Source of the DNA: Microbacteriaceae bacterium PS02066
Lineage (GTDB): Bacteria; Actinomycetota; Actinomycetes; Actinomycetales; Microbacteriaceae
Direction: 5' to 3'
Assembly: GCA_029959545.1 (NCBI GenBank)
Contig: JASCPH010000009.1
Coordinates: 1-64,000 of the forward strand
Length of the DNA stretch: 64,000 bases
The notes beneath the pieces were generated by a model. It was given only the letters and a program-made list of their open reading frames with translations. It was not told the origin of the DNA and did not search any database. Shown piece by piece: positions 1 to 64,000 of this stretch. Numbering within the stretch: position 1 is the first letter of the stretch; the number at the start of each line of letters is the position of its first letter. The position numbers and the translations under genes were made by a program.

Positions 1-1182
1 GTCGCGCTCGACACCGCGCTCGCGCCGAGCCCCGGCGACCTGCGCGTCGCGCGGTCTCTGCCCGCGCGCGCCCGGCGCGGCGAGGTCGCGCTGAGCGAGT
101 TGCGCCTGACGAACACGGGCAGGCGCCCGGTGAGGGGATGGGTGAGAGACGCCTGGCAGCCGACCGCCGGCGCTCCCGCCGCCCGCGCGCGCATCGATGT
201 CGCGGCCGGGCACACCGCGACCCTCCGCTCGTCGCTCGTACCGCGCCGGCGCGGTGAGTTGGCGAGCGACTTCGTCGTCGTGCGCTCGCTCGGCCCCCTC
301 GGACTCGCCGGCCGTCAGCAGCGCATCGACGCGCGCGGGACGCTGCGTGTTCTGCCGCCGTTCTCGTCGCGTCGTCATCTGCCGTCGCGCCTTGCGCGCC
401 TGCGGGAGCTCGACGGTGAGACGAGCGTCCAGGTGCGCGGCCGCGGCACGGAGTTCGACAGCCTGCGCGAGTACGTCCGCGGCGACGATGTCCGCTCGAT
501 CGATTGGCGCGCCACGGCGCGCTCCGGCACGACGATGCTGCGCACGTGGCGGCCGGAGCGCGACCGACACATCGTCGTGGTCGTCGATACCGGTCGCACG
601 GCGGCGACCCGCGTCGACGACGAGGTGAGGCTCGACGCCGCCATGGAGGCGACGCTGCTGCTCGGAGCACTGGCCGCTCGCGCCGGGGACCACGTGCACC
701 TCGTGATGATGGATCGCGTCGTACGGGCGCGCGTGAGCGGCGTCGACGGCGCCGGACTCGGTCCCGCGCTCGTGGACGCCATGGCGCCGGTCGAGGCCCA
801 GCTGATCGACACGGACTGGAGCGAGGTCGCCTCCTTGGTGCGCAGGCTGACGGTGCGCCCCGCGCTGGTGGTGCTGCTCACGGCGCAGGACGACCCGGCC
901 GCAGCACGCGGCTTCCTCGCCGCGCTTCCCACGCTGACCGCCCGCTCGCGAGTTCTCGTGGCATCCGCATCCACCGTCGAGGACGCCGACGACGACACCG
1001 CGACGACGGATGCGGACGCGGCCTACGCCTGGGCAGCGATCGAGCACGTCCGTCAGGACGGCGAGCGCGTCGCGGCCGCGATCGCACGCACGGGTGCTGT
1101 CGCCGTGACGGCGGATGCGGCATCCCTCCCGCCCCGCGTCGCCGACCACTACCTCGCGCTCAAGCTGAACGGCCTGCTCTGA
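1..1182 (+). CDS. DUF58 domain protein, 5' end outside the window
   Basis: The frame is already open at base 1, so the gene begins upstream; 393 codons are visible. The protein has the DUF58 signature region (a GTEFDSLREYVRGDD-like stretch followed by SIDWRATARSG) and a following segment resembling a von Willebrand A fold (VVVVDTGRTA). DUF58 proteins usually sit beside a MoxR-type AAA ATPase and a transglutaminase-like membrane protein, and are thought to act in envelope-related chaperone systems; those partners would lie to the left of this window. A TTG at 100 could be mistaken for a start, but the residues before it match the usual DUF58 N-terminal region. Specific function unknown. Confidence 0.9.
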   Translation, partial: VALDTALAPSPGDLRVARSLPARARRGEVALSELRLTNTGRRPVRGWVRDAWQPTAGAPAARARIDVAAGHTATLRSSLVPRRRGELASDFVVVRSLGPLGLAGRQQRIDARGTLRVLPPFSSRRHLPSRLARLRELDGETSVQVRGRGTEFDSLREYVRGDDVRSIDWRATARSGTTMLRTWRPERDRHIVVVVDTGRTAATRVDDEVRLDAAMEATLLLGALAARAGDHVHLVMMDRVVRARVSGVDGAGLGPALVDAMAPVEAQLIDTDWSEVASLVRRLTVRPALVVLLTAQDDPAAARGFLAALPTLTARSRVLVASASTVEDADDDTATTDADAAYAWAAIEHVRQDGERVAAAIARTGAVAVTADAASLPPRVADHYLALKLNGLL

Positions 1183-1227
1183 CCCTCGGACGCGCAGGTC
1201 TCTCTCCCCCCCAGTCGCTCCCCTCGC

Positions 1228-1338
1228 TTCGCCTGTCACAGATCGACGCGGAACGCGCGATCTGTGACAGGGGAACCGTTCTTCGCTGCGTTCGCCTGTC
1301 ACAGATCGACGCGGAACGCGCGATCTGTGACAGGCGAA
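1228..1338. repeat. Two direct copies of a 44-bp palindromic element
   Basis: Copies lie at 1228-1271 and 1291-1334, 63 bp apart and identical over 44 bases. Each holds a perfect 14-bp inverted repeat (arms CCTGTCACAGATCG and its complement) around a 12-base centre; in the second copy the arms extend to 18 bp (1291-1308 with 1321-1338). They lie between the convergent ends of the DUF58 gene and katG. They resemble REP-like or terminator-like palindromes. No other copy was noticed in the window. Confidence 0.85.
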
Positions 1339-1364
1339 GGGCCGCGCGCCGCTCCGGAAACGCG

Positions 1365-1397
1365 GAACGCCCCTCCGCGGTGTGCGGAGGGGCGTTC
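1365..1397 (-). terminator. Strong hairpin terminator after katG
   Basis: A 14-bp perfect stem (1365-1378 with 1384-1397) closes a 5-base loop, just past the katG stop codon. On the reverse strand it is followed by CGCGTTTCC, without a long T tract. It probably ends the furA-katG transcript and could also act on the converging DUF58 transcript. Confidence 0.75.
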
Positions 1398-1408
1398 TGC
1401 GTGGCGGG

Positions 1409-4109
<2,701 letters not shown>

Positions 4110-4121
4110 ATCCTGTCATTG

Positions 4122-4138
4122 TTTTGATCTATTCAAAA
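4122..4138 (-). promoter_or_regulatory. Probable FurA operator
   Basis: TTTTGA-TCTAT-TCAAAA is an inverted repeat of 6-bp arms about a 5-base centre, in a short AT-rich island of otherwise very GC-rich DNA. It lies 13 bases upstream of the furA start. Fur-family autoregulatory boxes in actinobacterial furA-katG operons are AT-rich and similarly placed. Binding is inferred, not shown. Confidence 0.65.
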
Positions 4139-4187
4139 ATACGACACGCCCACGGACACATGAACGATCACTGAATCCGTCCCCCGC

Positions 4188-5183
4188 TCAGCCCGCGACG
4201 AGCTCGGTCTGGCCGACGTCATCCTCGTCCAGATCCCCCGTCTGGCCACGCCGTGCGGCCCGTCGCCCGACCACGAGCATGTAAAGGAGGAAGACGCCGA
4301 GGGCGAGGGCGCCGAGCACGAGCTTCACGGGCCACGGCCACGGCTGGGGGGTGACGTAGGCCTCGACGACTCCCGACAGCGCGAGGGCGAAAACCAGGCC
4401 GATTGCGACGGTGGCGAGCGAGCGACCCGCTGCGGCCAGCGACTCCCGTCGCGACCGCGGGCCGGGCGCCACCCAGGCCCAGAAGACGTGGAGCCCCGCC
4501 GCCGCAGCGACGAACACGCTGGTCAGCTCGAGCAGGCCGTGGGGAAGGATGTACGCGAAGAACACGTCGAGCCGGCCGAAGGATCCCATCACCGCGGCCG
4601 CCGTCCCGAGGCCGATCGCGTTCTGGATGACGACGGAGACCGGCCAGATACCGGTGATCCCGAACAGCACGCACTGGGCCGCGATCCAGGCGTTGTTCGT
4701 CCACACGGTGCCGGCGAACACGGCCGCCGGGTTGTCGGAGTAGTAGGCCACGAACTCGTCGTTCGCGTACGACGAGAGCTGCGCTTCGGGGCCGAGAGTC
4801 GCCACGAGAGCGGGATCCGACGAGATCCACAGCGCCACCAGCGCAGCGACCAGGACGAAGGCGCCCGCGACGGCGAGTGTCGTCCAGCGCACGCGATACA
4901 GCGCCGCGGGCAGCTGATCGAGGAAGAACTGCGGGATCCGGCGAAGCAGGTTGCCGTCGCCGGCGGTGAGCCGCAGGCGGGCACGGGCGAGCACGAGCGA
5001 AAGATGGTCGGCCTGCGGGCTGCGCCCCGCCGCCGTCTTCAACTCGGCCAGATCCGCGGAGGCCGCCCGGTAGCGCATCACGAGCTCATCCGCCTCGGCT
5101 CCGCTCAGACGCCGGCGGCCGGCCAGCTCGTCGAGACGCTCCCACTCGGACCTGTGGGCGGCCGTGAGCGCGTCGAGATCCAT
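4188..5183 (-). CDS. SpoIIM-like (stage II sporulation protein M family) membrane protein
   Basis: 331 aa. The N-terminal ~90 residues are soluble and helical, followed by about five hydrophobic segments (VAGAFVLVAALVALWIS, AAQCVLFGITGIWPVSVVIQ, the ILPHGLLELTSVFVAAAAG region and two near the C-terminus). The IQNAIGLG and PHGLLEL motifs are typical of the SpoIIM/DUF95 family. In non-sporulating actinobacteria the family commonly lies beside RDD, DUF58 and MoxR genes, as here. The role is unknown and is probably in the membrane or envelope. The start is put at ATG 5183, because residues before it lack family similarity. It is divergent from the RDD gene with only 16 bases between. Confidence 0.87.
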   Translation of the reverse strand: MDLDALTAAHRSEWERLDELAGRRRLSGAEADELVMRYRAASADLAELKTAAGRSPQADHLSLVLARARLRLTAGDGNLLRRIPQFFLDQLPAALYRVRWTTLAVAGAFVLVAALVALWISSDPALVATLGPEAQLSSYANDEFVAYYSDNPAAVFAGTVWTNNAWIAAQCVLFGITGIWPVSVVIQNAIGLGTAAAVMGSFGRLDVFFAYILPHGLLELTSVFVAAAAGLHVFWAWVAPGPRSRRESLAAAGRSLATVAIGLVFALALSGVVEAYVTPQPWPWPVKLVLGALALGVFLLYMLVVGRRAARRGQTGDLDEDDVGQTELVAG

Positions 5184-5199
5184 GTGTTTCACTGTAGCC

Positions 5200-6024
5200 A
5201 TGCCCTCCGCCGCGACGATGGTCGAGATCGGTCAGGACGAGATCCTCACCGGCGAAGCCGTCGCGCTCGACGTCCAACCGGCGGGGTTCTTCCTGCGCCT
5301 GGCGGGGGCCGCGATCGACATGATCGTGACCGTGGCCGCCGCCCTCATCGTGATGCTGGCGCTCGGGCTGACCGGGGTCCTCTCCGCAGCTTCGGGACTC
5401 GGTACGATCCTCTCGATCCTGCTGGCGGTCCTGCTGCTGGTCATCGCGCCCACGACGATCGAGACCGCCACGCGCGGACGCAGTCTCGGCAAGCTCATCG
5501 TCGGCGCGCGCATCGTCCGCGCCGACGGCGGGGCGGCGGGATTCCGGCAGGCTCTGATCCGCTCTCTCGTCGGCGTTCTGGAGATCTGGTTCACCCTCGG
5601 CGCCGTGGCGGCGCTGACCGGGATGTTCACGCCGCGCGCACAGCGTTTGGGCGACCTCATGGCGGGCACCTTCAGTCAGCGCACGCGCACCGGACGCCTC
5701 CCCGCCTTCGAGCCGCAGGTGCCGGCTCCCCTCACCGACTGGGCCCGCATCGCCGACGTGGCACCGCTGCCGGCGCCGGTCGCGCGGCGCCTCGCCCGGT
5801 TCGTCCGGCAGGCGGAACAGCTCCAGCCGGGGGCACGCCGGATGCTGGCCGCGCAGTTGGCGACGGAGGCGGCAGCATCCGTCTCCCCGGTTCCAGCCTC
5901 GGATCCGGAGCTGTTCGTGCGGGCTGTCGCGGCGCTGCGCTTCCAGCGCGAACTGTCGGCCATCCGGTCGCGCGATGCGCGGGCCACAGCGCTCCTGCCT
6001 GCGCCCAGGGAAATTCGAGGCTAA
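5200..6024 (+). CDS. RDD family membrane protein
   Basis: 274 aa. The N-terminal part has the RDD signature: GFFLRLAGAAIDMIV with its conserved Arg and Asp, and a later TRGRSLGKLIVGARIV motif followed by QRLGDLMAGT. Three to four membrane segments lie between about residues 25 and 150; the C-terminal third is soluble and Ala/Arg rich. RDD proteins are small membrane proteins of mostly unknown role, sometimes linked to transport or stress. The start is ATG 5200; ATG 5218 (MVEIGQDE) is equally plausible because neither has a clear ribosome site. Its stop overlaps the convergent DUF3499 gene by 4 bases. Confidence 0.88.
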   Translation: MPSAATMVEIGQDEILTGEAVALDVQPAGFFLRLAGAAIDMIVTVAAALIVMLALGLTGVLSAASGLGTILSILLAVLLLVIAPTTIETATRGRSLGKLIVGARIVRADGGAAGFRQALIRSLVGVLEIWFTLGAVAALTGMFTPRAQRLGDLMAGTFSQRTRTGRLPAFEPQVPAPLTDWARIADVAPLPAPVARRLARFVRQAEQLQPGARRMLAAQLATEAAASVSPVPASDPELFVRAVAALRFQRELSAIRSRDARATALLPAPREIRG

Positions 6025-6230
6025 GAGGCGCGGAGCGTTTCGTGACGCACGACCAGCCACCCCTTGGGCACCGACAGTCGCTCGGTGTGCACCTGGCACA
6101 GATCGTGCGCGTGCGGATCTCCGGCACGTCCGAGCGGACCCACCGCTGCCATCTGGTCGGCATAGTCGTAGGTGAGCGTCGCCACCGCTTCACGCGCGCA
6201 CGCGACCTTGGAGCACTGACGTTCCTGCAC
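6021..6230 (-). CDS. DUF3499 family protein
   Basis: Only 69 aa. The pattern CSKVACAREAVATLTYDYADQ followed by HAHDLC and ERLSVPKGW is characteristic of DUF3499, a small actinobacterial family of unknown function. Paired Cys and His residues suggest a metal site. In mycobacteria the homologue (Rv3258c, from memory) lies next to a zincin-like gene and whiB2, and the same neighbours follow here. Confidence 0.85.
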   Translation of the reverse strand: MQERQCSKVACAREAVATLTYDYADQMAAVGPLGRAGDPHAHDLCQVHTERLSVPKGWLVVRHETLRAS

Positions 6231-6276
6231 GGTGCGACCCTAACGCGCCCCGGGGACGCCGCTGGTGCGCCGCGCC

Positions 6277-6289
6277 TAGGATGGTCAGA
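6277..6289 (+). promoter_or_regulatory. Leaderless promoter, -10 box TAGGAT
   Basis: TAGGAT at 6277-6282 is followed by 6 bases and then the ATG at 6289, so transcription would start at or next to the start codon. No ribosome-binding site is visible. Confidence 0.6.
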
Positions 6290-6726
6290 TGATCCGCCGC
6301 CGGTCGCGCCCCGCACCCGCAGCCCCGCGTCCCGAACGTCACGGACGTCACGGACGTCAGGGCCGGAGCGCGGTGGTGCGCCCACCGCTGCCGCCCCTGG
6401 AGACGCGCGTCGACCGGTTCGACCTCGCCGTCGGTTCGGTCGCGGAGTTCCTCCGGGGAGCGTGGCCGGAGCTGCGCGAGGTGCGCTTCGAGATGGCCGA
6501 CATGCCTCCGGCGGCGGATGCCGATGGCATCCCGCGTTGGAGCGTGCTCCCCGACGAGAAGCGCATCGTGCTCTACCGGTTGCCCATCGAACGTCTCGCG
6601 CACCTGCACCGCAACGACGACGCCCATCGGCGCATGATGATCGAGAGCTGCGTCTTCCGCGCGGCTGCCGAGTTCCTCGGGCGCGACCCGTGGGACCTGG
6701 GCCCCGATCGCTTCCGCTTTCTCTGA
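6289..6726 (+). CDS. Zincin-like metallopeptidase family protein, catalytic motif apparently lost
   Basis: 145 aa. The first ~30 residues are Arg/Pro rich and disordered. The fold then matches the small PF06262-type family: EFLRGAWPELREVRFEMADMP, RIVLYRLPIERLA, and a final helix MMIESCVFRAAAEFLG. Proteolytic members carry HExxH in that helix; here it is absent (IESCV), so it may not be a protease. The DUF3499/zincin/WhiB order matches the mycobacterial Rv3258c-Rv3260c neighbourhood, so the gene is probably conserved for a structural or regulatory role. Confidence 0.8.
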   Translation: MIRRRSRPAPAAPRPERHGRHGRQGRSAVVRPPLPPLETRVDRFDLAVGSVAEFLRGAWPELREVRFEMADMPPAADADGIPRWSVLPDEKRIVLYRLPIERLAHLHRNDDAHRRMMIESCVFRAAAEFLGRDPWDLGPDRFRFL

Positions 6727-6732
6727 GCGGAC

Positions 6733-8142
6733 TCAGGGGCGGACGATGATCTCCGACGCCGCCGCATCCGCCGGCCACACCGGGAACGCGCTGATCGCGC
6801 CGTCCGCGAGGTAGCTCACGGACGCCCGAACCGGATTCGAGGTCTCGAGGCGGTACACCGCACCCGGCTGGACCGGCACGGATGCGGTGTCGCCCGCCGC
6901 GACGCTGACCCGCTCGGTCTCGGTGGCACCGCTCAACGGCGTCAGCACGACATCGGCGGAACCGACCGCCGATCCCGCCACCACGAGCAGCGGCGACGGG
7001 CCGTCCGGTACGGCGACGACACTCGGGTCGACGATGGCCTCAGCCGCCGTGTACCAGGCGAAGTCCGCACCGTCGCCGAAGCTCGTCGTCTGCCAGACGG
7101 CGCTGACGACGGCGGATGTGGCGTCGACGCGCGCGGTGTACGTTCCGGCCGAGAGACCCGCGAGGTCGAGCTCGGTGGGAAGGTCCGCGCCGAGAGGAAC
7201 ATCCTGCGTCAAGGCGGTGCGGCCCGTGTCGTCCTGCACGGTGACGGTGGCCGTCGCGTCGACTCCCGGCGAGAGCAGGCGCAGAAGGGTCGTCGCGCCG
7301 GCGGAAGCCGCATCGACCGCGCTCTGCGGAACCCGCACTCCGGGGATCACCTGCTGCGTCGCGGAACCCACGATCACGCCGCTCTGTTCGATGCCTCCGG
7401 TCAGCAGGGTCCGGGAGAGGCTGGACTGCAAAGCCGCAGCCACCGGCGCACCCGAGGCGGTGACACGCACGACGGGTGCGCCCTCGCCGACCGCGAGCGC
7501 GGCCAGCGGCACGAGCCGTTGCGTGTGGGCGTCGACGCGGAGCCCGCTTCCCGACGGTGGGGTGGAGGCGCCGGTCGCGCTGTACAGCGTGAGATCGACG
7601 GTGGCGGCGACATCCGACGGGTTCGAGAGCAGGATGACATCCGCCGAGCCCGTGGTGGTCGCACCGGCGACGAGCCACGACTCGATGAGCGGGGGCTGAC
7701 ACGCGGAGGCGGCGAAGCCGCGAAGATCGTCGGCGGCGGCCGAACCGCTCGATGATGCGGCGGCATCCGATCGTGTCGCGTCCACAGGCGGGGCGACGAA
7801 CACGAGGTGCCCGTCGGAGCCGACCACGTCAGGGTCGCTCGGCTCCGTGGTCTGCTCGAGCGTCGCGCCGTCCGATCCCGACACGGTGGCCGTCGGCGCC
7901 GCGCTGGCGATCTGGCCGGCCTGCGTGGCGTCACGCCCGAGGGCGAGCAACGGCCCGGCGCAGGCGAGCACCGTGTCCGCCGGCGTGGGCGTCACGCCCA
8001 CCGCGAGCGGCTCGTGTGTGTGAGTGGGCCAGTTCGCGGCCACACCGACGCCCACCGCGCCGACCATGCCGACGGCGAGGGCCGCACCGACGACGAGCCG
8101 CGTACTGGTGGCGGCCCAGCGCCATGCCCGCTGCCTGCTCAT
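6733..8142 (-). CDS. DUF5719 family secreted/membrane-anchored protein
   Basis: 469 aa with one N-terminal transmembrane segment (residues ~12-34, LVVGAALAVGMVGAVGVGVAA) and a large extracellular beta-rich domain with no Cys-based active site. Repeated patterns such as LLSNPSDVAATVDLTLYSATG and TYTARVDATSAVVSAVWQT resemble the paired beta-sandwich modules of DUF5719. Its start overlaps the end of the upstream glycosyltransferase gene by 4 bases, so the two are translationally coupled. It may serve as an extracellular partner of that enzyme; this is inference from coupling. Confidence 0.8.
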   Translation of the reverse strand: MSRQRAWRWAATSTRLVVGAALAVGMVGAVGVGVAANWPTHTHEPLAVGVTPTPADTVLACAGPLLALGRDATQAGQIASAAPTATVSGSDGATLEQTTEPSDPDVVGSDGHLVFVAPPVDATRSDAAASSSGSAAADDLRGFAASACQPPLIESWLVAGATTTGSADVILLSNPSDVAATVDLTLYSATGASTPPSGSGLRVDAHTQRLVPLAALAVGEGAPVVRVTASGAPVAAALQSSLSRTLLTGGIEQSGVIVGSATQQVIPGVRVPQSAVDAASAGATTLLRLLSPGVDATATVTVQDDTGRTALTQDVPLGADLPTELDLAGLSAGTYTARVDATSAVVSAVWQTTSFGDGADFAWYTAAEAIVDPSVVAVPDGPSPLLVVAGSAVGSADVVLTPLSGATETERVSVAAGDTASVPVQPGAVYRLETSNPVRASVSYLADGAISAFPVWPADAAASEIIVRP

Positions 8143-11009
8143 ACCTGCTCCTCCCGCGAACGCGGTCCGACGGTGCGCGGAGTGCGGCGAGCCTCACGGC
8201 GCGATGCTGCCGTGGGGAACGAGAGCAGCAGGGCGATCGCGACGACCACGAGCTGCACCGCGGCGACCGCCCACCCCTGGCGAACCAGCTCCGCGCTCGG
8301 CGCAGGCCGCTCGGCCACATCCGTCGTCACGCGCCAGAGCGTGCCCTTGGGCGTCGCGCCGACGACGTCGAGATCGTCGCGCTGGTCGAGGGCCGTCTGG
8401 GCTGAGAGGCGCAACGCGCGCGCCGCGTCGCTTTCGTCGGATGTCTCGGGAGCCACGACGATGAAGCGGATTCCGGCGGCCGCGACGCGTGCGACGACGT
8501 CCTCCGAGGTCGAAGTCACCAGATCGGCGGTGAGCTCGGCCACTTCCTGGTCGGATGCCGAGGCGACCGAGCGGGTCGCATCCAGCGTGGAGGCGCCCGA
8601 CAGTGTTTCGCTGCCGCCCCACACGACCTGGGCGGCGACGGAGCCGTCGGCCAGGGGTGAGAGCACGATCGTGCCGACGCTCGAATCGTCGCGCCCCTGC
8701 GCCGCGACGTAGGCGGGAAGTGTGGACGGCGAGCCGCTCTGCAGCTCGCTCTGACCCCGGCCCATCGCGGTGACCGAGGGAACGGCCAGGAGCGCGAGGG
8801 TGCCGATGACGGCGACGGCGCCGACGACACGCAGGCCGCCGGCGCGCGCCGGAACGCCCGAGTCGAGCGTGACCGTTGCGGCCGCGACGATCCCCAGCCA
8901 CGCGAGACTCAGCGCCGCCCCCGGCCACAGTGCGACCGGAGTGCCCCCGGTGTCGACCGACACGGCCAAGCCCACGGCCGCGAACGCCGTGGCGATGCCC
9001 AGGAGCGCGATCACGAGCAGAACACCGGCCACCATCCACCGCGGCGTCAGCAGCGAAAGCAGGGCGAGCACCGCGAGCGGGGCCACGAGCACGACCACCG
9101 CGGTCACGAAGGGCGCGATGGTCGTCGACCCGAGCAGACCGGCCCAGCCGGCGAAGTCCGTGGTCGGGAAGCCCGTCGCCAGCGCGAAGCGCCCGGCGGC
9201 ATCGGCTCCCGCCTGCGGTCCCGCCCACACCGGACCCGGATCGGCGACCAGGCCCCACACCGTCCCGCCGTGCAGCTGGGCCCAGATGAGGGGGGCGAAC
9301 AGCGCCAGCGCGGGCACGCCCGTCCAGACGATCTGTCCCGCACCGCGACCGCCGCGTACGACCACGACGAGCATCATCGCCAGCATCCAGACCAGGATCA
9401 GTGCAGGAGCCAGCGACGGCGCGCACGCGAGCACGCCCGCCAGGAGCAACGACGCCGCTCCGGCAGCCGCCCATGACCGATGCGCCACCGCCCCGGCGTA
9501 GAAGAGCCACGGCAGCAGCAGGTGCACGATGACACCCGTGGGGCGGCCGTCGACGAGCGCGGACCAGAAGGTGGGCGCGAGCGCCCAGGCGACGGCGGCG
9601 GTGTTGCGCAGCAGCGAGCGGGACGTGAGGCGTGTGGCCGCGAACCAGCCTCCCAATACGGCGAGCGGCAGTGCAGCGAGCCACAGCACGATGAGGATCC
9701 GCGACGGATCCGCCGGCCAGAGCGAACCGAGCAGCGCCACGACGGCAGCGAACGGATCTGCCGGTCCTGCAACTCCCAGCCCTGTCGCACGCAAGCCGAA
9801 CGCGGCGTCCGCCCAGAGCTGTCCGAGCGTCGCCCGCAGCGGCTGGAGTGCGCCGCCGCCGAGAGCGGGCCATGCCAACAGCGCGGGGAACGCGGCCGCC
9901 GACACGACCAGTCCGGCCAGCACGAGCCAGGCCCCGCCACCCGTGAAGAAGTGCAGCTCGCCGCGCACCGGCCGGTTCATCGCATCGGCGTCGGCATCGG
10001 CGTCGAAGCGCTGCCGGAGCGTCGATCTGGTGATGCGCAGCAGGGACAGCTGCGACCACGCGACGCGGCGCGAGCGGCGGATGACACCGCGGGATGCGGC
10101 GATCGCCCCCCACCGGAAGAACGCCACGATCGAGGCGCCCCACTCGGGCAGCACGCGCGAAGGCTGCTTCGCCACCAGCAGCGCCGCGGCACGCCAGAGC
10201 GCCAGCGGGATGAGAGAGAGCAGGTGCAGCGGCACCGCCGCGGCGGGTGCGTACGCCAGGCGCCGGTGGATCTGGGCCAGCCGTCGGGCGTAGGCGCGAC
10301 GGCGACGGGCGCGCCGCGTCGGGGCGGCGGGCAGGCCCGCGACGCCGTCACCGGCGACCGCCACCCGCGCAGTGGGCACGAGGCTCACCCGGTGACCCGC
10401 CAACCGGGCGCGCACGCCGAGATCGAGACCCTCGTCGGCCCCACCGAGAGCGGGGTCGACGCCGCGGAGGGTGCGCCACAGGTCGGCGCGCACGAGAAGC
10501 CCGCGCACATCCGCCCCGAGAACGTCTTCGTCACCGTCGTGCTGGCCCTGGTCGAGTTCGTCCTGAACCATCTCGACGGCGCGTCCGAGCGTCGTCATCG
10601 TCACACCCAGCGACGCGATACGGGCGGGCTCGTCCCACTCCACCAGCTTGGGGGCGACGACGGCGACCGAGGGCGCACGCTCGAGTCCGGCGAGCAGGCG
10701 CTGCAGAGCCTCCGGCTCGGGTGCGGTGTCCTGAGCGAGAAGCCACACGAATTCGCCGCTGATCCGCACCGACGCCAGACGCACCGCATCGGCGAACGAC
10801 GTCGAAGCGCCGGCGGTGATCACGCCTTCGGCGCCGGATGCCGTCACCAGCTGTGTCAACGCGGAGTCCCCGCCGCACAGCACGATGGTGAGCGCGTCGA
10901 CCCTGCGGGTCTGTGCGGAGAGGGCGGACAGCGTGCGCTCGAGATGCGCCGCGGCGGCCGTACGCCCTTCAGGGCGCACGACGAGGAGAGCGTGGACACG
11001 GGCCGACAT
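8139..11009 (-). CDS. Glycosyltransferase family 2 fused to a large multi-pass membrane region
   Basis: 956 aa. Residues ~1-260 are a GT2-like domain (substrate region around LWLLAQDTAPEPEAL, acceptor region GADEGLDLGVRARLAGH). From ~270 there are about 12-14 transmembrane segments with long loops, ending in a Trp-Arg-Val strand-rich region (~residues 800-920) before a last membrane helix. The QDT in place of the usual DXD suggests a divergent active site. It may make or export a surface glycan together with the coupled DUF5719 protein. Homologues usually occur near whiB2 and manA in actinobacteria. Confidence 0.85.
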   Translation of the reverse strand: MSARVHALLVVRPEGRTAAAAHLERTLSALSAQTRRVDALTIVLCGGDSALTQLVTASGAEGVITAGASTSFADAVRLASVRISGEFVWLLAQDTAPEPEALQRLLAGLERAPSVAVVAPKLVEWDEPARIASLGVTMTTLGRAVEMVQDELDQGQHDGDEDVLGADVRGLLVRADLWRTLRGVDPALGGADEGLDLGVRARLAGHRVSLVPTARVAVAGDGVAGLPAAPTRRARRRRAYARRLAQIHRRLAYAPAAAVPLHLLSLIPLALWRAAALLVAKQPSRVLPEWGASIVAFFRWGAIAASRGVIRRSRRVAWSQLSLLRITRSTLRQRFDADADADAMNRPVRGELHFFTGGGAWLVLAGLVVSAAAFPALLAWPALGGGALQPLRATLGQLWADAAFGLRATGLGVAGPADPFAAVVALLGSLWPADPSRILIVLWLAALPLAVLGGWFAATRLTSRSLLRNTAAVAWALAPTFWSALVDGRPTGVIVHLLLPWLFYAGAVAHRSWAAAGAASLLLAGVLACAPSLAPALILVWMLAMMLVVVVRGGRGAGQIVWTGVPALALFAPLIWAQLHGGTVWGLVADPGPVWAGPQAGADAAGRFALATGFPTTDFAGWAGLLGSTTIAPFVTAVVVLVAPLAVLALLSLLTPRWMVAGVLLVIALLGIATAFAAVGLAVSVDTGGTPVALWPGAALSLAWLGIVAAATVTLDSGVPARAGGLRVVGAVAVIGTLALLAVPSVTAMGRGQSELQSGSPSTLPAYVAAQGRDDSSVGTIVLSPLADGSVAAQVVWGGSETLSGASTLDATRSVASASDQEVAELTADLVTSTSEDVVARVAAAGIRFIVVAPETSDESDAARALRLSAQTALDQRDDLDVVGATPKGTLWRVTTDVAERPAPSAELVRQGWAVAAVQLVVVAIALLLSFPTAASRREARRTPRTVGPRSREEQV

Positions 11010-11083
11010 GACTGAGTCAGCCTAAGCACGAGTTCGCGACACGCGAGGTGCACGCGCCGCAATCGGTGATCTCGATGGGCCGT

Positions 11084-11410
11084 TCAGCTCACACGACGCT
11101 TGAGTTTGCGACGCTCGCGCTCGCTGAGTCCGCCCCAGATCCCGAACCGCTCATCATTGCGCAGCGCGTACTCCAGGCACTCGTCGCGAACATCGCATGT
11201 GGTGCAGATGCGCTTCGCATCACGGGTGGAGCCGCCCTTCTCGGGGAAGAACGCTTCAGGGTCGGTCTGCGCACACAGTGCGTCCGTCTGCCACGACAGC
11301 GGATTGTCGTCATCGACCGGGGCTTCGCGACGGACGCCGGGGACCCCGAGGAAAACCGGATCGACGTGCCAATTGTCGGGAACGCCTGAGCGGTACGGTG
11401 CGCTCGCCAT
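11084..11410 (-). CDS. whiB2: WhiB-family iron-sulphur transcription regulator (WhiB2/WhmD type)
   Basis: 108 aa. Four conserved Cys ligate the [4Fe-4S] cluster: one in TDALCAQ, the CTTC pair, and one in DECLEYAL. The GIWGGLSERERRKLKRR tail is the turn plus basic DNA-binding segment. WhiB2 proteins control septation and cell division in mycobacteria and streptomycetes, probably with a sigma factor. ATG 11410 was chosen because GGGGAGAG lies just upstream. Position between the large glycosyltransferase and manA matches mycobacterial synteny, which supports the WhiB2 assignment over other paralogues. Confidence 0.9.
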   Translation of the reverse strand: MASAPYRSGVPDNWHVDPVFLGVPGVRREAPVDDDNPLSWQTDALCAQTDPEAFFPEKGGSTRDAKRICTTCDVRDECLEYALRNDERFGIWGGLSERERRKLKRRVS

Positions 11411-11461
11411 GTGCTCTCCCCACGATCTCGAAATCACGCCCCGCGGTGGGCGGGTGCCTAA

Positions 11462-11490
11462 ATTACACAGGTGTGATTCGAGGAAAGCAA
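11462..11490 (-). promoter_or_regulatory. Promoter upstream of whiB
   Basis: On the reverse strand, TTGCTT (11490-11485) and TGTAAT (11467-11462) are separated by 17 bases. They lie about 50 bases upstream of the whiB start in an unusually AT-rich stretch. It is the best sigma-70-like match in this 170-base intergenic region. Confidence 0.5.
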
Positions 11491-11579
11491 GTCACAGATC
11501 GTAAACCCTCAACCCACGCTTTAATCTTCGCGACGCGCCGTCGGCGTGTCGATGGAGCGGATTCGTTACGAGACGGCGA

Positions 11580-12743
11580 TCAGCGTCCCGGCATCGCGAG
11601 GAACAGCTCCCCGGTACCGCTGATCTCGACGTGCTGCTCGTCGGGCGTGGCGAATGCCGCGTCCCCCGGCGCAAGCTGCACCCTCGCGTCAGCGGCCGAC
11701 ACGATCGGCGCGCCGACGGTCGCCACGGCGATGGCGGGTCCGCGTAGGCGGACACGACGCACGTCCCCCTCGTCCACGGTGACCCGCAGCAGCTCGAAGT
11801 CGGCGATCCCGGGCGCGAAGACATCGACACCCGGCTCCCCCACGATCGCCGGCAGCCTCGGCGCCTCGCCCGGTGTCGTGTCGAGGATGCGCAGCAGCTC
11901 GTCGACATCGATGTGCTTGGGCGTCAGACCGCCGCGCAGCACGTTGTCGCTGGCGGCCATGATCTCGACCCCGAGGCCGGAGAGGTATGCGTGCAGCACA
12001 CCGGCCGGCACGAAGATCGCCTCACCGCGCGCCAGCACCACGTGGTTCATGAGCAGCGCCACCACGACGCCCGGATCCGACGGGTAGGCGTCGGCGATGC
12101 GGGCCAGCGCGGCGAAATGATCGGTGGGTGTCGCCTGGGCCGCCTGTCGCACAGCGGCGATCACCCCATCCACGACGCTCTGCGCCTGGCCGGAGAGCAG
12201 CCAGCCGAGAGCGTCGCGCAGTGCGGAGGCTTCGTCGGACCCTTGGAGCGCCCGGTCGAGAGCCGTCACGCCCTCGTTCTGGACGAGGGCCGCGAGGATC
12301 TCCCGGGTCGCCCCGACCGGACGCAGGCCCGCAAGCGCCTCGAAGCGGTCGCTGACGGCCACGATCACCTCGGGCTTGTGGTTGTCGTCCTTGTAGGTGC
12401 GGTGCGCCGCATCCCGCGGGATGCCCGCCGCTTCCTCCCGCGCGAAGCCTTCCACCGCCTGCTCGCGCGAGGGATGCACCTGGATTGACAGGGGCGAGCC
12501 CGCGGCGAGCAGCTTGAGCAGATACGGCAGTCGCATCCTCGGGCCCGCGCCGGGGTCCTGCGCATCGAACCACGCATCCAGGGTCATCCCGACGGAGGGC
12601 AGCAGGGCGGGCGAGCCGGGATGGTCACCGAACCAGACCTCGGCTTCGGGCACGCCGGAGGGCTCTCGGCCCTGCAGGTCTGCGATGAGATGGGAGGATC
12701 CCCAGGAGTAGTCGCGGGGGACGTTGGTCAGCTCGGCCAGCAC
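11580..12743 (-). CDS. manA: Mannose-6-phosphate isomerase, class I
   Basis: Zinc enzyme interconverting fructose-6-phosphate and mannose-6-phosphate, which supplies GDP-mannose and related sugars; 387 aa. Family motifs are NVPRDYSWGS at the N-terminus, QVHPS, KPEVIVAV, and IFVPAGVLHAYLSG followed by NVLRGGLTPKHID. The GTG at 12743 is preferred over the GTG at 12749 because a TAGGCT -10 box (12755-12750) would place the transcript start at about 12743-12744. It is divergent from the first O-antigen ligase gene. Confidence 0.93.
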   Translation of the reverse strand: MLAELTNVPRDYSWGSSHLIADLQGREPSGVPEAEVWFGDHPGSPALLPSVGMTLDAWFDAQDPGAGPRMRLPYLLKLLAAGSPLSIQVHPSREQAVEGFAREEAAGIPRDAAHRTYKDDNHKPEVIVAVSDRFEALAGLRPVGATREILAALVQNEGVTALDRALQGSDEASALRDALGWLLSGQAQSVVDGVIAAVRQAAQATPTDHFAALARIADAYPSDPGVVVALLMNHVVLARGEAIFVPAGVLHAYLSGLGVEIMAASDNVLRGGLTPKHIDVDELLRILDTTPGEAPRLPAIVGEPGVDVFAPGIADFELLRVTVDEGDVRRVRLRGPAIAVATVGAPIVSAADARVQLAPGDAAFATPDEQHVEISGTGELFLAMPGR

Positions 12744-12785
12744 GCCCACAGCCTAGAAGGGACGCGGGCTAATCTGGGGGCATCA
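12743..12785. promoter_or_regulatory. Divergent leaderless promoters for manA and the glycan locus
   Basis: Within about 40 bases there are two -10 boxes. TAGGCT reads on the reverse strand (12755-12750), 6 bases before GTG 12743. TAATCT reads forward (12770-12775), 9 bases before ATG 12785. Neither gene shows a ribosome-binding site, which fits leaderless messages. The two promoters could compete. Confidence 0.55.
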
Positions 12786-14194
12786 TGGCCGTCCGAACCC
12801 AACACCCGGCGGGTCCCGCGCCCGCGCCGCCGATGCGCGAGCGCACGGGACACCTGCTGCTGCGCGCGTGGTGCGTGTTCGTCGTGTTCCAGGCGATCGC
12901 GGGCACCGCATGGACGCTGGCCTTCGGGGTCGCCGTGTCGACCGTGATCGTGGTCGCCACCGCGGTCGTCTCCCTCGTGGTGTGGCTCATCCTCCGACCG
13001 CCGGTCGACGTGCGGCGCCTGCCGTGGTTCGTCCTCGCCTACGGCGTCTGGGCGGCGGCCTCGCTCATCTGGTCCGCGTGGCCGGCGACGACCGGCACCA
13101 CGCTCGTGCTGTGGCTGATCACGACGGGCCAGGGCATGTTCGTCGCGGCGATGCTCACCTGGCGCGAGATCGTCGCGGCCGTCTCGGCGGCGCTGAAGTG
13201 GGCGCTGGGGCTGTCTCTGGCCTTCGAGCTCGTCGTGTCGCTGCTCGTGCGCCGCCCCATCCTTCCCGGCGGAGTGCTGCCGGAGCGGGGCGTGAAGTAC
13301 GACCCGATCGTCTACTGGTCGCGCAACAACCTGTTCGATCTCGATGGGCGCATCCAGGGCATTCAGGGCAACGCCAACCTTCTCGCCGTGGTCGCGCTGC
13401 TCGGGCTGATCGTCTTCTCCATCCGGTGGGCGGCGCACGCCGAGCGGCGCTCCTCCGCGATCGTCTGGATCTCGATCGCGGCGTTGTTGTTCGTGCACGC
13501 AGGTTCCGCGACCGCCTATCTCTCGGCGGCCGCGGTCGTCGTCGTGCTCGTGACGGTGCTGCTCATGCGCACCGTCACGAGGCCGGGTGGGCGCACGGTG
13601 TACTACGTCGCGTACGCCGGCGTGGCTCTCGTCGGCGCCGCGATCCTCTTCTTTGCTCGCGACTCGCTCTTCACCGCCCTCGGCAGGTCGGCCGATCTGA
13701 CAGGACGCGAAGGCATCTGGGAGCAGGTGCTGGCCAGAGCCGGCGAGCATCCGGTGATCGGATGGGGCTTCGCCTCGCCGTGGCTGCCGTGGGACAGCCA
13801 CTTCGACGGCTGGATCGTCGACCACGGCGAGACGGTCATGCAGGCGCACAACATGTGGATCGACGTCTTCCTGCAACTCGGGGTGATCGGTGTCCTCCTG
13901 ATGGCGGGGGTCTACGCGACCTTCATCTGGCGCGCCTGGTTCTTCGCGGTCGACCGCCCTCGATGGGACCTGCGCGATGACCGCCCGTACTCGCCCTTGA
14001 CGCTGCTGCCCACGCTCGTCGCCACCGTTCTGCTCGTGCAGGGGCTCGCCGAATCCGGCCCGCTGGTGGTGTGGGGCTGGATGCTCATCGTGCTGCTCGG
14101 ATTCAAGGTGCGCCAGTCGCCGTTGCTGGGCGTCGGCCCCGCGGAGACGTCGTGGCGCATCGAGCGCGGCGACCCCGTGACGGATCAGGGATGA
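12785..14194 (+). CDS. O-antigen ligase/polymerase-like membrane protein
   Basis: 469 aa with about 12 predicted transmembrane segments. The large periplasm-facing loop near residues 325-365 (REGIWEQVLARAGEHPVIGWGF...AHNMWIDVFLQLG) has the R...HPVIGWG and H-N-x-W/Y patterns of the WaaL/Wzy superfamily (PF04932). Such enzymes join or polymerise lipid-linked glycan units. Its stop overlaps the next gene, a paralogue, by 4 bases. It could be a polymerase for a wall glycan or a ligase; sequence alone cannot decide. Confidence 0.87.
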   Translation: MAVRTQHPAGPAPAPPMRERTGHLLLRAWCVFVVFQAIAGTAWTLAFGVAVSTVIVVATAVVSLVVWLILRPPVDVRRLPWFVLAYGVWAAASLIWSAWPATTGTTLVLWLITTGQGMFVAAMLTWREIVAAVSAALKWALGLSLAFELVVSLLVRRPILPGGVLPERGVKYDPIVYWSRNNLFDLDGRIQGIQGNANLLAVVALLGLIVFSIRWAAHAERRSSAIVWISIAALLFVHAGSATAYLSAAAVVVVLVTVLLMRTVTRPGGRTVYYVAYAGVALVGAAILFFARDSLFTALGRSADLTGREGIWEQVLARAGEHPVIGWGFASPWLPWDSHFDGWIVDHGETVMQAHNMWIDVFLQLGVIGVLLMAGVYATFIWRAWFFAVDRPRWDLRDDRPYSPLTLLPTLVATVLLVQGLAESGPLVVWGWMLIVLLGFKVRQSPLLGVGPAETSWRIERGDPVTDQG

Positions 14195-15498
14195 TCGCCG
14201 CCGCTTCCCCCGGCGTGGGCGAACTGCTGCGCTCGGCCCGGATGGCACGCGCCTTCACCCTTGTGGTCTTCGGCACGACCTTCGGGGCCTTCGCCATCGA
14301 ACGACTCATGGGGCGGGTGACCTACGTGACGATGGTCGCGGGGCTCTGCGCTCTCGCCGTCGCCATGCTCATCGCGCGCCGCGGGGAGCTGTCGCCGCTG
14401 CGGCTGGCCTCGGCGACCCTGGCCCTCTTCCTCGGATGGACGCTGGTGAGCGTCTTCTGGTCGACCGACCATGCGAAGTCCCTGATCGGGTGGGTGGCGC
14501 TGGCGGCACTCTCCCTGCTGGGCGTCACGATCGCTCACGTGCGCGACACCCTCCAGACGGCACGGGCGCTGGGAGATGTCATGAGGTGGCTGCTCGCCAT
14601 CTCTCTGGGCGTCGAGATCCTCTTCGGCATCCTCATCGACATGCCCTTCCCGCTCTTGGGCGTGCAGGGGCTCATCGCCGAGCTCGGGCCCGTGCAGGGG
14701 ATCTTCGGCACCCGCAACGCGCTCGGCTTCGTCGCCGTGCTGGCGTTGATCACCTTCCTCGTCGAATGGCGAACCTCGTCCGTGCGTCCCGGTGTCGCCG
14801 TGTTCTCGGTGCTCCTCGCGGGCGGTTTGGCCGTACTCAGTGACTCCCCCACGGTGATCGTGATCGCGCTCATCGTGGGACTTGCGACGCTCACGCTCAT
14901 GGTCGTGCGCCACACCCCGGCGGAGTCGCGACCCATGCTGCAGGCGACGCTCGTCGGGATCGTCGTGGTCGCCCTGGCCGTCGCCTACGCCGCCCGCGGC
15001 CCCATCATCACGATGCTCGGCGCCGGCAGCGACTTCTCGATGCGCGCGGATCTGTGGAACACGATCCTCGACTACGTGCGTTATCACCCGGTGCAGGGAT
15101 GGGGCTGGTACGGCACCTGGTCCACGACCGAGTTCCCGTTCCTCTCCATCAACGTCAGCCTCGGCGAGCGCCACGCATCCGCACTCAACGCGTACTTCGA
15201 CATCCTCCTGCAGGTGGGATGGTTCGGACTGCTGCTGTTCGCCGGGTTCTGCGTCGTCGCGCTCGTGCGGTCGTGGCTCGAGGCCGGCAACCGCCGCGCC
15301 GTCGTGTACACCTGGACCCCCCTGATCCTCACCGCACTGCTCATCGACTCGGTGTTCGAGAGCTTCACCCTCTTCGGATACGGATGGCTCCTTCTCGTCG
15401 TCTGCGCCAGCCGCGCCGGCCAGTCGCGGTCGTGGCGGGACCGCATTGACAGTGGCGCCCCGACGGCGCCGCTGCTTCCCGAAGAGCGCGCCCGCTGA
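14191..15498 (+). CDS. Second O-antigen ligase/polymerase-like membrane protein
   Basis: 435 aa with roughly 11-12 transmembrane segments. The signature loop contains SMRADLWNTILDYVRYHPVQGWGW and later HASALNAYFDILLQVGW, equivalent to the loop of the preceding gene, so this is a divergent tandem paralogue. ATG 14191 gives an ATGA overlap with the upstream stop; the frame is open further upstream, but that part reads as shadow of the first gene. The two may act as polymerase and ligase or on two different glycans. Confidence 0.87.
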   Translation: MIAAASPGVGELLRSARMARAFTLVVFGTTFGAFAIERLMGRVTYVTMVAGLCALAVAMLIARRGELSPLRLASATLALFLGWTLVSVFWSTDHAKSLIGWVALAALSLLGVTIAHVRDTLQTARALGDVMRWLLAISLGVEILFGILIDMPFPLLGVQGLIAELGPVQGIFGTRNALGFVAVLALITFLVEWRTSSVRPGVAVFSVLLAGGLAVLSDSPTVIVIALIVGLATLTLMVVRHTPAESRPMLQATLVGIVVVALAVAYAARGPIITMLGAGSDFSMRADLWNTILDYVRYHPVQGWGWYGTWSTTEFPFLSINVSLGERHASALNAYFDILLQVGWFGLLLFAGFCVVALVRSWLEAGNRRAVVYTWTPLILTALLIDSVFESFTLFGYGWLLLVVCASRAGQSRSWRDRIDSGAPTAPLLPEERAR

Positions 15499-15587
15499 GC
15501 GCCCTCAGGGTGGTTCACGAGGTCGAGCCGGTAGGATCGTGCTCCGGCTCTACGTAGCGCGCCGCCGACCGAACCGGAGATCCACCC

Positions 15588-17498
15588 GTGCCGCATGTCC
15601 TACAGAAGGTCGTGTTCCCGCTCGACCGCGACCCCGACCTCCTGCCGCTCTACGCGGATCCCGAGACCTGGTCGGTCATCGACGACGAACCCGTGCGGGT
15701 CTCCAATCGAGCTCAGCTGACGAACATCCTCGGCCGCAACCGTGCGCGTGTCGTCAGCGGCCGCCGCGTGTCGTTCGGCACATACTTCAACGCCTTCCCC
15801 GCGTCGTACTGGCAGCACTGGACTCCGGTGCGCGACGTGGCACTCACCGTGCGCACCCAGGGACCCGCGACGATCCTGCTCTACCGATCCAACGGCAGCG
15901 GCACCAAGCAGCGCATCGAGACGCGCGAGGTGGACGGCGAGGCGACCAGCACCTTCCACGTCACACTCGACCAGTACAGCGACGGCGGCTGGATCTGGTT
16001 CGACATCGCGGCGGACGAGAAGGCGATGACCTTCGAAGGCGCAGAGTGGACCACCGAGACCGCTCCGGTCCGCCGCGGCAAGGCCTCGATCGGCATCACG
16101 ACATACAACAAGCCCGATTACTGCGTCGAGACGCTGCGGAGCCTCTCCGACGCCCCCGACCTGCTGGAACTGCTCGACCGCGTCTTCGTGATCGACCAGG
16201 GCACGCAGCATGTCGCGGACGAGGACGGCTACACCGACGTCGCCGCCGCGCTCGGGGAGACCCTCTCCGTACTGACCCAGCCCAACCTGGGCGGATCCGG
16301 CGGCTTCGCGCGCGCCATGGGCGAGACGCTGGCCCGGCCGGAGAGCGACTTCATCCAACTCCTCGACGACGACGTGCGCATCGAGCCGGAGTCGGTGCGG
16401 CGCTCCGTCGTCTTCGGGCGCTACGCGTCGACTCCGACGATCGTCGGCGCACACATGTTCGACCTGCTCGATCGCCCCAAGCTGCACGCGTGGGCCGAGG
16501 TCGTCGACGAGGCGCCCTTCATGTGGCGCGCGCTATATCAGGAGAAGCTCCCGCACGACTTCAGCGTCGCCAACCTCCGCCAGTCCCCCATGCTGCACAT
16601 GCGTTTGGACGCGGATTACAACGGATGGTGGATGTGCCTCATCCCGCTCGAGATCATCCGCGAGATCGGCCTCTCGCTGCCCGCCTTCATCAAGTGGGAC
16701 GACGCGGAGTTCTGCCTGCGCGCGGGTGAGGCGGGCTTCCCGACGGTGTCGATGCCGGGCGTCGCCCTGTGGCACGTCTCGTGGGTCGGCAAGGACGACT
16801 CAATCGACTGGCAGGCGTACTTCCACGCCCGCAACCGGATCGTCGCGGCGCTCCTGCACTCATCGCTGCCGGGCGGCGGGACCCTCCTGCGTCACAGTCG
16901 CCGGTTGGATCTCAAGCACCTGATGATGATGCAGTACTACCCCGTCGCGCTGCGGCACAAAGCCATCCGCGACCTGCTGTCGGGACCCGAGCACATGTGG
17001 ACGAATCTCGCCACGGCGATGCCGGCAGCTCGCGCCCTCGCGGCCGACTACCCCGAGACGGTCGTGCACAGAGACAGCGGCGTGCCCTTGCGCTCGCGAC
17101 GTGGTCGGCAGGTGTTTCCGCTGCGCCGCCGTCACGAGTACGACAGCCCGACCGGCTGGCGCCTGCGGTGGTTCACCGCTTCGACGATCGCCTCGCACTG
17201 GCTCCGCCCGACGTCCCACGACCCGGGACGACTGCCCGAGGTCGAGTACGGCAAGGAGGACGCGCACTGGTGGCGCGTGCCGCTGGTGGACAGTGCCATC
17301 GTGAGCGCGGCGAACGGTTCGGGTAAGAACGTCTACGTCCGCGATCGTGAGACGTTTCGCCGCATGCTCGTGGACAGCGTGCGCCTGCACCGGCGCCTGC
17401 GCCGCGAGTGGGCCGGTCTCTCTCGCCGCTACCGTGCCGCCGCATCCGATCTGACCAGCGTCGAGCGCTGGCGTACCGTCTTCGAGGACAACGCATGA
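15588..17498 (+). CDS. glfT2: GlfT2-like galactofuranosyltransferase
   Basis: 636 aa, almost the length of mycobacterial GlfT2. The N-terminal ~150 residues form a beta-sandwich-like region. The GT-A domain follows, with TYNKPDYCVETLRSL, NLGGSGGFARAMGE and the metal-binding LLDDDVRIEP. WHVSWVGKDDSIDWQAYFHARNR corresponds to the catalytic His region of GlfT2. GlfT2 extends galactan with alternating beta-1,5 and beta-1,6 Galf from UDP-Galf. The gene is followed by a GlfT1-like gene, an ABC exporter and glf, which supports the assignment. The exact linkage and the acceptor here are unknown. A TAGGAT box sits 50 bases upstream of the start. Confidence 0.88.
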   Translation: MPHVLQKVVFPLDRDPDLLPLYADPETWSVIDDEPVRVSNRAQLTNILGRNRARVVSGRRVSFGTYFNAFPASYWQHWTPVRDVALTVRTQGPATILLYRSNGSGTKQRIETREVDGEATSTFHVTLDQYSDGGWIWFDIAADEKAMTFEGAEWTTETAPVRRGKASIGITTYNKPDYCVETLRSLSDAPDLLELLDRVFVIDQGTQHVADEDGYTDVAAALGETLSVLTQPNLGGSGGFARAMGETLARPESDFIQLLDDDVRIEPESVRRSVVFGRYASTPTIVGAHMFDLLDRPKLHAWAEVVDEAPFMWRALYQEKLPHDFSVANLRQSPMLHMRLDADYNGWWMCLIPLEIIREIGLSLPAFIKWDDAEFCLRAGEAGFPTVSMPGVALWHVSWVGKDDSIDWQAYFHARNRIVAALLHSSLPGGGTLLRHSRRLDLKHLMMMQYYPVALRHKAIRDLLSGPEHMWTNLATAMPAARALAADYPETVVHRDSGVPLRSRRGRQVFPLRRRHEYDSPTGWRLRWFTASTIASHWLRPTSHDPGRLPEVEYGKEDAHWWRVPLVDSAIVSAANGSGKNVYVRDRETFRRMLVDSVRLHRRLRREWAGLSRRYRAAASDLTSVERWRTVFEDNA

Positions 17499-18472
17499 CC
17501 GCTTCGCTGCCGGGGTTCGATCCGGCCACGGCCACGATCACGATCGTGACCTACAACCGTTCGGCGCTGTTGACCAGGCTGCTGACGAGCATCGAGGCCA
17601 TGGATCCCAAACCAGGGCACGTCGTGATCGTGGACAACGCGTCCACCGACGACACGACCGCCGTGGTCGACTCCTTCCGGGAACGCATCGCCACCGAGAT
17701 CGTGTATCGCCGGTTGGAGACCAACACGGGTGGCTCGGGCGGGTTCAGCGAGGGGATGCGGGTCGCGTACGAGCTAGGCTCCACGTGGATCTGGCTGATG
17801 GACGACGATGTCGAGGTGCTTCCCGACGGCCTGGCCCGCATGGGGAACTGGGCGCCCCGCTTCAAGAGCATCCAAGGCCGGCGCTACGACTACGACGGCA
17901 GCGAGTTCTACTGGCAGTACCGCATCGCCGACCGGATGGGCATCCCGATCCCGTTCGCGCCCGCGGGATTCGACGAGTCCGGCTACAAGGAGATGAACTC
18001 GGGCTGCTTCGAGGGCATGTTCATCCATCGGGACGTTGTCGGGAAGATCGGGTTGCCCGACCCCCGCTTCTTCATCTACTGGGACGACCAGCTCTACGGT
18101 TGGCTCGCCTCGCGGGTGACGACCTCCGTCATCGTCGACGAGTTCGTGCTGCGCCGCACTCGCGAGATCAAGCAATGGGACATGGGCATCCGCCACATGA
18201 ACGCCTCCAGCGACGCGTACCGGTACTACATCATGCGAAACCGCGCCTACATCAAGCGCTACTACCGCACGCTGGGCGTCTACAACCCGGTCCTGTTCAG
18301 CTTGGGCACGGCGATGACCTTCGGCAAGGAGCTCATCCGCCTCGCGGTGGTCGAGCGGAAGGTGCGCGGGACGAGCCACCTGGTGCGGGGGCTGCGAGAC
18401 GGGCGCAAGATCGGTCGCGATCGGTCCTGGCGGCCGATGCCGCCGCTGGTGCAGACTCAGCCCGCCGCATAG
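17495..18472 (+). CDS. GT2 glycosyltransferase, GlfT1-like
   Basis: 325 aa, coupled to the previous gene by an ATGA overlap. GT-A motifs: ITIVTYNRSALLTRLL, HVVIVDNASTDDT, NTGGSGGFSEGMR, WLMDDDVE. In mycobacteria GlfT1 (Rv3782) adds the first two galactofuranose residues to the linker and lies next to the galactan ABC exporter, the same arrangement as here, so a galactan-initiating role is likely. A different sugar specificity is possible. The 3' end overlaps the convergent ATPase gene by 16 bases. Confidence 0.82.
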   Translation: MTASLPGFDPATATITIVTYNRSALLTRLLTSIEAMDPKPGHVVIVDNASTDDTTAVVDSFRERIATEIVYRRLETNTGGSGGFSEGMRVAYELGSTWIWLMDDDVEVLPDGLARMGNWAPRFKSIQGRRYDYDGSEFYWQYRIADRMGIPIPFAPAGFDESGYKEMNSGCFEGMFIHRDVVGKIGLPDPRFFIYWDDQLYGWLASRVTTSVIVDEFVLRRTREIKQWDMGIRHMNASSDAYRYYIMRNRAYIKRYYRTLGVYNPVLFSLGTAMTFGKELIRLAVVERKVRGTSHLVRGLRDGRKIGRDRSWRPMPPLVQTQPAA

Positions 18473-19200
18473 TCGGCGTTGTACTGCTCCAGCACCTCTG
18501 CGATGGGCGCGTCCATCTTCAACACCCCCTTGTCGAGGTAGATGCCCCGCGTGCAGAAACGGCGGAGATCCTTCTCGTTGTGGCTCACGAAGAACAGGGT
18601 CCGTCCTGCGGCGAGCAGCTCGTCGATGCGGCGGTAGCACTTCTCACGGAATGCCTTGTCGCCCACAGCGAGCACCTCGTCCACGAGGAGGATGGGTTCC
18701 TCGAGCTGAGAGACGACCGCGAAGGCGAGCCGTACTTTCATGCCGTTCGACAGATGCTTGTAGGGGGTGTCGACGAAGTCGTGCAGCTCGGCGAAGTCGA
18801 TGATGGAGTCGAAGCGCCGCGAGACCTCGGCTCGACTCATCCCGTGAAGCCCTGCCGTGAGCCGCACGTTCTCACGCACCGTGAGGTCCCCGACGAAACC
18901 GCCCGTGATCTCGATGAGCGGGGCGACGCCGCCGTTGACCCGCACAGCTCCCTCGTCGGGCAGCAGCACCCCGGCGACCAGCTTGAGCAGCGTCGACTTG
19001 CCCTGCCCGTTGCGACCGACGACACCGATCGATTCGCCTGATCGCACGGAGAAGCTGACGCCGCGAAGCGGCCAGAACTCACCGGGACGCGCGCGACGGG
19101 AGGCTCCGCCGAACAGATCCTTCAGGGTGCGGCGCCCCCTCCTGTTGCGCCGGAAGCGCACACCCAGCCCGTCGACCTCGATCGCCAGCTCCGCGGACAT
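18457..19200 (-). CDS. Polysaccharide ABC exporter, ATP-binding subunit (Wzt/RfbE-like)
   Basis: 247 aa. Walker A is GRNGQGKSTLL. The signature region is KHLSNGMKVRLAF (degenerate SNGMK, typical of Wzt-type ATPases), Walker B is PILLVDEVLAVGD, and the H-loop is FVSHNE. It ends soon after the nucleotide-binding domain, so it lacks the carbohydrate-binding tail seen in the second exporter at 34821-36050. It starts within the stop of the permease gene (TGATG). It probably exports lipid-linked galactan, as RfbE/RfbD do in mycobacteria. Confidence 0.93.
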   Translation of the reverse strand: MSAELAIEVDGLGVRFRRNRRGRRTLKDLFGGASRRARPGEFWPLRGVSFSVRSGESIGVVGRNGQGKSTLLKLVAGVLLPDEGAVRVNGGVAPLIEITGGFVGDLTVRENVRLTAGLHGMSRAEVSRRFDSIIDFAELHDFVDTPYKHLSNGMKVRLAFAVVSQLEEPILLVDEVLAVGDKAFREKCYRRIDELLAAGRTLFFVSHNEKDLRRFCTRGIYLDKGVLKMDAPIAEVLEQYNADYAAG

Positions 19201-19991
19201 CACAGCTCCTTCAGCACGGGGCGCTCGAGGCGTCGGAAGACGAGAACTCCCAGCCCGAGCATCACGAGGCTCACGATCGCCCCGGTGACGACGGAGAGGG
19301 TGTCCCACTGATCGGGGAAGAACCCGGCCCGGTACAACGTGAAGATGCCCGCGAGCGGGTTGAGCGCGGCCACCTCTCGGAAGCCGACGGGAAGGTCGGA
19401 GACGCCGTAGATGATCGGAGACGCGTAGAACAATGCGCGCAGGATGAGGCGGGTCGTCCGCTCCAGGTCGCCCCAGAGCACGCACAGCGGAGCCACGATG
19501 AGCCCCAGTCCGACGAGCAGGGCCGTCTGCAGCAGGACGGCGACGGGAAAGAACAACAGGCCCCAGCCCACCGTCGCCCCTCCGAAGACGGCGAACAGCA
19601 CGAGCACGGGAATCGAGCACAGGAACTCGACGCCCTTGCTGAGGACGATGCGATTCACCCAGATGGAGCGCGGGATCGCGGTCGACCTCACGAGTCGGGC
19701 GTCCTTGTTGAAGGCGCGGGTGAAGTCACTGACGGCAGCGTTGAACCATACCCAGGGAAGCAGCGCCGTGATCAGGAACACGATGTAGGGCTGTTCGCCC
19801 ACATCCCGCCCGAACACCTGAGTGAAGACGAACCAGTAGATCGCGCTCATCACGAGCGGGTCGAGGACAGACCACAGATAACCCAGCGCGCTCGTGGCGT
19901 AACGCACCTTGAGGTCGCGAGCCGACAGCAGCCACAAGGAGTGGACGTAGCGCCGGGGGGTTCCGGGCGCACCCACGGTGGTCGTGGTCAT
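19200..19991 (-). CDS. Polysaccharide ABC exporter, permease subunit (Wzm/RfbD-like)
   Basis: 263 aa with six transmembrane segments and the ABC-2 permease pattern: SARDLKVRYATSALGYLWSVLDPL at the N-terminus, PYIVFLITALLPWVWFNAAV, and ALFYASPIIYGVSDLP followed by LNPLAGIFTLYRAGFF. It forms the membrane half of the exporter with the overlapping ATPase gene. Its location between the galactofuranosyltransferase genes and glf suggests that galactan is the cargo. Confidence 0.93.
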   Translation of the reverse strand: MTTTTVGAPGTPRRYVHSLWLLSARDLKVRYATSALGYLWSVLDPLVMSAIYWFVFTQVFGRDVGEQPYIVFLITALLPWVWFNAAVSDFTRAFNKDARLVRSTAIPRSIWVNRIVLSKGVEFLCSIPVLVLFAVFGGATVGWGLLFFPVAVLLQTALLVGLGLIVAPLCVLWGDLERTTRLILRALFYASPIIYGVSDLPVGFREVAALNPLAGIFTLYRAGFFPDQWDTLSVVTGAIVSLVMLGLGVLVFRRLERPVLKEL

Positions 19992-20021
19992 CAGAGGAGT
20001 CTACGAACCGGACGAGCGCCC

Positions 20022-22137
<2,116 letters not shown>

Positions 22138-22175
22138 CTCCAGCCCGTTCCTATCGACCGTCTCCGGGAGCACCG

Positions 22176-23312
22176 ATGTCTGAACACGTCCTCATCACCG
22201 GAGGTGCGGGCTTCATCGGATCGCGTCTGGCGGCGCGACTGGCGAAAGCCGGCCATGAGGTCAGCGTTCTCGATGCACTGATCCCGCAGGTCCACGGCGA
22301 CGATCCCGACACGACGTCACCGATGCTGCGGTCGCTCGACGGCATCGCGACGGTCATCCGCGGCAGCGTCACTTCCGAGTCCGATCTGCGCCGGGCCCTC
22401 GCGCCCGCCACGGTCGTGGTCCACCTCGCCGCGGAGACCGGCACAGGTCAGTCGATGTACGAGATCGACCGGTACTGCGAGACCAACGTCGGCGGCACCG
22501 CGAAGCTGCTCGACATCCTCGCGAACGACCGGCACTCGACGCGCCGCATCGTCATCGCCTCGTCCCGCTCCATCTACGGGGAGGGGTCGTATCGCACGGC
22601 GGACGGACGCATCGTCCATCCGCCACACCGTGCCGACCGTGACATGGCGCGTGGGGACTTCGACGTGCATCTGCCCGGTGAGGACACCCTCGAGCTCGTC
22701 CCGACGGCGGAAGACGCGAAGCTCCATCCCTCCTCGGTCTACGGCATCACCAAGCAGACGCAGGAGGCACTCGTGATGACGGTGGCCCCGACGATCGGCG
22801 TCGAACCCGTCTCGTTGCGCTATCAGAATGTGTACGGTCCCGGTCAATCCCTGAAGAACCCGTACACCGGCATCCTCTCGATCTTCTCCACCCTCATCCG
22901 CCAGGGAAAGGAGATCAACGTTTTCGAGGACGGCCAGGAATCCCGGGATTTCGTCTACGTCGACGACGTGGTGGAGGCGACCTACCTCGCAGCGACAGAC
23001 CCTCGTGCTGCCGGCGAGACCTTCAACGTCGGCTCGGGCGTCGCCACGACCGTGAACGAGGTGATCGAGACCCTCTTCGCGGCTTTCGGCACCCGCGTCC
23101 CCACACGCCTGTCTGGCAACTATCGCTTGGGTGACATCCGCCACAACGTCGCGGACACCTCACACATCTCGCAGGCCCTCGGGTTCAGTCCGCTGACGTC
23201 CTTCACGGAGGGTGTGGGACGCTTCGTGGATTGGGTTCGCAGCGAGCCCATCGACGGCGACGGGTACCAACGATCGCTCGACGAGATGTCGGCGCGGAGT
23301 CTCTTGAAGTGA
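22176..23312 (+). CDS. NAD-dependent sugar epimerase/dehydratase (extended SDR)
   Basis: 378 aa with a Rossmann fold: [27 protein letters not shown], and the catalytic Ser plus YxxxK (SSVYGITKQ). SLRYQNVYGPGQSLKNPYTGILSIF and SRDFVYVDDVVEAT place it near the UDP-glucose-4-epimerase/dTDP-dehydratase group. The substrate is unknown; UDP- or GDP-sugar C4 epimerisation or reduction is likely. The ATG follows a weak GGGAG. Its TGA overlaps the GTG start of the acyltransferase gene. Confidence 0.85.
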   Translation: MSEHVLITGGAGFIGSRLAARLAKAGHEVSVLDALIPQVHGDDPDTTSPMLRSLDGIATVIRGSVTSESDLRRALAPATVVVHLAAETGTGQSMYEIDRYCETNVGGTAKLLDILANDRHSTRRIVIASSRSIYGEGSYRTADGRIVHPPHRADRDMARGDFDVHLPGEDTLELVPTAEDAKLHPSSVYGITKQTQEALVMTVAPTIGVEPVSLRYQNVYGPGQSLKNPYTGILSIFSTLIRQGKEINVFEDGQESRDFVYVDDVVEATYLAATDPRAAGETFNVGSGVATTVNEVIETLFAAFGTRVPTRLSGNYRLGDIRHNVADTSHISQALGFSPLTSFTEGVGRFVDWVRSEPIDGDGYQRSLDEMSARSLLK

Positions 23313-24400
23313 GCGCCGCAACGACCGGCGCGTTCCCCTACCGTCATAACTCCCTCAACCTGTTCCGGCTCCTGCTCGCGGCGCTCGTTCTGGTGGCCCA
23401 CGCCTACTACATCGCGGGCGTCGGCAGCGGCCCGAGCTTCAACGGCGAGAACCTGGGCGGCTGGGCTGTCGCCGGGTTCTTCGTCATCAGCGGATTCCTG
23501 ATCACTCGGAGCCGCTTCCGCACGCGCGCCGGCGATTATCTTCTGCACCGCGTCGCGCGCATCTTCCCTGCCTACATCGTGTGCCTGCTCGTCATCGCCG
23601 TACTCTTCGCGCCACTGGCTCTGATGATCAAACAGGGAAACCTCGGCGGCCTGCTCTCGACAGCACCCAACCCTCTCGAGTACGTGTGGAGCAACATCAC
23701 GCTCTACATCCGCGTGTACGGGATCGGCACCACGCTCAGCGGTGTGCCGTATCCGGATGTGTGGAACGGCTCGCTGTGGACGCTCTACTTCGAGTTCCTC
23801 TGCTACATCATCACCTGGCTCCTCGGAGCACTGGCGATCTACCGCAGGTCGATCGTGGCCGTCAGCGCGGTATGGGTGGGCAGTGTCGTCGTGCGTGCGA
23901 TCACCGTGCTGTGGACGACGGGAGGTCTGGACAACGACTTCTTCCAGTTCGCGCGACTCTTCTCCTTCTTCGCCGCTGGCGCGCTCGCGTTCATGATCAT
24001 CGACCGCTGGGGACTCAATCGCTGGATCGGTCTCGCCAGCATCCCGCTGGCCGCCGTCTGCATCGTCTTCGTGCCGGATATCGGCGGCCAGCTCGGCGCG
24101 CCGCTGCTCGCCTACGCCTTGCTGTACCTGTCCACCGTGATCCCGCAACCGGGGTGGATCGCACGCAACGACGTGTCATACGGGTTCTATATCTACGCCT
24201 GGCCGGTACAACAACTCACGTTCCTCGCCGGGGGGATGAAACTCGGCTTCTGGCCGTATGTCGCTGTGACCGTCGTGATCACGTTCGTCTTCGCGTGGGC
24301 GAGTTGGGTTCTCGTGGAGCGCCCTGCCATGGCGCGCGTGCGACCCCGCGCCGTTCGTGCGGGAGACATTCAGGCGCCGACCGCACCCCCACCCGCCTGA
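23309..24400 (+). CDS. Acyltransferase 3 family membrane protein
   Basis: 363 aa with about 10 transmembrane segments. The family His lies in VLVAHAYYIAG, followed by GFFVISGFLITRS and the Arg-rich RFRTRAGDYLLHRVARIFPAY. LWTLYFEFLCYIITWL is the second conserved block. Such proteins O-acetylate (or otherwise acylate) extracytoplasmic polysaccharide, so it probably decorates this locus's glycan. GTG 23309 overlaps the upstream stop. Its 3' end overlaps the convergent glycosyltransferase gene by 31 bases. Confidence 0.9.
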   Translation: MSAATTGAFPYRHNSLNLFRLLLAALVLVAHAYYIAGVGSGPSFNGENLGGWAVAGFFVISGFLITRSRFRTRAGDYLLHRVARIFPAYIVCLLVIAVLFAPLALMIKQGNLGGLLSTAPNPLEYVWSNITLYIRVYGIGTTLSGVPYPDVWNGSLWTLYFEFLCYIITWLLGALAIYRRSIVAVSAVWVGSVVVRAITVLWTTGGLDNDFFQFARLFSFFAAGALAFMIIDRWGLNRWIGLASIPLAAVCIVFVPDIGGQLGAPLLAYALLYLSTVIPQPGWIARNDVSYGFYIYAWPVQQLTFLAGGMKLGFWPYVAVTVVITFVFAWASWVLVERPAMARVRPRAVRAGDIQAPTAPPPA

Positions 24401-25140
24401 ACGGCGCGCCGACGCCGGGCCTCGCGCCACAGCCGCAGCATGAGCAGGCGCGAGCCCAGCGCCGCACGCACGCCACGAGGCGAGGAGGTCGACGCGTTGG
24501 ACTCGTGCACCCGTCGGCGCACCGTGACGCGGTCGACATGCGCGAGACGGCGCTGCACGTTGGCCGCCGTCGCGATCCATAGGTCATGCGACTCGCGAAG
24601 CCCCTCGGGGAAAGGGAGCAGATAGTCGAGCGCGGAGTGCCGTAGGGCCATGGCGCACCCGTAGTACGGCGCCACTCCGGCGAAGATCGCCAGCTGGCGT
24701 CCGGTCGGAGAGCCGGCACGCGAGAGAACCCAGGGCTTGCCCGTCAGCGGGGAGGTCAGCGGTGCACCGCTGTCGAGGAGCTCCAGATTGGATGCGACGA
24801 CGTCGGCGTCATCGAGTGCCGCGACGAGCAGGTTGCGACGACCGGGAACCCATTCGTCGTCCTGGTCGGACAGCATGAGCACGTCACCCCGCGCCTCCGC
24901 GAGCGCTCGCGCGAAGCTCGCCACGTAGCCGGCGTTGCGCTCCTGAGCGATCACGCGGATGCGGTCGTCCTTGAGGCCGCGGACGATCTGCACGGTGTCG
25001 TCACTGCTCGCGTCGTCGACCACGACCACCTCGTCGTCGGGTCCCAGCTCGGCGAGGATGGATCGGAGCTGATGCGCGACGTACGCGGCTCCGTTGTAGG
25101 TCGCCATGCAAACACTCACGGTGGCCATGTCGACGCTCAT
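24370..25140 (-). CDS. GT2 family glycosyltransferase
   Basis: 256 aa: VSVCMATYNGAAYVAHQLRSIL, DEVVVVDDASSDDTVQIV, LMLSDQDDEWVPGR (DXD-equivalent) and RESHDLWIATAAN. Similar to rhamnosyl- and galactosyl-transferases of O-antigen clusters; donor unknown. ATG 25140 is preceded by GGAACGAGAG. ATG 25128 is a possible alternative. Confidence 0.86.
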   Translation of the reverse strand: MSVDMATVSVCMATYNGAAYVAHQLRSILAELGPDDEVVVVDDASSDDTVQIVRGLKDDRIRVIAQERNAGYVASFARALAEARGDVLMLSDQDDEWVPGRRNLLVAALDDADVVASNLELLDSGAPLTSPLTGKPWVLSRAGSPTGRQLAIFAGVAPYYGCAMALRHSALDYLLPFPEGLRESHDLWIATAANVQRRLAHVDRVTVRRRVHESNASTSSPRGVRAALGSRLLMLRLWREARRRRAVQAGGGAVGA

Positions 25141-25159
25141 CTCTCGTTCCATCCGCGAA

Positions 25160-25173
25160 TAGACTGCTGACGA
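25160..25173 (+). promoter_or_regulatory. Leaderless promoter, -10 box TAGACT
   Basis: TAGACT at 25160-25165 lies 7 bases before the flippase ATG at 25173. No ribosome-binding site is seen. Confidence 0.55.
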
Positions 25174-26399
25174 TGCGGTCCTTCATTCTCCGCCTCGCGG
25201 GATTCGCGGGCGCACCGATCATCTCGGCGCTCGCACCCTTCATCATACTTCCGGTGATCTCGCGGTTCGTCGGAGAAAGCGGTTGGGCGAACGTCAACTC
25301 CGGGCAGGCCATCGGCATGCTCGCGATGGTGGGGGTACTCTTCGGCTGGAGCGTCATCGGGCCGGTGCGGGTGGCACGCGCGACCGATGCGCACGAGAGG
25401 GCGGTCATCCTCGCGGAGAGCCTTCGCTCCCGCGCGTGGACGGCGCTTCTCGTCGTTCCGCTCGCCGGCGTGGTGACGTACTTCGTCTGTTCCCCCGACT
25501 ACCGCACCGAGTCCGTCATGATCGCGGTGGCGATGGCGCTCGGCGGGTTCACTCCGGCATGGTTCTGCATCGGCGAGGGCAACCCGCGGGCACTGATGCT
25601 CTTCGACGGTGTCCCCAAGCTCACAGCCTCCGCGCTCTCGCTGCCGTTCCTGCTCCTGACCGGTCAGGTGTTCTGGTATCCGGTCCTTCTCGTTCTGCTC
25701 ACCGTTCCGGCTTTCGCCACCCATGCACGTCTGGTGCGCACCGGCCACGACCCGGCGGGCGTCCCCGCGCGACCGACCCGACAGGTGCTGAGCTCGCTCG
25801 TGCCGACGGCCGCCATCGACGCCGCGGGCAACGTGTACGGCTCGACCGGTATCCCCATCGCCACGGTCGGTCTCCCCTCCTCGGCGGCGAGCTCCTTCGC
25901 TTCGACCGACCGCGTCTACCGCATCGGACTGCTGGCAGTCATCGCCGTGGGCAATGCCTTCCAGGCCTGGGTGCTCGATCCTCGCGCCGAGGACCGTGCG
26001 CGCCGCCACCTGATCGCCTTCGCCGCGCTCGGCGGCCTCGGCGCCGTCGGCGGCGCGGCGATCGCTGTTCTCGGCCCCTGGGCCACCGGGCTGGTGTTCG
26101 GGGCAGCGGTGGCCGCCGCCCCGCTGCCGTGCCTCCTCTTCGGCGCAGCGTTCTTCTTCATCTCCTGCGGCACGCCTCTTATCCGGAACCTGCTGATCCC
26201 CGCGGGGCGCTTCCGACTCGTGTTCGCCGCCACGGTCTGCTCCGCGATCACGGGTGTGGCCACGATGCTGATCGGTGCGGCTCAGGGATCGGTTGTCGGG
26301 GTCGCCCTTGGCGTCGCCGTCGCCGAGGCGGTCTCCGTGATGATCCTGATCACGCCGGCATGGCGCCAGTTCCGCCGAGAGGCGCACGTCGCGCCCTGA
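25173..26399 (+). CDS. Polysaccharide flippase-like membrane protein (Wzx/MATE fold)
   Basis: 408 aa with about 12 hydrophobic segments and few charges inside them. The N-terminus (LRLAGFAGAPIISALAPFIILPVISRFVG) and the internal AAIDAAGNVYGSTGIPIATVGL block resemble Wzx-type oligosaccharide flippases. Translocation of a lipid-linked repeat unit would complement the two polymerase/ligase-like proteins, giving a Wzx/Wzy-type route beside the ABC routes. The assignment rests on topology and context. Confidence 0.78.
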   Translation: MRSFILRLAGFAGAPIISALAPFIILPVISRFVGESGWANVNSGQAIGMLAMVGVLFGWSVIGPVRVARATDAHERAVILAESLRSRAWTALLVVPLAGVVTYFVCSPDYRTESVMIAVAMALGGFTPAWFCIGEGNPRALMLFDGVPKLTASALSLPFLLLTGQVFWYPVLLVLLTVPAFATHARLVRTGHDPAGVPARPTRQVLSSLVPTAAIDAAGNVYGSTGIPIATVGLPSSAASSFASTDRVYRIGLLAVIAVGNAFQAWVLDPRAEDRARRHLIAFAALGGLGAVGGAAIAVLGPWATGLVFGAAVAAAPLPCLLFGAAFFFISCGTPLIRNLLIPAGRFRLVFAATVCSAITGVATMLIGAAQGSVVGVALGVAVAEAVSVMILITPAWRQFRREAHVAP

Positions 26400-26402
26400 A
26401 CA

Positions 26403-27335
26403 TCACGCCTCGGGGGCGCTCCAGGTGATCTGCGCCGCCACCGGCCGCAGCTCGGACGGCATCGGCCCTCCTCGCCCCCGTCCCCCGTCGCGCCACCCGC
26501 GCCGGTACAGCGCGAGAAGTGCGCGACGCGGACGAGCGAGCATCAACGCGTTGACGAAGTGGATGATCTCCAACGCCGTGTCGCGCAGAACCCACCCCGG
26601 GGCGGTGCGCAGGTACAGCTTGTTGACCACCCGGCGGTTTCGCACCCGGTAGTAGTACCGGAACGGAGTGCTGAGGGTGACCACATCCGGGATGCCCGGA
26701 AGCCGGACCCGTCGACCGAACAGCTCACGGGCGTACTGCCGCCCGAGCGCGTGCCCCAGGGCCAGGCCCGGTGCTGCGACGCCGACGAGTCCGGTCGCCG
26801 CGCAACGCAGCTCAAACTCGGTGTCCACGAGGTCGATGAACAGGTCTTCACGCAGTACCCCCACCCGCTCCCACGTCGTCCGCGGCACGAGCATCCCCGA
26901 CTGGATCGAGTGGCGAGTGCGAAGCACTCCCCCCTCGCGGCTGTGCACCTGGCTCACGCCCGCGAAGCGCTCCGGCACGGCGAAGGCGACCCGAACGCCG
27001 GAGCTCTCTGCCGAGGCGAGCGCGTCACGCAGCGCGTCGACGAAACCCGCCGAAATGGTCGAGTCCTGGTCGAAGGTGAGCACGGCGGATGCCCCCGCAT
27101 CGAGAGCGTGCCGGACGCCACGATTCAGCGCCGCGCCGATCCCACGGTTCTCGTCCGTGCGCAGCACACGCGCGCCGACCGACTCCACCTGTTCCCAGAG
27201 CGGTTCCCAGTCGGGACCGCTGCCGTCATCGACCACGACGACCCGCTGCGCCACCTCGACGACCGCCGCGCGAACCGCATCCACGAGGTCGGGGTCGGGA
27301 CGGAATGCGGAGAAGACGATCCAGGTCTGCGTCAC
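26403..27335 (-). CDS. GT2 family glycosyltransferase, rhamnosyltransferase-like
   Basis: 310 aa. RVVVVDDGSG, NRGIGAALNRGVRHAL, VLTFDQDSTISAGF and FIDLVDTEFELRCAATG match the WbbL/RfbF-type rhamnosyltransferase subfamily, which fits the dTDP-rhamnose genes downstream. Coupled to the DUF2304 gene by an ATGA overlap. Specificity is unproven. Confidence 0.83.
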   Translation of the reverse strand: MTQTWIVFSAFRPDPDLVDAVRAAVVEVAQRVVVVDDGSGPDWEPLWEQVESVGARVLRTDENRGIGAALNRGVRHALDAGASAVLTFDQDSTISAGFVDALRDALASAESSGVRVAFAVPERFAGVSQVHSREGGVLRTRHSIQSGMLVPRTTWERVGVLREDLFIDLVDTEFELRCAATGLVGVAAPGLALGHALGRQYARELFGRRVRLPGIPDVVTLSTPFRYYYRVRNRRVVNKLYLRTAPGWVLRDTALEIIHFVNALMLARPRRALLALYRRGWRDGGRGRGGPMPSELRPVAAQITWSAPEA

Positions 27336-27733
27336 GACGACGTATCCGGCGTCGGGTCGCCGTCATCGCGTGCTCGCGCCTCGAGCGACTCGATCCGCGC
27401 GGCGAGGCCGATCAATTCGGCTCGGCTGATGGCGGCCTCCTCGGCGAGTCGACGGATCTCCTCCTCCGCCTGGGAGAGCTCCCACGACAGATGCAGCGCG
27501 ACACCGAGCAGCAAGACGATCGCCAGCGCGAACATCAGGTTCGCGGGCAGCTGGACACCCAGCGCGGCCGTGAGCCACAGCAGGAGCTGGGGGAAGATCC
27601 CCAGGACCAGCACGACCACGCCGATCACGAGCCAGAGGACCGCGTACTTCTCGCGCAGTCGCCGTGTGAGCAGGAGCCACATGACGACGACGATGATCAG
27701 CAGAGCGAGGGCGATGGCGGCGACGACGATCAT
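27332..27733 (-). CDS. DUF2304 family small membrane protein
   Basis: 133 aa with three transmembrane helices (residues ~2-20, 32-52, 66-85). The RRLREKYAVLWL motif between the first two is diagnostic. The C-terminal ~45 residues form a probable coiled coil (EEEIRRLAEEAAISRAELI). DUF2304 proteins are nearly always next to a polyprenyl-phosphate-sugar synthase of the DPM1 type, as here, so a partner or flippase-like role is likely. The gene overlaps both neighbours by 4 bases. Confidence 0.87.
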   Translation of the reverse strand: MIVVAAIALALLIIVVVMWLLLTRRLREKYAVLWLVIGVVVLVLGIFPQLLLWLTAALGVQLPANLMFALAIVLLLGVALHLSWELSQAEEEIRRLAEEAAISRAELIGLAARIESLEARARDDGDPTPDTSS

Positions 27734-28485
27734 GAGGGCGCCCCCTGCAGCTCGCTGGGATGGATGGCTCGGGAGCCGCGGAGCAGAGCCAGCCCGAGGG
27801 CGAAAACGGAACGCAGCAGGTACACGGTCGAGCCGATCGGGCCCTGGCTCGGCCGGCCGTGAGCCCTGGGGCGCATCGCGACCGGAACCTGTGTCACCTT
27901 CAGCCCGGCGTGCACGGCCGCGACCAGGGAGTCCAGGGTGTCGCCGAGGTACTCCGCGGGATAGTAGCTCACGTACTGGTCGATCGCTCTGCGGTTGGCC
28001 GCCCGGAACCCGCTCGTGACGTCGGTGAGTCGCGTCCCAGCGGCGCGGGAGACCACCCTGGCGAGGAACACCATCGCCCATCGCCGCGGTCCGCGCACCT
28101 CGTAGTCGCCGACGTCCGCGAAGCGCGCGCCGATCGCGATGTCAGCGCCCTGAAGCCCAGCCAGCACCCGTGCGATGTCAGCGGGGTTGTGCTGGCCATC
28201 CGCGTCGACCTGGATCGCCTGCGTGTACCCGTGGCGCTGGGCGTAGGTGAATCCCGTCTTCATCGCGCCGCCGACGCCGAGGTTGAACGGCAGGTTGAGC
28301 ACCGTCGCGCCCGCAGCACGAGCCACGGCAACCGTGTCGTCCGTCGAGCCGTCGTCGATGACGACGACATCGTAGTTCGGCGAGGCCGACCTGATCTCGC
28401 TCACGGTGGTGCCGACGCTTCTTTCTTCGTTCCACGCGGGAACGATCACCAGAACACGCGCACCCGAAGAACCCATCACCGCCAT
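27730..28485 (-). CDS. GT2 polyprenyl-phosphate sugar synthase-like (DPM1 type)
   Basis: 251 aa. RVLVIVPAWNEERSVGTTV, DVVVIDDGSTDDTVAVA, NLGVGGAMKTGF, and the nucleotide-metal motif IQVDADGQHNPADIARV; then GARFADVG and SRAAGTRLTDVTSGFRAANR. These are hallmarks of the DPM1/polyprenyl-phosphate-mannose or -glucose synthase subfamily. It would make a lipid-phosphate-linked sugar for an extracytoplasmic GT-C enzyme, perhaps the DUF6541 protein encoded next to it. Confidence 0.88.
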   Translation of the reverse strand: MAVMGSSGARVLVIVPAWNEERSVGTTVSEIRSASPNYDVVVIDDGSTDDTVAVARAAGATVLNLPFNLGVGGAMKTGFTYAQRHGYTQAIQVDADGQHNPADIARVLAGLQGADIAIGARFADVGDYEVRGPRRWAMVFLARVVSRAAGTRLTDVTSGFRAANRRAIDQYVSYYPAEYLGDTLDSLVAAVHAGLKVTQVPVAMRPRAHGRPSQGPIGSTVYLLRSVFALGLALLRGSRAIHPSELQGAPS

Positions 28486-28498
28486 TCTAGAGGCCGCC

Positions 28499-30442
28499 TC
28501 ATCCGGCCGGCGAGCATCCGGTCAGCTCGTAGAGGCGGGCATCGCCCTGCTCGTCGATGAGCGTGAGCTGCGACGAGTCGCCGAGGCCCGAATATCCCTC
28601 GATCGGCCCGTGGACGCCCGCCGTCCCGAAATCGAGGACGTAGCGCACGTCGTCTTCGTCGGCGGCTCGGCACGCGGCGGCGTCGAAGCGCCCCTCGCGC
28701 AGCGCCGCAACAATCCGTGTGCGCGCGTCGTCCATCTCGACGAGCGCGTGCGGCAGAAGCACACGACGATCGGCCAGTGCATAGGCCAGCGCAGCTCCGG
28801 CGAATGGATCGCCCGCCACCACCGCCGACTCGGGCACCTCGTCGTCGAGGCGACTGAGGAGCGCGTACTCGTCGCTCGAGACGAGAGCGGACTCCGCCGT
28901 CATCCGATACGTCGACGATGCCCACTCGACGGCGCGCGGGACGGCCCCGATCTGAGCCACAGCCACGAGAGCCACGGCGGCGGCCACACCAGCGGCGATC
29001 GCCCCGCCGCGCGGGACTCGCTGCCTCGTGCCGGCGGGGATCCGGGCGCGCAGCCACGTCCATGTCCGCGCCCCGCCATAGGCGGCGAGCGGCAACAACG
29101 CCACGACGAAGATCGCTGCCAGTCGAGGTGCGTTGTTGTACCAGCTGCCGGTGAACGCATCACGCAGATTGGGGATGGGCAGCGCGACGACGACGACGTA
29201 GAGCCACGCCCCGATCACATACATGGCCAGCATGAGCCAGGCTTCCCGGGTGCGGTCTATCAGCGTCCAGACGATACCCAAGATGACGAGGACGGCGGCG
29301 GCATACGCCGGAACCTGGTACCACATCGAGCCGGCGAGGGCAGTGAGGACCGCGTCGCCCATCGATTGAGACGGCGGCCATCCCCGCGCTGCCAAGGGCG
29401 GGCGCAGCACCTTGAGGAGCAGGACGCCCGCGACCAGGTACGACAGGAACCCGGCGATCGTCAGCGCGCGGCGACGCCAGCCGCGTCGACGCAGTGCCCG
29501 CACCACCACGGCGCAGACCATGGGCGCGGACAGCGCCAGAAGCGCGACGAACGCGCCGGGGTGAGCGAGTGTCATCCCTCCGATCGCGCCGGCGAAGACG
29601 AGAATCCACCATCCGGCGTCCAGATGCGGGGAATCCTTGGCGACGCCGAGCATGGCGCCCCCCACCGCCAGAGCGAACGGAAGCAGGGCCAGCCCGTACA
29701 TCAGCGGGTACAGCACGCCGTAGTCCAGCAGCAGGATCGGAAAGGCCGGGACACCCGCGGCGACCGCGCCCGCCGCGATCGCTACGGCCGGCCGGGCCCC
29801 GGCGAGGGTACGCGCAAGCAGCACCGCGCCGACGGGCCAGATACCCGCAGACACGACGATGATCATCGCGTTCGTGGCGACCGGGATCGTGACGCCGGTC
29901 AACTGGACGATCAGGGCGACGACGCCGTGCCACGCGGCTGGATAGAAGGCGAGGCTTCCGCTCGGGCTCGTCATGAAGCCCAGGTGCAACGACGAGGCGT
30001 TGGCGGTGTCGAGCACATAGCGCACGCCGTTGAGGTGGAAAATGTTGTCGAAGGTCTGTGAGAAGCTCCCGGGCGCGCCGAGGATCTCCACGCAGCGCCA
30101 GACAAGAACGGCCGCGGGGAGCGCGAGCGCGATGAGAACCCATATGTCGAACCGGCGCGGGGGCACGGGCGTACGAGGCCGACGTCTGCCGATGACGACC
30201 CGGAATGCGGCCGAGACACCGCCGATCAGCACGGTGACGATCACCACCGGCAGAAGCGACCAGCCCAGGCCCATCCATGGCGCGACGACGGCGGCACCCG
30301 CCGTTATCGTGGCGAAGAACGCCGGCGCGGCAGCAATGAGCCAGAGCCCCCGCAGTCCCACCACCCACGCCACCGACCCGCCGATGACGGCAGTGATGGC
30401 GAGGAGGACGCCGACGGCGCCTATGAGGTCTAGCCAGGTCAC
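28499..30442 (-). CDS. DUF6541-type large membrane protein, probable GT-C glycosyltransferase
   Basis: 647 aa with about 13-14 transmembrane helices. An acidic residue follows the early membrane region in [20 protein letters not shown], as in GT-C enzymes that use lipid-linked donors. The C-terminal ~150 residues are extracellular ([25 protein letters not shown] and [16 protein letters not shown]). Family DUF6541 has no assigned function. GTG 30442 has GGAG 5 bases upstream. Position beside DUF2304 and a DPM1-like synthase supports glycosylation outside the cell. Confidence 0.78.
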
Positions 30443-30549
30443 AGGTACTCCACTCGCGGCGCGACACGGTCGCATCCAGGATAACGAGGCCGACGGCCGC
30501 TCTGCTGGGAGCCCGCAGGCCCGCGAAGGCTCATGGCAGGATAGGGAGC

Positions 30550-32417
<1,868 letters not shown>

Positions 32418-32422
32418 CCCCG

Positions 32423-33832
32423 ATGTCGATTGAGTTCGGCAAGCCGTTGTCGGTGCGTGAGACCCCCATCCCGGGTCTCATCCTGCTGGATCTGCCCGTG
32501 CACGGCGACGCCCGCGGCTGGTTCAAAGAGAACTGGCAACGAGAGAAGATGACCTCCGCAGTCGTCGGCCTACCGGACTTCGGGCCCGTCCAAAACAACA
32601 TCTCCTTCAACGACGCGGTCGGCACCACCCGCGGCATCCACGCCGAACCGTGGGACAAGTTCGTCTCCGTCGCCACCGGGCGGATCTTCGGCGCGTGGGT
32701 CGATCTGCGCGAAGGCCCCACCTTCGGCGCCGTCTACACCACCGAACTCGACCCGTCGACGGCGATCTTCGTGCCCCGCGGGGTCGGCAACTCCTACCAG
32801 ACCCTCGAGCCCGACACCGCGTACACCTACCTCGTCAACGACCACTGGTCACCGAACGCGACATACACCTTCCTCAACCTCGCCGACGAGACCGCCGCGA
32901 TCGACTGGCCCATCCCCCTCGACCAGGTGGAGATCAGCGCCAAGGACCGGGATCACCCGCGTCTTGCAGACGTCACCCCCATGCCACCCAAGAAGACCCT
33001 CATCCTCGGCGCGAACGGCCAGCTCGGACGCGCGCTGCGCCACGTGTTCGGCGATCAGCCGTCGATGGAATACGCCACCCGCGCAGACCTCGACCTGACC
33101 TCTCCGGAACTGCACTCGGCACGCCGGTGGCGGGACTACGACGCCATCATCAACGCCGCGGCATACACCGACGTCGATGGCGCAGAGACACCCGCTGGAC
33201 GTGTCGACGCCTGGGCGACGAATGTCACTGCGGTGGCGGCTCTGGCTCAGGTCTCGGTCGCTAACGGGATCACCCTGGTTCACATATCGAGCGATTACGT
33301 CTTCGACGGAAGCAAAGACAGCGAGTACACCAGCAGCGACGCGGTATCGCCCCTCGGCGTGTACGGGCAGACCAAGGCGGCGGGCGACGCGGTCGTTTCG
33401 GTCGTCCCCCGCCACTACATCCTCCGTACGAGCTGGGTCGTCGGCGACGGCAAGAATTTCGTTCGCACCATGGCCGCGCTCGCGGAGCGTGGTGTCGACC
33501 CCCAGGTGGTTGACGATCAGACGGGCAGACTCACGCTGGCCTCCGACATCGCCCTGACCATCCGCCGACTCCTGCATTCGCGTGCGCCGTTCGGCATCTA
33601 CAACGTGACGAGCATCGGCGACCCGGCTACCTGGTACGACGTCGCGCGTGAGGTCTTTCGCCTCACCGGACACGACCCCGACCGGGTGAAGCCCGTGAGC
33701 ACGCACGGCTATTACGCCGCTTCCTCCGGGCCGGCGTGGATTCGGCCTCGCAACAGCGTCCTCGCCACATCGGAACTGGACGCCACCTGGCAGCAGCGCC
33801 TTGCGGACTACCTCGCTCAGCAGCGCTCCTAG
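32423..33832 (+). CDS. rmlCD: Fused dTDP-4-dehydrorhamnose 3,5-epimerase / reductase (RmlC-RmlD)
   Basis: 469 aa. Residues ~1-185 form the RmlC cupin: DARGWFKENWQREK, NISFNDAVGTTRGIHAEPWDKFVSVATG and FVPRGVGNSYQTLE. After a short linker, ~190-469 form the RmlD reductase: LILGANGQLGRAL, INAAAYTDVDGAE, HISSDYVFDGS, YGQTKAAGD. Together they convert dTDP-4-keto-6-deoxyglucose to dTDP-L-rhamnose. Elsewhere these are usually separate genes; a fusion is common in Microbacteriaceae, so this is probably not recent. The start ATG is 5 bases after the rmlB stop. Confidence 0.96.
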   Translation: MSIEFGKPLSVRETPIPGLILLDLPVHGDARGWFKENWQREKMTSAVVGLPDFGPVQNNISFNDAVGTTRGIHAEPWDKFVSVATGRIFGAWVDLREGPTFGAVYTTELDPSTAIFVPRGVGNSYQTLEPDTAYTYLVNDHWSPNATYTFLNLADETAAIDWPIPLDQVEISAKDRDHPRLADVTPMPPKKTLILGANGQLGRALRHVFGDQPSMEYATRADLDLTSPELHSARRWRDYDAIINAAAYTDVDGAETPAGRVDAWATNVTAVAALAQVSVANGITLVHISSDYVFDGSKDSEYTSSDAVSPLGVYGQTKAAGDAVVSVVPRHYILRTSWVVGDGKNFVRTMAALAERGVDPQVVDDQTGRLTLASDIALTIRRLLHSRAPFGIYNVTSIGDPATWYDVAREVFRLTGHDPDRVKPVSTHGYYAASSGPAWIRPRNSVLATSELDATWQQRLADYLAQQRS

Positions 33833-33891
33833 CCCGAATGAGCGGGCTCGGCGGAGCCGTCGGCGCCCGCGAGTCTCCGAGCAACCCCCTG

Positions 33892-33899
33892 TAAGATCA
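33892..33899 (+). promoter_or_regulatory. -10-like box directly before the second exporter permease
   Basis: TAAGAT at 33892-33897 lies 7 bases before an internal ATG (33905), which would then be a leaderless start in preference to ATG 33899. A GC-rich hairpin (33842-33870) lies upstream and could end rmlCD transcription, though without a T tract. Confidence 0.4.
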
Positions 33900-34816
33900 T
33901 GGCGATGTCACGTGCAAATGAACAGGCCGCGCTGCGGATGGAGCGGCTTGCGGCGACGCCGCTGAAGCCGGTCGGAGCGGTGAGCGGTCGGGGAGCATGG
34001 TGGGGAGCTGTCCGCGCTATCTTCTCCCACCGGGAGATGCTGAACCTCCTCGTCCGGAGAGACCTGAAGGCACGATACAAGGACTCGGCACTCGGATTCT
34101 TCTGGTCGCTGATTCGTCCTCTGATCCTGCTCGCCGTCTATTTCATCGTGATGGGACAGTTCCTCGGTGCCGCGCGGAACATCCCCGACTTTGCCGTGTA
34201 CGTCTTCGCGGGATTGTCGGCTGTCGGCCTGTTCACAGAGATCGTCGTCGGTGGCACAGGATCGGTGCTCACCAACGCGGGTTTGGTCAAGAAGGTCTAC
34301 CTACCGCGCGAGGTGTTCCCCCTTTCGAGCGTCGGATCTGCGCTCTTCAACTTCGGCATCCAGCTTGTCGTATTGATCGCTGCGACCTTCATCGTGCTGA
34401 AGCCTCCCTTGCATGCACAACTCGCGTACGCGGTTCCGGCTGTCGCGCTGATCGTCGTCTACGGCACCGCACTCGCCCTCCTGTTCAGCGCCGTCAACAT
34501 CTACTTGCGCGATGTGCAGTACCTCGTCGAGGTCGTGACGATGCTCCTCTTCTGGGCAAGCCCGATCGTGTACTCATGGCAGATGGCGAAGACGCTCATC
34601 CCTTCACCTGTGGTGCTCGAGATCTACACCAACAATCCACTCACCCTCGCGGTACTGGGCTTCCAGCGAGCGTTCTGGGTGGCCGGCGATACCGCCGAGT
34701 GGCCGGGCGAACTCTTGCTCCGCATGGCAATAGCTCTGCTTGTCGGCATGGTCCTCCTCCTTGTGTGCCATCGCACCTTCATCCGCCTGCAGGGCAACTT
34801 CGCCCAGGAGCTGTAA
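33899..34816 (+). CDS. Polysaccharide ABC exporter, permease subunit (second Wzm)
   Basis: 305 aa with six membrane segments: NLLVRRDLKARYKDSALGFFWSLIRPLILLAVYFIVMG, FAVYVFAGLSAVGLFTEIV, VKKVYLPREVFPLSSV and EVVTMLLFWASPIVYSWQM are ABC-2 export permease landmarks. It pairs with the ATPase gene that follows after 4 bases. ATG 33899 and ATG 33905 are both possible starts. It is a different branch from the 19.2 kb permease, so two distinct glycans are probably exported. Confidence 0.92.
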   Translation: MAMSRANEQAALRMERLAATPLKPVGAVSGRGAWWGAVRAIFSHREMLNLLVRRDLKARYKDSALGFFWSLIRPLILLAVYFIVMGQFLGAARNIPDFAVYVFAGLSAVGLFTEIVVGGTGSVLTNAGLVKKVYLPREVFPLSSVGSALFNFGIQLVVLIAATFIVLKPPLHAQLAYAVPAVALIVVYGTALALLFSAVNIYLRDVQYLVEVVTMLLFWASPIVYSWQMAKTLIPSPVVLEIYTNNPLTLAVLGFQRAFWVAGDTAEWPGELLLRMAIALLVGMVLLLVCHRTFIRLQGNFAQEL

Positions 34817-34820
34817 CCCG

Positions 34821-36050
34821 ATGCCTACTCTCCCCTCCCTTCTTCCGGACGACGACGCACGCCCAGAGGTCGCGCGCATCCGTGACGTCTCGAAGAGGTT
34901 CACGATCCGCAAGGACTCTTCGATCAAGGAACGCGTCGTCACGCTCGGCCGCGCCGGGCGTCGTCACAAGAAGGAGTTCTGGGCGCTACGAAACATCGAC
35001 CTCGACATCTACGCCGGCGAGACGATCGGGCTGATCGGTCACAACGGGTCGGGCAAGAGTACCCTCCTCAAGATCATCGGCGGCATCCTGGATCCGACGT
35101 CGGGCACGGTGGAGGAACGCGGTCGCCTCGCGGCGCTCCTCGAACTCGGCGCAGGGTTTCATCCGGACCTCACCGGCCGCGAGAACGTCTTCCTCAACGC
35201 CTCCGTTCTGGGTCTCAGCCGAGAAGAGACCGAAGCTCAGTTCGACGACATCGTTGCGTTCGCCTCGATCGGCGACTTCATCGACACCCAAGTCAAGTTC
35301 TACTCGTCGGGCATGTACGTCCGACTAGCGTTCGCCGTGGCCGTCCACACGGATCCCGACGTTCTCCTGGTCGACGAGGTCCTCGCCGTCGGTGATGAGG
35401 CGTTCCAGCGCAAGTGCATGGATCGTATCCGGGAGTTCCAGCAACAGGGCCGGACCATCATCCTCGTCACCCACTCTCTCGACCAGGTCGTCGAACTGTG
35501 CGGGCGTTGCGTTCTCCTGCACCAAGGAGAAGTTCTCTTCGACGGAAAGCCGTCGACCGCCGTCGCACGTTTCCGTGACCTGCTCGAGGAACGCCGTATC
35601 GCGGAGCGAGACGCCGCCGCACCAGGGGCGCTGAAGCATCAGAGCTCCGTCACGAGCGTAACCGCACGTGTGGTGGGCAAGGACGAAGCGGCACCCCTTC
35701 ATCCCGATGACGACCTGGAGCTTCGTCTCACCGTCGCCTCTACCGGATTAGAGACATGGGGATGCCGAGTACAGATCGACGACACGATGGGCCAGAAGAT
35801 GTTCGTCACCGGTACTGACTGGCTAGACACTCCGGTGCCGCCGCTCTCTGGTGAAGGGGAAGTCGTCTTCGTCCTCAAAAAGCCCGCGTTGGGGGGAGGA
35901 AAGTACTTCGTCAACGCGACGCTCATCGACGGCGAGGGGAACGACGTGCATAACATCATGCAAGCGACGTCGTTCAACGTCGAGTTCGATCCTCGCGCCA
36001 CCGGCTACCTGCGCATCGACGTCGAAGGCAGTGCTTCAGCCTCGCGCTGA
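34821..36050 (+). CDS. Polysaccharide ABC exporter ATPase with C-terminal Wzt-type glycan-binding domain
   Basis: 409 aa. ATPase domain residues ~15-245: Walker A GHNGSGKSTLL, LAALLELGAGFHPDLTGRENV, FYSSGMYVRLAFA and Walker B VLLVDEVLAVGDEAFQ. The C-terminal ~150 residues form a beta-sandwich-like domain (LELRLTVASTGLETWGCRVQ, KKPALGGGKYFVNATLID) corresponding to Wzt_C. In O-antigen systems this domain recognises the terminal modification of a finished chain before export. The start is ATG 34821; the longer open frame to 34740 shadows the permease. Confidence 0.93.
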   Translation: MPTLPSLLPDDDARPEVARIRDVSKRFTIRKDSSIKERVVTLGRAGRRHKKEFWALRNIDLDIYAGETIGLIGHNGSGKSTLLKIIGGILDPTSGTVEERGRLAALLELGAGFHPDLTGRENVFLNASVLGLSREETEAQFDDIVAFASIGDFIDTQVKFYSSGMYVRLAFAVAVHTDPDVLLVDEVLAVGDEAFQRKCMDRIREFQQQGRTIILVTHSLDQVVELCGRCVLLHQGEVLFDGKPSTAVARFRDLLEERRIAERDAAAPGALKHQSSVTSVTARVVGKDEAAPLHPDDDLELRLTVASTGLETWGCRVQIDDTMGQKMFVTGTDWLDTPVPPLSGEGEVVFVLKKPALGGGKYFVNATLIDGEGNDVHNIMQATSFNVEFDPRATGYLRIDVEGSASASR

Positions 36051-36100
36051 GCAGAACGTTCAGGTGTCCGTCGACACTGCCGTCCGCGGGAGCGTTCGGC

Positions 36101-36964
36101 CTACGCCGTCCCGTGAACGCGGGAGCCCGCGACCAGGGCGCGGATCTCTGACGCATCGCCCCAGATACCCGGAGAATCGTAGGGACGATCGGGGAAGGCC
36201 CCGTACTGCAAGGTGATGCCGAGATCGTTCTCGATGATGAATCGCTCCACACGATTCGCGAGCGACTCGGGCTCGCCAGAGGACACGTTCAGGACGCCGC
36301 AGACCCCATCGGTCGTTGCCGCCACAGCGATCTGAAGCCCCAGGTCAGCGACATCGATGAAGTCATAGAGCGTACGTCCAGTGGTGAACGGAAAAAGCGT
36401 CTCCCCGCGATCGGCGGCATCGAGAAGCTTGGCGAAGATCGAACTATTGCGGCGGTCATCGCCGAGGATGTAGTACGCCCGGAGCCATACGAACTCAGCT
36501 CTATCGCCGATGGACAGCATCGCGGAGCGCCGGAGAGCGTCTTTGGCAATGCCGTACAACGTCACGGGATTCGTGGGGGTGGTCGCAGTCACGGCCCCTT
36601 CCCAGTAGCCGATCTCGTGCATCGATCCGAGCGCCGCAATCCGCCCGACCCCGGACTCGACGAGCGCGTTGAGGAAGCGGTAGTGGGCCGATAGACGCGC
36701 CATGTGCGACGGTGCGTTGTGGACGAAGCCGTCCTCCCAGGCGAGGTGGATCACGGCTTTGATGTGATCCGGGTCTGCGACCGAGGCGACGTGGAATCCG
36801 GGGTCGAGCACATCGGCCACAACGACGTGCGACGCGTCATCGAAGTCTCCCTCGCGACGGCGACGCACAACAGCGATCGGTTGGTAACCCAGCTGCGTGA
36901 CGGCCGCCGTCACGTGCCGGCCCACATATCCACCGGCTCCGGTGATCACGACGAGATTCTTCAC
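36101..36964 (-). CDS. NAD-dependent sugar epimerase/dehydratase
   Basis: 287 aa SDR: ITGAGGYVGRHVTAAV at the N-terminus, VIHLAWEDGF, a catalytic Tyr/Lys in TLYGIAKDA, and YDFIDVADLGLQIAVA. It lacks the longer C-terminal domain of RmlB-like enzymes. It could be a 4-reductase or epimerase of a nucleotide sugar; heptose epimerase (HldD) would need a closer match than is visible. GTG 36964 is preceded by AGGAG. Confidence 0.8.
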   Translation of the reverse strand: MKNLVVITGAGGYVGRHVTAAVTQLGYQPIAVVRRRREGDFDDASHVVVADVLDPGFHVASVADPDHIKAVIHLAWEDGFVHNAPSHMARLSAHYRFLNALVESGVGRIAALGSMHEIGYWEGAVTATTPTNPVTLYGIAKDALRRSAMLSIGDRAEFVWLRAYYILGDDRRNSSIFAKLLDAADRGETLFPFTTGRTLYDFIDVADLGLQIAVAATTDGVCGVLNVSSGEPESLANRVERFIIENDLGITLQYGAFPDRPYDSPGIWGDASEIRALVAGSRVHGTA

Positions 36965-37066
36965 GATGAACTAACTCCTGTCCCCACTGCGCACAGCACC
37001 GATGACGATGAGGGCCGTGGTCGCCACCCAAGGGTATGCGCGGAGCCGCGTGCGGTCACCGCAGCC

Positions 37067-38194
37067 TCACAGCCCGGCCGGATACCCGAACTGCGCGGCA
37101 CCCTCCCACGTGGCGGCGGGAATGTTTGTATAAACCGGAGCTTCTCCTGCGAAGTACGCGGAGACGGCCGCCACTGTGCGCCCGGTGTCGGTGTCGATCT
37201 CGGTGGTGAAACCGGACCAGTGGGCGGTGCACATCTCGTCGGTCTGCGACCTGATCACGACCCGCACCAGCGACGGGTCGATGTCCTCCCAGTCGCGTGA
37301 GCCGTCGAGGAGGACATACCCGTTGTGAGCCGCGGCCCGGCGGATGATTGCGGAGACAGCCTCAGGCTTGACGTCGTCGAGGACTCCCGAACGAAGGAAC
37401 CCGTCGACGTCCCAGCGGAACATCGGCGAGCGGTGTTCGACGATGTGCTGATTCGTCCAATCCGCGATGTCCGTTCGTGAGACCAGTCCGGCCGCAAGCG
37501 TGGATCCACGCCCCGCGTGGAAGACATAGGAGCCCTTCACCAGCAGGTGCCGGAATCCCGCATTCGAAGCTCGAGCCGACCAGTCCGACTCCTCGCCGTA
37601 GCCGCGCCCGAAGACGGGATCCATCAGGCCGACCGCAGGAAGCACAGCAACGGGGACCATCATCGCGAAGGAGATTCCCGCCGGGATGTCGATGATGTCG
37701 GCGCCGAATCGCTGCTCGAGCGCAGCACCGATGAGATCCGCCACGGGCTGCGTCTCAAGATAGAGCTCCGCGCCGCACGGCAACGAGTACGGCTCAACGT
37801 TGGTGGACCAGGCCGTGGCCGACGCCGCTTGAGGGTAGCTCCTCAGTGCATCCAAGAGAAGCCGGACCGAGTTATCGGAGTAGATCACGTCCGAGTTGGA
37901 AATCACGACATAGTCGTATCCGAGACTCTGCGCGGTCGCCAGCCCGAGGTTCACATTGCGAGGAATACCGAGGTTTCGAGGGCTTCGGTAGTAGATCGCT
38001 CCTACCTCGCGGGCGAGTTCAGCGAGATGTTCACTGAACCCGGGCTCGGGGCTCGCATCGTCGAGCACGAGTATGTCGAGAACGAAACCCTCGTGATCGA
38101 GTCGACTGATGGACTCCATCGTGCGACGAGCGAATTCCCGCCCATTGTAGAACGTGACCGCGAGAAGGACCCGCGGTTCGGGCGCCGGGCTCAC
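37067..38194 (-). CDS. GT2 family glycosyltransferase
   Basis: 375 aa. VLLAVTFYNGREFARRTM, DILVLDDASPE, NLGIPRNVNLGLA, VVISNSDVIYSDNSV; then PVFGRGYGEESDWSARASNAG, the acceptor region. A ~130-residue C-terminal extension follows (from about FRWDVDGFLRSG) with no recognised domain. It starts inside the stop of the coiled-coil gene (GTGA overlap), so the two proteins are probably made in proportion. Confidence 0.85.
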   Translation of the reverse strand: MSPAPEPRVLLAVTFYNGREFARRTMESISRLDHEGFVLDILVLDDASPEPGFSEHLAELAREVGAIYYRSPRNLGIPRNVNLGLATAQSLGYDYVVISNSDVIYSDNSVRLLLDALRSYPQAASATAWSTNVEPYSLPCGAELYLETQPVADLIGAALEQRFGADIIDIPAGISFAMMVPVAVLPAVGLMDPVFGRGYGEESDWSARASNAGFRHLLVKGSYVFHAGRGSTLAAGLVSRTDIADWTNQHIVEHRSPMFRWDVDGFLRSGVLDDVKPEAVSAIIRRAAAHNGYVLLDGSRDWEDIDPSLVRVVIRSQTDEMCTAHWSGFTTEIDTDTGRTVAAVSAYFAGEAPVYTNIPAATWEGAAQFGYPAGL

Positions 38195-38499
38195 CGACCC
38201 AGCATCCGTTTCGCCTGCCGACCGATCACATAGAGCGAGTGGTTCTTGCGGAAGAGGTGCTCCATCTTCCGCCGCGGGTCGAGAAGACGCTTCAGCTGCA
38301 CGACCTCGTACTCGAGTTCGGCGACGCGTTGCTCATGCTCGAGAAGCTGCCGAGTGAGCGTGATCACCCGCGCGTTCGCCACCTCGGCGTCTTTCAATGC
38401 CCGTTCCAGCGAAACGGCCTCCACAGCTGCCGGCGATAGAACCTGATCGTCGCTCACTCGGGGATACCTCTCGTCGTCGTTCGCCGCGCTCAGTGCCAC
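38191..38499 (-). CDS. Small coiled-coil protein coupled to a glycosyltransferase
   Basis: 102 aa, not recognised. Residues ~30-72 are a strong coiled coil with leucine/valine heptads (SLERALKDAEVANARVITLTRQ...LEYEVVQLKRLL). A basic tail (RRKMEHLFRKNHSLYVIGRQAKRMLGR) could touch membrane lipid or another protein. The 4-base overlap with the glycosyltransferase gene suggests a complex. Coiled coils act as chain-length rulers or scaffolds in some O-antigen systems (for example WbdD), so such a role is one hypothesis. Confidence 0.72.
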   Translation of the reverse strand: MALSAANDDERYPRVSDDQVLSPAAVEAVSLERALKDAEVANARVITLTRQLLEHEQRVAELEYEVVQLKRLLDPRRKMEHLFRKNHSLYVIGRQAKRMLGR

Positions 38500-38634
38500 A
38501 CTCGTCGTCTCATTGCTCTCGACGGACGCCCCTCACTCGAGGGCTCCGACGGAACTCGGCTGAGCCGTGAAAACGTTCGTCTCCCCGATCGAAATCCGCA
38601 GATCCGAGAGTGATTGAACGTGACATGCATCGTC

Positions 38635-38641
38635 AAAAAAA
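38635..38641 (-). terminator. T7 tract after the LGFP gene, possible terminator
   Basis: Reading in the direction of the LGFP gene, GGGTGCTACCC (4-bp stem) is followed at once by seven T residues, about 50 bases past the stop codon. The tract is rare in such GC-rich DNA. The stem is weak, so the call is tentative; the same bases also form TTGACG, a possible -35 for the coiled-coil gene. Confidence 0.4.
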
Positions 38642-38690
38642 GGGTAGCACCCCCGCATCGGAGACATCGCTGCCGTGACCACCGGCACCC

Positions 38691-41375
38691 TCAGGATCCA
38701 GAGTTGATGCTGCCGAACTGAAAGTCCTGGGTGGTGATGGCGCCCACGGTCCGAGACGCCGCGGTGGGCAGACCATAACGCCCGGACGGCCCGCCCGCCG
38801 CCAGCCAACGCCCGTAAATCGGCTCAGCGACCACGACCGCACCCGTGGCGGGAGACCAGAGGATGGAACCGTGATCGAACTTCGCCTCACACCACCGACC
38901 ATTGCACGAGGTGGGACCTAGGACGCGTCCGAGCGCACCGCCGGGACCGCCGGCCGCCATCCAAAGGTCGCGATACTGTCCGTACAGGGGCACCACGCCG
39001 TTGGAGGGTGAGCCCGAGAGCACGCCTCCCTCGAAATTCTGCCAGCAGGTCACGGACGAGCAGGTCGGCGCCGCGGTCGGCGCCCCGAGCGGACCACTGC
39101 CAGAGCCTTGCGCTTGCCACGGCTGCAGGAACCACCCTGAAACGGAGACCATGCCCGACGCCGGGGCCCAGACGAGGGTTCCGTTCTGGAACGGCTGCGA
39201 GCAGTTGCGCCCGTTGCAGGAGTCGTCCGCGAGAGGGAGGCCGAGCGTACCGGCGCCTCCGCCGCCCGCCTGCCAGAGGGTGAGGTACTGCCCGTAGACG
39301 ACGACGAGACCGTTCGACGGCGATCCGACCAGGGTGCCGCCTTCGAAAGGCTGCGCGCAGGTGATGGCGGTGCAGGTCGCTGCGGCGGTCGGCGCGCCCA
39401 GGACGCCAGATCCTGCGCCTCGCGCCTTCCAAGCCTGCAGGAAGGGGTTCCCGACGGTGACCATGCCGTAGGTGGGCGTCCACACCAGCGCACCGCGCTG
39501 GAACATCTGAGAGCAGTTTCGACCGTTGCAGGAGTCGCCTGAAAGGGGCAGGCCCAGCGCACCGGCGGCCCCTCCCGCTGCGGTCCACACATCCCGATAC
39601 TGGCCGTTGACGACGACGACGCCGTTCGACGGCGAGCCGACGAGCGTTCCTTGCTCGAACGCCTGCGAACAGGTCACCGCCGAGCACTTCGCGTTCGCGG
39701 TAGGCAGGCCGAGACCGCTCTGTTCGAATCCCAGCGCCCGCCACGAGTCGAGGAAGCCGCCCGTCGTGACGATCGCTCCACGGGACGGGAGGACATCGAT
39801 CCGAGCGCGTTCGAACAGTTGGTAGCAGGTTGCGGACGTCGCACAGGAAGCCGGTGCCAGAGGCGCGCCGAGTGCACTCACGCCGCCCGCAGCGAGGTAA
39901 GGCTGGGCGAGCAAGGTCGGGATCGCCTGGGCATTCGCGCCGGAAGCGACGATGATTCCGCCACCGAACTGCTGGGTGCATCCCGCGCTTACGCAGACCG
40001 CGTCTGCGGAGGGGTAGCCCAACGCACCCCCCGACATACCCGACGCGCTCCACGCCGCGAACACACCACCCAGGACGGCCGTCGCCGGCCCCCCGGAGAA
40101 GAAGGCACCTCGTGCGAACGTCTGCGCACATTGGCCGGTACTCGTGCAGACCTCGGGGCCACGCGCACCTCCGAGCGACACTCCACCGGCCGCAAGCCAC
40201 GTGTACTGGATGTGAAGCCCGACGAGCGATCCGCCCACACCGTCTGCGGAGATGACGCCTCCGTCGAAGGACTGCGCGCAGGTCCCATCCGAAACGCACA
40301 CGGGGACGCCGGTAGGCAATCCCGGCTTACCATCGATGAACCCGAGATTTCGCCACATCGCCTCGACGACGCTTGGGACTCCGAAGACTCCCCTCCCGGG
40401 GAACCAGAAAATCGTGCCTCCGGTGAAGGACTGCTGGCAGTAACGACTGTTGATGCAGACCACCGTGCCCGTCGGCGAGCCGAGCACGCCAGACGAACCC
40501 CCGAGCGAGTTCCAGACGGTGGCGTACTCCCCTGTCACCTGACCGACGGTCGGGTCGCCGAACCAGTCCGTGTAGAGACGCCAGAAGTTCCGGTTTCCAT
40601 AGGCGGAGCAGAAGTCACCTGTTCCGTAGAGATTGGCGAGCGCAGCGTCGTTCGGGGTGTACGGCGTGTAGATGTACAAGGCTCGGGTGGCGTCGTTCTG
40701 GATGAAGACCCGCTTGGTCCCGCAGACGCCGGAGCGGTCAGGAGGATTCGCCTGATAAAGGATGTTGTTCCAGCCGCGCTGGTACCCGAACCAGTTGGGA
40801 TTCTTGATGTAGACCTGCATCTGCCGGGCGGCACCGTAGACCTGATAGAAGAACCCCGCGAATGCGGGATCGCACGGGGCACCGTCAGGGCAACCCTGAC
40901 CGAGAGCAGCTGAGTACTGGCGGGCGCTCGGTGTCGGTTCGGTGATGAGCCCCTGCTCCTTCTGGAGCATCACGAGAATGACGCGCGGGCTGATCCCGCA
41001 CGCTTTGGATACGGCCGCGATCAACTGCGCCGCGCTCATCTGCCCGCCAGGGAAGCTACTGCAGTAGGCGTCCGCAGCGCGGGCGGGGGTCGCCTGCGAG
41101 TAGTCCTTCAAACAGGGAACGCCGTTCGCCGGTCGGCAGGTAGCGAGTTTGGCGTTCAGGAAGCTCTGGATGTCGCCGGCGCTCATCGCCCCCGCGTCGA
41201 AGAAGTTCGCGTCCGAAATGAGGTAACCCGGTTGGAAGTCGGAAGCATCCGCCGCCGAGGCCGAGGGCGGTTGGCTCGGAGCGACGACCGTGACCAGCCC
41301 CGCGATGACCGAGGCCAGGACGACGAACACCGCCAGGAAGCGCCGCTCCCGCGTGCGTCGGGTCTTCGACCTCAC
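38691..41375 (-). CDS. Secreted LGFP-repeat protein with N-terminal lysozyme-like domain
   Basis: 894 aa. A signal peptide (RRFLAVFVVLASVIAGLVTVVAPSQ region, cleavage near SASAADA) is followed by a ~230-residue domain with VILVMLQKEQGLIT, whose Glu is placed like that of lysozyme/transglycosylase folds. From about residue 280 there are some 12 LGFP-type repeats of ~50 residues, each with a G-x-LG-x-P core; most also carry a C-(4-5)-C pair and QxF. LGFP repeats occur in corynebacterial and other wall-associated proteins and are thought to bind cell-wall glycan. The protein is thus likely an exported, wall-bound hydrolase or adhesin. GTG start, overlapping the lipoprotein stop. Confidence 0.87.
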   Translation of the reverse strand: MRSKTRRTRERRFLAVFVVLASVIAGLVTVVAPSQPPSASAADASDFQPGYLISDANFFDAGAMSAGDIQSFLNAKLATCRPANGVPCLKDYSQATPARAADAYCSSFPGGQMSAAQLIAAVSKACGISPRVILVMLQKEQGLITEPTPSARQYSAALGQGCPDGAPCDPAFAGFFYQVYGAARQMQVYIKNPNWFGYQRGWNNILYQANPPDRSGVCGTKRVFIQNDATRALYIYTPYTPNDAALANLYGTGDFCSAYGNRNFWRLYTDWFGDPTVGQVTGEYATVWNSLGGSSGVLGSPTGTVVCINSRYCQQSFTGGTIFWFPGRGVFGVPSVVEAMWRNLGFIDGKPGLPTGVPVCVSDGTCAQSFDGGVISADGVGGSLVGLHIQYTWLAAGGVSLGGARGPEVCTSTGQCAQTFARGAFFSGGPATAVLGGVFAAWSASGMSGGALGYPSADAVCVSAGCTQQFGGGIIVASGANAQAIPTLLAQPYLAAGGVSALGAPLAPASCATSATCYQLFERARIDVLPSRGAIVTTGGFLDSWRALGFEQSGLGLPTANAKCSAVTCSQAFEQGTLVGSPSNGVVVVNGQYRDVWTAAGGAAGALGLPLSGDSCNGRNCSQMFQRGALVWTPTYGMVTVGNPFLQAWKARGAGSGVLGAPTAAATCTAITCAQPFEGGTLVGSPSNGLVVVYGQYLTLWQAGGGGAGTLGLPLADDSCNGRNCSQPFQNGTLVWAPASGMVSVSGWFLQPWQAQGSGSGPLGAPTAAPTCSSVTCWQNFEGGVLSGSPSNGVVPLYGQYRDLWMAAGGPGGALGRVLGPTSCNGRWCEAKFDHGSILWSPATGAVVVAEPIYGRWLAAGGPSGRYGLPTAASRTVGAITTQDFQFGSINSGS
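38940..39720. repeat. Tandem ~310-bp higher-order repeat within the LGFP gene
   Basis: Near-identical segments recur at about 38960, 39269 and 39581 (spacing 309-312 bases, ~103 residues, two LGFP repeats). They share the protein patterns GSPSNG, DSCNGRNCSQ and YGQY. Such identity suggests recent duplication by unequal recombination, so repeat number may vary between strains. Confidence 0.8.
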
Positions 41376-41926
41376 GATCGATGCACCGCGACAGGATCAG
41401 ATGAACCGGTCGATGCCTCGGATGCGAAACTCAGCACGAGGCTCCAGTCACCCGACCCTGCGGCGATCCGGATGATGCCGCAGTTCAGCGCTGCCGGCGT
41501 CGCGTGCGCGGCGGCCTGCGCCTCGAGAACGCGTCCGTCGGCAGCGGTGGCCGTCAGCGTGCACGTCCCCTCAGCACCGGTGGCGCCGGTGACCAGGCCA
41601 GAGGCGAAAACGCCTCGGTCATCGGCACCGGAGTTGGCGATCGTGACGGTGATGGTCGGAGCAGACGCCGACGGAGCAGGCGAGTCGGAGGCCGTCGGGC
41701 CCGGGGTGGGCTCGTCCGTCGCCCCCGTCGCGGGGGTCTCGCTCGGCGTCTCCGTGACGGTCGGCGACGACGACGTGAGCGGCGCGGCGCCGGCACCTGT
41801 GCGCGGGGTGGCGCACGCACTCAGAGGAACGGCGACGATCGCGATTGCCGCCGCGAAGACGGAGAGCCGCCTCCACAACGTGTGCCGACTCGTCGTCTTG
41901 GACTTCCCTCGTTCACGGCGCGCCAT
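41372..41926 (-). CDS. Putative lipoprotein
   Basis: 184 aa. A basic N-terminus, hydrophobic stretch and lipobox (AIVAVPLSAC, Cys at residue 38) indicate lipid attachment. A Thr/Pro/Ser-rich linker of about 50 residues precedes a ~80-residue beta-rich domain with two Cys (EGTCTLTATAADG and LNCGIIRIA) likely to form a disulphide. It overlaps the LGFP gene start by 4 bases and probably works with it at the outer surface. No family recognised. Confidence 0.75.
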   Translation of the reverse strand: MARRERGKSKTTSRHTLWRRLSVFAAAIAIVAVPLSACATPRTGAGAAPLTSSSPTVTETPSETPATGATDEPTPGPTASDSPAPSASAPTITVTIANSGADDRGVFASGLVTGATGAEGTCTLTATAADGRVLEAQAAAHATPAALNCGIIRIAAGSGDWSLVLSFASEASTGSSDPVAVHRS

Positions 41927-42047
41927 GCCACCAGTATGAGCGAAAGGCAGCGCGTGCGTCCGTAGCCTCGCCGCGTGAACCGCCGACCCTCACTCGCTGC
42001 GCTCACTCGGCGGGCTGTCCTCACATTTGTCCACGGAAACGTCGGGA

Positions 42048-42076
42048 TAGGATCTTGCGGGTGCGAGGAGGTTCTG
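42048..42076 (+). promoter_or_regulatory. -10 box and ribosome site before the GT-C gene
   Basis: TAGGAT at 42048-42053 is the likely -10; the -35 is poor. GAGGAGG lies just upstream of GTG 42081, one of the strongest ribosome-binding sites in the window. Confidence 0.5.
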
Positions 42077-42080
42077 CGGC

Positions 42081-43856
42081 GTGATCGCTCGTCTATTGGT
42101 GTACGACCGGACGCGGTGGGAGTTGCTCTACGGCGCCCTGCTGATCGCGGTGGTCACGGGGCTCGTCGCAGGCGGATCGTTCTTCCACCGCGACGATTTC
42201 GTCTACGCCGAGTTCTTCCAGCTCAACGCGTTGACGCCCGAGGTCTTCTTCCGCTCGTGGTTCGGCCATTTCGTGCCCGGCTACATCGCGTTCCTCACCG
42301 CGTTCCTGTCCGTGTTCGGGCTGTCTTGGCCCGCGGCACTCGCCTTCACCGCCGCGATCAATGTGGGCGCGTTCGTCGCCATCACACGCGCGCTCGACGC
42401 GGTGGTCGGCAAGGCCCGCTTCAACGTGATCGCCGGCCTCGCCTTCAGCCTGTCGCTCGGCCCCCTGGCTTCGAGGCTCTGGTGGGCGGCAACGCTCACC
42501 AATATGCTCGCCCTCGCGCTGGGCCTGGCGGTCCTGGGCTGCGCCACGCGCTGGGTGATCCACCGCCGCGCCGTGTATCTCGTCGCCGCGCTCGCCCTCT
42601 ACGTTGTCGCCTTGGCGATGAGCGAGAAGAACCTCTTGTTCTCCCTGCACATCGCCATGTGGTGCGCACTCGTCATCTGGCGCGGGCGACCGCTGGCGGA
42701 ACGTGCCCGAGAGGTCTTGCGCACGTGGCCCCTCTGGGCGGGTCTGCTGCTGATTTCTCTCGTCGAGGTCGTCGTCTTCATGACCGGCAGTTACATCGAG
42801 GAGTCCGGAACATCACCGTCCATCTCCGTGTCGCTCGCGTTCATCGTCGACAGCGTCGCGGGCGGGTTGATCCCGTCGGTCTTCGGCCTGGACATGGAGA
42901 AGGTCGTCTCGTCTCTCCTGGATCCGCGGATCGTGGCGGCGGCGGCGGTGTTCATCGCGTTCGTCATTTGGACCATCGTTCGTGTGCGATCAAACATGGG
43001 AGTGTGGGCATTCGCTCTCATCGGCACCCTCGCGAACGTGGTTGCCGTCTCTCGCCGCGCGGACGTGCTCGGCATCACAGGCGGGCGGAACTTGCGTTAC
43101 CTGTTGGAGAGCACCGCTCTCCTGTGGCTGGCGGTCGGCGTGGTGGTCGTGGTGACTCTGCGCGCGGGGATGAAGAGCGTCGAGACCGCAACGGCCCGAC
43201 GTAACCGCGTCGCGAGCATCGGCGTCGCAGCTGTCGGCATCCTGGTGTTCGCCCTGTCGACGGCGTCGTGGTCGCAGAGCCTCGCGCACGCGGTCGAACG
43301 GAACGAGGGCCGCGAAGCACGCGTGTGGGTCGAGGCGCTCCGCGAGAGCCTGCCACAGCCGCCACCTCCGCTCATCGACTCGCCGTTGCCCGAGTCCTTC
43401 GGCCTCCCCCCGCTCCACCCCTACGACATGGTGGCGGCCGCCCTGCCGAGCCTGGGCTGGAAAGATGTCCGCACGACGACATCGCTCGAGGGAGCCTGGG
43501 TTGTCGGGCCCGATGGTTCCGCGGGCCCCGCGACTATCGCGAACCCTCACGTCGCGCTCTCGGAAAGCGAGTGCAGCGATGGAAGCACCAACATCGCCGT
43601 GCCTCGAGCTCAGAGCGGCGGGCGTTCGTTCGTCATTCTGGAGTTCTCCCGCGCCACCGGCAGCACCGTTGCCTTCCTGTTCGACGATGGTTGGACGACG
43701 ATCGAACGCCCGGAGCAGTCCGGGGCGGTCGCCGTGTACATTCCGGGTCCCATCGACGGCGACCTGCAGATCAGCACCCAGGGCAACGCGATGTGTGTCG
43801 ATTCCGTGATCGTCGGCGACATCGTCCCCTCTCCGACTCCGCGCGAAGGGGACTGA
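42081..43856 (+). CDS. GT-C-like multi-pass membrane protein
   Basis: 591 aa with about 10 transmembrane helices in residues 15-420 and a C-terminal extracytoplasmic domain of ~170 residues. The first external loop carries the acidic pair in FFHRDDFVYAEFF, typical of GT-C glycosyltransferases that use polyprenyl-phosphate sugars. It precedes a GtrB-like/GtrA-like pair, so it may be the third member of a Gtr-type three-component glycan-modifying set. No specific family recognised; an alternative is a dolichyl-phosphate-mannose-protein mannosyltransferase relative. Confidence 0.75.
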   Translation: MIARLLVYDRTRWELLYGALLIAVVTGLVAGGSFFHRDDFVYAEFFQLNALTPEVFFRSWFGHFVPGYIAFLTAFLSVFGLSWPAALAFTAAINVGAFVAITRALDAVVGKARFNVIAGLAFSLSLGPLASRLWWAATLTNMLALALGLAVLGCATRWVIHRRAVYLVAALALYVVALAMSEKNLLFSLHIAMWCALVIWRGRPLAERAREVLRTWPLWAGLLLISLVEVVVFMTGSYIEESGTSPSISVSLAFIVDSVAGGLIPSVFGLDMEKVVSSLLDPRIVAAAAVFIAFVIWTIVRVRSNMGVWAFALIGTLANVVAVSRRADVLGITGGRNLRYLLESTALLWLAVGVVVVVTLRAGMKSVETATARRNRVASIGVAAVGILVFALSTASWSQSLAHAVERNEGREARVWVEALRESLPQPPPPLIDSPLPESFGLPPLHPYDMVAAALPSLGWKDVRTTTSLEGAWVVGPDGSAGPATIANPHVALSESECSDGSTNIAVPRAQSGGRSFVILEFSRATGSTVAFLFDDGWTTIERPEQSGAVAVYIPGPIDGDLQISTQGNAMCVDSVIVGDIVPSPTPREGD

Positions 43857-44093
43857 CGATCAGCACGCGACACCTCTCCGAGACATCGGTAGGGCGAAGC
43901 GCCGAGTTCCCCGAGTTTCCCAGCGCAGGCGGACGGTGTCTCGCAGACCGCGACAGTACACTGGTGGGGAAGACAACGAATCGATGCCGTCGCGCAGCGA
44001 CAACACCGATGGAGGACGGCGCGCCCCGTCTCGTCCGCGCGGTGCGGGCCCGTGGCCGCGAACGCCGGTGGGTCCTCCGTCAGAAGGAATCTC

Positions 44094-45206
44094 ATGAGTG
44101 AACATCCTGCGATCCCGTTCAATGATCTGTCGCGCGGGTTGCAGCGTGATCGCGAGAGCCTGTTGCGCGCTGCGGCGGAGGTCATCGATTCAGGGTACGC
44201 AGTCCACGGCACTCAGCATCGGGCGTTCGAGTCCGAACTCGCGGCGTACGTCGGTGTGGACCACGCGGTCGGTGTCGCCAATGGCACGGACGCGCTCGAA
44301 CTCGCGATCAAAGCGGTTCGCCCCGCTGACCGCTCCGTGGTGATCACCGCTGGAAACGCTGGTGGATACACCTCGACCGCCGTCGTGCGCGCCGGCCTGA
44401 CCCCCCGGTATGCGGACGTGGACCCCACGACGTTGTGTCTGACGGCGGACACGGTACGCGACCTGATCGACGACGAGGTCGGCGTCGTCGTCGTCACTCA
44501 TCTCTATGGACACGTCGGCGAGGTTTCTGCGTTGCGCGCGCTGTGCGACACCAGAGGAATCGCCCTTGTCGAGGACTGCGCGCAGGCGATCGGGGCAGAC
44601 TCACCCTCGGGCCGAGCCGGAACATTCGGTCACGCGGCGACAATCAGCTTCTACCCGACGAAGAACCTCGGTGCGGTCGGGGACGGTGGTGCGGTCGTCA
44701 CACGATCTCAGCACGTGGCAGACCGCGTGCGGCAGCTACGTCAGTACGGGTGGAGCACCAAGTACGACGCCGCACTATCAGGGGGAACCAATTCGCGCCT
44801 CGACGAGATGCAAGCTGCCTTCCTGAGGGTTCGCCTCCCCCTGGTCGACGGCTTCAATCAGCGTCGGCGGGACATCATCGCGCGGTACGGAACCGCCGCG
44901 TCCGGCGTCGACCCGGAGGCGCTCGCCGTCTTGCCTGCCCTCGGCGGCCACGGCGCCCACCTCGCCATCTGCCGCAGCCGCAAGCGGGACGCCGTTCGTG
45001 CGCGACTGCGCGAAGCGGGCATAGCCACCGATGTGCACTTCCCCCTCCCCGATTGGACGCAAGCGGCTTTCGCTCGGTACGCCCCTTCGGCGCCACTCCC
45101 GCACACCGAGGCAGCGTGCAATGAGGTGTTCAGCCTGCCACTCTTTCCGGAACTGTCCGAGGCCGAGGTGGAGCGCGTGTGCGCGACGCTGAGGAGCGTC
45201 GCGTGA
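44094..45206 (+). CDS. fdtB: DegT/DnrJ/EryC1 aminotransferase, FdtB/QdtB-like
   Basis: 370 aa PLP enzyme. GVANGTDALELAIKA, ITAGNAGGYTSTAVVRAGL, EDCAQAIGADSPSGRAGTFG, and the PLP-lysine motif FYPTKNLGAVGDGGAV. With RmlA/RmlB (30.5-32.4 kb) and the ketoisomerase encoded at 46.5 kb it would make a dTDP-3-amino-3,6-dideoxyhexose (Fuc3N or Qui3N). ATG 44094 follows AGAAGGAA. Upstream is a 237-base gap with a TACACT box at 43957. The gene is joined to the next by a GTGA overlap. Confidence 0.9.
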   Translation: MSEHPAIPFNDLSRGLQRDRESLLRAAAEVIDSGYAVHGTQHRAFESELAAYVGVDHAVGVANGTDALELAIKAVRPADRSVVITAGNAGGYTSTAVVRAGLTPRYADVDPTTLCLTADTVRDLIDDEVGVVVVTHLYGHVGEVSALRALCDTRGIALVEDCAQAIGADSPSGRAGTFGHAATISFYPTKNLGAVGDGGAVVTRSQHVADRVRQLRQYGWSTKYDAALSGGTNSRLDEMQAAFLRVRLPLVDGFNQRRRDIIARYGTAASGVDPEALAVLPALGGHGAHLAICRSRKRDAVRARLREAGIATDVHFPLPDWTQAAFARYAPSAPLPHTEAACNEVFSLPLFPELSEAEVERVCATLRSVA

Positions 45207-46132
45207 CGGCCTTCTCGATCGTCATCCCGGTGTACGGCAACGAGGAGAACATCCCTTCCCTCGTCGCCCGTCTCAACGAGCTCATGCGCGACCTCCCCGC
45301 GGACACCGAGGTGGTGTTCGTCGTGGACGGTTCACCCGATGGCTCCTACGAAGCGCTTGTCGCCGCCCTACCCGATGCGGGATTCCACTCTCAGCTGCTT
45401 CAGCACTCGCGTAACTTCGGCTCCTTCGCGGCGATCCGCACTGGCCTCGCCGCGGCACGGGGGGAAGCGATCGGCGTCATGGCCGCCGACCTGCAAGAGC
45501 CCGCAGAGCTGATGATCGAGTTCTCCCGCACCTTGTCGACGGGCGCGCTCGACGTCGTCGTGGGCCGCCGGACAGCTCGCAACGACCCCGCGTTGTCGAG
45601 CATCGGTGCGCGGACGTTCTGGGGTATGTACCGTCGATTCATCGCTCGTGACATGCCGCCCGGGGGCGTCGACGTCTTCGGATGCACCCGGGCTGTTGCG
45701 CAACAGCTGGTCCAGATGACCGAGGCGAACTCGAGTCTCGTTGCTCAACTGTATTGGGTGGGTTTTCGCCGAGCCGAGATCCCCTACGAACGCCAACCGC
45801 GCCAAGAGGGAAAGAGCCGTTGGACTCTGCGCAAGCGTCTCAAGTACCTCCTCGACAGCGTGTTCGCTTTCACGAACATTCCTTTGGACGTGCTCTTGGT
45901 CGGCGGCGTGCTCGGAGGTTTCCTCGTCGTGATCGTCGCGATGGTGATCCTCGGCTACTACCTCGCCGGACAGATCAATGAACCCGGATACGTGCCCCTG
46001 ATGCTGACGATCTTGTTCTCGACGTTCCTCACGATCACCTCGATTGGGATCGTCGGCGCATACGTTTGGCGAATCTTCGACAACACCAAGCAACGCCCCA
46101 CGGCCATCGTGATGAAGCGCGAGGAGTGGTGA
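45203..46132 (+). CDS. GT2 polyprenyl-phosphate sugar transferase, GtrB-like
   Basis: 309 aa. FSIVIPVYGNEENIPSLVARL, VVFVVDGSPDGSYEAL, RNFGSFAAIRTGLAAA and VMAADLQEPAEL match bactoprenyl-phosphate glucosyltransferases, including two C-terminal transmembrane helices (PLDVLLVGGVLGGFLVV and the MLTILFSTFLTITSIGIVGAYV region). It transfers a sugar to undecaprenyl phosphate. The GTG start overlaps fdtB's stop, suggesting that the transferred sugar may be the amino sugar made by neighbouring enzymes. Confidence 0.88.
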   Translation: MTAFSIVIPVYGNEENIPSLVARLNELMRDLPADTEVVFVVDGSPDGSYEALVAALPDAGFHSQLLQHSRNFGSFAAIRTGLAAARGEAIGVMAADLQEPAELMIEFSRTLSTGALDVVVGRRTARNDPALSSIGARTFWGMYRRFIARDMPPGGVDVFGCTRAVAQQLVQMTEANSSLVAQLYWVGFRRAEIPYERQPRQEGKSRWTLRKRLKYLLDSVFAFTNIPLDVLLVGGVLGGFLVVIVAMVILGYYLAGQINEPGYVPLMLTILFSTFLTITSIGIVGAYVWRIFDNTKQRPTAIVMKREEW

Positions 46133-46533
46133 CAGCCGTTCCGAATGGACGCCGCACCACGCGCCAAGCGGCGTGGCGGTTCCTCGTGATCGGTGCGACG
46201 AACACGCTCGTGACCACGGCAGTATTGGTCGGGCTCAGCTATGTCATGCCCGGGTGGCTGGCCTATACGATCTCTTTCGGCCTGGGATTGGTGTACTCCA
46301 CCGTGTTTGCCGCGAGGTGGGTGTTCACGCGCGACGGCTCCCCGCGCGCAGCGATCGCATACGCGCTCTGTTACGTCGTCATCTTCCTGGTCGGGCTCGT
46401 TGTCATCGCGGGTATCGAGGCCCTGGCGTGGCCCGCGTTCGCGAACGCCCTGAGCGTCGTGGTCACCGCACCTTTGGGTTTCGTGGCGGGTCGGATTGTT
46501 TTTGCAGAGCGTGAGAAAGGTCGACATGACTGA
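46129..46533 (+). CDS. GtrA-like flippase family protein
   Basis: 134 aa with four transmembrane helices. RFLVIGATNTLVTTAVLVGL and FGLGLVYSTVFAARWVFTRDGSP are the GtrA (PF04138) signature. GtrA proteins are proposed to flip polyprenyl-phosphate sugar to the outer face. GTG overlaps the GtrB stop; the end overlaps the next gene by 8 bases. It completes a GtrA/GtrB pair. Confidence 0.9.
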   Translation: MTAVPNGRRTTRQAAWRFLVIGATNTLVTTAVLVGLSYVMPGWLAYTISFGLGLVYSTVFAARWVFTRDGSPRAAIAYALCYVVIFLVGLVVIAGIEALAWPAFANALSVVVTAPLGFVAGRIVFAEREKGRHD

Positions 46534-47440
46534 CACGGCAGGCTACTTCGTACACGAGAACGGAATCTGCGAGAGCACGGCGGTGGGCAGCGGCACCAGG
46601 ATCTGGGCGTTCTCACACGTGCTCCCCGGTGCCGTGATCGGTGACGACGTCAACGTCAATGACCACGTCTTCGTGGAGAACGATGTCCGAATCGGCGACC
46701 GAGTGACGCTCAAGTCGGGCGTCCAGATCTGGGACGGAATCCGTTTGGGCGATGACGTCTTCGTCGGCCCCAATGTCACCTTCACCAACGACCGATTCCC
46801 CCGCAGCAAGCAGTACCCCGATTCCTTCGCCACGACAGTGATCGAAGACGGCGCATCACTTGGCGGAGGAGCGGTGATCCTGCCTGGCATCCGCGTCGGA
46901 CGGAGGGCCATGGTGGGAGCGGGCGCCGTCGTGACGAAGGATGTGCCGCCCTACGCGATCGTCGTCGGGAATCCCGCCCGTATCGTCGGATACACCGAGA
47001 CAGCAGGAGGTCATGTTCCCGAGACGGCCCCCGTCGCGGGAACGACTGCGGGGTTGACGCGTTTGCGGACGGTGAGCGACATCCGCGGAGCGCTACTCCC
47101 GATCGATCTTCCCGGCGATCTTCCGTTCGAGGCGCAGCGGGTGTTCTTCGTTTACGGAGTTCCGTCGAAGGAGGTGCGCGGTGAACATGCGCACCGGCAG
47201 TGCGAACAGTTCCTCGTCTGCCTGACCGGTAGCGTCTCGTGCATCGTGGATGACGGCAAGGACCGAAGCGCCTACGTGCTCGACGATCCGTCACTCGGCC
47301 TCTACATGCCGAAGATGACATGGGGCACCCAGTACGACTACAGCCCCGATGCTGTGCTGATCGTCTTCGCATCCCATCCGTACGACGATGGCGACTACAT
47401 CCGCGACTATGAGGAGTTCCGGGAATTGGCGAACTCTTGA
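46526..47440 (+). CDS. Fused N-acetyltransferase / dTDP-sugar 3,4-ketoisomerase (FdtD-like)
   Basis: 304 aa with two domains. Residues ~15-165 are a left-handed beta-helix acetyltransferase with hexapeptide repeats (IGDDVNVNDHVFVEND, LGDDVFVGPNVTF, RRAMVGAGAVVTKDVPPYAIVVGNPARIVG). Residues ~180-304 are a WxcM/FdtA-type cupin with GEHAHRQCEQFLVCLTGSV and PKMTWGTQYDYSPDAVLIVFAS. Together with the aminotransferase they would make dTDP-3-acetamido-3,6-dideoxyhexose (Fuc3NAc or Qui3NAc). A bifunctional enzyme with these two activities (FdtD) is known in Shewanella. A GAAAGG site precedes ATG 46526. Confidence 0.87.
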   Translation: MTDTAGYFVHENGICESTAVGSGTRIWAFSHVLPGAVIGDDVNVNDHVFVENDVRIGDRVTLKSGVQIWDGIRLGDDVFVGPNVTFTNDRFPRSKQYPDSFATTVIEDGASLGGGAVILPGIRVGRRAMVGAGAVVTKDVPPYAIVVGNPARIVGYTETAGGHVPETAPVAGTTAGLTRLRTVSDIRGALLPIDLPGDLPFEAQRVFFVYGVPSKEVRGEHAHRQCEQFLVCLTGSVSCIVDDGKDRSAYVLDDPSLGLYMPKMTWGTQYDYSPDAVLIVFASHPYDDGDYIRDYEEFRELANS

Positions 47441-48069
47441 ATGCGGATGCGGATGCGGGACGGCGTGCGGGGGGGACGAACCCTCCCGGCTCCGAGATCG
47501 CCTCCCTGCCGGGCGACCGCGCTGGCAGAACGTGGTGCCTCTTCTTGGACCGCGATGGCGTCATCAACGAGAGGATCCGCGACGGCTACGTCCGCACATG
47601 GGACGGTTTTCATTTCCTCCCCGGCGTTCTCGACGCGCTTCGGTCGCTCGCGGCGTGGGCACCGCGCATCGTCGTCGTGACGAACCAGCAGGGCGTCGGC
47701 AAGCGACTCATGAGCGCGGATGCTCTAGACGAGATCCACCGCCAGATGGTCAGCGACGTGGCGCAGGCGGGCGGGCGCATCGACGCCGTGCAGTACTGCC
47801 CGCATCTGGCGTCCGAGGAATGCACGTGCCGCAAACCCCTGCCGGGAATGGCGACGGCTTATCTGGACGCGCACCCCGACATCGACGGTTCACTGAGCAT
47901 CATGGTCGGCGACACCGACTCCGACATCGAAATGGCGCGGCGATTGGGTGCCATCACCGGGGGCTGCGTCGCCGTGCGCATCGACGGCGCGCAGGACCCG
48001 TGTGCAGACCTGACGTTCATCGGTCTGACGGAGTTCGCCGCCGCCGTCGACGCGGCGCGTAGGTCTTAA
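47437..48069 (+). CDS. gmhB: HAD-type D-glycero-manno-heptose 1,7-bisphosphate phosphatase (GmhB-like)
   Basis: 210 aa. HAD motif I is CLFLDRDGVINERIRDGYVR, motif II is IVVVTNQQGVGKRLMS, the zinc loop CPHLASEECTCRKPLPGM has three Cys plus His, and motif IV is SIMVGDTDSDIEMA. The zinc loop is characteristic of GmhB. The only upstream start is TTG 47437 (TTGA overlap with the previous stop), giving a ~30-residue extra N-terminus that starts with a short GCGGAT tandem. It converges with gmhA by a 4-base overlap and acts in the same pathway. Confidence 0.87.
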   Translation: MNADADAGRRAGGTNPPGSEIASLPGDRAGRTWCLFLDRDGVINERIRDGYVRTWDGFHFLPGVLDALRSLAAWAPRIVVVTNQQGVGKRLMSADALDEIHRQMVSDVAQAGGRIDAVQYCPHLASEECTCRKPLPGMATAYLDAHPDIDGSLSIMVGDTDSDIEMARRLGAITGGCVAVRIDGAQDPCADLTFIGLTEFAAAVDAARRS

Positions 48070-48647
48070 TCCGTCGAGTAGCCGAAGCCGTCTTCGATCG
48101 CCTGCATGAGCGAGTGGATGACCACGAGCTCTGACTCCTGGATGCGGTCCGCCCAGCGACTCTCCCCCAGGGCGAACGAAACGTCAGCCACCTCTGAGAT
48201 CGCTGTCCGGGCGGGACCCGAGGAGGCCACGACCGTCCCGCCGGCGGCCTTCATCGCCTCGGCGGCACGCAAGACGTTGGCGGACTTCCCGCTCGTGCTC
48301 AGCGCGAGCAGCACGTCTCCGGGACGCGCGAGGGCCTCGATGAACTTCGAGAACACGTACTCATAGCCGTAGTCGTTCGCCACGCACGTCAGGTGCGAGG
48401 GGTCCGAGATCGCGATCGCGCGCAGCGGCGGACGACTGGCACGGAATCGCCCCGTCAACTCCTCCGCGAAGTGCTGCGCGTTGGTCATGGAACCGCCGTT
48501 GCCGCACGCGAAGAGAGTGCCCCCGCTCTTGAGACTCGTGACCATCAGGTCGGAGGCGCGCTCGAACGCGAGCCCGAAGCTCTCGTCATTCGCGAGCGCC
48601 GTCATACGCGCCGCGTTTTCGAGGAGATTGTCTGCGACGACACTCAT
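48066..48647 (-). CDS. gmhA: Sedoheptulose 7-phosphate isomerase (GmhA-like)
   Basis: 193 aa SIS-domain protein: LFACGNGGSMTNAQHFAEELTGRF, VFSKFIEALARPGDVLLALSTSGKSANVLRA. These match GmhA/LpcA, which makes D-glycero-D-manno-heptose 7-phosphate, the first step of ADP-heptose synthesis. ATG 48647 is preceded by GGAAGGTG at good spacing; the GTG at 48656 is less likely. It lies just downstream of hldE on the same strand. Confidence 0.92.
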   Translation of the reverse strand: MSVVADNLLENAARMTALANDESFGLAFERASDLMVTSLKSGGTLFACGNGGSMTNAQHFAEELTGRFRASRPPLRAIAISDPSHLTCVANDYGYEYVFSKFIEALARPGDVLLALSTSGKSANVLRAAEAMKAAGGTVVASSGPARTAISEVADVSFALGESRWADRIQESELVVIHSLMQAIEDGFGYSTD

Positions 48648-48674
48648 GCCGTTCACCTTCCCGTTCTCGCCGCG

Positions 48675-50159
48675 TCAGTCGCGGCGCACCTGCTGCCCCT
48701 GCGACAGCCTTGTCGTGGAGACGCCGTCGAGCAGCGAGACGATGTGTACCGTCCCACCCCAGGCTTTGGCGTCGTCGCCCCCCACCACCTCATCGGGTCG
48801 GTAATCCGAGCCCTTGACGATCACATCAGGGCGGATGGCACGGATAAGGTCGCGGGGCGTGTCCTGTTCGAACACCGTGACGAAGTCGACGTAGCGCACG
48901 GCATCGAGCACCGCCATCCGGTCCGCTTGGGGCTGCAGCGGTCGCGCCGGGCCCTTCAGTCGCGCGGTCGAGGCGTCCGAGTTGACGCCGACGACGAGCA
49001 CGTCACCCAGACCGCGAGCCTCTTTCAGCAGGCTCACGTGACCCGCGTGCAGCAGATCGAACACGCCGTTCGCGAACACGACCCGCTTGCCCGCTGCCTT
49101 CTCGACCGCGACGAGCTGCGCCAGCTCCTCCCAGTCCTCGATCGTTCCGGGGCGGTCCTCGGGAGCGGATTCCACGAGCAGCTCGTTGAGGAGGTCGGCG
49201 GCGGTGACGACGGCGGTCCCGGGACGCCCGCAGGCGATTCCCGCGGCCATGTTGCCCACCTGCACGGCCTGGAGGATCGTCATCCCGCTCGCGAGGCCGA
49301 CAGCGATGCCCGAGATCATCGAGTCCCCGGCACCGGACACGTCGGAGACGAGTCGAGCGCGGGTGGGGATGCGGGTGCGGGAGTGCTTCTCGATGACTTC
49401 GACGCCGATCGCCGACAACGACACGGCGAGGGCGCCAATGCCCTCCACCAGCAGTCGTTGCGCGATCGTGTCGAGGCTCGCCTCGTCCGGGGCGGATGCC
49501 GTGAGGCCCGCCATCTGCGAAGCCTCGGCGAAATTGGGCTTGACGACGGTCGCACCCCGGTACTTCCGTATGTCGTCCGATTTGGGGTCCGCGATCACCG
49601 GAACGCTGTACGTCTGCGCCACCGCGACGATCCTGGCCACCAGGGCCGCGTCGAGAAGTCCCTTCGCGTAGTCGGAGATCACGACCGCTGTGGCTCGAGA
49701 GTTCCCTTCCAGCGCGTCTTGCAGCGCTCCGACCACCTCGTCCGCGCTGACGGTATCGAGCGCGGCCTTGTCCTCGCGATCGAGCCGGACGATCTGCTGC
49801 TGACCCGCCACGACACGGAGCTTCTCGATGGTGGGCGCGTCGCCACGCTGCACCCGCACGGTCGACACCCCCGCGTGTTCGAGGATGCGCTCCAACTCAC
49901 GACCGGACGCATCCAGCGCCCAGGACGTGATCAAGGTCGTACGCGCACCCAGCGCCGCGATGTTCATGGCTGCGTTGGCCGCGCCACCTGCGACGCTGCG
50001 GTCCTGATGCACCTGGAGGACGGGAATCGGCGCCTCCGGCGAGATGCGGTTGACCACGCCCTCCACGTACCGATCCAGCATGGCGTCGCCGATCACGATG
50101 ACGTGCGTGTCCTCGAACTCGAGGAGATGACGCGGGGTGATCAATGACGAAGAGAGCAT
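48675..50159 (-). CDS. hldE: Bifunctional heptose 7-phosphate kinase / heptose 1-phosphate adenylyltransferase
   Basis: 494 aa. Residues ~15-325 are a ribokinase-like kinase: GGAANAAMNIAALGA and SDVSGAGDSMISGI with the catalytic Asp. Residues ~360-494 are a cytidylyltransferase-fold domain: VFANGVFDLLHAGHVSLL (HxGH) and VIVKGSDYRPDEVVGG. This is the usual HldE architecture, which makes ADP-D-glycero-beta-D-manno-heptose. The pathway is standard in Gram-negatives and less common in actinobacteria. The start is ATG 50159; residues before it lack similarity. Confidence 0.94.
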   Translation of the reverse strand: MLSSSLITPRHLLEFEDTHVIVIGDAMLDRYVEGVVNRISPEAPIPVLQVHQDRSVAGGAANAAMNIAALGARTTLITSWALDASGRELERILEHAGVSTVRVQRGDAPTIEKLRVVAGQQQIVRLDREDKAALDTVSADEVVGALQDALEGNSRATAVVISDYAKGLLDAALVARIVAVAQTYSVPVIADPKSDDIRKYRGATVVKPNFAEASQMAGLTASAPDEASLDTIAQRLLVEGIGALAVSLSAIGVEVIEKHSRTRIPTRARLVSDVSGAGDSMISGIAVGLASGMTILQAVQVGNMAAGIACGRPGTAVVTAADLLNELLVESAPEDRPGTIEDWEELAQLVAVEKAAGKRVVFANGVFDLLHAGHVSLLKEARGLGDVLVVGVNSDASTARLKGPARPLQPQADRMAVLDAVRYVDFVTVFEQDTPRDLIRAIRPDVIVKGSDYRPDEVVGGDDAKAWGGTVHIVSLLDGVSTTRLSQGQQVRRD

Positions 50160-50208
50160 GGATGGTTCCAGAGCTTGATTCGAGCAGGACCGAACGAGAC
50201 TATCCGAC

Positions 50209-51453
50209 TCAGCTCGCGGCACCCTGGAGCAATCCCGTGATCGCCGTGACGGCGTCGGCGGCCCGCACCTGTCGGATGCAGTGCGGCTCGCCCGCGACGC
50301 ACTCCTCGGTGCAGTCCGGCGACGGCGTAGCCGGCTGAAGCACGACGTTCCGGGCAGACCAGGGCCCGAATCGCTCGGGCGCGTTGTCGCTCCACGGCGA
50401 ACCGCTCGCGGGATGACAGGTCACGACGACGATCGGAAGGTCGATCGCGCTGGCGATGTGCTGGAGGCCCGAATCGTTGCCCAGGAACAGATCCGACCGG
50501 GCGATCGCCGCGGCGCTCTCGCTGAGCGTCAATCCGCCCGCGAGGTCGAGGGCGGCGATGCCACGCTGGCGCAGGAGCTGCGCGAGACGTTCCGCACGCT
50601 GCGCGTCGACCGCACCACCGAGGATCTGCACCGTGACGGGACCCGCCTCGGCGAGTGCGCCCATCGCTTCACTCACATCCTCCACGGGCCACTGACGCTT
50701 GGCGTCGCGTGCACCGATCCCGATGGCAACGACGAGTCCCGGCGCGGACGGCAACGGCGCCATCTCGGCGACGCGTTTCGCGTCGCGATCGTCGAAGAGC
50801 TCGTGCCCGATCGACGGGTTCTGAGCCGTCGGCCAGTCAAGTCCGAGGCGCTGGGCGACCCTGCGTAGCTGCCCGACGGTCAGCAACGGCGTGTCTCCCC
50901 GTTCGATCTCATCGGTCAACAACTGGGACTGGTCGCCGAACCACACCGGCTCCCTTTCGGGCACGGGCGCGAACCCGACGATCGAACGGGCGCGGGATGC
51001 AGCGGCGAGGTAGCGCACGGGTGTGTCGTCGAAATCCCACCGCGGAAGGACCGCAAGGTCGTAGCCCCGCAGCCGGAAGCGACGCAGCGCCTGTCTCGCG
51101 GTGAGGATCTGCCGCTTGGGCGCCGATCCTTCGGTGATCGGCGTCCACTCGATGACCCGGTCCACTGTCGATGCCGCGTGGAACATCGCCGCCGGTCCAG
51201 GCTTGACCACGAGGTGGATCACGGTCTTCGGCCACTGCAGACGCATCGCCGCCAGCAGCGCCAGCGTGGTGGCCGTATCGCCGATCTCGTCGCTGCGCAG
51301 GATGACGACGCGGCGCGGCGCCTTCGCTGGGTCCCAGGGGCGTCGGCGCCAGGAGCCGAACAGCCGGAGAAACAGCCGCGGGGACAGTGGGTCCCGATGG
51401 CGGATGGCGTTCGCCGTCCACACGATCCGTCGGAGCAGGTTACGTGGCCTCAC
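50209..51453 (-). CDS. Glycosyltransferase family 9 (heptosyltransferase-like)
   Basis: 414 aa. VVILRSDEIGDTATTLALLAAMR at the start of the Rossmann domain, HLVVKPGPAAMFHA, then the donor-binding half GARDAKRQWPVED and LFLGNDSGLQHIASAIDLPIVVV. GT9 members are ADP-heptose transferases, fitting the adjacent GmhA/HldE genes. The enzyme probably puts a heptose on the surface glycan. It overlaps the previous gene by 4 bases. A C-terminal Cys-rich stretch (CTEECVAGEPHC) resembles that of other GT9 proteins. Confidence 0.9.
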   Translation of the reverse strand: MRPRNLLRRIVWTANAIRHRDPLSPRLFLRLFGSWRRRPWDPAKAPRRVVILRSDEIGDTATTLALLAAMRLQWPKTVIHLVVKPGPAAMFHAASTVDRVIEWTPITEGSAPKRQILTARQALRRFRLRGYDLAVLPRWDFDDTPVRYLAAASRARSIVGFAPVPEREPVWFGDQSQLLTDEIERGDTPLLTVGQLRRVAQRLGLDWPTAQNPSIGHELFDDRDAKRVAEMAPLPSAPGLVVAIGIGARDAKRQWPVEDVSEAMGALAEAGPVTVQILGGAVDAQRAERLAQLLRQRGIAALDLAGGLTLSESAAAIARSDLFLGNDSGLQHIASAIDLPIVVVTCHPASGSPWSDNAPERFGPWSARNVVLQPATPSPDCTEECVAGEPHCIRQVRAADAVTAITGLLQGAAS

Positions 51454-53726
51454 CGATCGAGTCTATCGACGCCGGAGCGCGCCGCCTTCGCCGCCTCGGC
51501 CAGCACGGCGGCGCGGGCGTCGAACGAGTGCTCGCGCCTCACGGATTCGCTGATCTCCTTCAGCCGGTCGGCGTTCGGGAAAAGCGTGTCCGCATCGGAG
51601 CGGAGGAGCTCGACGAGATGCTCGGCGTCGCGATACGTCACGACTGCCCCCTGGAAGAGCTCTTCGATGCCATAGACCTGCTCGGAGATCACGCGCCCGC
51701 CGACGGCGACGACGTCGAACGGTCGCATCGCGATGAACCCCTCGCGACGCATGGCGGGCCATTGGTCGTTGAGGACGACCGACGCCCGCTCGTAAAGGGC
51801 CGGGAGTTCCTCGTTGTCGATGGACTCGGCAGTGATGGCGGATGCGGGAACGAAGGGACGCCAGTCGGGGCCGTAGACCTTCACGTCGATGCCGGCGCGC
51901 ACGGGCGCCACGACACTGGGCCGCGGAATGCCCCGCGCCGTGCCCACGAAGACGATGTCGTCACCGCGCGCGAGCCCTCGGGGGGTGAACTTGTCGGTGT
52001 CCGTGCACTCGAGCAGCGGCTCCACCGCGATGCCCCACCGCTCGCCGGCTCGTTCAGCCCACGGCGCGGAGGCGGCGAAGACACGGTCGAACTGCTTCAG
52101 CTCGGCCCGGGTGATCTCATCAGGGTGGCTGATGATCCACTCCAGGTTGACTCCCGTCGCCGGCGGCTGGATGCGGTACGGGCCACGCACGACGACGTTG
52201 ACGTCATCGAGGTAGGCCGTGGGCCTTCGAGCCGCACCGAAAGCGTCGATGACGACGACGTGTCCGGCACGGCGAAGTGCGGCGGCGAGACCGTGAGCGA
52301 AATGTGTGTCACCCCACACCTCGCCACGCTTGCCCGCTGGCGAACAGATCTTGATCGCCCACCTCTGCTGCGACACGTCACGACGGCGTACCTCGAGGAC
52401 AGGGACGGCGGTACCCCCATCGAGGCGCCATCCACGTACCGAGAAGCCGGCCTCGGCGAGGATGTACTCGACCCGTTGGTGATCATCGCCGGACACGCGC
52501 ACGGGCACCGGGCGCCCGTCGCCCCGACCGCGTCGGAACGCGTACTCGGGTTCATCGAGCACAGGAGCAACGGCGGGAAGGGCGATGCACCGGGGCATGT
52601 TCTGCCACGCGATGCCCGAAAGGTCGTCGACCGATCGGCTGGCGAAAGCGACCCGTGTCGCCGCGCGAGGCATGACGAACGAGCGACCCAATGGCCGCGG
52701 AACCTCGACGTGGTCGCCAAGGCGCAACACGTCCTCATGGGGATGACCGCCGAGCACGACACAGTCGCCGCCGGCGACGTCCACCCGCCCGATGCCCACT
52801 CCACACGAGGTACCGTCGCCCTCGCGGTGGACGGGGACGACGCACACGCCAGTCTCGGCGCGCCCGACCAGCTCCGCGAACTCCTCGTCCGTCACCGAGC
52901 CGCGGGCATCGAGGACGGCGACAAGCGGAGCGCTCCCCCCCTCGGTCGCATCGGCGACGACTCGTGACCAGATCGTCCTCGCGGGATACGAGCGAAAACG
53001 GATACGCGGCTGCACCCCTGCCATCAGGGCGGACGTCACCCACTGGGATGCATCGACATCGACCAGAGCCACCGTCGCAGTGAGGCGCCCATCAGCGACC
53101 AGACCCGCGACCTGAGCCAGCTTTCGCGCGTAGCCTCGATCGCGGCCCTGCACGACGCGCACGAGATCGAGCTCGCTCTCCGATCCCAGCTCGGCTGTGC
53201 GGGGGAAACGACCTCGGCGCCACCCGCGTGCGGCGCCGATCGCCTCGCGCCGCAGTTGCGCGAGGGTGAGTTCGCGACGTGCTCCCGGGGCGGACAGGAG
53301 GATGCGGGTGTCATGGGTCCGCCAGACGTCCTCGAGCGCCGCCTGCTGGTCGCCCGGGTTCTCTCGTGCGTAGGCCACGGCATCCCACAGCGGGTGCACC
53401 TGGACGGTCGGGCGGTCACTCAGCAGGTACGCGTACAGCGCAGGCACACGGAAGACCTCCGGCAGTGTCCCACCTGCGTGGATCTCGTCGAACAGCGGAT
53501 TGAGACTCAGCCCACGGCGAAAGCCCACGGCGATGTAGTGCGCGATCGCCGCATCCCGCGGGAGCGCGCTGACGCCGAGCTGCGCAGCGTAGAAGGCTGC
53601 GTCGACGAGATCCGAGCGCCGGATGATGCGCCACCACCACAACCGGTCGCCGGCCCGTATGGCGGGTCCGAGCACCGGAACATCTCGGAGCGCCCGAACA
53701 AGGCGACGCAGACGGGTCTTCAGCAC
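51450..53726 (-). CDS. Large glycosyltransferase with N-terminal rhamnan-synthesis-like region
   Basis: 758 aa. The N-terminus (~1-130) has the pattern FYAAQLGVSALPRDAAIAHYIAVGFRRGLSLNPLFDE, seen in many surface-glycan transferases. The middle region (~130-420) has no clear family. The C-terminal ~320 residues include a GT-B-like domain (NVVVRGPYRIQPPATGVNLEWIIS, VFVGTARGIPRPSVVAPVRAG, YERASVVLNDQWPAMRREGFIAMRPFDVVAVGGRVI) of the Glyco_trans_1_2/CgeB group. GTG 53726 has GAGGG upstream; a TTG at 53732 would overlap the previous stop. Donor unknown. Confidence 0.8.
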   Translation of the reverse strand: MLKTRLRRLVRALRDVPVLGPAIRAGDRLWWWRIIRRSDLVDAAFYAAQLGVSALPRDAAIAHYIAVGFRRGLSLNPLFDEIHAGGTLPEVFRVPALYAYLLSDRPTVQVHPLWDAVAYARENPGDQQAALEDVWRTHDTRILLSAPGARRELTLAQLRREAIGAARGWRRGRFPRTAELGSESELDLVRVVQGRDRGYARKLAQVAGLVADGRLTATVALVDVDASQWVTSALMAGVQPRIRFRSYPARTIWSRVVADATEGGSAPLVAVLDARGSVTDEEFAELVGRAETGVCVVPVHREGDGTSCGVGIGRVDVAGGDCVVLGGHPHEDVLRLGDHVEVPRPLGRSFVMPRAATRVAFASRSVDDLSGIAWQNMPRCIALPAVAPVLDEPEYAFRRGRGDGRPVPVRVSGDDHQRVEYILAEAGFSVRGWRLDGGTAVPVLEVRRRDVSQQRWAIKICSPAGKRGEVWGDTHFAHGLAAALRRAGHVVVIDAFGAARRPTAYLDDVNVVVRGPYRIQPPATGVNLEWIISHPDEITRAELKQFDRVFAASAPWAERAGERWGIAVEPLLECTDTDKFTPRGLARGDDIVFVGTARGIPRPSVVAPVRAGIDVKVYGPDWRPFVPASAITAESIDNEELPALYERASVVLNDQWPAMRREGFIAMRPFDVVAVGGRVISEQVYGIEELFQGAVVTYRDAEHLVELLRSDADTLFPNADRLKEISESVRREHSFDARAAVLAEAAKAARSGVDRLDR

Positions 53727-53728
53727 TC

Positions 53729-54655
53729 TCAACGTCCCTCGCGCCCGCGTCGCAGGCGGCGCAATCGCCGCCACAGCGGGTGCCGGTCGTAGATCGCCGC
53801 GACGATCTCCTCGCGCTGACGCGCGAGCCGGTCCTCCAGCTCGCGCGCGAACTCCTCGCGCAGGCGCCGCTCGATCGCCGCCAGGTACAGCGGGAGCCCC
53901 GCGCCGTTCGTCGCGACCCACTCGCGCAACGCCGCATCCCGCACGGCGGCGTCGTCGCGCTCGTGCGCGCCGGCCAGCTCGAACATGCTGTTGGCGTCGG
54001 CGCCGACGGTGTCGGGTCGCTGCGTCCAGAACGCGAGCGGCTCGCCGGCGAGGAATCCGACCGGACGCACCGCGGTCACGCGCAAATAGAACTCCCAGTC
54101 CTCGACGGTCTCGAGGTTCTCGTCGTAGTAGCCGACCTGGTCGTGCAGTTCCCGACGATAGAGGAACGAGATCGGCACGGCACGGTTCACCTCGAGGAGG
54201 CTCGAAAAGGTGACGGCGGTCATTCCGCGCCAGAAGGGCTCACGTCCGTACTCGACCCAGCGCCCGTTCTCCCGGCGCTCGTAGACGATCTCCGTTGCCG
54301 TCATCACGCCCGCATCCGCCGGATGCGCGTCGAGGTGCGCGACCGTCTGCGCGAGAAACGTCGGCGCCCACCGGTCGTCGTCGTCGTGGAGGACCACGAA
54401 CTCGGCGTCTGTGCTGCGTAGACCCAGATTCGCCGCGGCGCAGCGCCCGCCCGGCGCCTCGGTCTCCACCACACGCACGCGGTCGGCCACCGTCGAGGCG
54501 GCGACCGTGTCGCCGATGGGACCGAGAGCACCCTGGTCGTTCACGACCACGATCTCGGCGTCGGAGTACGTCTGCGACGCGACATCGGCCAGCGCCCGCG
54601 CGAGGAACTCCGGACGGTCCTTCGTACGGACGATGACAGCGACGCGCGGGTTCAC
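53729..54655 (-). CDS. GT2 family glycosyltransferase
   Basis: 308 aa. VAVIVRTKDRPEFLARALADV, AEIVVVNDQGA, FVVLHDDDDRWAPTFLAQTV (DXD) and VGYYDENLETVEDWEFYLRV (acceptor/base Asp or Glu). A helical C-terminal tail rich in Arg and Glu (REEFARELEDRLARQREEI) may be a coiled coil. Two bases separate its stop from the GTG of the next gene. Confidence 0.86.
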   Translation of the reverse strand: MNPRVAVIVRTKDRPEFLARALADVASQTYSDAEIVVVNDQGALGPIGDTVAASTVADRVRVVETEAPGGRCAAANLGLRSTDAEFVVLHDDDDRWAPTFLAQTVAHLDAHPADAGVMTATEIVYERRENGRWVEYGREPFWRGMTAVTFSSLLEVNRAVPISFLYRRELHDQVGYYDENLETVEDWEFYLRVTAVRPVGFLAGEPLAFWTQRPDTVGADANSMFELAGAHERDDAAVRDAALREWVATNGAGLPLYLAAIERRLREEFARELEDRLARQREEIVAAIYDRHPLWRRLRRLRRGREGR

Positions 54656-54677
54656 GCCCCCAGCCTATCCAGCGCCA

Positions 54678-55784
54678 TCACAGCTCCGAATGCAGGGCCC
54701 AGACGCGCTCGGCGTGGTCGCGCCAGGAGAAGGCACGACCACGATCGGCGGCGCGCACCGCGTACCGCTTTCTGCTCTCCTCTGAGGCGAGCACCTGCCC
54801 GAGCGCGTCCGAGAAGGACTCGACCGGGGCGATCAGCGCACCGTCGAGGAGCACCTCCTCGTGAACGTCCGAGGCCATCGCCACGAGAGGCACGCCGAGC
54901 GTCAGCGCCTCGACCGCGCGCCACGGGAAGGCGCTGAGCGCCGAGGGCGCGATCACCGCCGTCGCGACGTCGAACACGGACGCCCGGTCGGGCGCGTCGG
55001 GGTGCGTGTGCACGCGGACGCGCTCGGCGGAGAGCCCCGCGGCCGCGGCGAGGTCGAGAACCCGCTGCTCCGACCCGGGAAGCGCGTCCATCACCACGAC
55101 ACCTCGATCGCAGCCGTGCGAGGCGATCGCAGAGAACGCGGTGGCGAAGGCGGCGTCGTCGCACCGGGACCCTGCGACGACGATGACCTCCTCCCCGACG
55201 CCGAGTTCACGGCGCCGGCCGACCGCATCCGAGGGCACGGTGAACCCGCGTGGCGCAGCACCCGGGATGACCCGCACACGTCCCGCCAGCCGCGGCGCGA
55301 TCTCGGCGAGCTTGGCTGCGAGCGCGTGTGTGGGAACGACGACGGCGTCGGCGAACTTCTCTGCGCGGCGCAGCAGCGCACGCTGCGAGGCCACGGCGGC
55401 GCGGGGAAGATCGCCGGGGATCTCCCAGGCGCACAGCTCCCACAGCGTCACGACGGTCTGGTCGTTGTCGTTCACGCGATCGTGACGCACCAGCGGCGCG
55501 AGTGGTCCCGGCGCATGGATGAGCCCTCCGCCGATGCCGGGTGCGATCCCGAGCTGCCATGACGCGGCCAAGGCGGGCCGCGCCAGAGGTGCGCGCCAGA
55601 CATCCGCCAGTCCGGCGATCTCGGCCGCAGCGCTCTCCGCACCGGCCGGCACGATGGCACCGACCGCGCATCCGCGCGGCGCCGTCGCTACGAGGGCGGC
55701 AGCGATCTCGCGCGCGGCTTCGGCGGCATCCGGATCGACCACATCGATCAGCTGATCGAGCACGAGGCGGAGCGTGACGGTCAT
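54678..55784 (-). CDS. GT4 family (GT-B) glycosyltransferase
   Basis: 368 aa. The donor-binding half shows VVVPTHALAAKLAEIAPRLAGRVRVIPGA, EVIVVAGSRC and SALSAFPWRAVEALTLGVPLVAMASDVHEEVLLDGA, the usual E-x7-E type region, though the first Glu is partly replaced. The N-terminal acceptor half is less conserved. It is likely to add one residue in the glycan; the sugar is not identified. Confidence 0.82.
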   Translation of the reverse strand: MTVTLRLVLDQLIDVVDPDAAEAAREIAAALVATAPRGCAVGAIVPAGAESAAAEIAGLADVWRAPLARPALAASWQLGIAPGIGGGLIHAPGPLAPLVRHDRVNDNDQTVVTLWELCAWEIPGDLPRAAVASQRALLRRAEKFADAVVVPTHALAAKLAEIAPRLAGRVRVIPGAAPRGFTVPSDAVGRRRELGVGEEVIVVAGSRCDDAAFATAFSAIASHGCDRGVVVMDALPGSEQRVLDLAAAAGLSAERVRVHTHPDAPDRASVFDVATAVIAPSALSAFPWRAVEALTLGVPLVAMASDVHEEVLLDGALIAPVESFSDALGQVLASEESRKRYAVRAADRGRAFSWRDHAERVWALHSEL

Positions 55785-55844
55785 CCTTCGAGACTACCCA
55801 TCCGTTCGCGTCGGCTTCTGGGAGCTCACCGCTCCGGTATGCTC

Positions 55845-57320
55845 TCAGCCCTCCGGAGTCGGGGAGGGCGTCGGCGGATAAAGGGCCTGCTGCACGATCT
55901 GGTGCACCTTGTCGTAATCCGGGTTGCGATCGTCGATCCCACCCTGGGGCGTCAGCTCGATCGAGGTAACGGGTTGTTTTTTCGCCTTGATGGCGAGCTC
56001 GACGAAGTACCCGAGCATGGTCTGCGGGATGTCCGTCTTGACGAGGTGCGTGCCCGCTGCGGCGACGTCCTGGAACCGGCTGAGGACGTTGCCCGGGGTG
56101 AACTGCGCGAGGATCGCCTCCTGCAGCTGCCGCTGGCGCAGCATGCGGTCCCAGTCGTTCGTCGTATAGCGCGAGCGGGCGTACCACTGGGCCGTGTCGC
56201 CGTCCATGTGCTGCTCACCGGGCTCGATCCACCCGATCGCCCACTCCTCGGCGCTCTGCCCCTCGTAGGCGGGTCCGCCGCCCTTCGGCAGGCGCTCGGT
56301 CACGTTGATGTCGACACCTCCCAGCGCATCGATCAACGCGGCGAAACCGTCCATGTCGATGAACGCGTAGAACGGGATCTGGATGCCGAGGATCCCCTCC
56401 GCGGCGTCCTTGGTCGCTTCGATCCCGGGCTCGGAGCCGTTGGCGACCGCATCCGGATAGATCGAATTGCCGTCCTGGCAGACCTCGACCTCGGTACGCA
56501 GCTGGTTGATCCCGCTACCCCACCCGCACGTGGCGCTGGGGTGCGATTCGTGACCGTTCGGGTACTTGTCCTGCATCGGCCCCGGGGCGAACGGAAAGTT
56601 GGGCATGTCCCGCGGGATTCCGAAGATCGTGGTCGCCCCGGTCTGGGCGTTGATCGAGACGACCGAGATGCTGTCGAACCGCATGGAGTCGCGGCCCTCG
56701 CCGCTGTCTGCGCCGAGCAGCAGGATGTTGTAGTAGCCGTCGACGGGTTCCACGGCGGGCCCGGTCTGGGTGAAGACCGCACCGAGCGCGTCGCGCGCGG
56801 CACCGACCGAGTTCGACGCCCAGACCGCACCCGCACCGGACAGCACGAGAGCGCCGATGGCGACGATCGAGGTCGCGAGTCGCGCCCAGGGCCGGACTTT
56901 CACAAGTCGGACGAGACGAAGGGTGTCGATCGTGAGGACGATCCACAGTCCCGCGTAGAGGAACAGTATCCCCTGCACGATCAGCATGGGCACAGGGCGG
57001 AGGAGAGCGAGCCATCCCGGAACCCAGGCACCCGTGGCGAGATCGACGAACGTACCGAGATCGATCAACGCGATCACGGCGCAGATGAGCGCGAGCGCCC
57101 ACAGCAGCAGCGTGGCACCGAGGCCGAACCGTCCCAGCCGACGGTTGCCCGCCAGCGCCTGAGCGGAGCCCGGCACCAGGAAGTTCAGCACAACGAGCCA
57201 CCACGCGCGACGAGTCATCACGGTGCGTGACGAGCTGTCGGGATATCGCAGCGGGTAGGGGTTCACCACGGGCGGAGCCGCCTGCCGCCGGCCGGGGCGC
57301 GGCGGGCTCACGGCACTCAC
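55845..57320 (-). CDS. LCP (LytR-CpsA-Psr) family wall-glycan ligase
   Basis: 491 aa. About four N-terminal transmembrane helices (residues ~35-170), then the LCP domain: [38 protein letters not shown] with its key Arg, [26 protein letters not shown], and [25 protein letters not shown] with the Arg residues that bind the lipid pyrophosphate. LCP proteins transfer undecaprenyl-pyrophosphate-linked glycan to peptidoglycan. Placed at the end of the locus, it is the best candidate for the final attachment step. GTG 57320 overlaps purE's stop. Confidence 0.93.
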
Positions 57321-57832
57321 AAAGAGTCCTTCAGCCGCTGGTTCTTCTGCTCGACGATCTGCTCCAGCTCCCTCGCGTACGACTCGAGTCGATCGGCGAT
57401 ACCGGGGTCCCCCGCGCCCAGGATCCGCGCGGCCAGGATTCCGGCGTTGCGCGCCCCGCCGATCGAGACGGTCGCGACGGGGATCCCTGCCGGCATCTGC
57501 ACGATGCTCAGCAGCGAATCGAGACCGTCCAAGGTCGCGAGCGGGACGGGGACTCCGATCACGGGGAGCGGGGTGACGGAGGCGAGCATCCCGGGCAGGT
57601 GCGCCGCCCCGCCCGCACCGGCGATGATGACGCGAAGCCCGCGCGAGCGAGCGTCGACGCCGTACCGGTGCAGCTTCTCGGGAGTGCGGTGCGCCGAGAC
57701 GACCTCGACCTCGTGCGGGATGCCGAACTCGGTGAGAGCGGCCGAGGCCTCGCTCATCACACGCCAATCCGAGTCGGAGCCCATGACGACGCCGACCAGG
57801 GGCGCCTCGGAAGAATGCAGCGGCCGGGTCAC
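57317..57832 (-). CDS. purE: N5-carboxyaminoimidazole ribonucleotide mutase
   Basis: 171 aa, usual size for class I Pur[50 protein letters not shown] and [14 protein letters not shown] are catalytic and phosphate-binding segments. Acts after PurK in purine synthesis. GTG start; it overlaps the LCP gene by 4 bases. The purE-purK pairing with LCP and birA is also found in mycobacteria. Confidence 0.96.
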
Positions 57833-57892
57833 CCGTCAAGGCTAGGCGGCGTCACTGGAAGATCACCGCAACGGCGCGCGAGGTCGGACCCG

Positions 57893-59029
57893 TCAGTCCA
57901 AGAAGTGCGCGGCCGCGGCCCGCGCCTCGTAGACCACGTCGTCGAGGTCGTCGCCGGCGACATTGACGTGCCCGACCTTGCGCCCCGGGCGGGGTGCCTT
58001 GCCGTACGTGTGCACCTTCGCAGCCGGATGCGCGGACATGGCGGCGTCGAACCGGTCCTCGAGCGTCCCCTCGGCGGGTCCGCCCAGGATGTTGATCATC
58101 ACCGACCACGGCGCGCGCACGCGTGCAGCGCCCAGCGGCAGATCGAGCACGGCACGCAGGTGCTGCTCGAACTGGCTCGTGACGGCACCGTCTTGGCTCC
58201 AGTGACCGCTGTTGTGCGGCCGCATCGCGAGCTCGTTGACGAGCAGTCGCTCGTCCGTGGTCTCGAAGAGCTCCACCGCCAGCATGCCGGTGACACCGAG
58301 GCCCTCCGCGATCGCGATGCCGATGCGCTCGGCCTCCGCGGACAGTCGGCCTTGCGCACCGGGGGCGGGTGCCACGACCTCGGCGCAGACGCCGTCGCGC
58401 TGGACCGTCTCGACCACCGGGTACGCGACGATCTCGCCGGAGGGCCGCCGCGCGACCTGCTGCGCGAGCTCGCGGCGGAAGTCGACGAGCTCTTCGACCA
58501 GGAGGGCTCCGCCACGGGCGTCCTCCGCCAGGGCGGTGAACCAGTCCTGCGCCTCGGTCGCCGCCGACACCACACGCACGCCCTTGCCGTCGTAGCCGCC
58601 GCGCGGCGTCTTCACAACCGCACGATGGCCGTGGTCGTCGAGGAACTCCTGCAGCTGATCGGCGTTCTCCACGCGCGCCCAGTCGGGCTGGGGCATGCCG
58701 AGCTGCGTCAGTCGCTCGCGCATCTCGAGCTTGTCCTGGGCGAACCGCAGCGCATCGGGGCCAGGATGCACGGCGACGCCGTCGGCGACGAGAGCGCGCA
58801 GCACATCCTGCGGCACGTGCTCGTGATCGAAGGTCAGCACATCCACGTCGCGGGCGAAGGCGCGCACCGTCTCCAGGTCGCGGTAGTCGCCCACCGCCGT
58901 CGCGGCGAGCGCCGCGCTCATCCCCTCGGACTCGGCCAGCACCCGGATCTCGAGTCCGAGCTCCGCCGCCGGAGCGATCATCATCCGGGCGAGCTGTCCG
59001 CCGCCCACGACTCCCACGCGCACCGCCAT
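57893..59029 (-). CDS. purK: N5-carboxyaminoimidazole ribonucleotide synthase
   Basis: 378 aa ATP-grasp enzyme: VGVVGGGQLARMMIAPA, TPRGGYDGKGVRVV, EELVDFRRELA, VELFETTDERLLVNELAMRPHNSGH. It carboxylates AIR with bicarbonate and ATP. ATG 59029 is preceded by AAGGGGA. A longer open frame to 59551 shadows the PH-domain gene and is rejected. Sixty bases lie between purK and purE. Confidence 0.96.
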   Translation of the reverse strand: MAVRVGVVGGGQLARMMIAPAAELGLEIRVLAESEGMSAALAATAVGDYRDLETVRAFARDVDVLTFDHEHVPQDVLRALVADGVAVHPGPDALRFAQDKLEMRERLTQLGMPQPDWARVENADQLQEFLDDHGHRAVVKTPRGGYDGKGVRVVSAATEAQDWFTALAEDARGGALLVEELVDFRRELAQQVARRPSGEIVAYPVVETVQRDGVCAEVVAPAPGAQGRLSAEAERIGIAIAEGLGVTGMLAVELFETTDERLLVNELAMRPHNSGHWSQDGAVTSQFEQHLRAVLDLPLGAARVRAPWSVMINILGGPAEGTLEDRFDAAMSAHPAAKVHTYGKAPRPGRKVGHVNVAGDDLDDVVYEARAAAAHFLD

Positions 59030-59103
59030 GATTCCCCTTCCGGACGCTGACCATTCTTCCTCACGCCGGCGCCGACCGCGGGCGCCGCGGGGACGACGGC
59101 CGA

Positions 59104-59661
59104 TCAGGCAGGGGCACCGGGCGGCGCGGGAAGCGGCTGCGCATCGCGGTGGGCGAGGATCTGGTTGACCTCGACCTGGTCGACGAGCACCTCGTGCACC
59201 AACTGCGCCTGCGGGATGCGGCGGATCACCAGCGGCGCGTCCACCCCGTCGTCGAGGATCAACGTCCCGGTGCGCCAGAGCCGCTGCAGGGGCCCCCGGC
59301 GCACCGTGATGCGATAGCCGCGGACGTGGCTGAGCTCGCGCGTGCGGCGACCGAACGCGCCCGAGCGCTCGATGACGCGACGGGTCGTGACGGTGTACGT
59401 GTGCGAGAGCCAGGCGAGATAGGGGATGACGACGAGAACCAGGACGACGAGTCCGGCTGCCGACAGCAGCATCCAGTCCTCGAACGGCGCCGGGAGGTTC
59501 CCCAGGAAGTACCCGACGGCTCCGGCGACCGCGATGAGCACGAGCGCGCACCAGAAGAGCCGACGGGCGTGCCGCCGCGTGCGCACGATACGACGCTCCG
59601 GCGCCGAGACACCGGGTGCGGGCGTCGGCGGGCGGACCCCGAATCCGGTCGGCTGCGTCAC
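59104..59661 (-). CDS. PH-domain membrane protein
   Basis: 185 aa. Two membrane helices (residues ~40-60 and 70-92) are followed by a bacterial PH-like domain: TVTTRRVIERSGAFGRRTRELSHVRGYRITVRRGPLQRLWRTGTLIL. Such YdbT/YdbS-like proteins have no settled function. GTG 59661 gives the usual N-terminus; GGGAG is very near. In Mycobacterium a similar gene lies between purK and birA (from memory), as here. Confidence 0.85.
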   Translation of the reverse strand: MTQPTGFGVRPPTPAPGVSAPERRIVRTRRHARRLFWCALVLIAVAGAVGYFLGNLPAPFEDWMLLSAAGLVVLVLVVIPYLAWLSHTYTVTTRRVIERSGAFGRRTRELSHVRGYRITVRRGPLQRLWRTGTLILDDGVDAPLVIRRIPQAQLVHEVLVDQVEVNQILAHRDAQPLPAPPGAPA

Positions 59662-59732
59662 GCTCCCATTGTGCCCTGCGCCGCCGCGCACACGCTGCTC
59701 ACACGCCCGCCATGCGGCGACGGATGCGGCGC

Positions 59733-60527
59733 TCAGCGCACGTGCGTGACGTCTCCCGCCGCCACCGGCACCTCTGCACCACCGGCGGACACGACCAGTC
59801 GACCTTCGGCATCGATGCGCTCGGCGCGACCTTCGAGCGTGGTGCCGTCCGGCAGTGACACCACGACATCGCCACCCAGAGTCGTGCAGGTGGTCTCGAC
59901 GGCGGACTGCACGCCGGCGGCGGCGGCGTCGCCGTCCGCGGCGATGAGAGCGGAGAGCAACTCGTCGAGCCCGCTCAGGTAGTCCGCCAGCAGTCTGTCT
60001 TCATCGGCCTCCTGGCCCAGAGCGGCGAAGGACACCGCGGTCGCGACGGGCAGATCCACCCGCGGCATCCGCGTGTTCACCCCCGCACCCACCACGACCG
60101 CGTCGAACTCGCCGGGCACGGCCTCGGCCAGGATGCCGCAGATCTTCTGGCCCTCAACGAGCACGTCGTTGGGCCACTTGAGTCCCACGGCCTGCGGGAT
60201 GCCGCGCAGCTGTGCAGCGATCGCGCGCGTCATCGCGACGCCCGCGACGAGTGGGATCCATCCCCGCGCGTGAACCGGGAGAGCCCCCACCCGCACCACG
60301 ACCGAGACCGCGAGAGCCGTGCCCGCCGGTGTCACCCAGGTACGATCCAGCCGCCCGCGGCCGCGGCGCTGGTCGGTCGTCACCAACACGGAGAGGTGCG
60401 GCCACCCGGCGTCGTCCGCCAGGACGGCGGCGACGACATCCGCGTTCGTCGAGTCGGTCGTCTCCACGACCTGCACCCGGGGGCTGACGGCGGCGGCGAG
60501 CGGGTATCCATCGGCGGGGATCGGCAT
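59733..60527 (-). CDS. birA: Biotin--[acetyl-CoA-carboxylase] ligase
   Basis: 264 aa, no N-terminal helix-turn-helix, so a monofunctional group I ligase. [10 protein letters not shown] at the biotin loop, [19 protein letters not shown], and [20 protein letters not shown] are the catalytic segments; a C-terminal SH3-like domain follows. It biotinylates the carboxylase carrier protein of the acyl-CoA carboxylase whose beta and epsilon subunits are encoded divergently beside it. Confidence 0.95.
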
Positions 60528-60673
60528 GCGTCACACCCTACTCGCGGGCCCGGATGGCGCTCCCCCGTTGACAGCCCAGCCTCGCAGGTCACGGCGCCGA
60601 CATCGGAGACAGACGACAGCGGATGCGGTACACACCTGTCGACACCCTCCAACGCCAGCAGAGACGGCGCCGA

Positions 60674-60687
60674 TAGGGTGGAACGCG
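60674..60687 (+). promoter_or_regulatory. Leaderless promoter, -10 box TAGGGT
   Basis: TAGGGT at 60674-60679 lies 7 bases before GTG 60687. The 160-base gap to birA holds no other obvious site; a birA promoter was not identified. Confidence 0.5.
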
Positions 60688-62276
60688 TGACGGACAGCCC
60701 CGACCTCTCGACCACCGCCGGCAAGATCGCCGACCTGCGCCAGCGCTACCAGGAAGCGGTCGTCGACGCCGAGAAGAACGCCCAGACCAAGCAGCACGCG
60801 AAAGACAAGCTCACGGCGCGCGAGCGCATCGAGCTGCTCGTCGATCACGGCAGCTTCGTGGAGATGGACGAGTACGTGCGTCACCGCACGACGGCCTTCG
60901 GAATGGAACGCTCGCGTCCGTACGGCGACTCCGTCGTGATCGGCACCGGCACCATCCACGGCCGCACCGTCGCCGTGTACGCGCAGGATTTCTCCACCTT
61001 CGGCGGCTCGCTCGGCGAGGTGGCGGGCGACAAGATCATCAAGATCATGGAGTTCGCGCTGCGCGCGGGCTGCCCCTGCATCGGCATCCTGGACTCCGGC
61101 GGCGCCCGCATCCAGGAGGGCGTGGTGGCGCTCGGCAAGTACGGCGAGATCTTCCGACTGAACACCGCTGCCTCCGGCGTGATCCCGCAGATCTCGCTCA
61201 TCATGGGCCCTGCGGCCGGTGGGGCCGTGTACTCCCCCGCCCTCACCGACTTCGTCATCATGGTGGACAAGACGAGCCAGATGTTCGTCACCGGCCCCGA
61301 CGTCATCAAGACCGTCACGGGCGAGGACGTCGGGATGGAGGAGCTGGGCGGTGCCCTCACGCACAACACCCGCTCCGGAGTCGCGCACTACCTCGCCGAC
61401 GACGAGGACGACGCGATCGACTACGCCCGCACCCTGATCGGCTTCCTCCCCGACAACAACATGTCGGAGGTGCCGGGCTACGAGGGCGTCTTCGAGTTCG
61501 AGACGACGGATGCCGACCGCGCACTCAACACGGTCATCCCCGACTCCCCGAACCAGCCCTACGACATCCACCAGGTCATCGAGCACGTGGTGGATGACGG
61601 CGAGTTCCTCGAGGTCCAGCCCCTGTTCGCGCCGAACATCGTGATCGGCTTCGGCCGCGTCGAGGGCCGCACGGTCGGCGTGATCGCCAACCAGCCCTCG
61701 CAGATGGCGGGCACGCTCAACATCGATGCGGGCGAGAAGGCGAGCCGCTTCGTGCGGTTCTGCGACGCGTTCTCGATCCCGATCGTCACGCTCGTGGATG
61801 TCCCGGGCTATCTGCCGGGCACCGACCAGGAGTGGACGGGCGTCATCCGCCGCGGCGCGAAGCTGCTCTACGCATACGCGGAGGCGACGGTCCCCCTCGT
61901 CACCGTGATCCTGCGTAAGGCCTACGGCGGCGCCTACATCGTGATGGGCTCCAAGCAGCTCGGCGCCGACGTCAACCTCGCCTGGCCCACCGCGGAGATC
62001 GCCGTCATGGGCGGGCAGGGAGCGGTCAACATCCTCTATCGCGGCGAGATCAAGCGGGCCGAGGAGGCCGGCGAGGATGTCGCCGCAGTGCGCACGCGCC
62101 TCGCGAACGAGTACACCTACAACGTGGCATCCCCCTTCCTCGCGGCGGAGCGCGGCGAGCTGGACGGGATCATCGAACCGGCCCAGACCCGCGTCGCGAT
62201 CGCCAAGGCGCTGCGCTCCCTGCGCGGCAAGCGTGCCAGCCTGCCGCCCAAGAAGCACGGGAACATCCCCCTATGA
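60687..62276 (+). CDS. accD: Acyl-CoA carboxylase beta (carboxyltransferase) subunit
   Basis: 529 aa, the normal size for AccD/Pcc[53 protein letters not shown] and [20 protein letters not shown] are N-terminal domain signatures; [54 protein letters not shown] is the C-terminal site binding carboxybiotin. It carboxylates acetyl- and/or propionyl-CoA for fatty acid synthesis. GTG 60687 fits the family length; a 140-residue extension upstream is an artefact. Confidence 0.96.
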
Positions 62277-62500
62277 CCCTCGAGGAACCCGGCGACGCAC
62301 TGCGAATCGAGGTGCGCAGGGGGAACCCCGACGACGTCGAGCTCGCCGCGGCGATCGCGGTCGTCGCCGCCGCTTACCGGCAGGAGGAGCAGGGTGCGGT
62401 GGCCGCGGAGCCGGCCCGACGCTCCGCGTGGTCGCTGTCGCAGCGCGGGCTGCGTCAGCCGCTGCGGCGCGACGCCGGATGGGGCGGATTCAGCGGCTGA
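62273..62500 (+). CDS. accE: Acyl-CoA carboxylase epsilon subunit
   Basis: 75 aa. [25 protein letters not shown] is the core helix-forming segment of the epsilon family; the end ([10 protein letters not shown]) is also typical. Epsilon stabilises the carboxylase complex in actinobacteria. ATGA overlap with the beta-subunit gene. Confidence 0.92.
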
Positions 62501-62672
62501 GCCGCACCGCAGGAGCACCGTCGCGGGTGTCCCCCAAAGTACCTACAGACACTTCTCGCACCGCTTTCGCATACTGGAGGAGCTGGAACGCATCTTCGCG
62601 TTCGATCGGCCCGTTGACCGTCAGGGTGCACCAACCGGGTTCGATCTTGCGGGTGGTTTTCGGGTAACCACT
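62490..62672 (-). other. Possible gene remnant or small ORF without a visible start
   Basis: A reverse-strand frame ending at 62490 encodes about 50 protein-like residues (WCTLTVNGPIERED... FQLLQYAKAV). No ATG, GTG or TTG start is found in the frame before the hairpin at 62679. Codon use is less GC-biased than in neighbours. Might be a decayed gene tail, a small gene with an unusual start, or chance. Confidence 0.2.
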
Positions 62673-62678
62673 CGCCCG

Positions 62679-62724
62679 GAGACGAGGGGCGAGCGACTCG
62701 CCGCCCCTCGTCTCCTTTCCTTTT
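62679..62724 (+). terminator. Strong bidirectional-type terminator after the carboxylase genes
   Basis: A 13-bp perfect stem (62679-62691 with 62702-62714) around a 10-base loop is followed by CTTTCCTTTT. It should end the accD-accE transcript. The convergent membrane-protein gene ends 50 bases further on, so it may also serve that one. The rest of the 263-base gap holds only the doubtful small ORF. Confidence 0.85.
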
Positions 62725-62763
62725 GCCGGAGCGCGTGCGCAGCCGGCTGCCGGATCACGGACC

Positions 62764-63828
62764 TCAGCTCGCCGGGTGCTCGATCTCGCGCCAGAGATCG
62801 ACGCTGTCTTCGTCGGACAGACCGAGCGTCGAGGAGGCCCGCCCGACGACGGTGACAGCCACCCGCTCGTCGGGCGACGTACGGATGTAGAGACGTTCGG
62901 ATCGCGCCGAGCGCAGTGTCTGCGCGAGTTCGGCGCGGATGACGTGCAGCTGTTCCTCGGCGAGACCGTCGAGGCCGCCCTCGTCGAACATGGTGACCAT
63001 CGCACCGCGCCGGCGCGCCGCATCCAGCGCCGCGCGCACGTCGGCGTCCAGCAGGCGCGGCCCGCGCAGTTCATCGCGCAGCCGCCCTTCGGCGATGCGG
63101 GCATCGGTGCGCTCGTCCTCCGACAGGCGACCGCCCGTCGCGATCGTGCGCGCCAGGATGGGACCGGCGACCGCCAGAGCGCGCTGCACCTGGATGCGAC
63201 GCTCCCGCTGCTGGGAACCCTGCGCCGCTTGCACGGCCGATGCGGTGCGCTGCAATTCGCCGAGCCTCTCGGTGTCGCGCGCCGCGCGGTCCAGCGCGAA
63301 CGTGAAGAAATGAGCACCGGTGACCCAGACCACCGAACCGATCAGGCCGAGACCGAGCGCTTCGACCGGACCCAGGAGAACCATCGACCATCCCGCGAGC
63401 ACCGCGGTACCGCTCCATGCCGCCCATGGCCGGCGGCGGATGACGAGAATCGTCATGAGCGCGCCGAGTCCTCCGATGTACCAGGTGGCGTACTGCTCCG
63501 TGCGCGCCTCGGGCGGAATCGCCGCGGAGATGAGCGGCGGCAGCACCATGGAGACCAGGAGCGCCGCCATGCACAGCCACATGGGCAGCCGGTCGCTGCC
63601 CCGGGCGACGGTGATCTCCTGGCTGCGCGTGCGCAGCCCCGAGGTCATCCCCCAGAAGATGCAGAGCCAGGCCACGACGAGGAAGAGGATGAGCGCCGTC
63701 CACAGCAGCAGCGGCTCGCGAACCGGACCGGTGATCCAGGAGGCGCGCGCGACGAGGAAGCCGGTGAAGGCGACACCGAGCATCATGACGACGAACCGGA
63801 TGCTGATCACGAGCGCACCGCCCGCCAT
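62764..63828 (-). CDS. Multi-pass membrane protein with degenerate kinase-like C-terminus
   Basis: 354 aa. Residues ~1-185 hold about six membrane helices. A ~60-residue helical stretch (ARDTERLGELQRTASAVQAAQGSQQRERRIQVQ) resembles a dimerisation helix. The C-terminal part lacks the N, G1 and G2 boxes of a histidine kinase ATPase. The gene overlaps the sensor-kinase gene upstream. ATG 63828 overlaps it by 22 bases; a GTG at 63810 would give the GTGA overlap common in this window. A non-catalytic partner is plausible. Confidence 0.7.
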   Translation of the reverse strand: MAGGALVISIRFVVMMLGVAFTGFLVARASWITGPVREPLLLWTALILFLVVAWLCIFWGMTSGLRTRSQEITVARGSDRLPMWLCMAALLVSMVLPPLISAAIPPEARTEQYATWYIGGLGALMTILVIRRRPWAAWSGTAVLAGWSMVLLGPVEALGLGLIGSVVWVTGAHFFTFALDRAARDTERLGELQRTASAVQAAQGSQQRERRIQVQRALAVAGPILARTIATGGRLSEDERTDARIAEGRLRDELRGPRLLDADVRAALDAARRRGAMVTMFDEGGLDGLAEEQLHVIRAELAQTLRSARSERLYIRTSPDERVAVTVVGRASSTLGLSDEDSVDLWREIEHPAS

Positions 63829-64000
63829 GTCATCGTCACCTGGGTGCCTTCCTTGGAGGAGACCACCTCGGCACTCCCGCCGAACGCGCTCACGCGAGCC
63901 AGGATCGAGGCGCGGATCCCGAGCCGATCGGCCGGCACCTCGTCGATGTCGAAGCCGGGGCCGCGGTCGGAGACGACGATGACGACGCGACCGGGGTCCG
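63807..64000 (-). CDS. C-terminal end of a sensor histidine kinase, start outside the window
   Basis: Only the last 64 residues are visible. VVIVVSDRGPGFD is the D-x-G-x-G (G1) box of the HATPase_c fold, and a GIRASILARVSAFGG stretch with a KEGTQVTMTW ending is typical of the NarL-associated kinases. It is read leftward and followed by the overlapping membrane-protein gene. Confidence 0.85.
   Translation of the reverse strand, partial: DPGRVVIVVSDRGPGFDIDEVPADRLGIRASILARVSAFGGSAEVVSSKEGTQVTMTWRAVRS

Follow-up and report, generated by a model that had tools for sequence, protein, structure and literature searches.

A candidate D,D-heptose cassette in a surface-glycan locus of Microbacterium

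The 64,000 nucleotides of DNA analyzed here (the window), from Microbacteriaceae bacterium PS02066, encode a predicted pathway for ADP-heptose together with a heptosyltransferase-like enzyme of family GT9. Most probably these genes form a D,D-heptose module for a surface glycan, situated beside an LCP gene and gained or lost as a unit. An earlier note had assigned the DNA to a Gram-positive actinobacterium; this was borne out by its Microbacterium relatives, and the genome is that of a Microbacterium.

Organization of the cassette and its locus

The earlier note had placed GmhB, GmhA, HldE, and a GT9 transferase together at 47437-51453. All four genes were located there with their key motifs kept, with the correction that GmhB is encoded on the strand opposite to the other three. 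The cassette consists of GT2, usually a large glycosyltransferase, GT9, HldE, and GmhA, with GmhB facing the others.

53729-54655, minus strand: GT2 glycosyltransferase, with which the cassette begins (PF00535)
51450-53669, minus strand: large glycosyltransferase with C-terminal PF13524 (start inferred; longest ORF to 53921)
50209-51453, minus strand: GT9 heptosyltransferase-like glycosyltransferase (PF01075)
48675-50222, minus strand: HldE, two-domain heptose-7-phosphate kinase/heptose-1-phosphate adenylyltransferase (NF008454, 446 bits; first possible start taken)
48066-48656, minus strand: GmhA-like sedoheptulose-7-phosphate isomerase (NF001628, 188 bits; TIGR00441, 175 bits)
47437-48069, plus strand: GmhB-like D,D-heptose-1,7-bisphosphate 7-phosphatase, convergent with gmhA (NF006506, E 5e-41)

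In the window the HldE and GT9 ORFs share 14 bases, and the 3' ends of gmhB and gmhA overlap by 4 bp on opposite strands. A GT4 gene flanks the cassette on one side and an LGFP-repeat gene on the other. The locus is headed by purK-purE-LCP, with the LCP gene directly upstream of GT4; these four genes start the minus-strand run, of which GT9, HldE, and GmhA are the downstream end.

57893-59050, minus strand: purK, conserved frame (start inferred, ORF to 59551; NF004680, 551 bits)
57317-57832, minus strand: purE, conserved frame (TIGR01162, 218 bits)
55845-57239, minus strand: LCP-family glycopolymer-peptidoglycan transferase (start inferred; TIGR00350, 63.9 bits, cut-off 62.3)
54678-55784, minus strand: GT4 glycosyltransferase, belonging to the conserved frame; lies upstream of the junction with the cassette
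44052-47440, plus strand: inserted block with DegT aminotransferase, GT2, GtrA, and acetyltransferase/WxcM-like genes
42081-43856, plus strand: membrane protein, about nine transmembrane segments predicted (unmatched in Pfam and NCBIfam at E 0.001)
38691-41375, minus strand: LGFP-repeat protein in the conserved frame, on the cassette side opposite to GT4 (PF08310)
30550-36050, plus strand: RmlA, RmlB, RmlC/D fusion, Wzm, and Wzt, for dTDP-rhamnose synthesis and ABC glycan export

Besides those for rhamnose, galactofuranose genes occur in the window, which has two ABC exporters in all. Three ORFs near the head of the locus were rejected as conserved genes: those at 55839-57230 and 57227-59050 on the plus strand and that at 57852-59054 on the minus strand turned out to be wrong-frame shadows of the LCP, purE, and purK genes. 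Because the ORFs there are such shadows, the conservation count of 147 of 149 reflects purK and was given no weight as evidence. The lower G+C content was likewise discarded as a sign of transfer, the difference between 64-70% across 42-56 kb and 69-72% beyond 56 kb being weak.

Heptose biosynthesis enzymes and the GT9 transferase

For GmhB, the nearest solved structures were 4pnh and 3l8h. The DxD motif and the zinc loop C-x-H...C-x-C are invariant compared with E. coli K-12 GmhB, and the protein scored 140 bits on the β-anomer model versus 71.5 on the α model, the α type being the one that goes with HddA kinase and HddC guanylyltransferase in the GDP-D,D-α-heptose pathway. GmhA matched PDB entry 1x94 (E 2e-49) and shares H61, E65, Q172, and H180 with its E. 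coli K-12 counterpart. HldE is 42% identical to E. coli HldE, retains GAGD and HxGH, and scored 181.7 on rfaE_dom_II, slightly above the cut-off of 181.5; on the other pathway-specific NCBIfam models the scores were under the strict cut-offs. Judged by these motifs, all of them intact, the isomerase, kinase, phosphatase, and adenylyltransferase predicted to yield ADP-D,D-heptose are all encoded.

A 2024 commentary (PMC11573728) gives (F/L)XXGRSTT as the NTP-promiscuity motif of heptose nucleotidyltransferases (STTR5). The corresponding stretch of the cassette HldE deviates from it, reading LLDGVSTT, with V for R, in all nine Microbacterium carriers. Both this substitution and the two-domain architecture back the earlier proposal of an ADP- rather than GDP-linked donor.

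The GT9 gene product, the single GT9 match in the whole genome, scored 64 bits on PF01075 (cut-off 22). Its AlphaFold2 model, of middling confidence (pLDDT 67), gave GT9 structures including WaaF and WaaC as best matches (Z 23.8-27.6), the next entry following at 19.4. The family score and the predicted GT9-type GT-B fold place the protein in CAZy family GT9. Since identity to WaaC is 21% and the scores were under all three LPS heptosyltransferase equivalog cut-offs (TIGR02193, 51.5 of 185.3 bits; TIGR02195, 53.2 of 134.6; TIGR02201, 44.2 of 170.2), its donor can only be inferred.

Distribution and cassette-free counterparts

The cassette was detected in 9 of 149 Microbacterium genomes and in at least one genome of another genus; in the search beyond Microbacterium at most five or six candidates per genome were scored, so that weak relatives may be missed. 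Gene order is conserved across the nine Microbacterium carriers except for the large glycosyltransferase, which lies between GT2 and GT9 in eight of them and elsewhere in G232. The cassette GT2 is present, and GT9 adjoins a window-type HldE, in all nine. The inserted block at 44052-47440 occurs in G000, G183, and G221, and the G167 contig stops at GmhB.

Twelve non-carrier loci, chosen by hand and not at random, were compared. The GT4 and LGFP-repeat genes are adjacent in 10 of them, and LCP is present in 11. Because LCP is part of the conserved frame in non-carriers too, it is not specific to a heptose polymer. DNA similarity to the closest non-carrier, G284, stops at the end of GT4 (window position 54673), the GT4 match itself being split into two pieces. 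The insertion boundary is sharp at the DNA level only on this side, the G284 LGFP gene being divergent (48%). These comparisons are best read as showing an LCP-headed glycan locus in which the cassette is either present or absent and would be gained or lost as a unit.

The rarity implied by the earlier note proved overstated. Among 296 Actinomycetota genomes, 35 had an HldE domain II score above the cut-off, as did 24 of 150 Microbacteriaceae genomes, and actinobacterial NDP-heptose synthetases have been published; Tang et al. reportedly described some in 2022. The enzymes reported there and the septacidin pathway share with the cassette an actinobacterial supply of ADP-heptose. The cassette HldE differs in having two domains and in grouping with E. 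coli HldE (support 97/93), the one Gram-negative sequence in the tree. The next branch comprises the Actinomycetota HldEs L104, L109, and L110. The tree was built from matches covering about 380 query residues or more, without the duplicates L010-L013. Apart from the cassette HldE stand those of a second Microbacteriaceae heptose locus, which likewise encodes GmhA, GmhB, HldE, and GT9 enzymes but has two HldEs from two other clades and differs in place and gene order. One such locus, L081, has three GT9s and an aldehyde dehydrogenase, unlike the cassette.

Predicted product, role, and alternative readings

A genome-wide search for the HldD epimerase, as the earlier note had proposed, found none above the TIGR02197 cut-off (best 92 of 274.6 bits). 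The count was zero across a set of 20 genomes, which comprised this one and each of the ten known carriers. This result points to ADP-D,D-heptose as the likely product of the cassette, in line with the earlier suggestion that the heptose may stay in the D,D form. The donor would be ADP-L,D-heptose if an SDR epimerase other than a recognized HldD acted on it, for example the SDR at 22188-23240. That protein retains all four HldD positions checked (S116, Y140, K144, and K178; own-genome matches L006 and L009 were left out of this check) and scored 116 bits on TIGR02197, and a two-part match of this type recurs in seven Microbacterium carriers. However, the protein scored higher as GalE (128 bits) and as a dTDP-glucose dehydratase (123 bits), the remaining two of the nine carriers, G232 and G221, yielded no two-part match, and the non-carrier locus L132 has an SDR 40% identical to it. 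We regard such an epimerase as unlikely. It also seems improbable that the GT9 uses another donor, with the heptose going to a different transferase or staying untransferred. Identity to characterized heptosyltransferases is indeed low, but the constant pairing of GT9 with HldE in the Microbacterium carriers and the overlap of their ORFs argue against this.

The acceptor could differ as well. Protein heptosyltransferases of the TibC/AAH type use the D,D form without HldD, and the lack of HldD above the cut-off in the genomes searched would suit a GT9 that heptosylates a surface protein, possibly the adjoining LGFP-repeat protein, instead of a glycan. TibC, solved with ADP-D,D-heptose, has a related fold and is among the structure matches of the GT9 model, but at Z 17 compared with 24-26 for WaaC/WaaF; the matches of the GT9 at E 0.001 do not include the TibC/Aah model TIGR04414, and the gene is surrounded by other transferases and glycan exporters. 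We give protein heptosylation only a slim chance. Use of ADP-heptose is known in actinobacteria (PMC11461863 and PMC10948575), and a diffusible natural product, as in septacidin, would be another destination. The cassette lies in a glycan locus rather than a natural-product cluster: glycan genes are numerous among the ORFs scanned in its neighborhood, which cover part of the window, none of these ORFs was identified as a natural-product synthase, and LCP, Wzm, and Wzt are nearby. This destination is very improbable.

We thus favor a D,D-heptose module for a surface glycan. Without HldD the donor would stay in the D,D form; GT9, the cassette GT2, and the large glycosyltransferase would add heptose to the glycan at the cell surface, and the neighboring LCP enzyme may link the heptose-bearing glycan to peptidoglycan. 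The cassette resembles the Gram-negative LPS route (GmhA, GmhB, HldE, HldD, and WaaC/WaaF) in its four predicted activities, the bifunctional HldE, and the GT9 fold. It differs in having no HldD above the cut-off and in being a single cassette within a Gram-positive surface-glycan locus. A further-reaching proposal is tentative and rather doubtful: that an LPS-core-like D,D-heptose module was acquired horizontally and incorporated into a Gram-positive wall glycopolymer linked to peptidoglycan, its presence or absence switching both the wall serotype and the production of ADP-heptose, an ALPK1 agonist, among related Microbacterium.

ADP-heptose is usually regarded as a Gram-negative signal. It is termed a Gram-negative metabolite in PMC12137129, and heptose outside LPS is described as little studied in PMC11573728. 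PMC12113805 describes a GT9 family enzyme, without the pathway, in one Cryobacterium strain. Among the open-licence literature matches listed, as far as their text was available, no report of a wall polymer containing heptose was recognized for Microbacteriaceae. The ADP-heptose pathway itself is known; its surface-glycan setting in Microbacterium looks new. A carrier and a related genome without the cassette at the same place form a natural pair for comparison, in which it may be asked whether heptose occurs in a Gram-positive envelope, whether such bacteria are sensed through ALPK1, and what role heptose has outside LPS.

Pathway genes, epimerase and donor nucleotide

Open reading frames and family scans placed four genes at the positions claimed in the earlier note:

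47437-48069, plus strand, GmhB
48066-48656, minus strand, GmhA
48675-50222, minus strand, HldE
50209-51453, minus strand, GT9

Solved-structure searches agreed with the family scans on all four: GmhB matched 4pnh and 3l8h, GmhA matched 1x94 (E 2e-49), HldE matched 4e84, a heptose-7-P kinase (2e-46), and 5x9q, a nucleotidyltransferase (4e-31), and GT9 matched WaaC (3e-6) and WaaF (1e-5). Most pathway models fell below the strict NCBIfam cut-offs; rfaE_dom_II scored slightly above its own. When the four proteins were aligned with their E. coli K-12 counterparts, the DxD motif and zinc loop were conserved in GmhB, H61, E65, Q172 and H180 in GmhA, GAGD, HxGH and STT in HldE, and the WaaC positions G12, D13, W194, G263 and H266 in GT9; catalytic roles among these positions are presumed.

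The GT9 structure predicted from five sequences (pLDDT 67, pTM 0.69) gave only GT9 enzymes as top matches, including a Veillonella GT9 (Z 27.6), WaaF (Z 25.7) and WaaC (Z 23.8-24.9; 21% sequence identity). The first entry after the GT9 structures had Z 19.4, and TibC had Z 17.3. The modeled fold does not prove the donor.

No clear HldD had been noticed in the window, and this held genome-wide: nothing in the genome passed the TIGR02197 cut-off (best 92 of 274.6 bits), nor did anything in the 20 genomes searched, which took in all nine Microbacterium genomes with the cassette and G132, a carrier outside that genus. Another epimerase appears unlikely. Among five SDRs of the genome that were aligned, two further matches being left out, the NDP-sugar epimerase at 22188-23240 was the sole one to conserve all four checked HldD positions. 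Its top family matches were GalE and dTDP-glucose dehydratase. Of the nine Microbacterium carriers, seven gave a two-part SDR match of this kind; G232 and G221 did not.

The cassette HldE has two domains. PMC11573728 and PMC11461863 describe (F/L)XXGRSTT as a mark of relaxed NTP use; the latter adds that promiscuity does not strictly depend on the arginine. All nine Microbacterium carriers have LLDGVSTT at this motif, which favors ADP as the donor nucleotide, as the earlier note had proposed.

Distribution and insertion site of the cassette

GT9 was found at at least 65% identity in 9 of 149 sampled Microbacterium genomes (G000, G183, G167, G206, G156, G218, G232, G229 and G221); six further genomes gave weak matches only. 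In every carrier GT2, GT9, HldE and GmhA were co-directional and GmhB opposed (interrupted by a contig end in G167), and in eight a large GT lay between GT2 and GT9. HldE domain II exceeded its cut-off in 14 of the 149 genomes, namely the nine carriers and five with only a second, separate heptose locus (G181, G186, G205, G224 and G242); G190 and G248 remained under it (142 and 153 bits). The closest named HldE relatives were on four Microbacterium contigs (73-75%). Beyond the genus, a single genome among the 349 sampled from the family had the cassette: in G132 (GT9 64-65%, HldE 78%, GmhA 81% identity) it adjoins galactofuranan genes, and the large GT is located elsewhere. With few candidates scored per genome in the family and phylum surveys, a comparable GT9 was found in none of 296 phylum genomes except the window's own.

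Upstream of the cassette lie purK and purE, then the gene of an LCP-family glycopolymer transferase (63.9 bits against a cut-off of 62.3) and GT4. The comparison set comprised 12 Microbacterium loci, picked by hand, whose genomes lack this cassette; two of these genomes (G181, G224) have the second locus. In 10 of the 12, GT4 was followed by the LGFP-repeat gene, with ~350 bases or less between matches; Wzt followed GT4 in L142, and gene order differed in L140, where LCP was not found at the locus. The closest of the 12 loci, in G284 (PurK 97%, LCP 95%), matched the window at 88% DNA identity over 54673-60467, ending at the end of GT4; on the LGFP side divergence was too high for a sharp border. 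Because most of these cassette-free loci have GT4 and LGFP as neighbors and the G284 match ends at GT4, the cassette is best seen as a putative module gained or lost as one unit.

The block 44052-47440 (DegT, GT2, GtrA, acetyltransferase/WxcM-like), present in three of the nine carriers, is another variable insert. Its acetyltransferase is of the hexapeptide type, fused to an FdtA/WxcM-like domain, and the block is likely a 3-amino-3,6-dideoxyhexose module.

HldE phylogeny and other heptose loci

HldE domain II scored above the cut-off in 35 of the 296 Actinomycetota genomes and in 24 of 150 genomes of the family, so a heptose pathway in an actinobacterium is not new. The open-licence literature searched gave no report of such a cassette placed in a wall locus headed by LCP. 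In a midpoint-rooted tree of 47 HldE sequences, one of them Gram-negative, the cassette clade grouped with E. coli HldE (97/93), which hints at a possible LPS-type source. Three other Actinomycetota HldEs adjoin this grouping, and the second-locus HldEs fall in two clades separate from the cassette clade.

The second Microbacteriaceae locus (L081 of G224, 6576-18589; also L078, L079, L080, L082, L083, L085 and L086) encodes two didomain HldEs of separate clades. In several genomes HldE1 reads GRSTT, the promiscuity motif, which the HldE2 copies lack; L081 also contains three GT9s and an aldehyde dehydrogenase adjoining HldE2. Further arrangements, L160 (G623, 10256-13967) and L089 (G190, 6264-9941), combine GmhA, two-piece HldE matches and a GT9 ~30% identical; that of L160 adjoins galactofuranan and Wzm/Wzt genes.

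Surface-glycan setting

The window encodes RmlA, RmlB, RmlC/D, UDP-galactopyranose mutase and GlfT2, together with two ABC exporters and two O-antigen-ligase-like proteins. Two large multi-span membrane proteins, at 28499-30475 (DUF6541) and 42081-43856 (no family match), are possible GT-C enzymes. D,D-heptose would be added to one of the window's glycans, and the predicted heptose glycan may be joined to peptidoglycan by the LCP protein.
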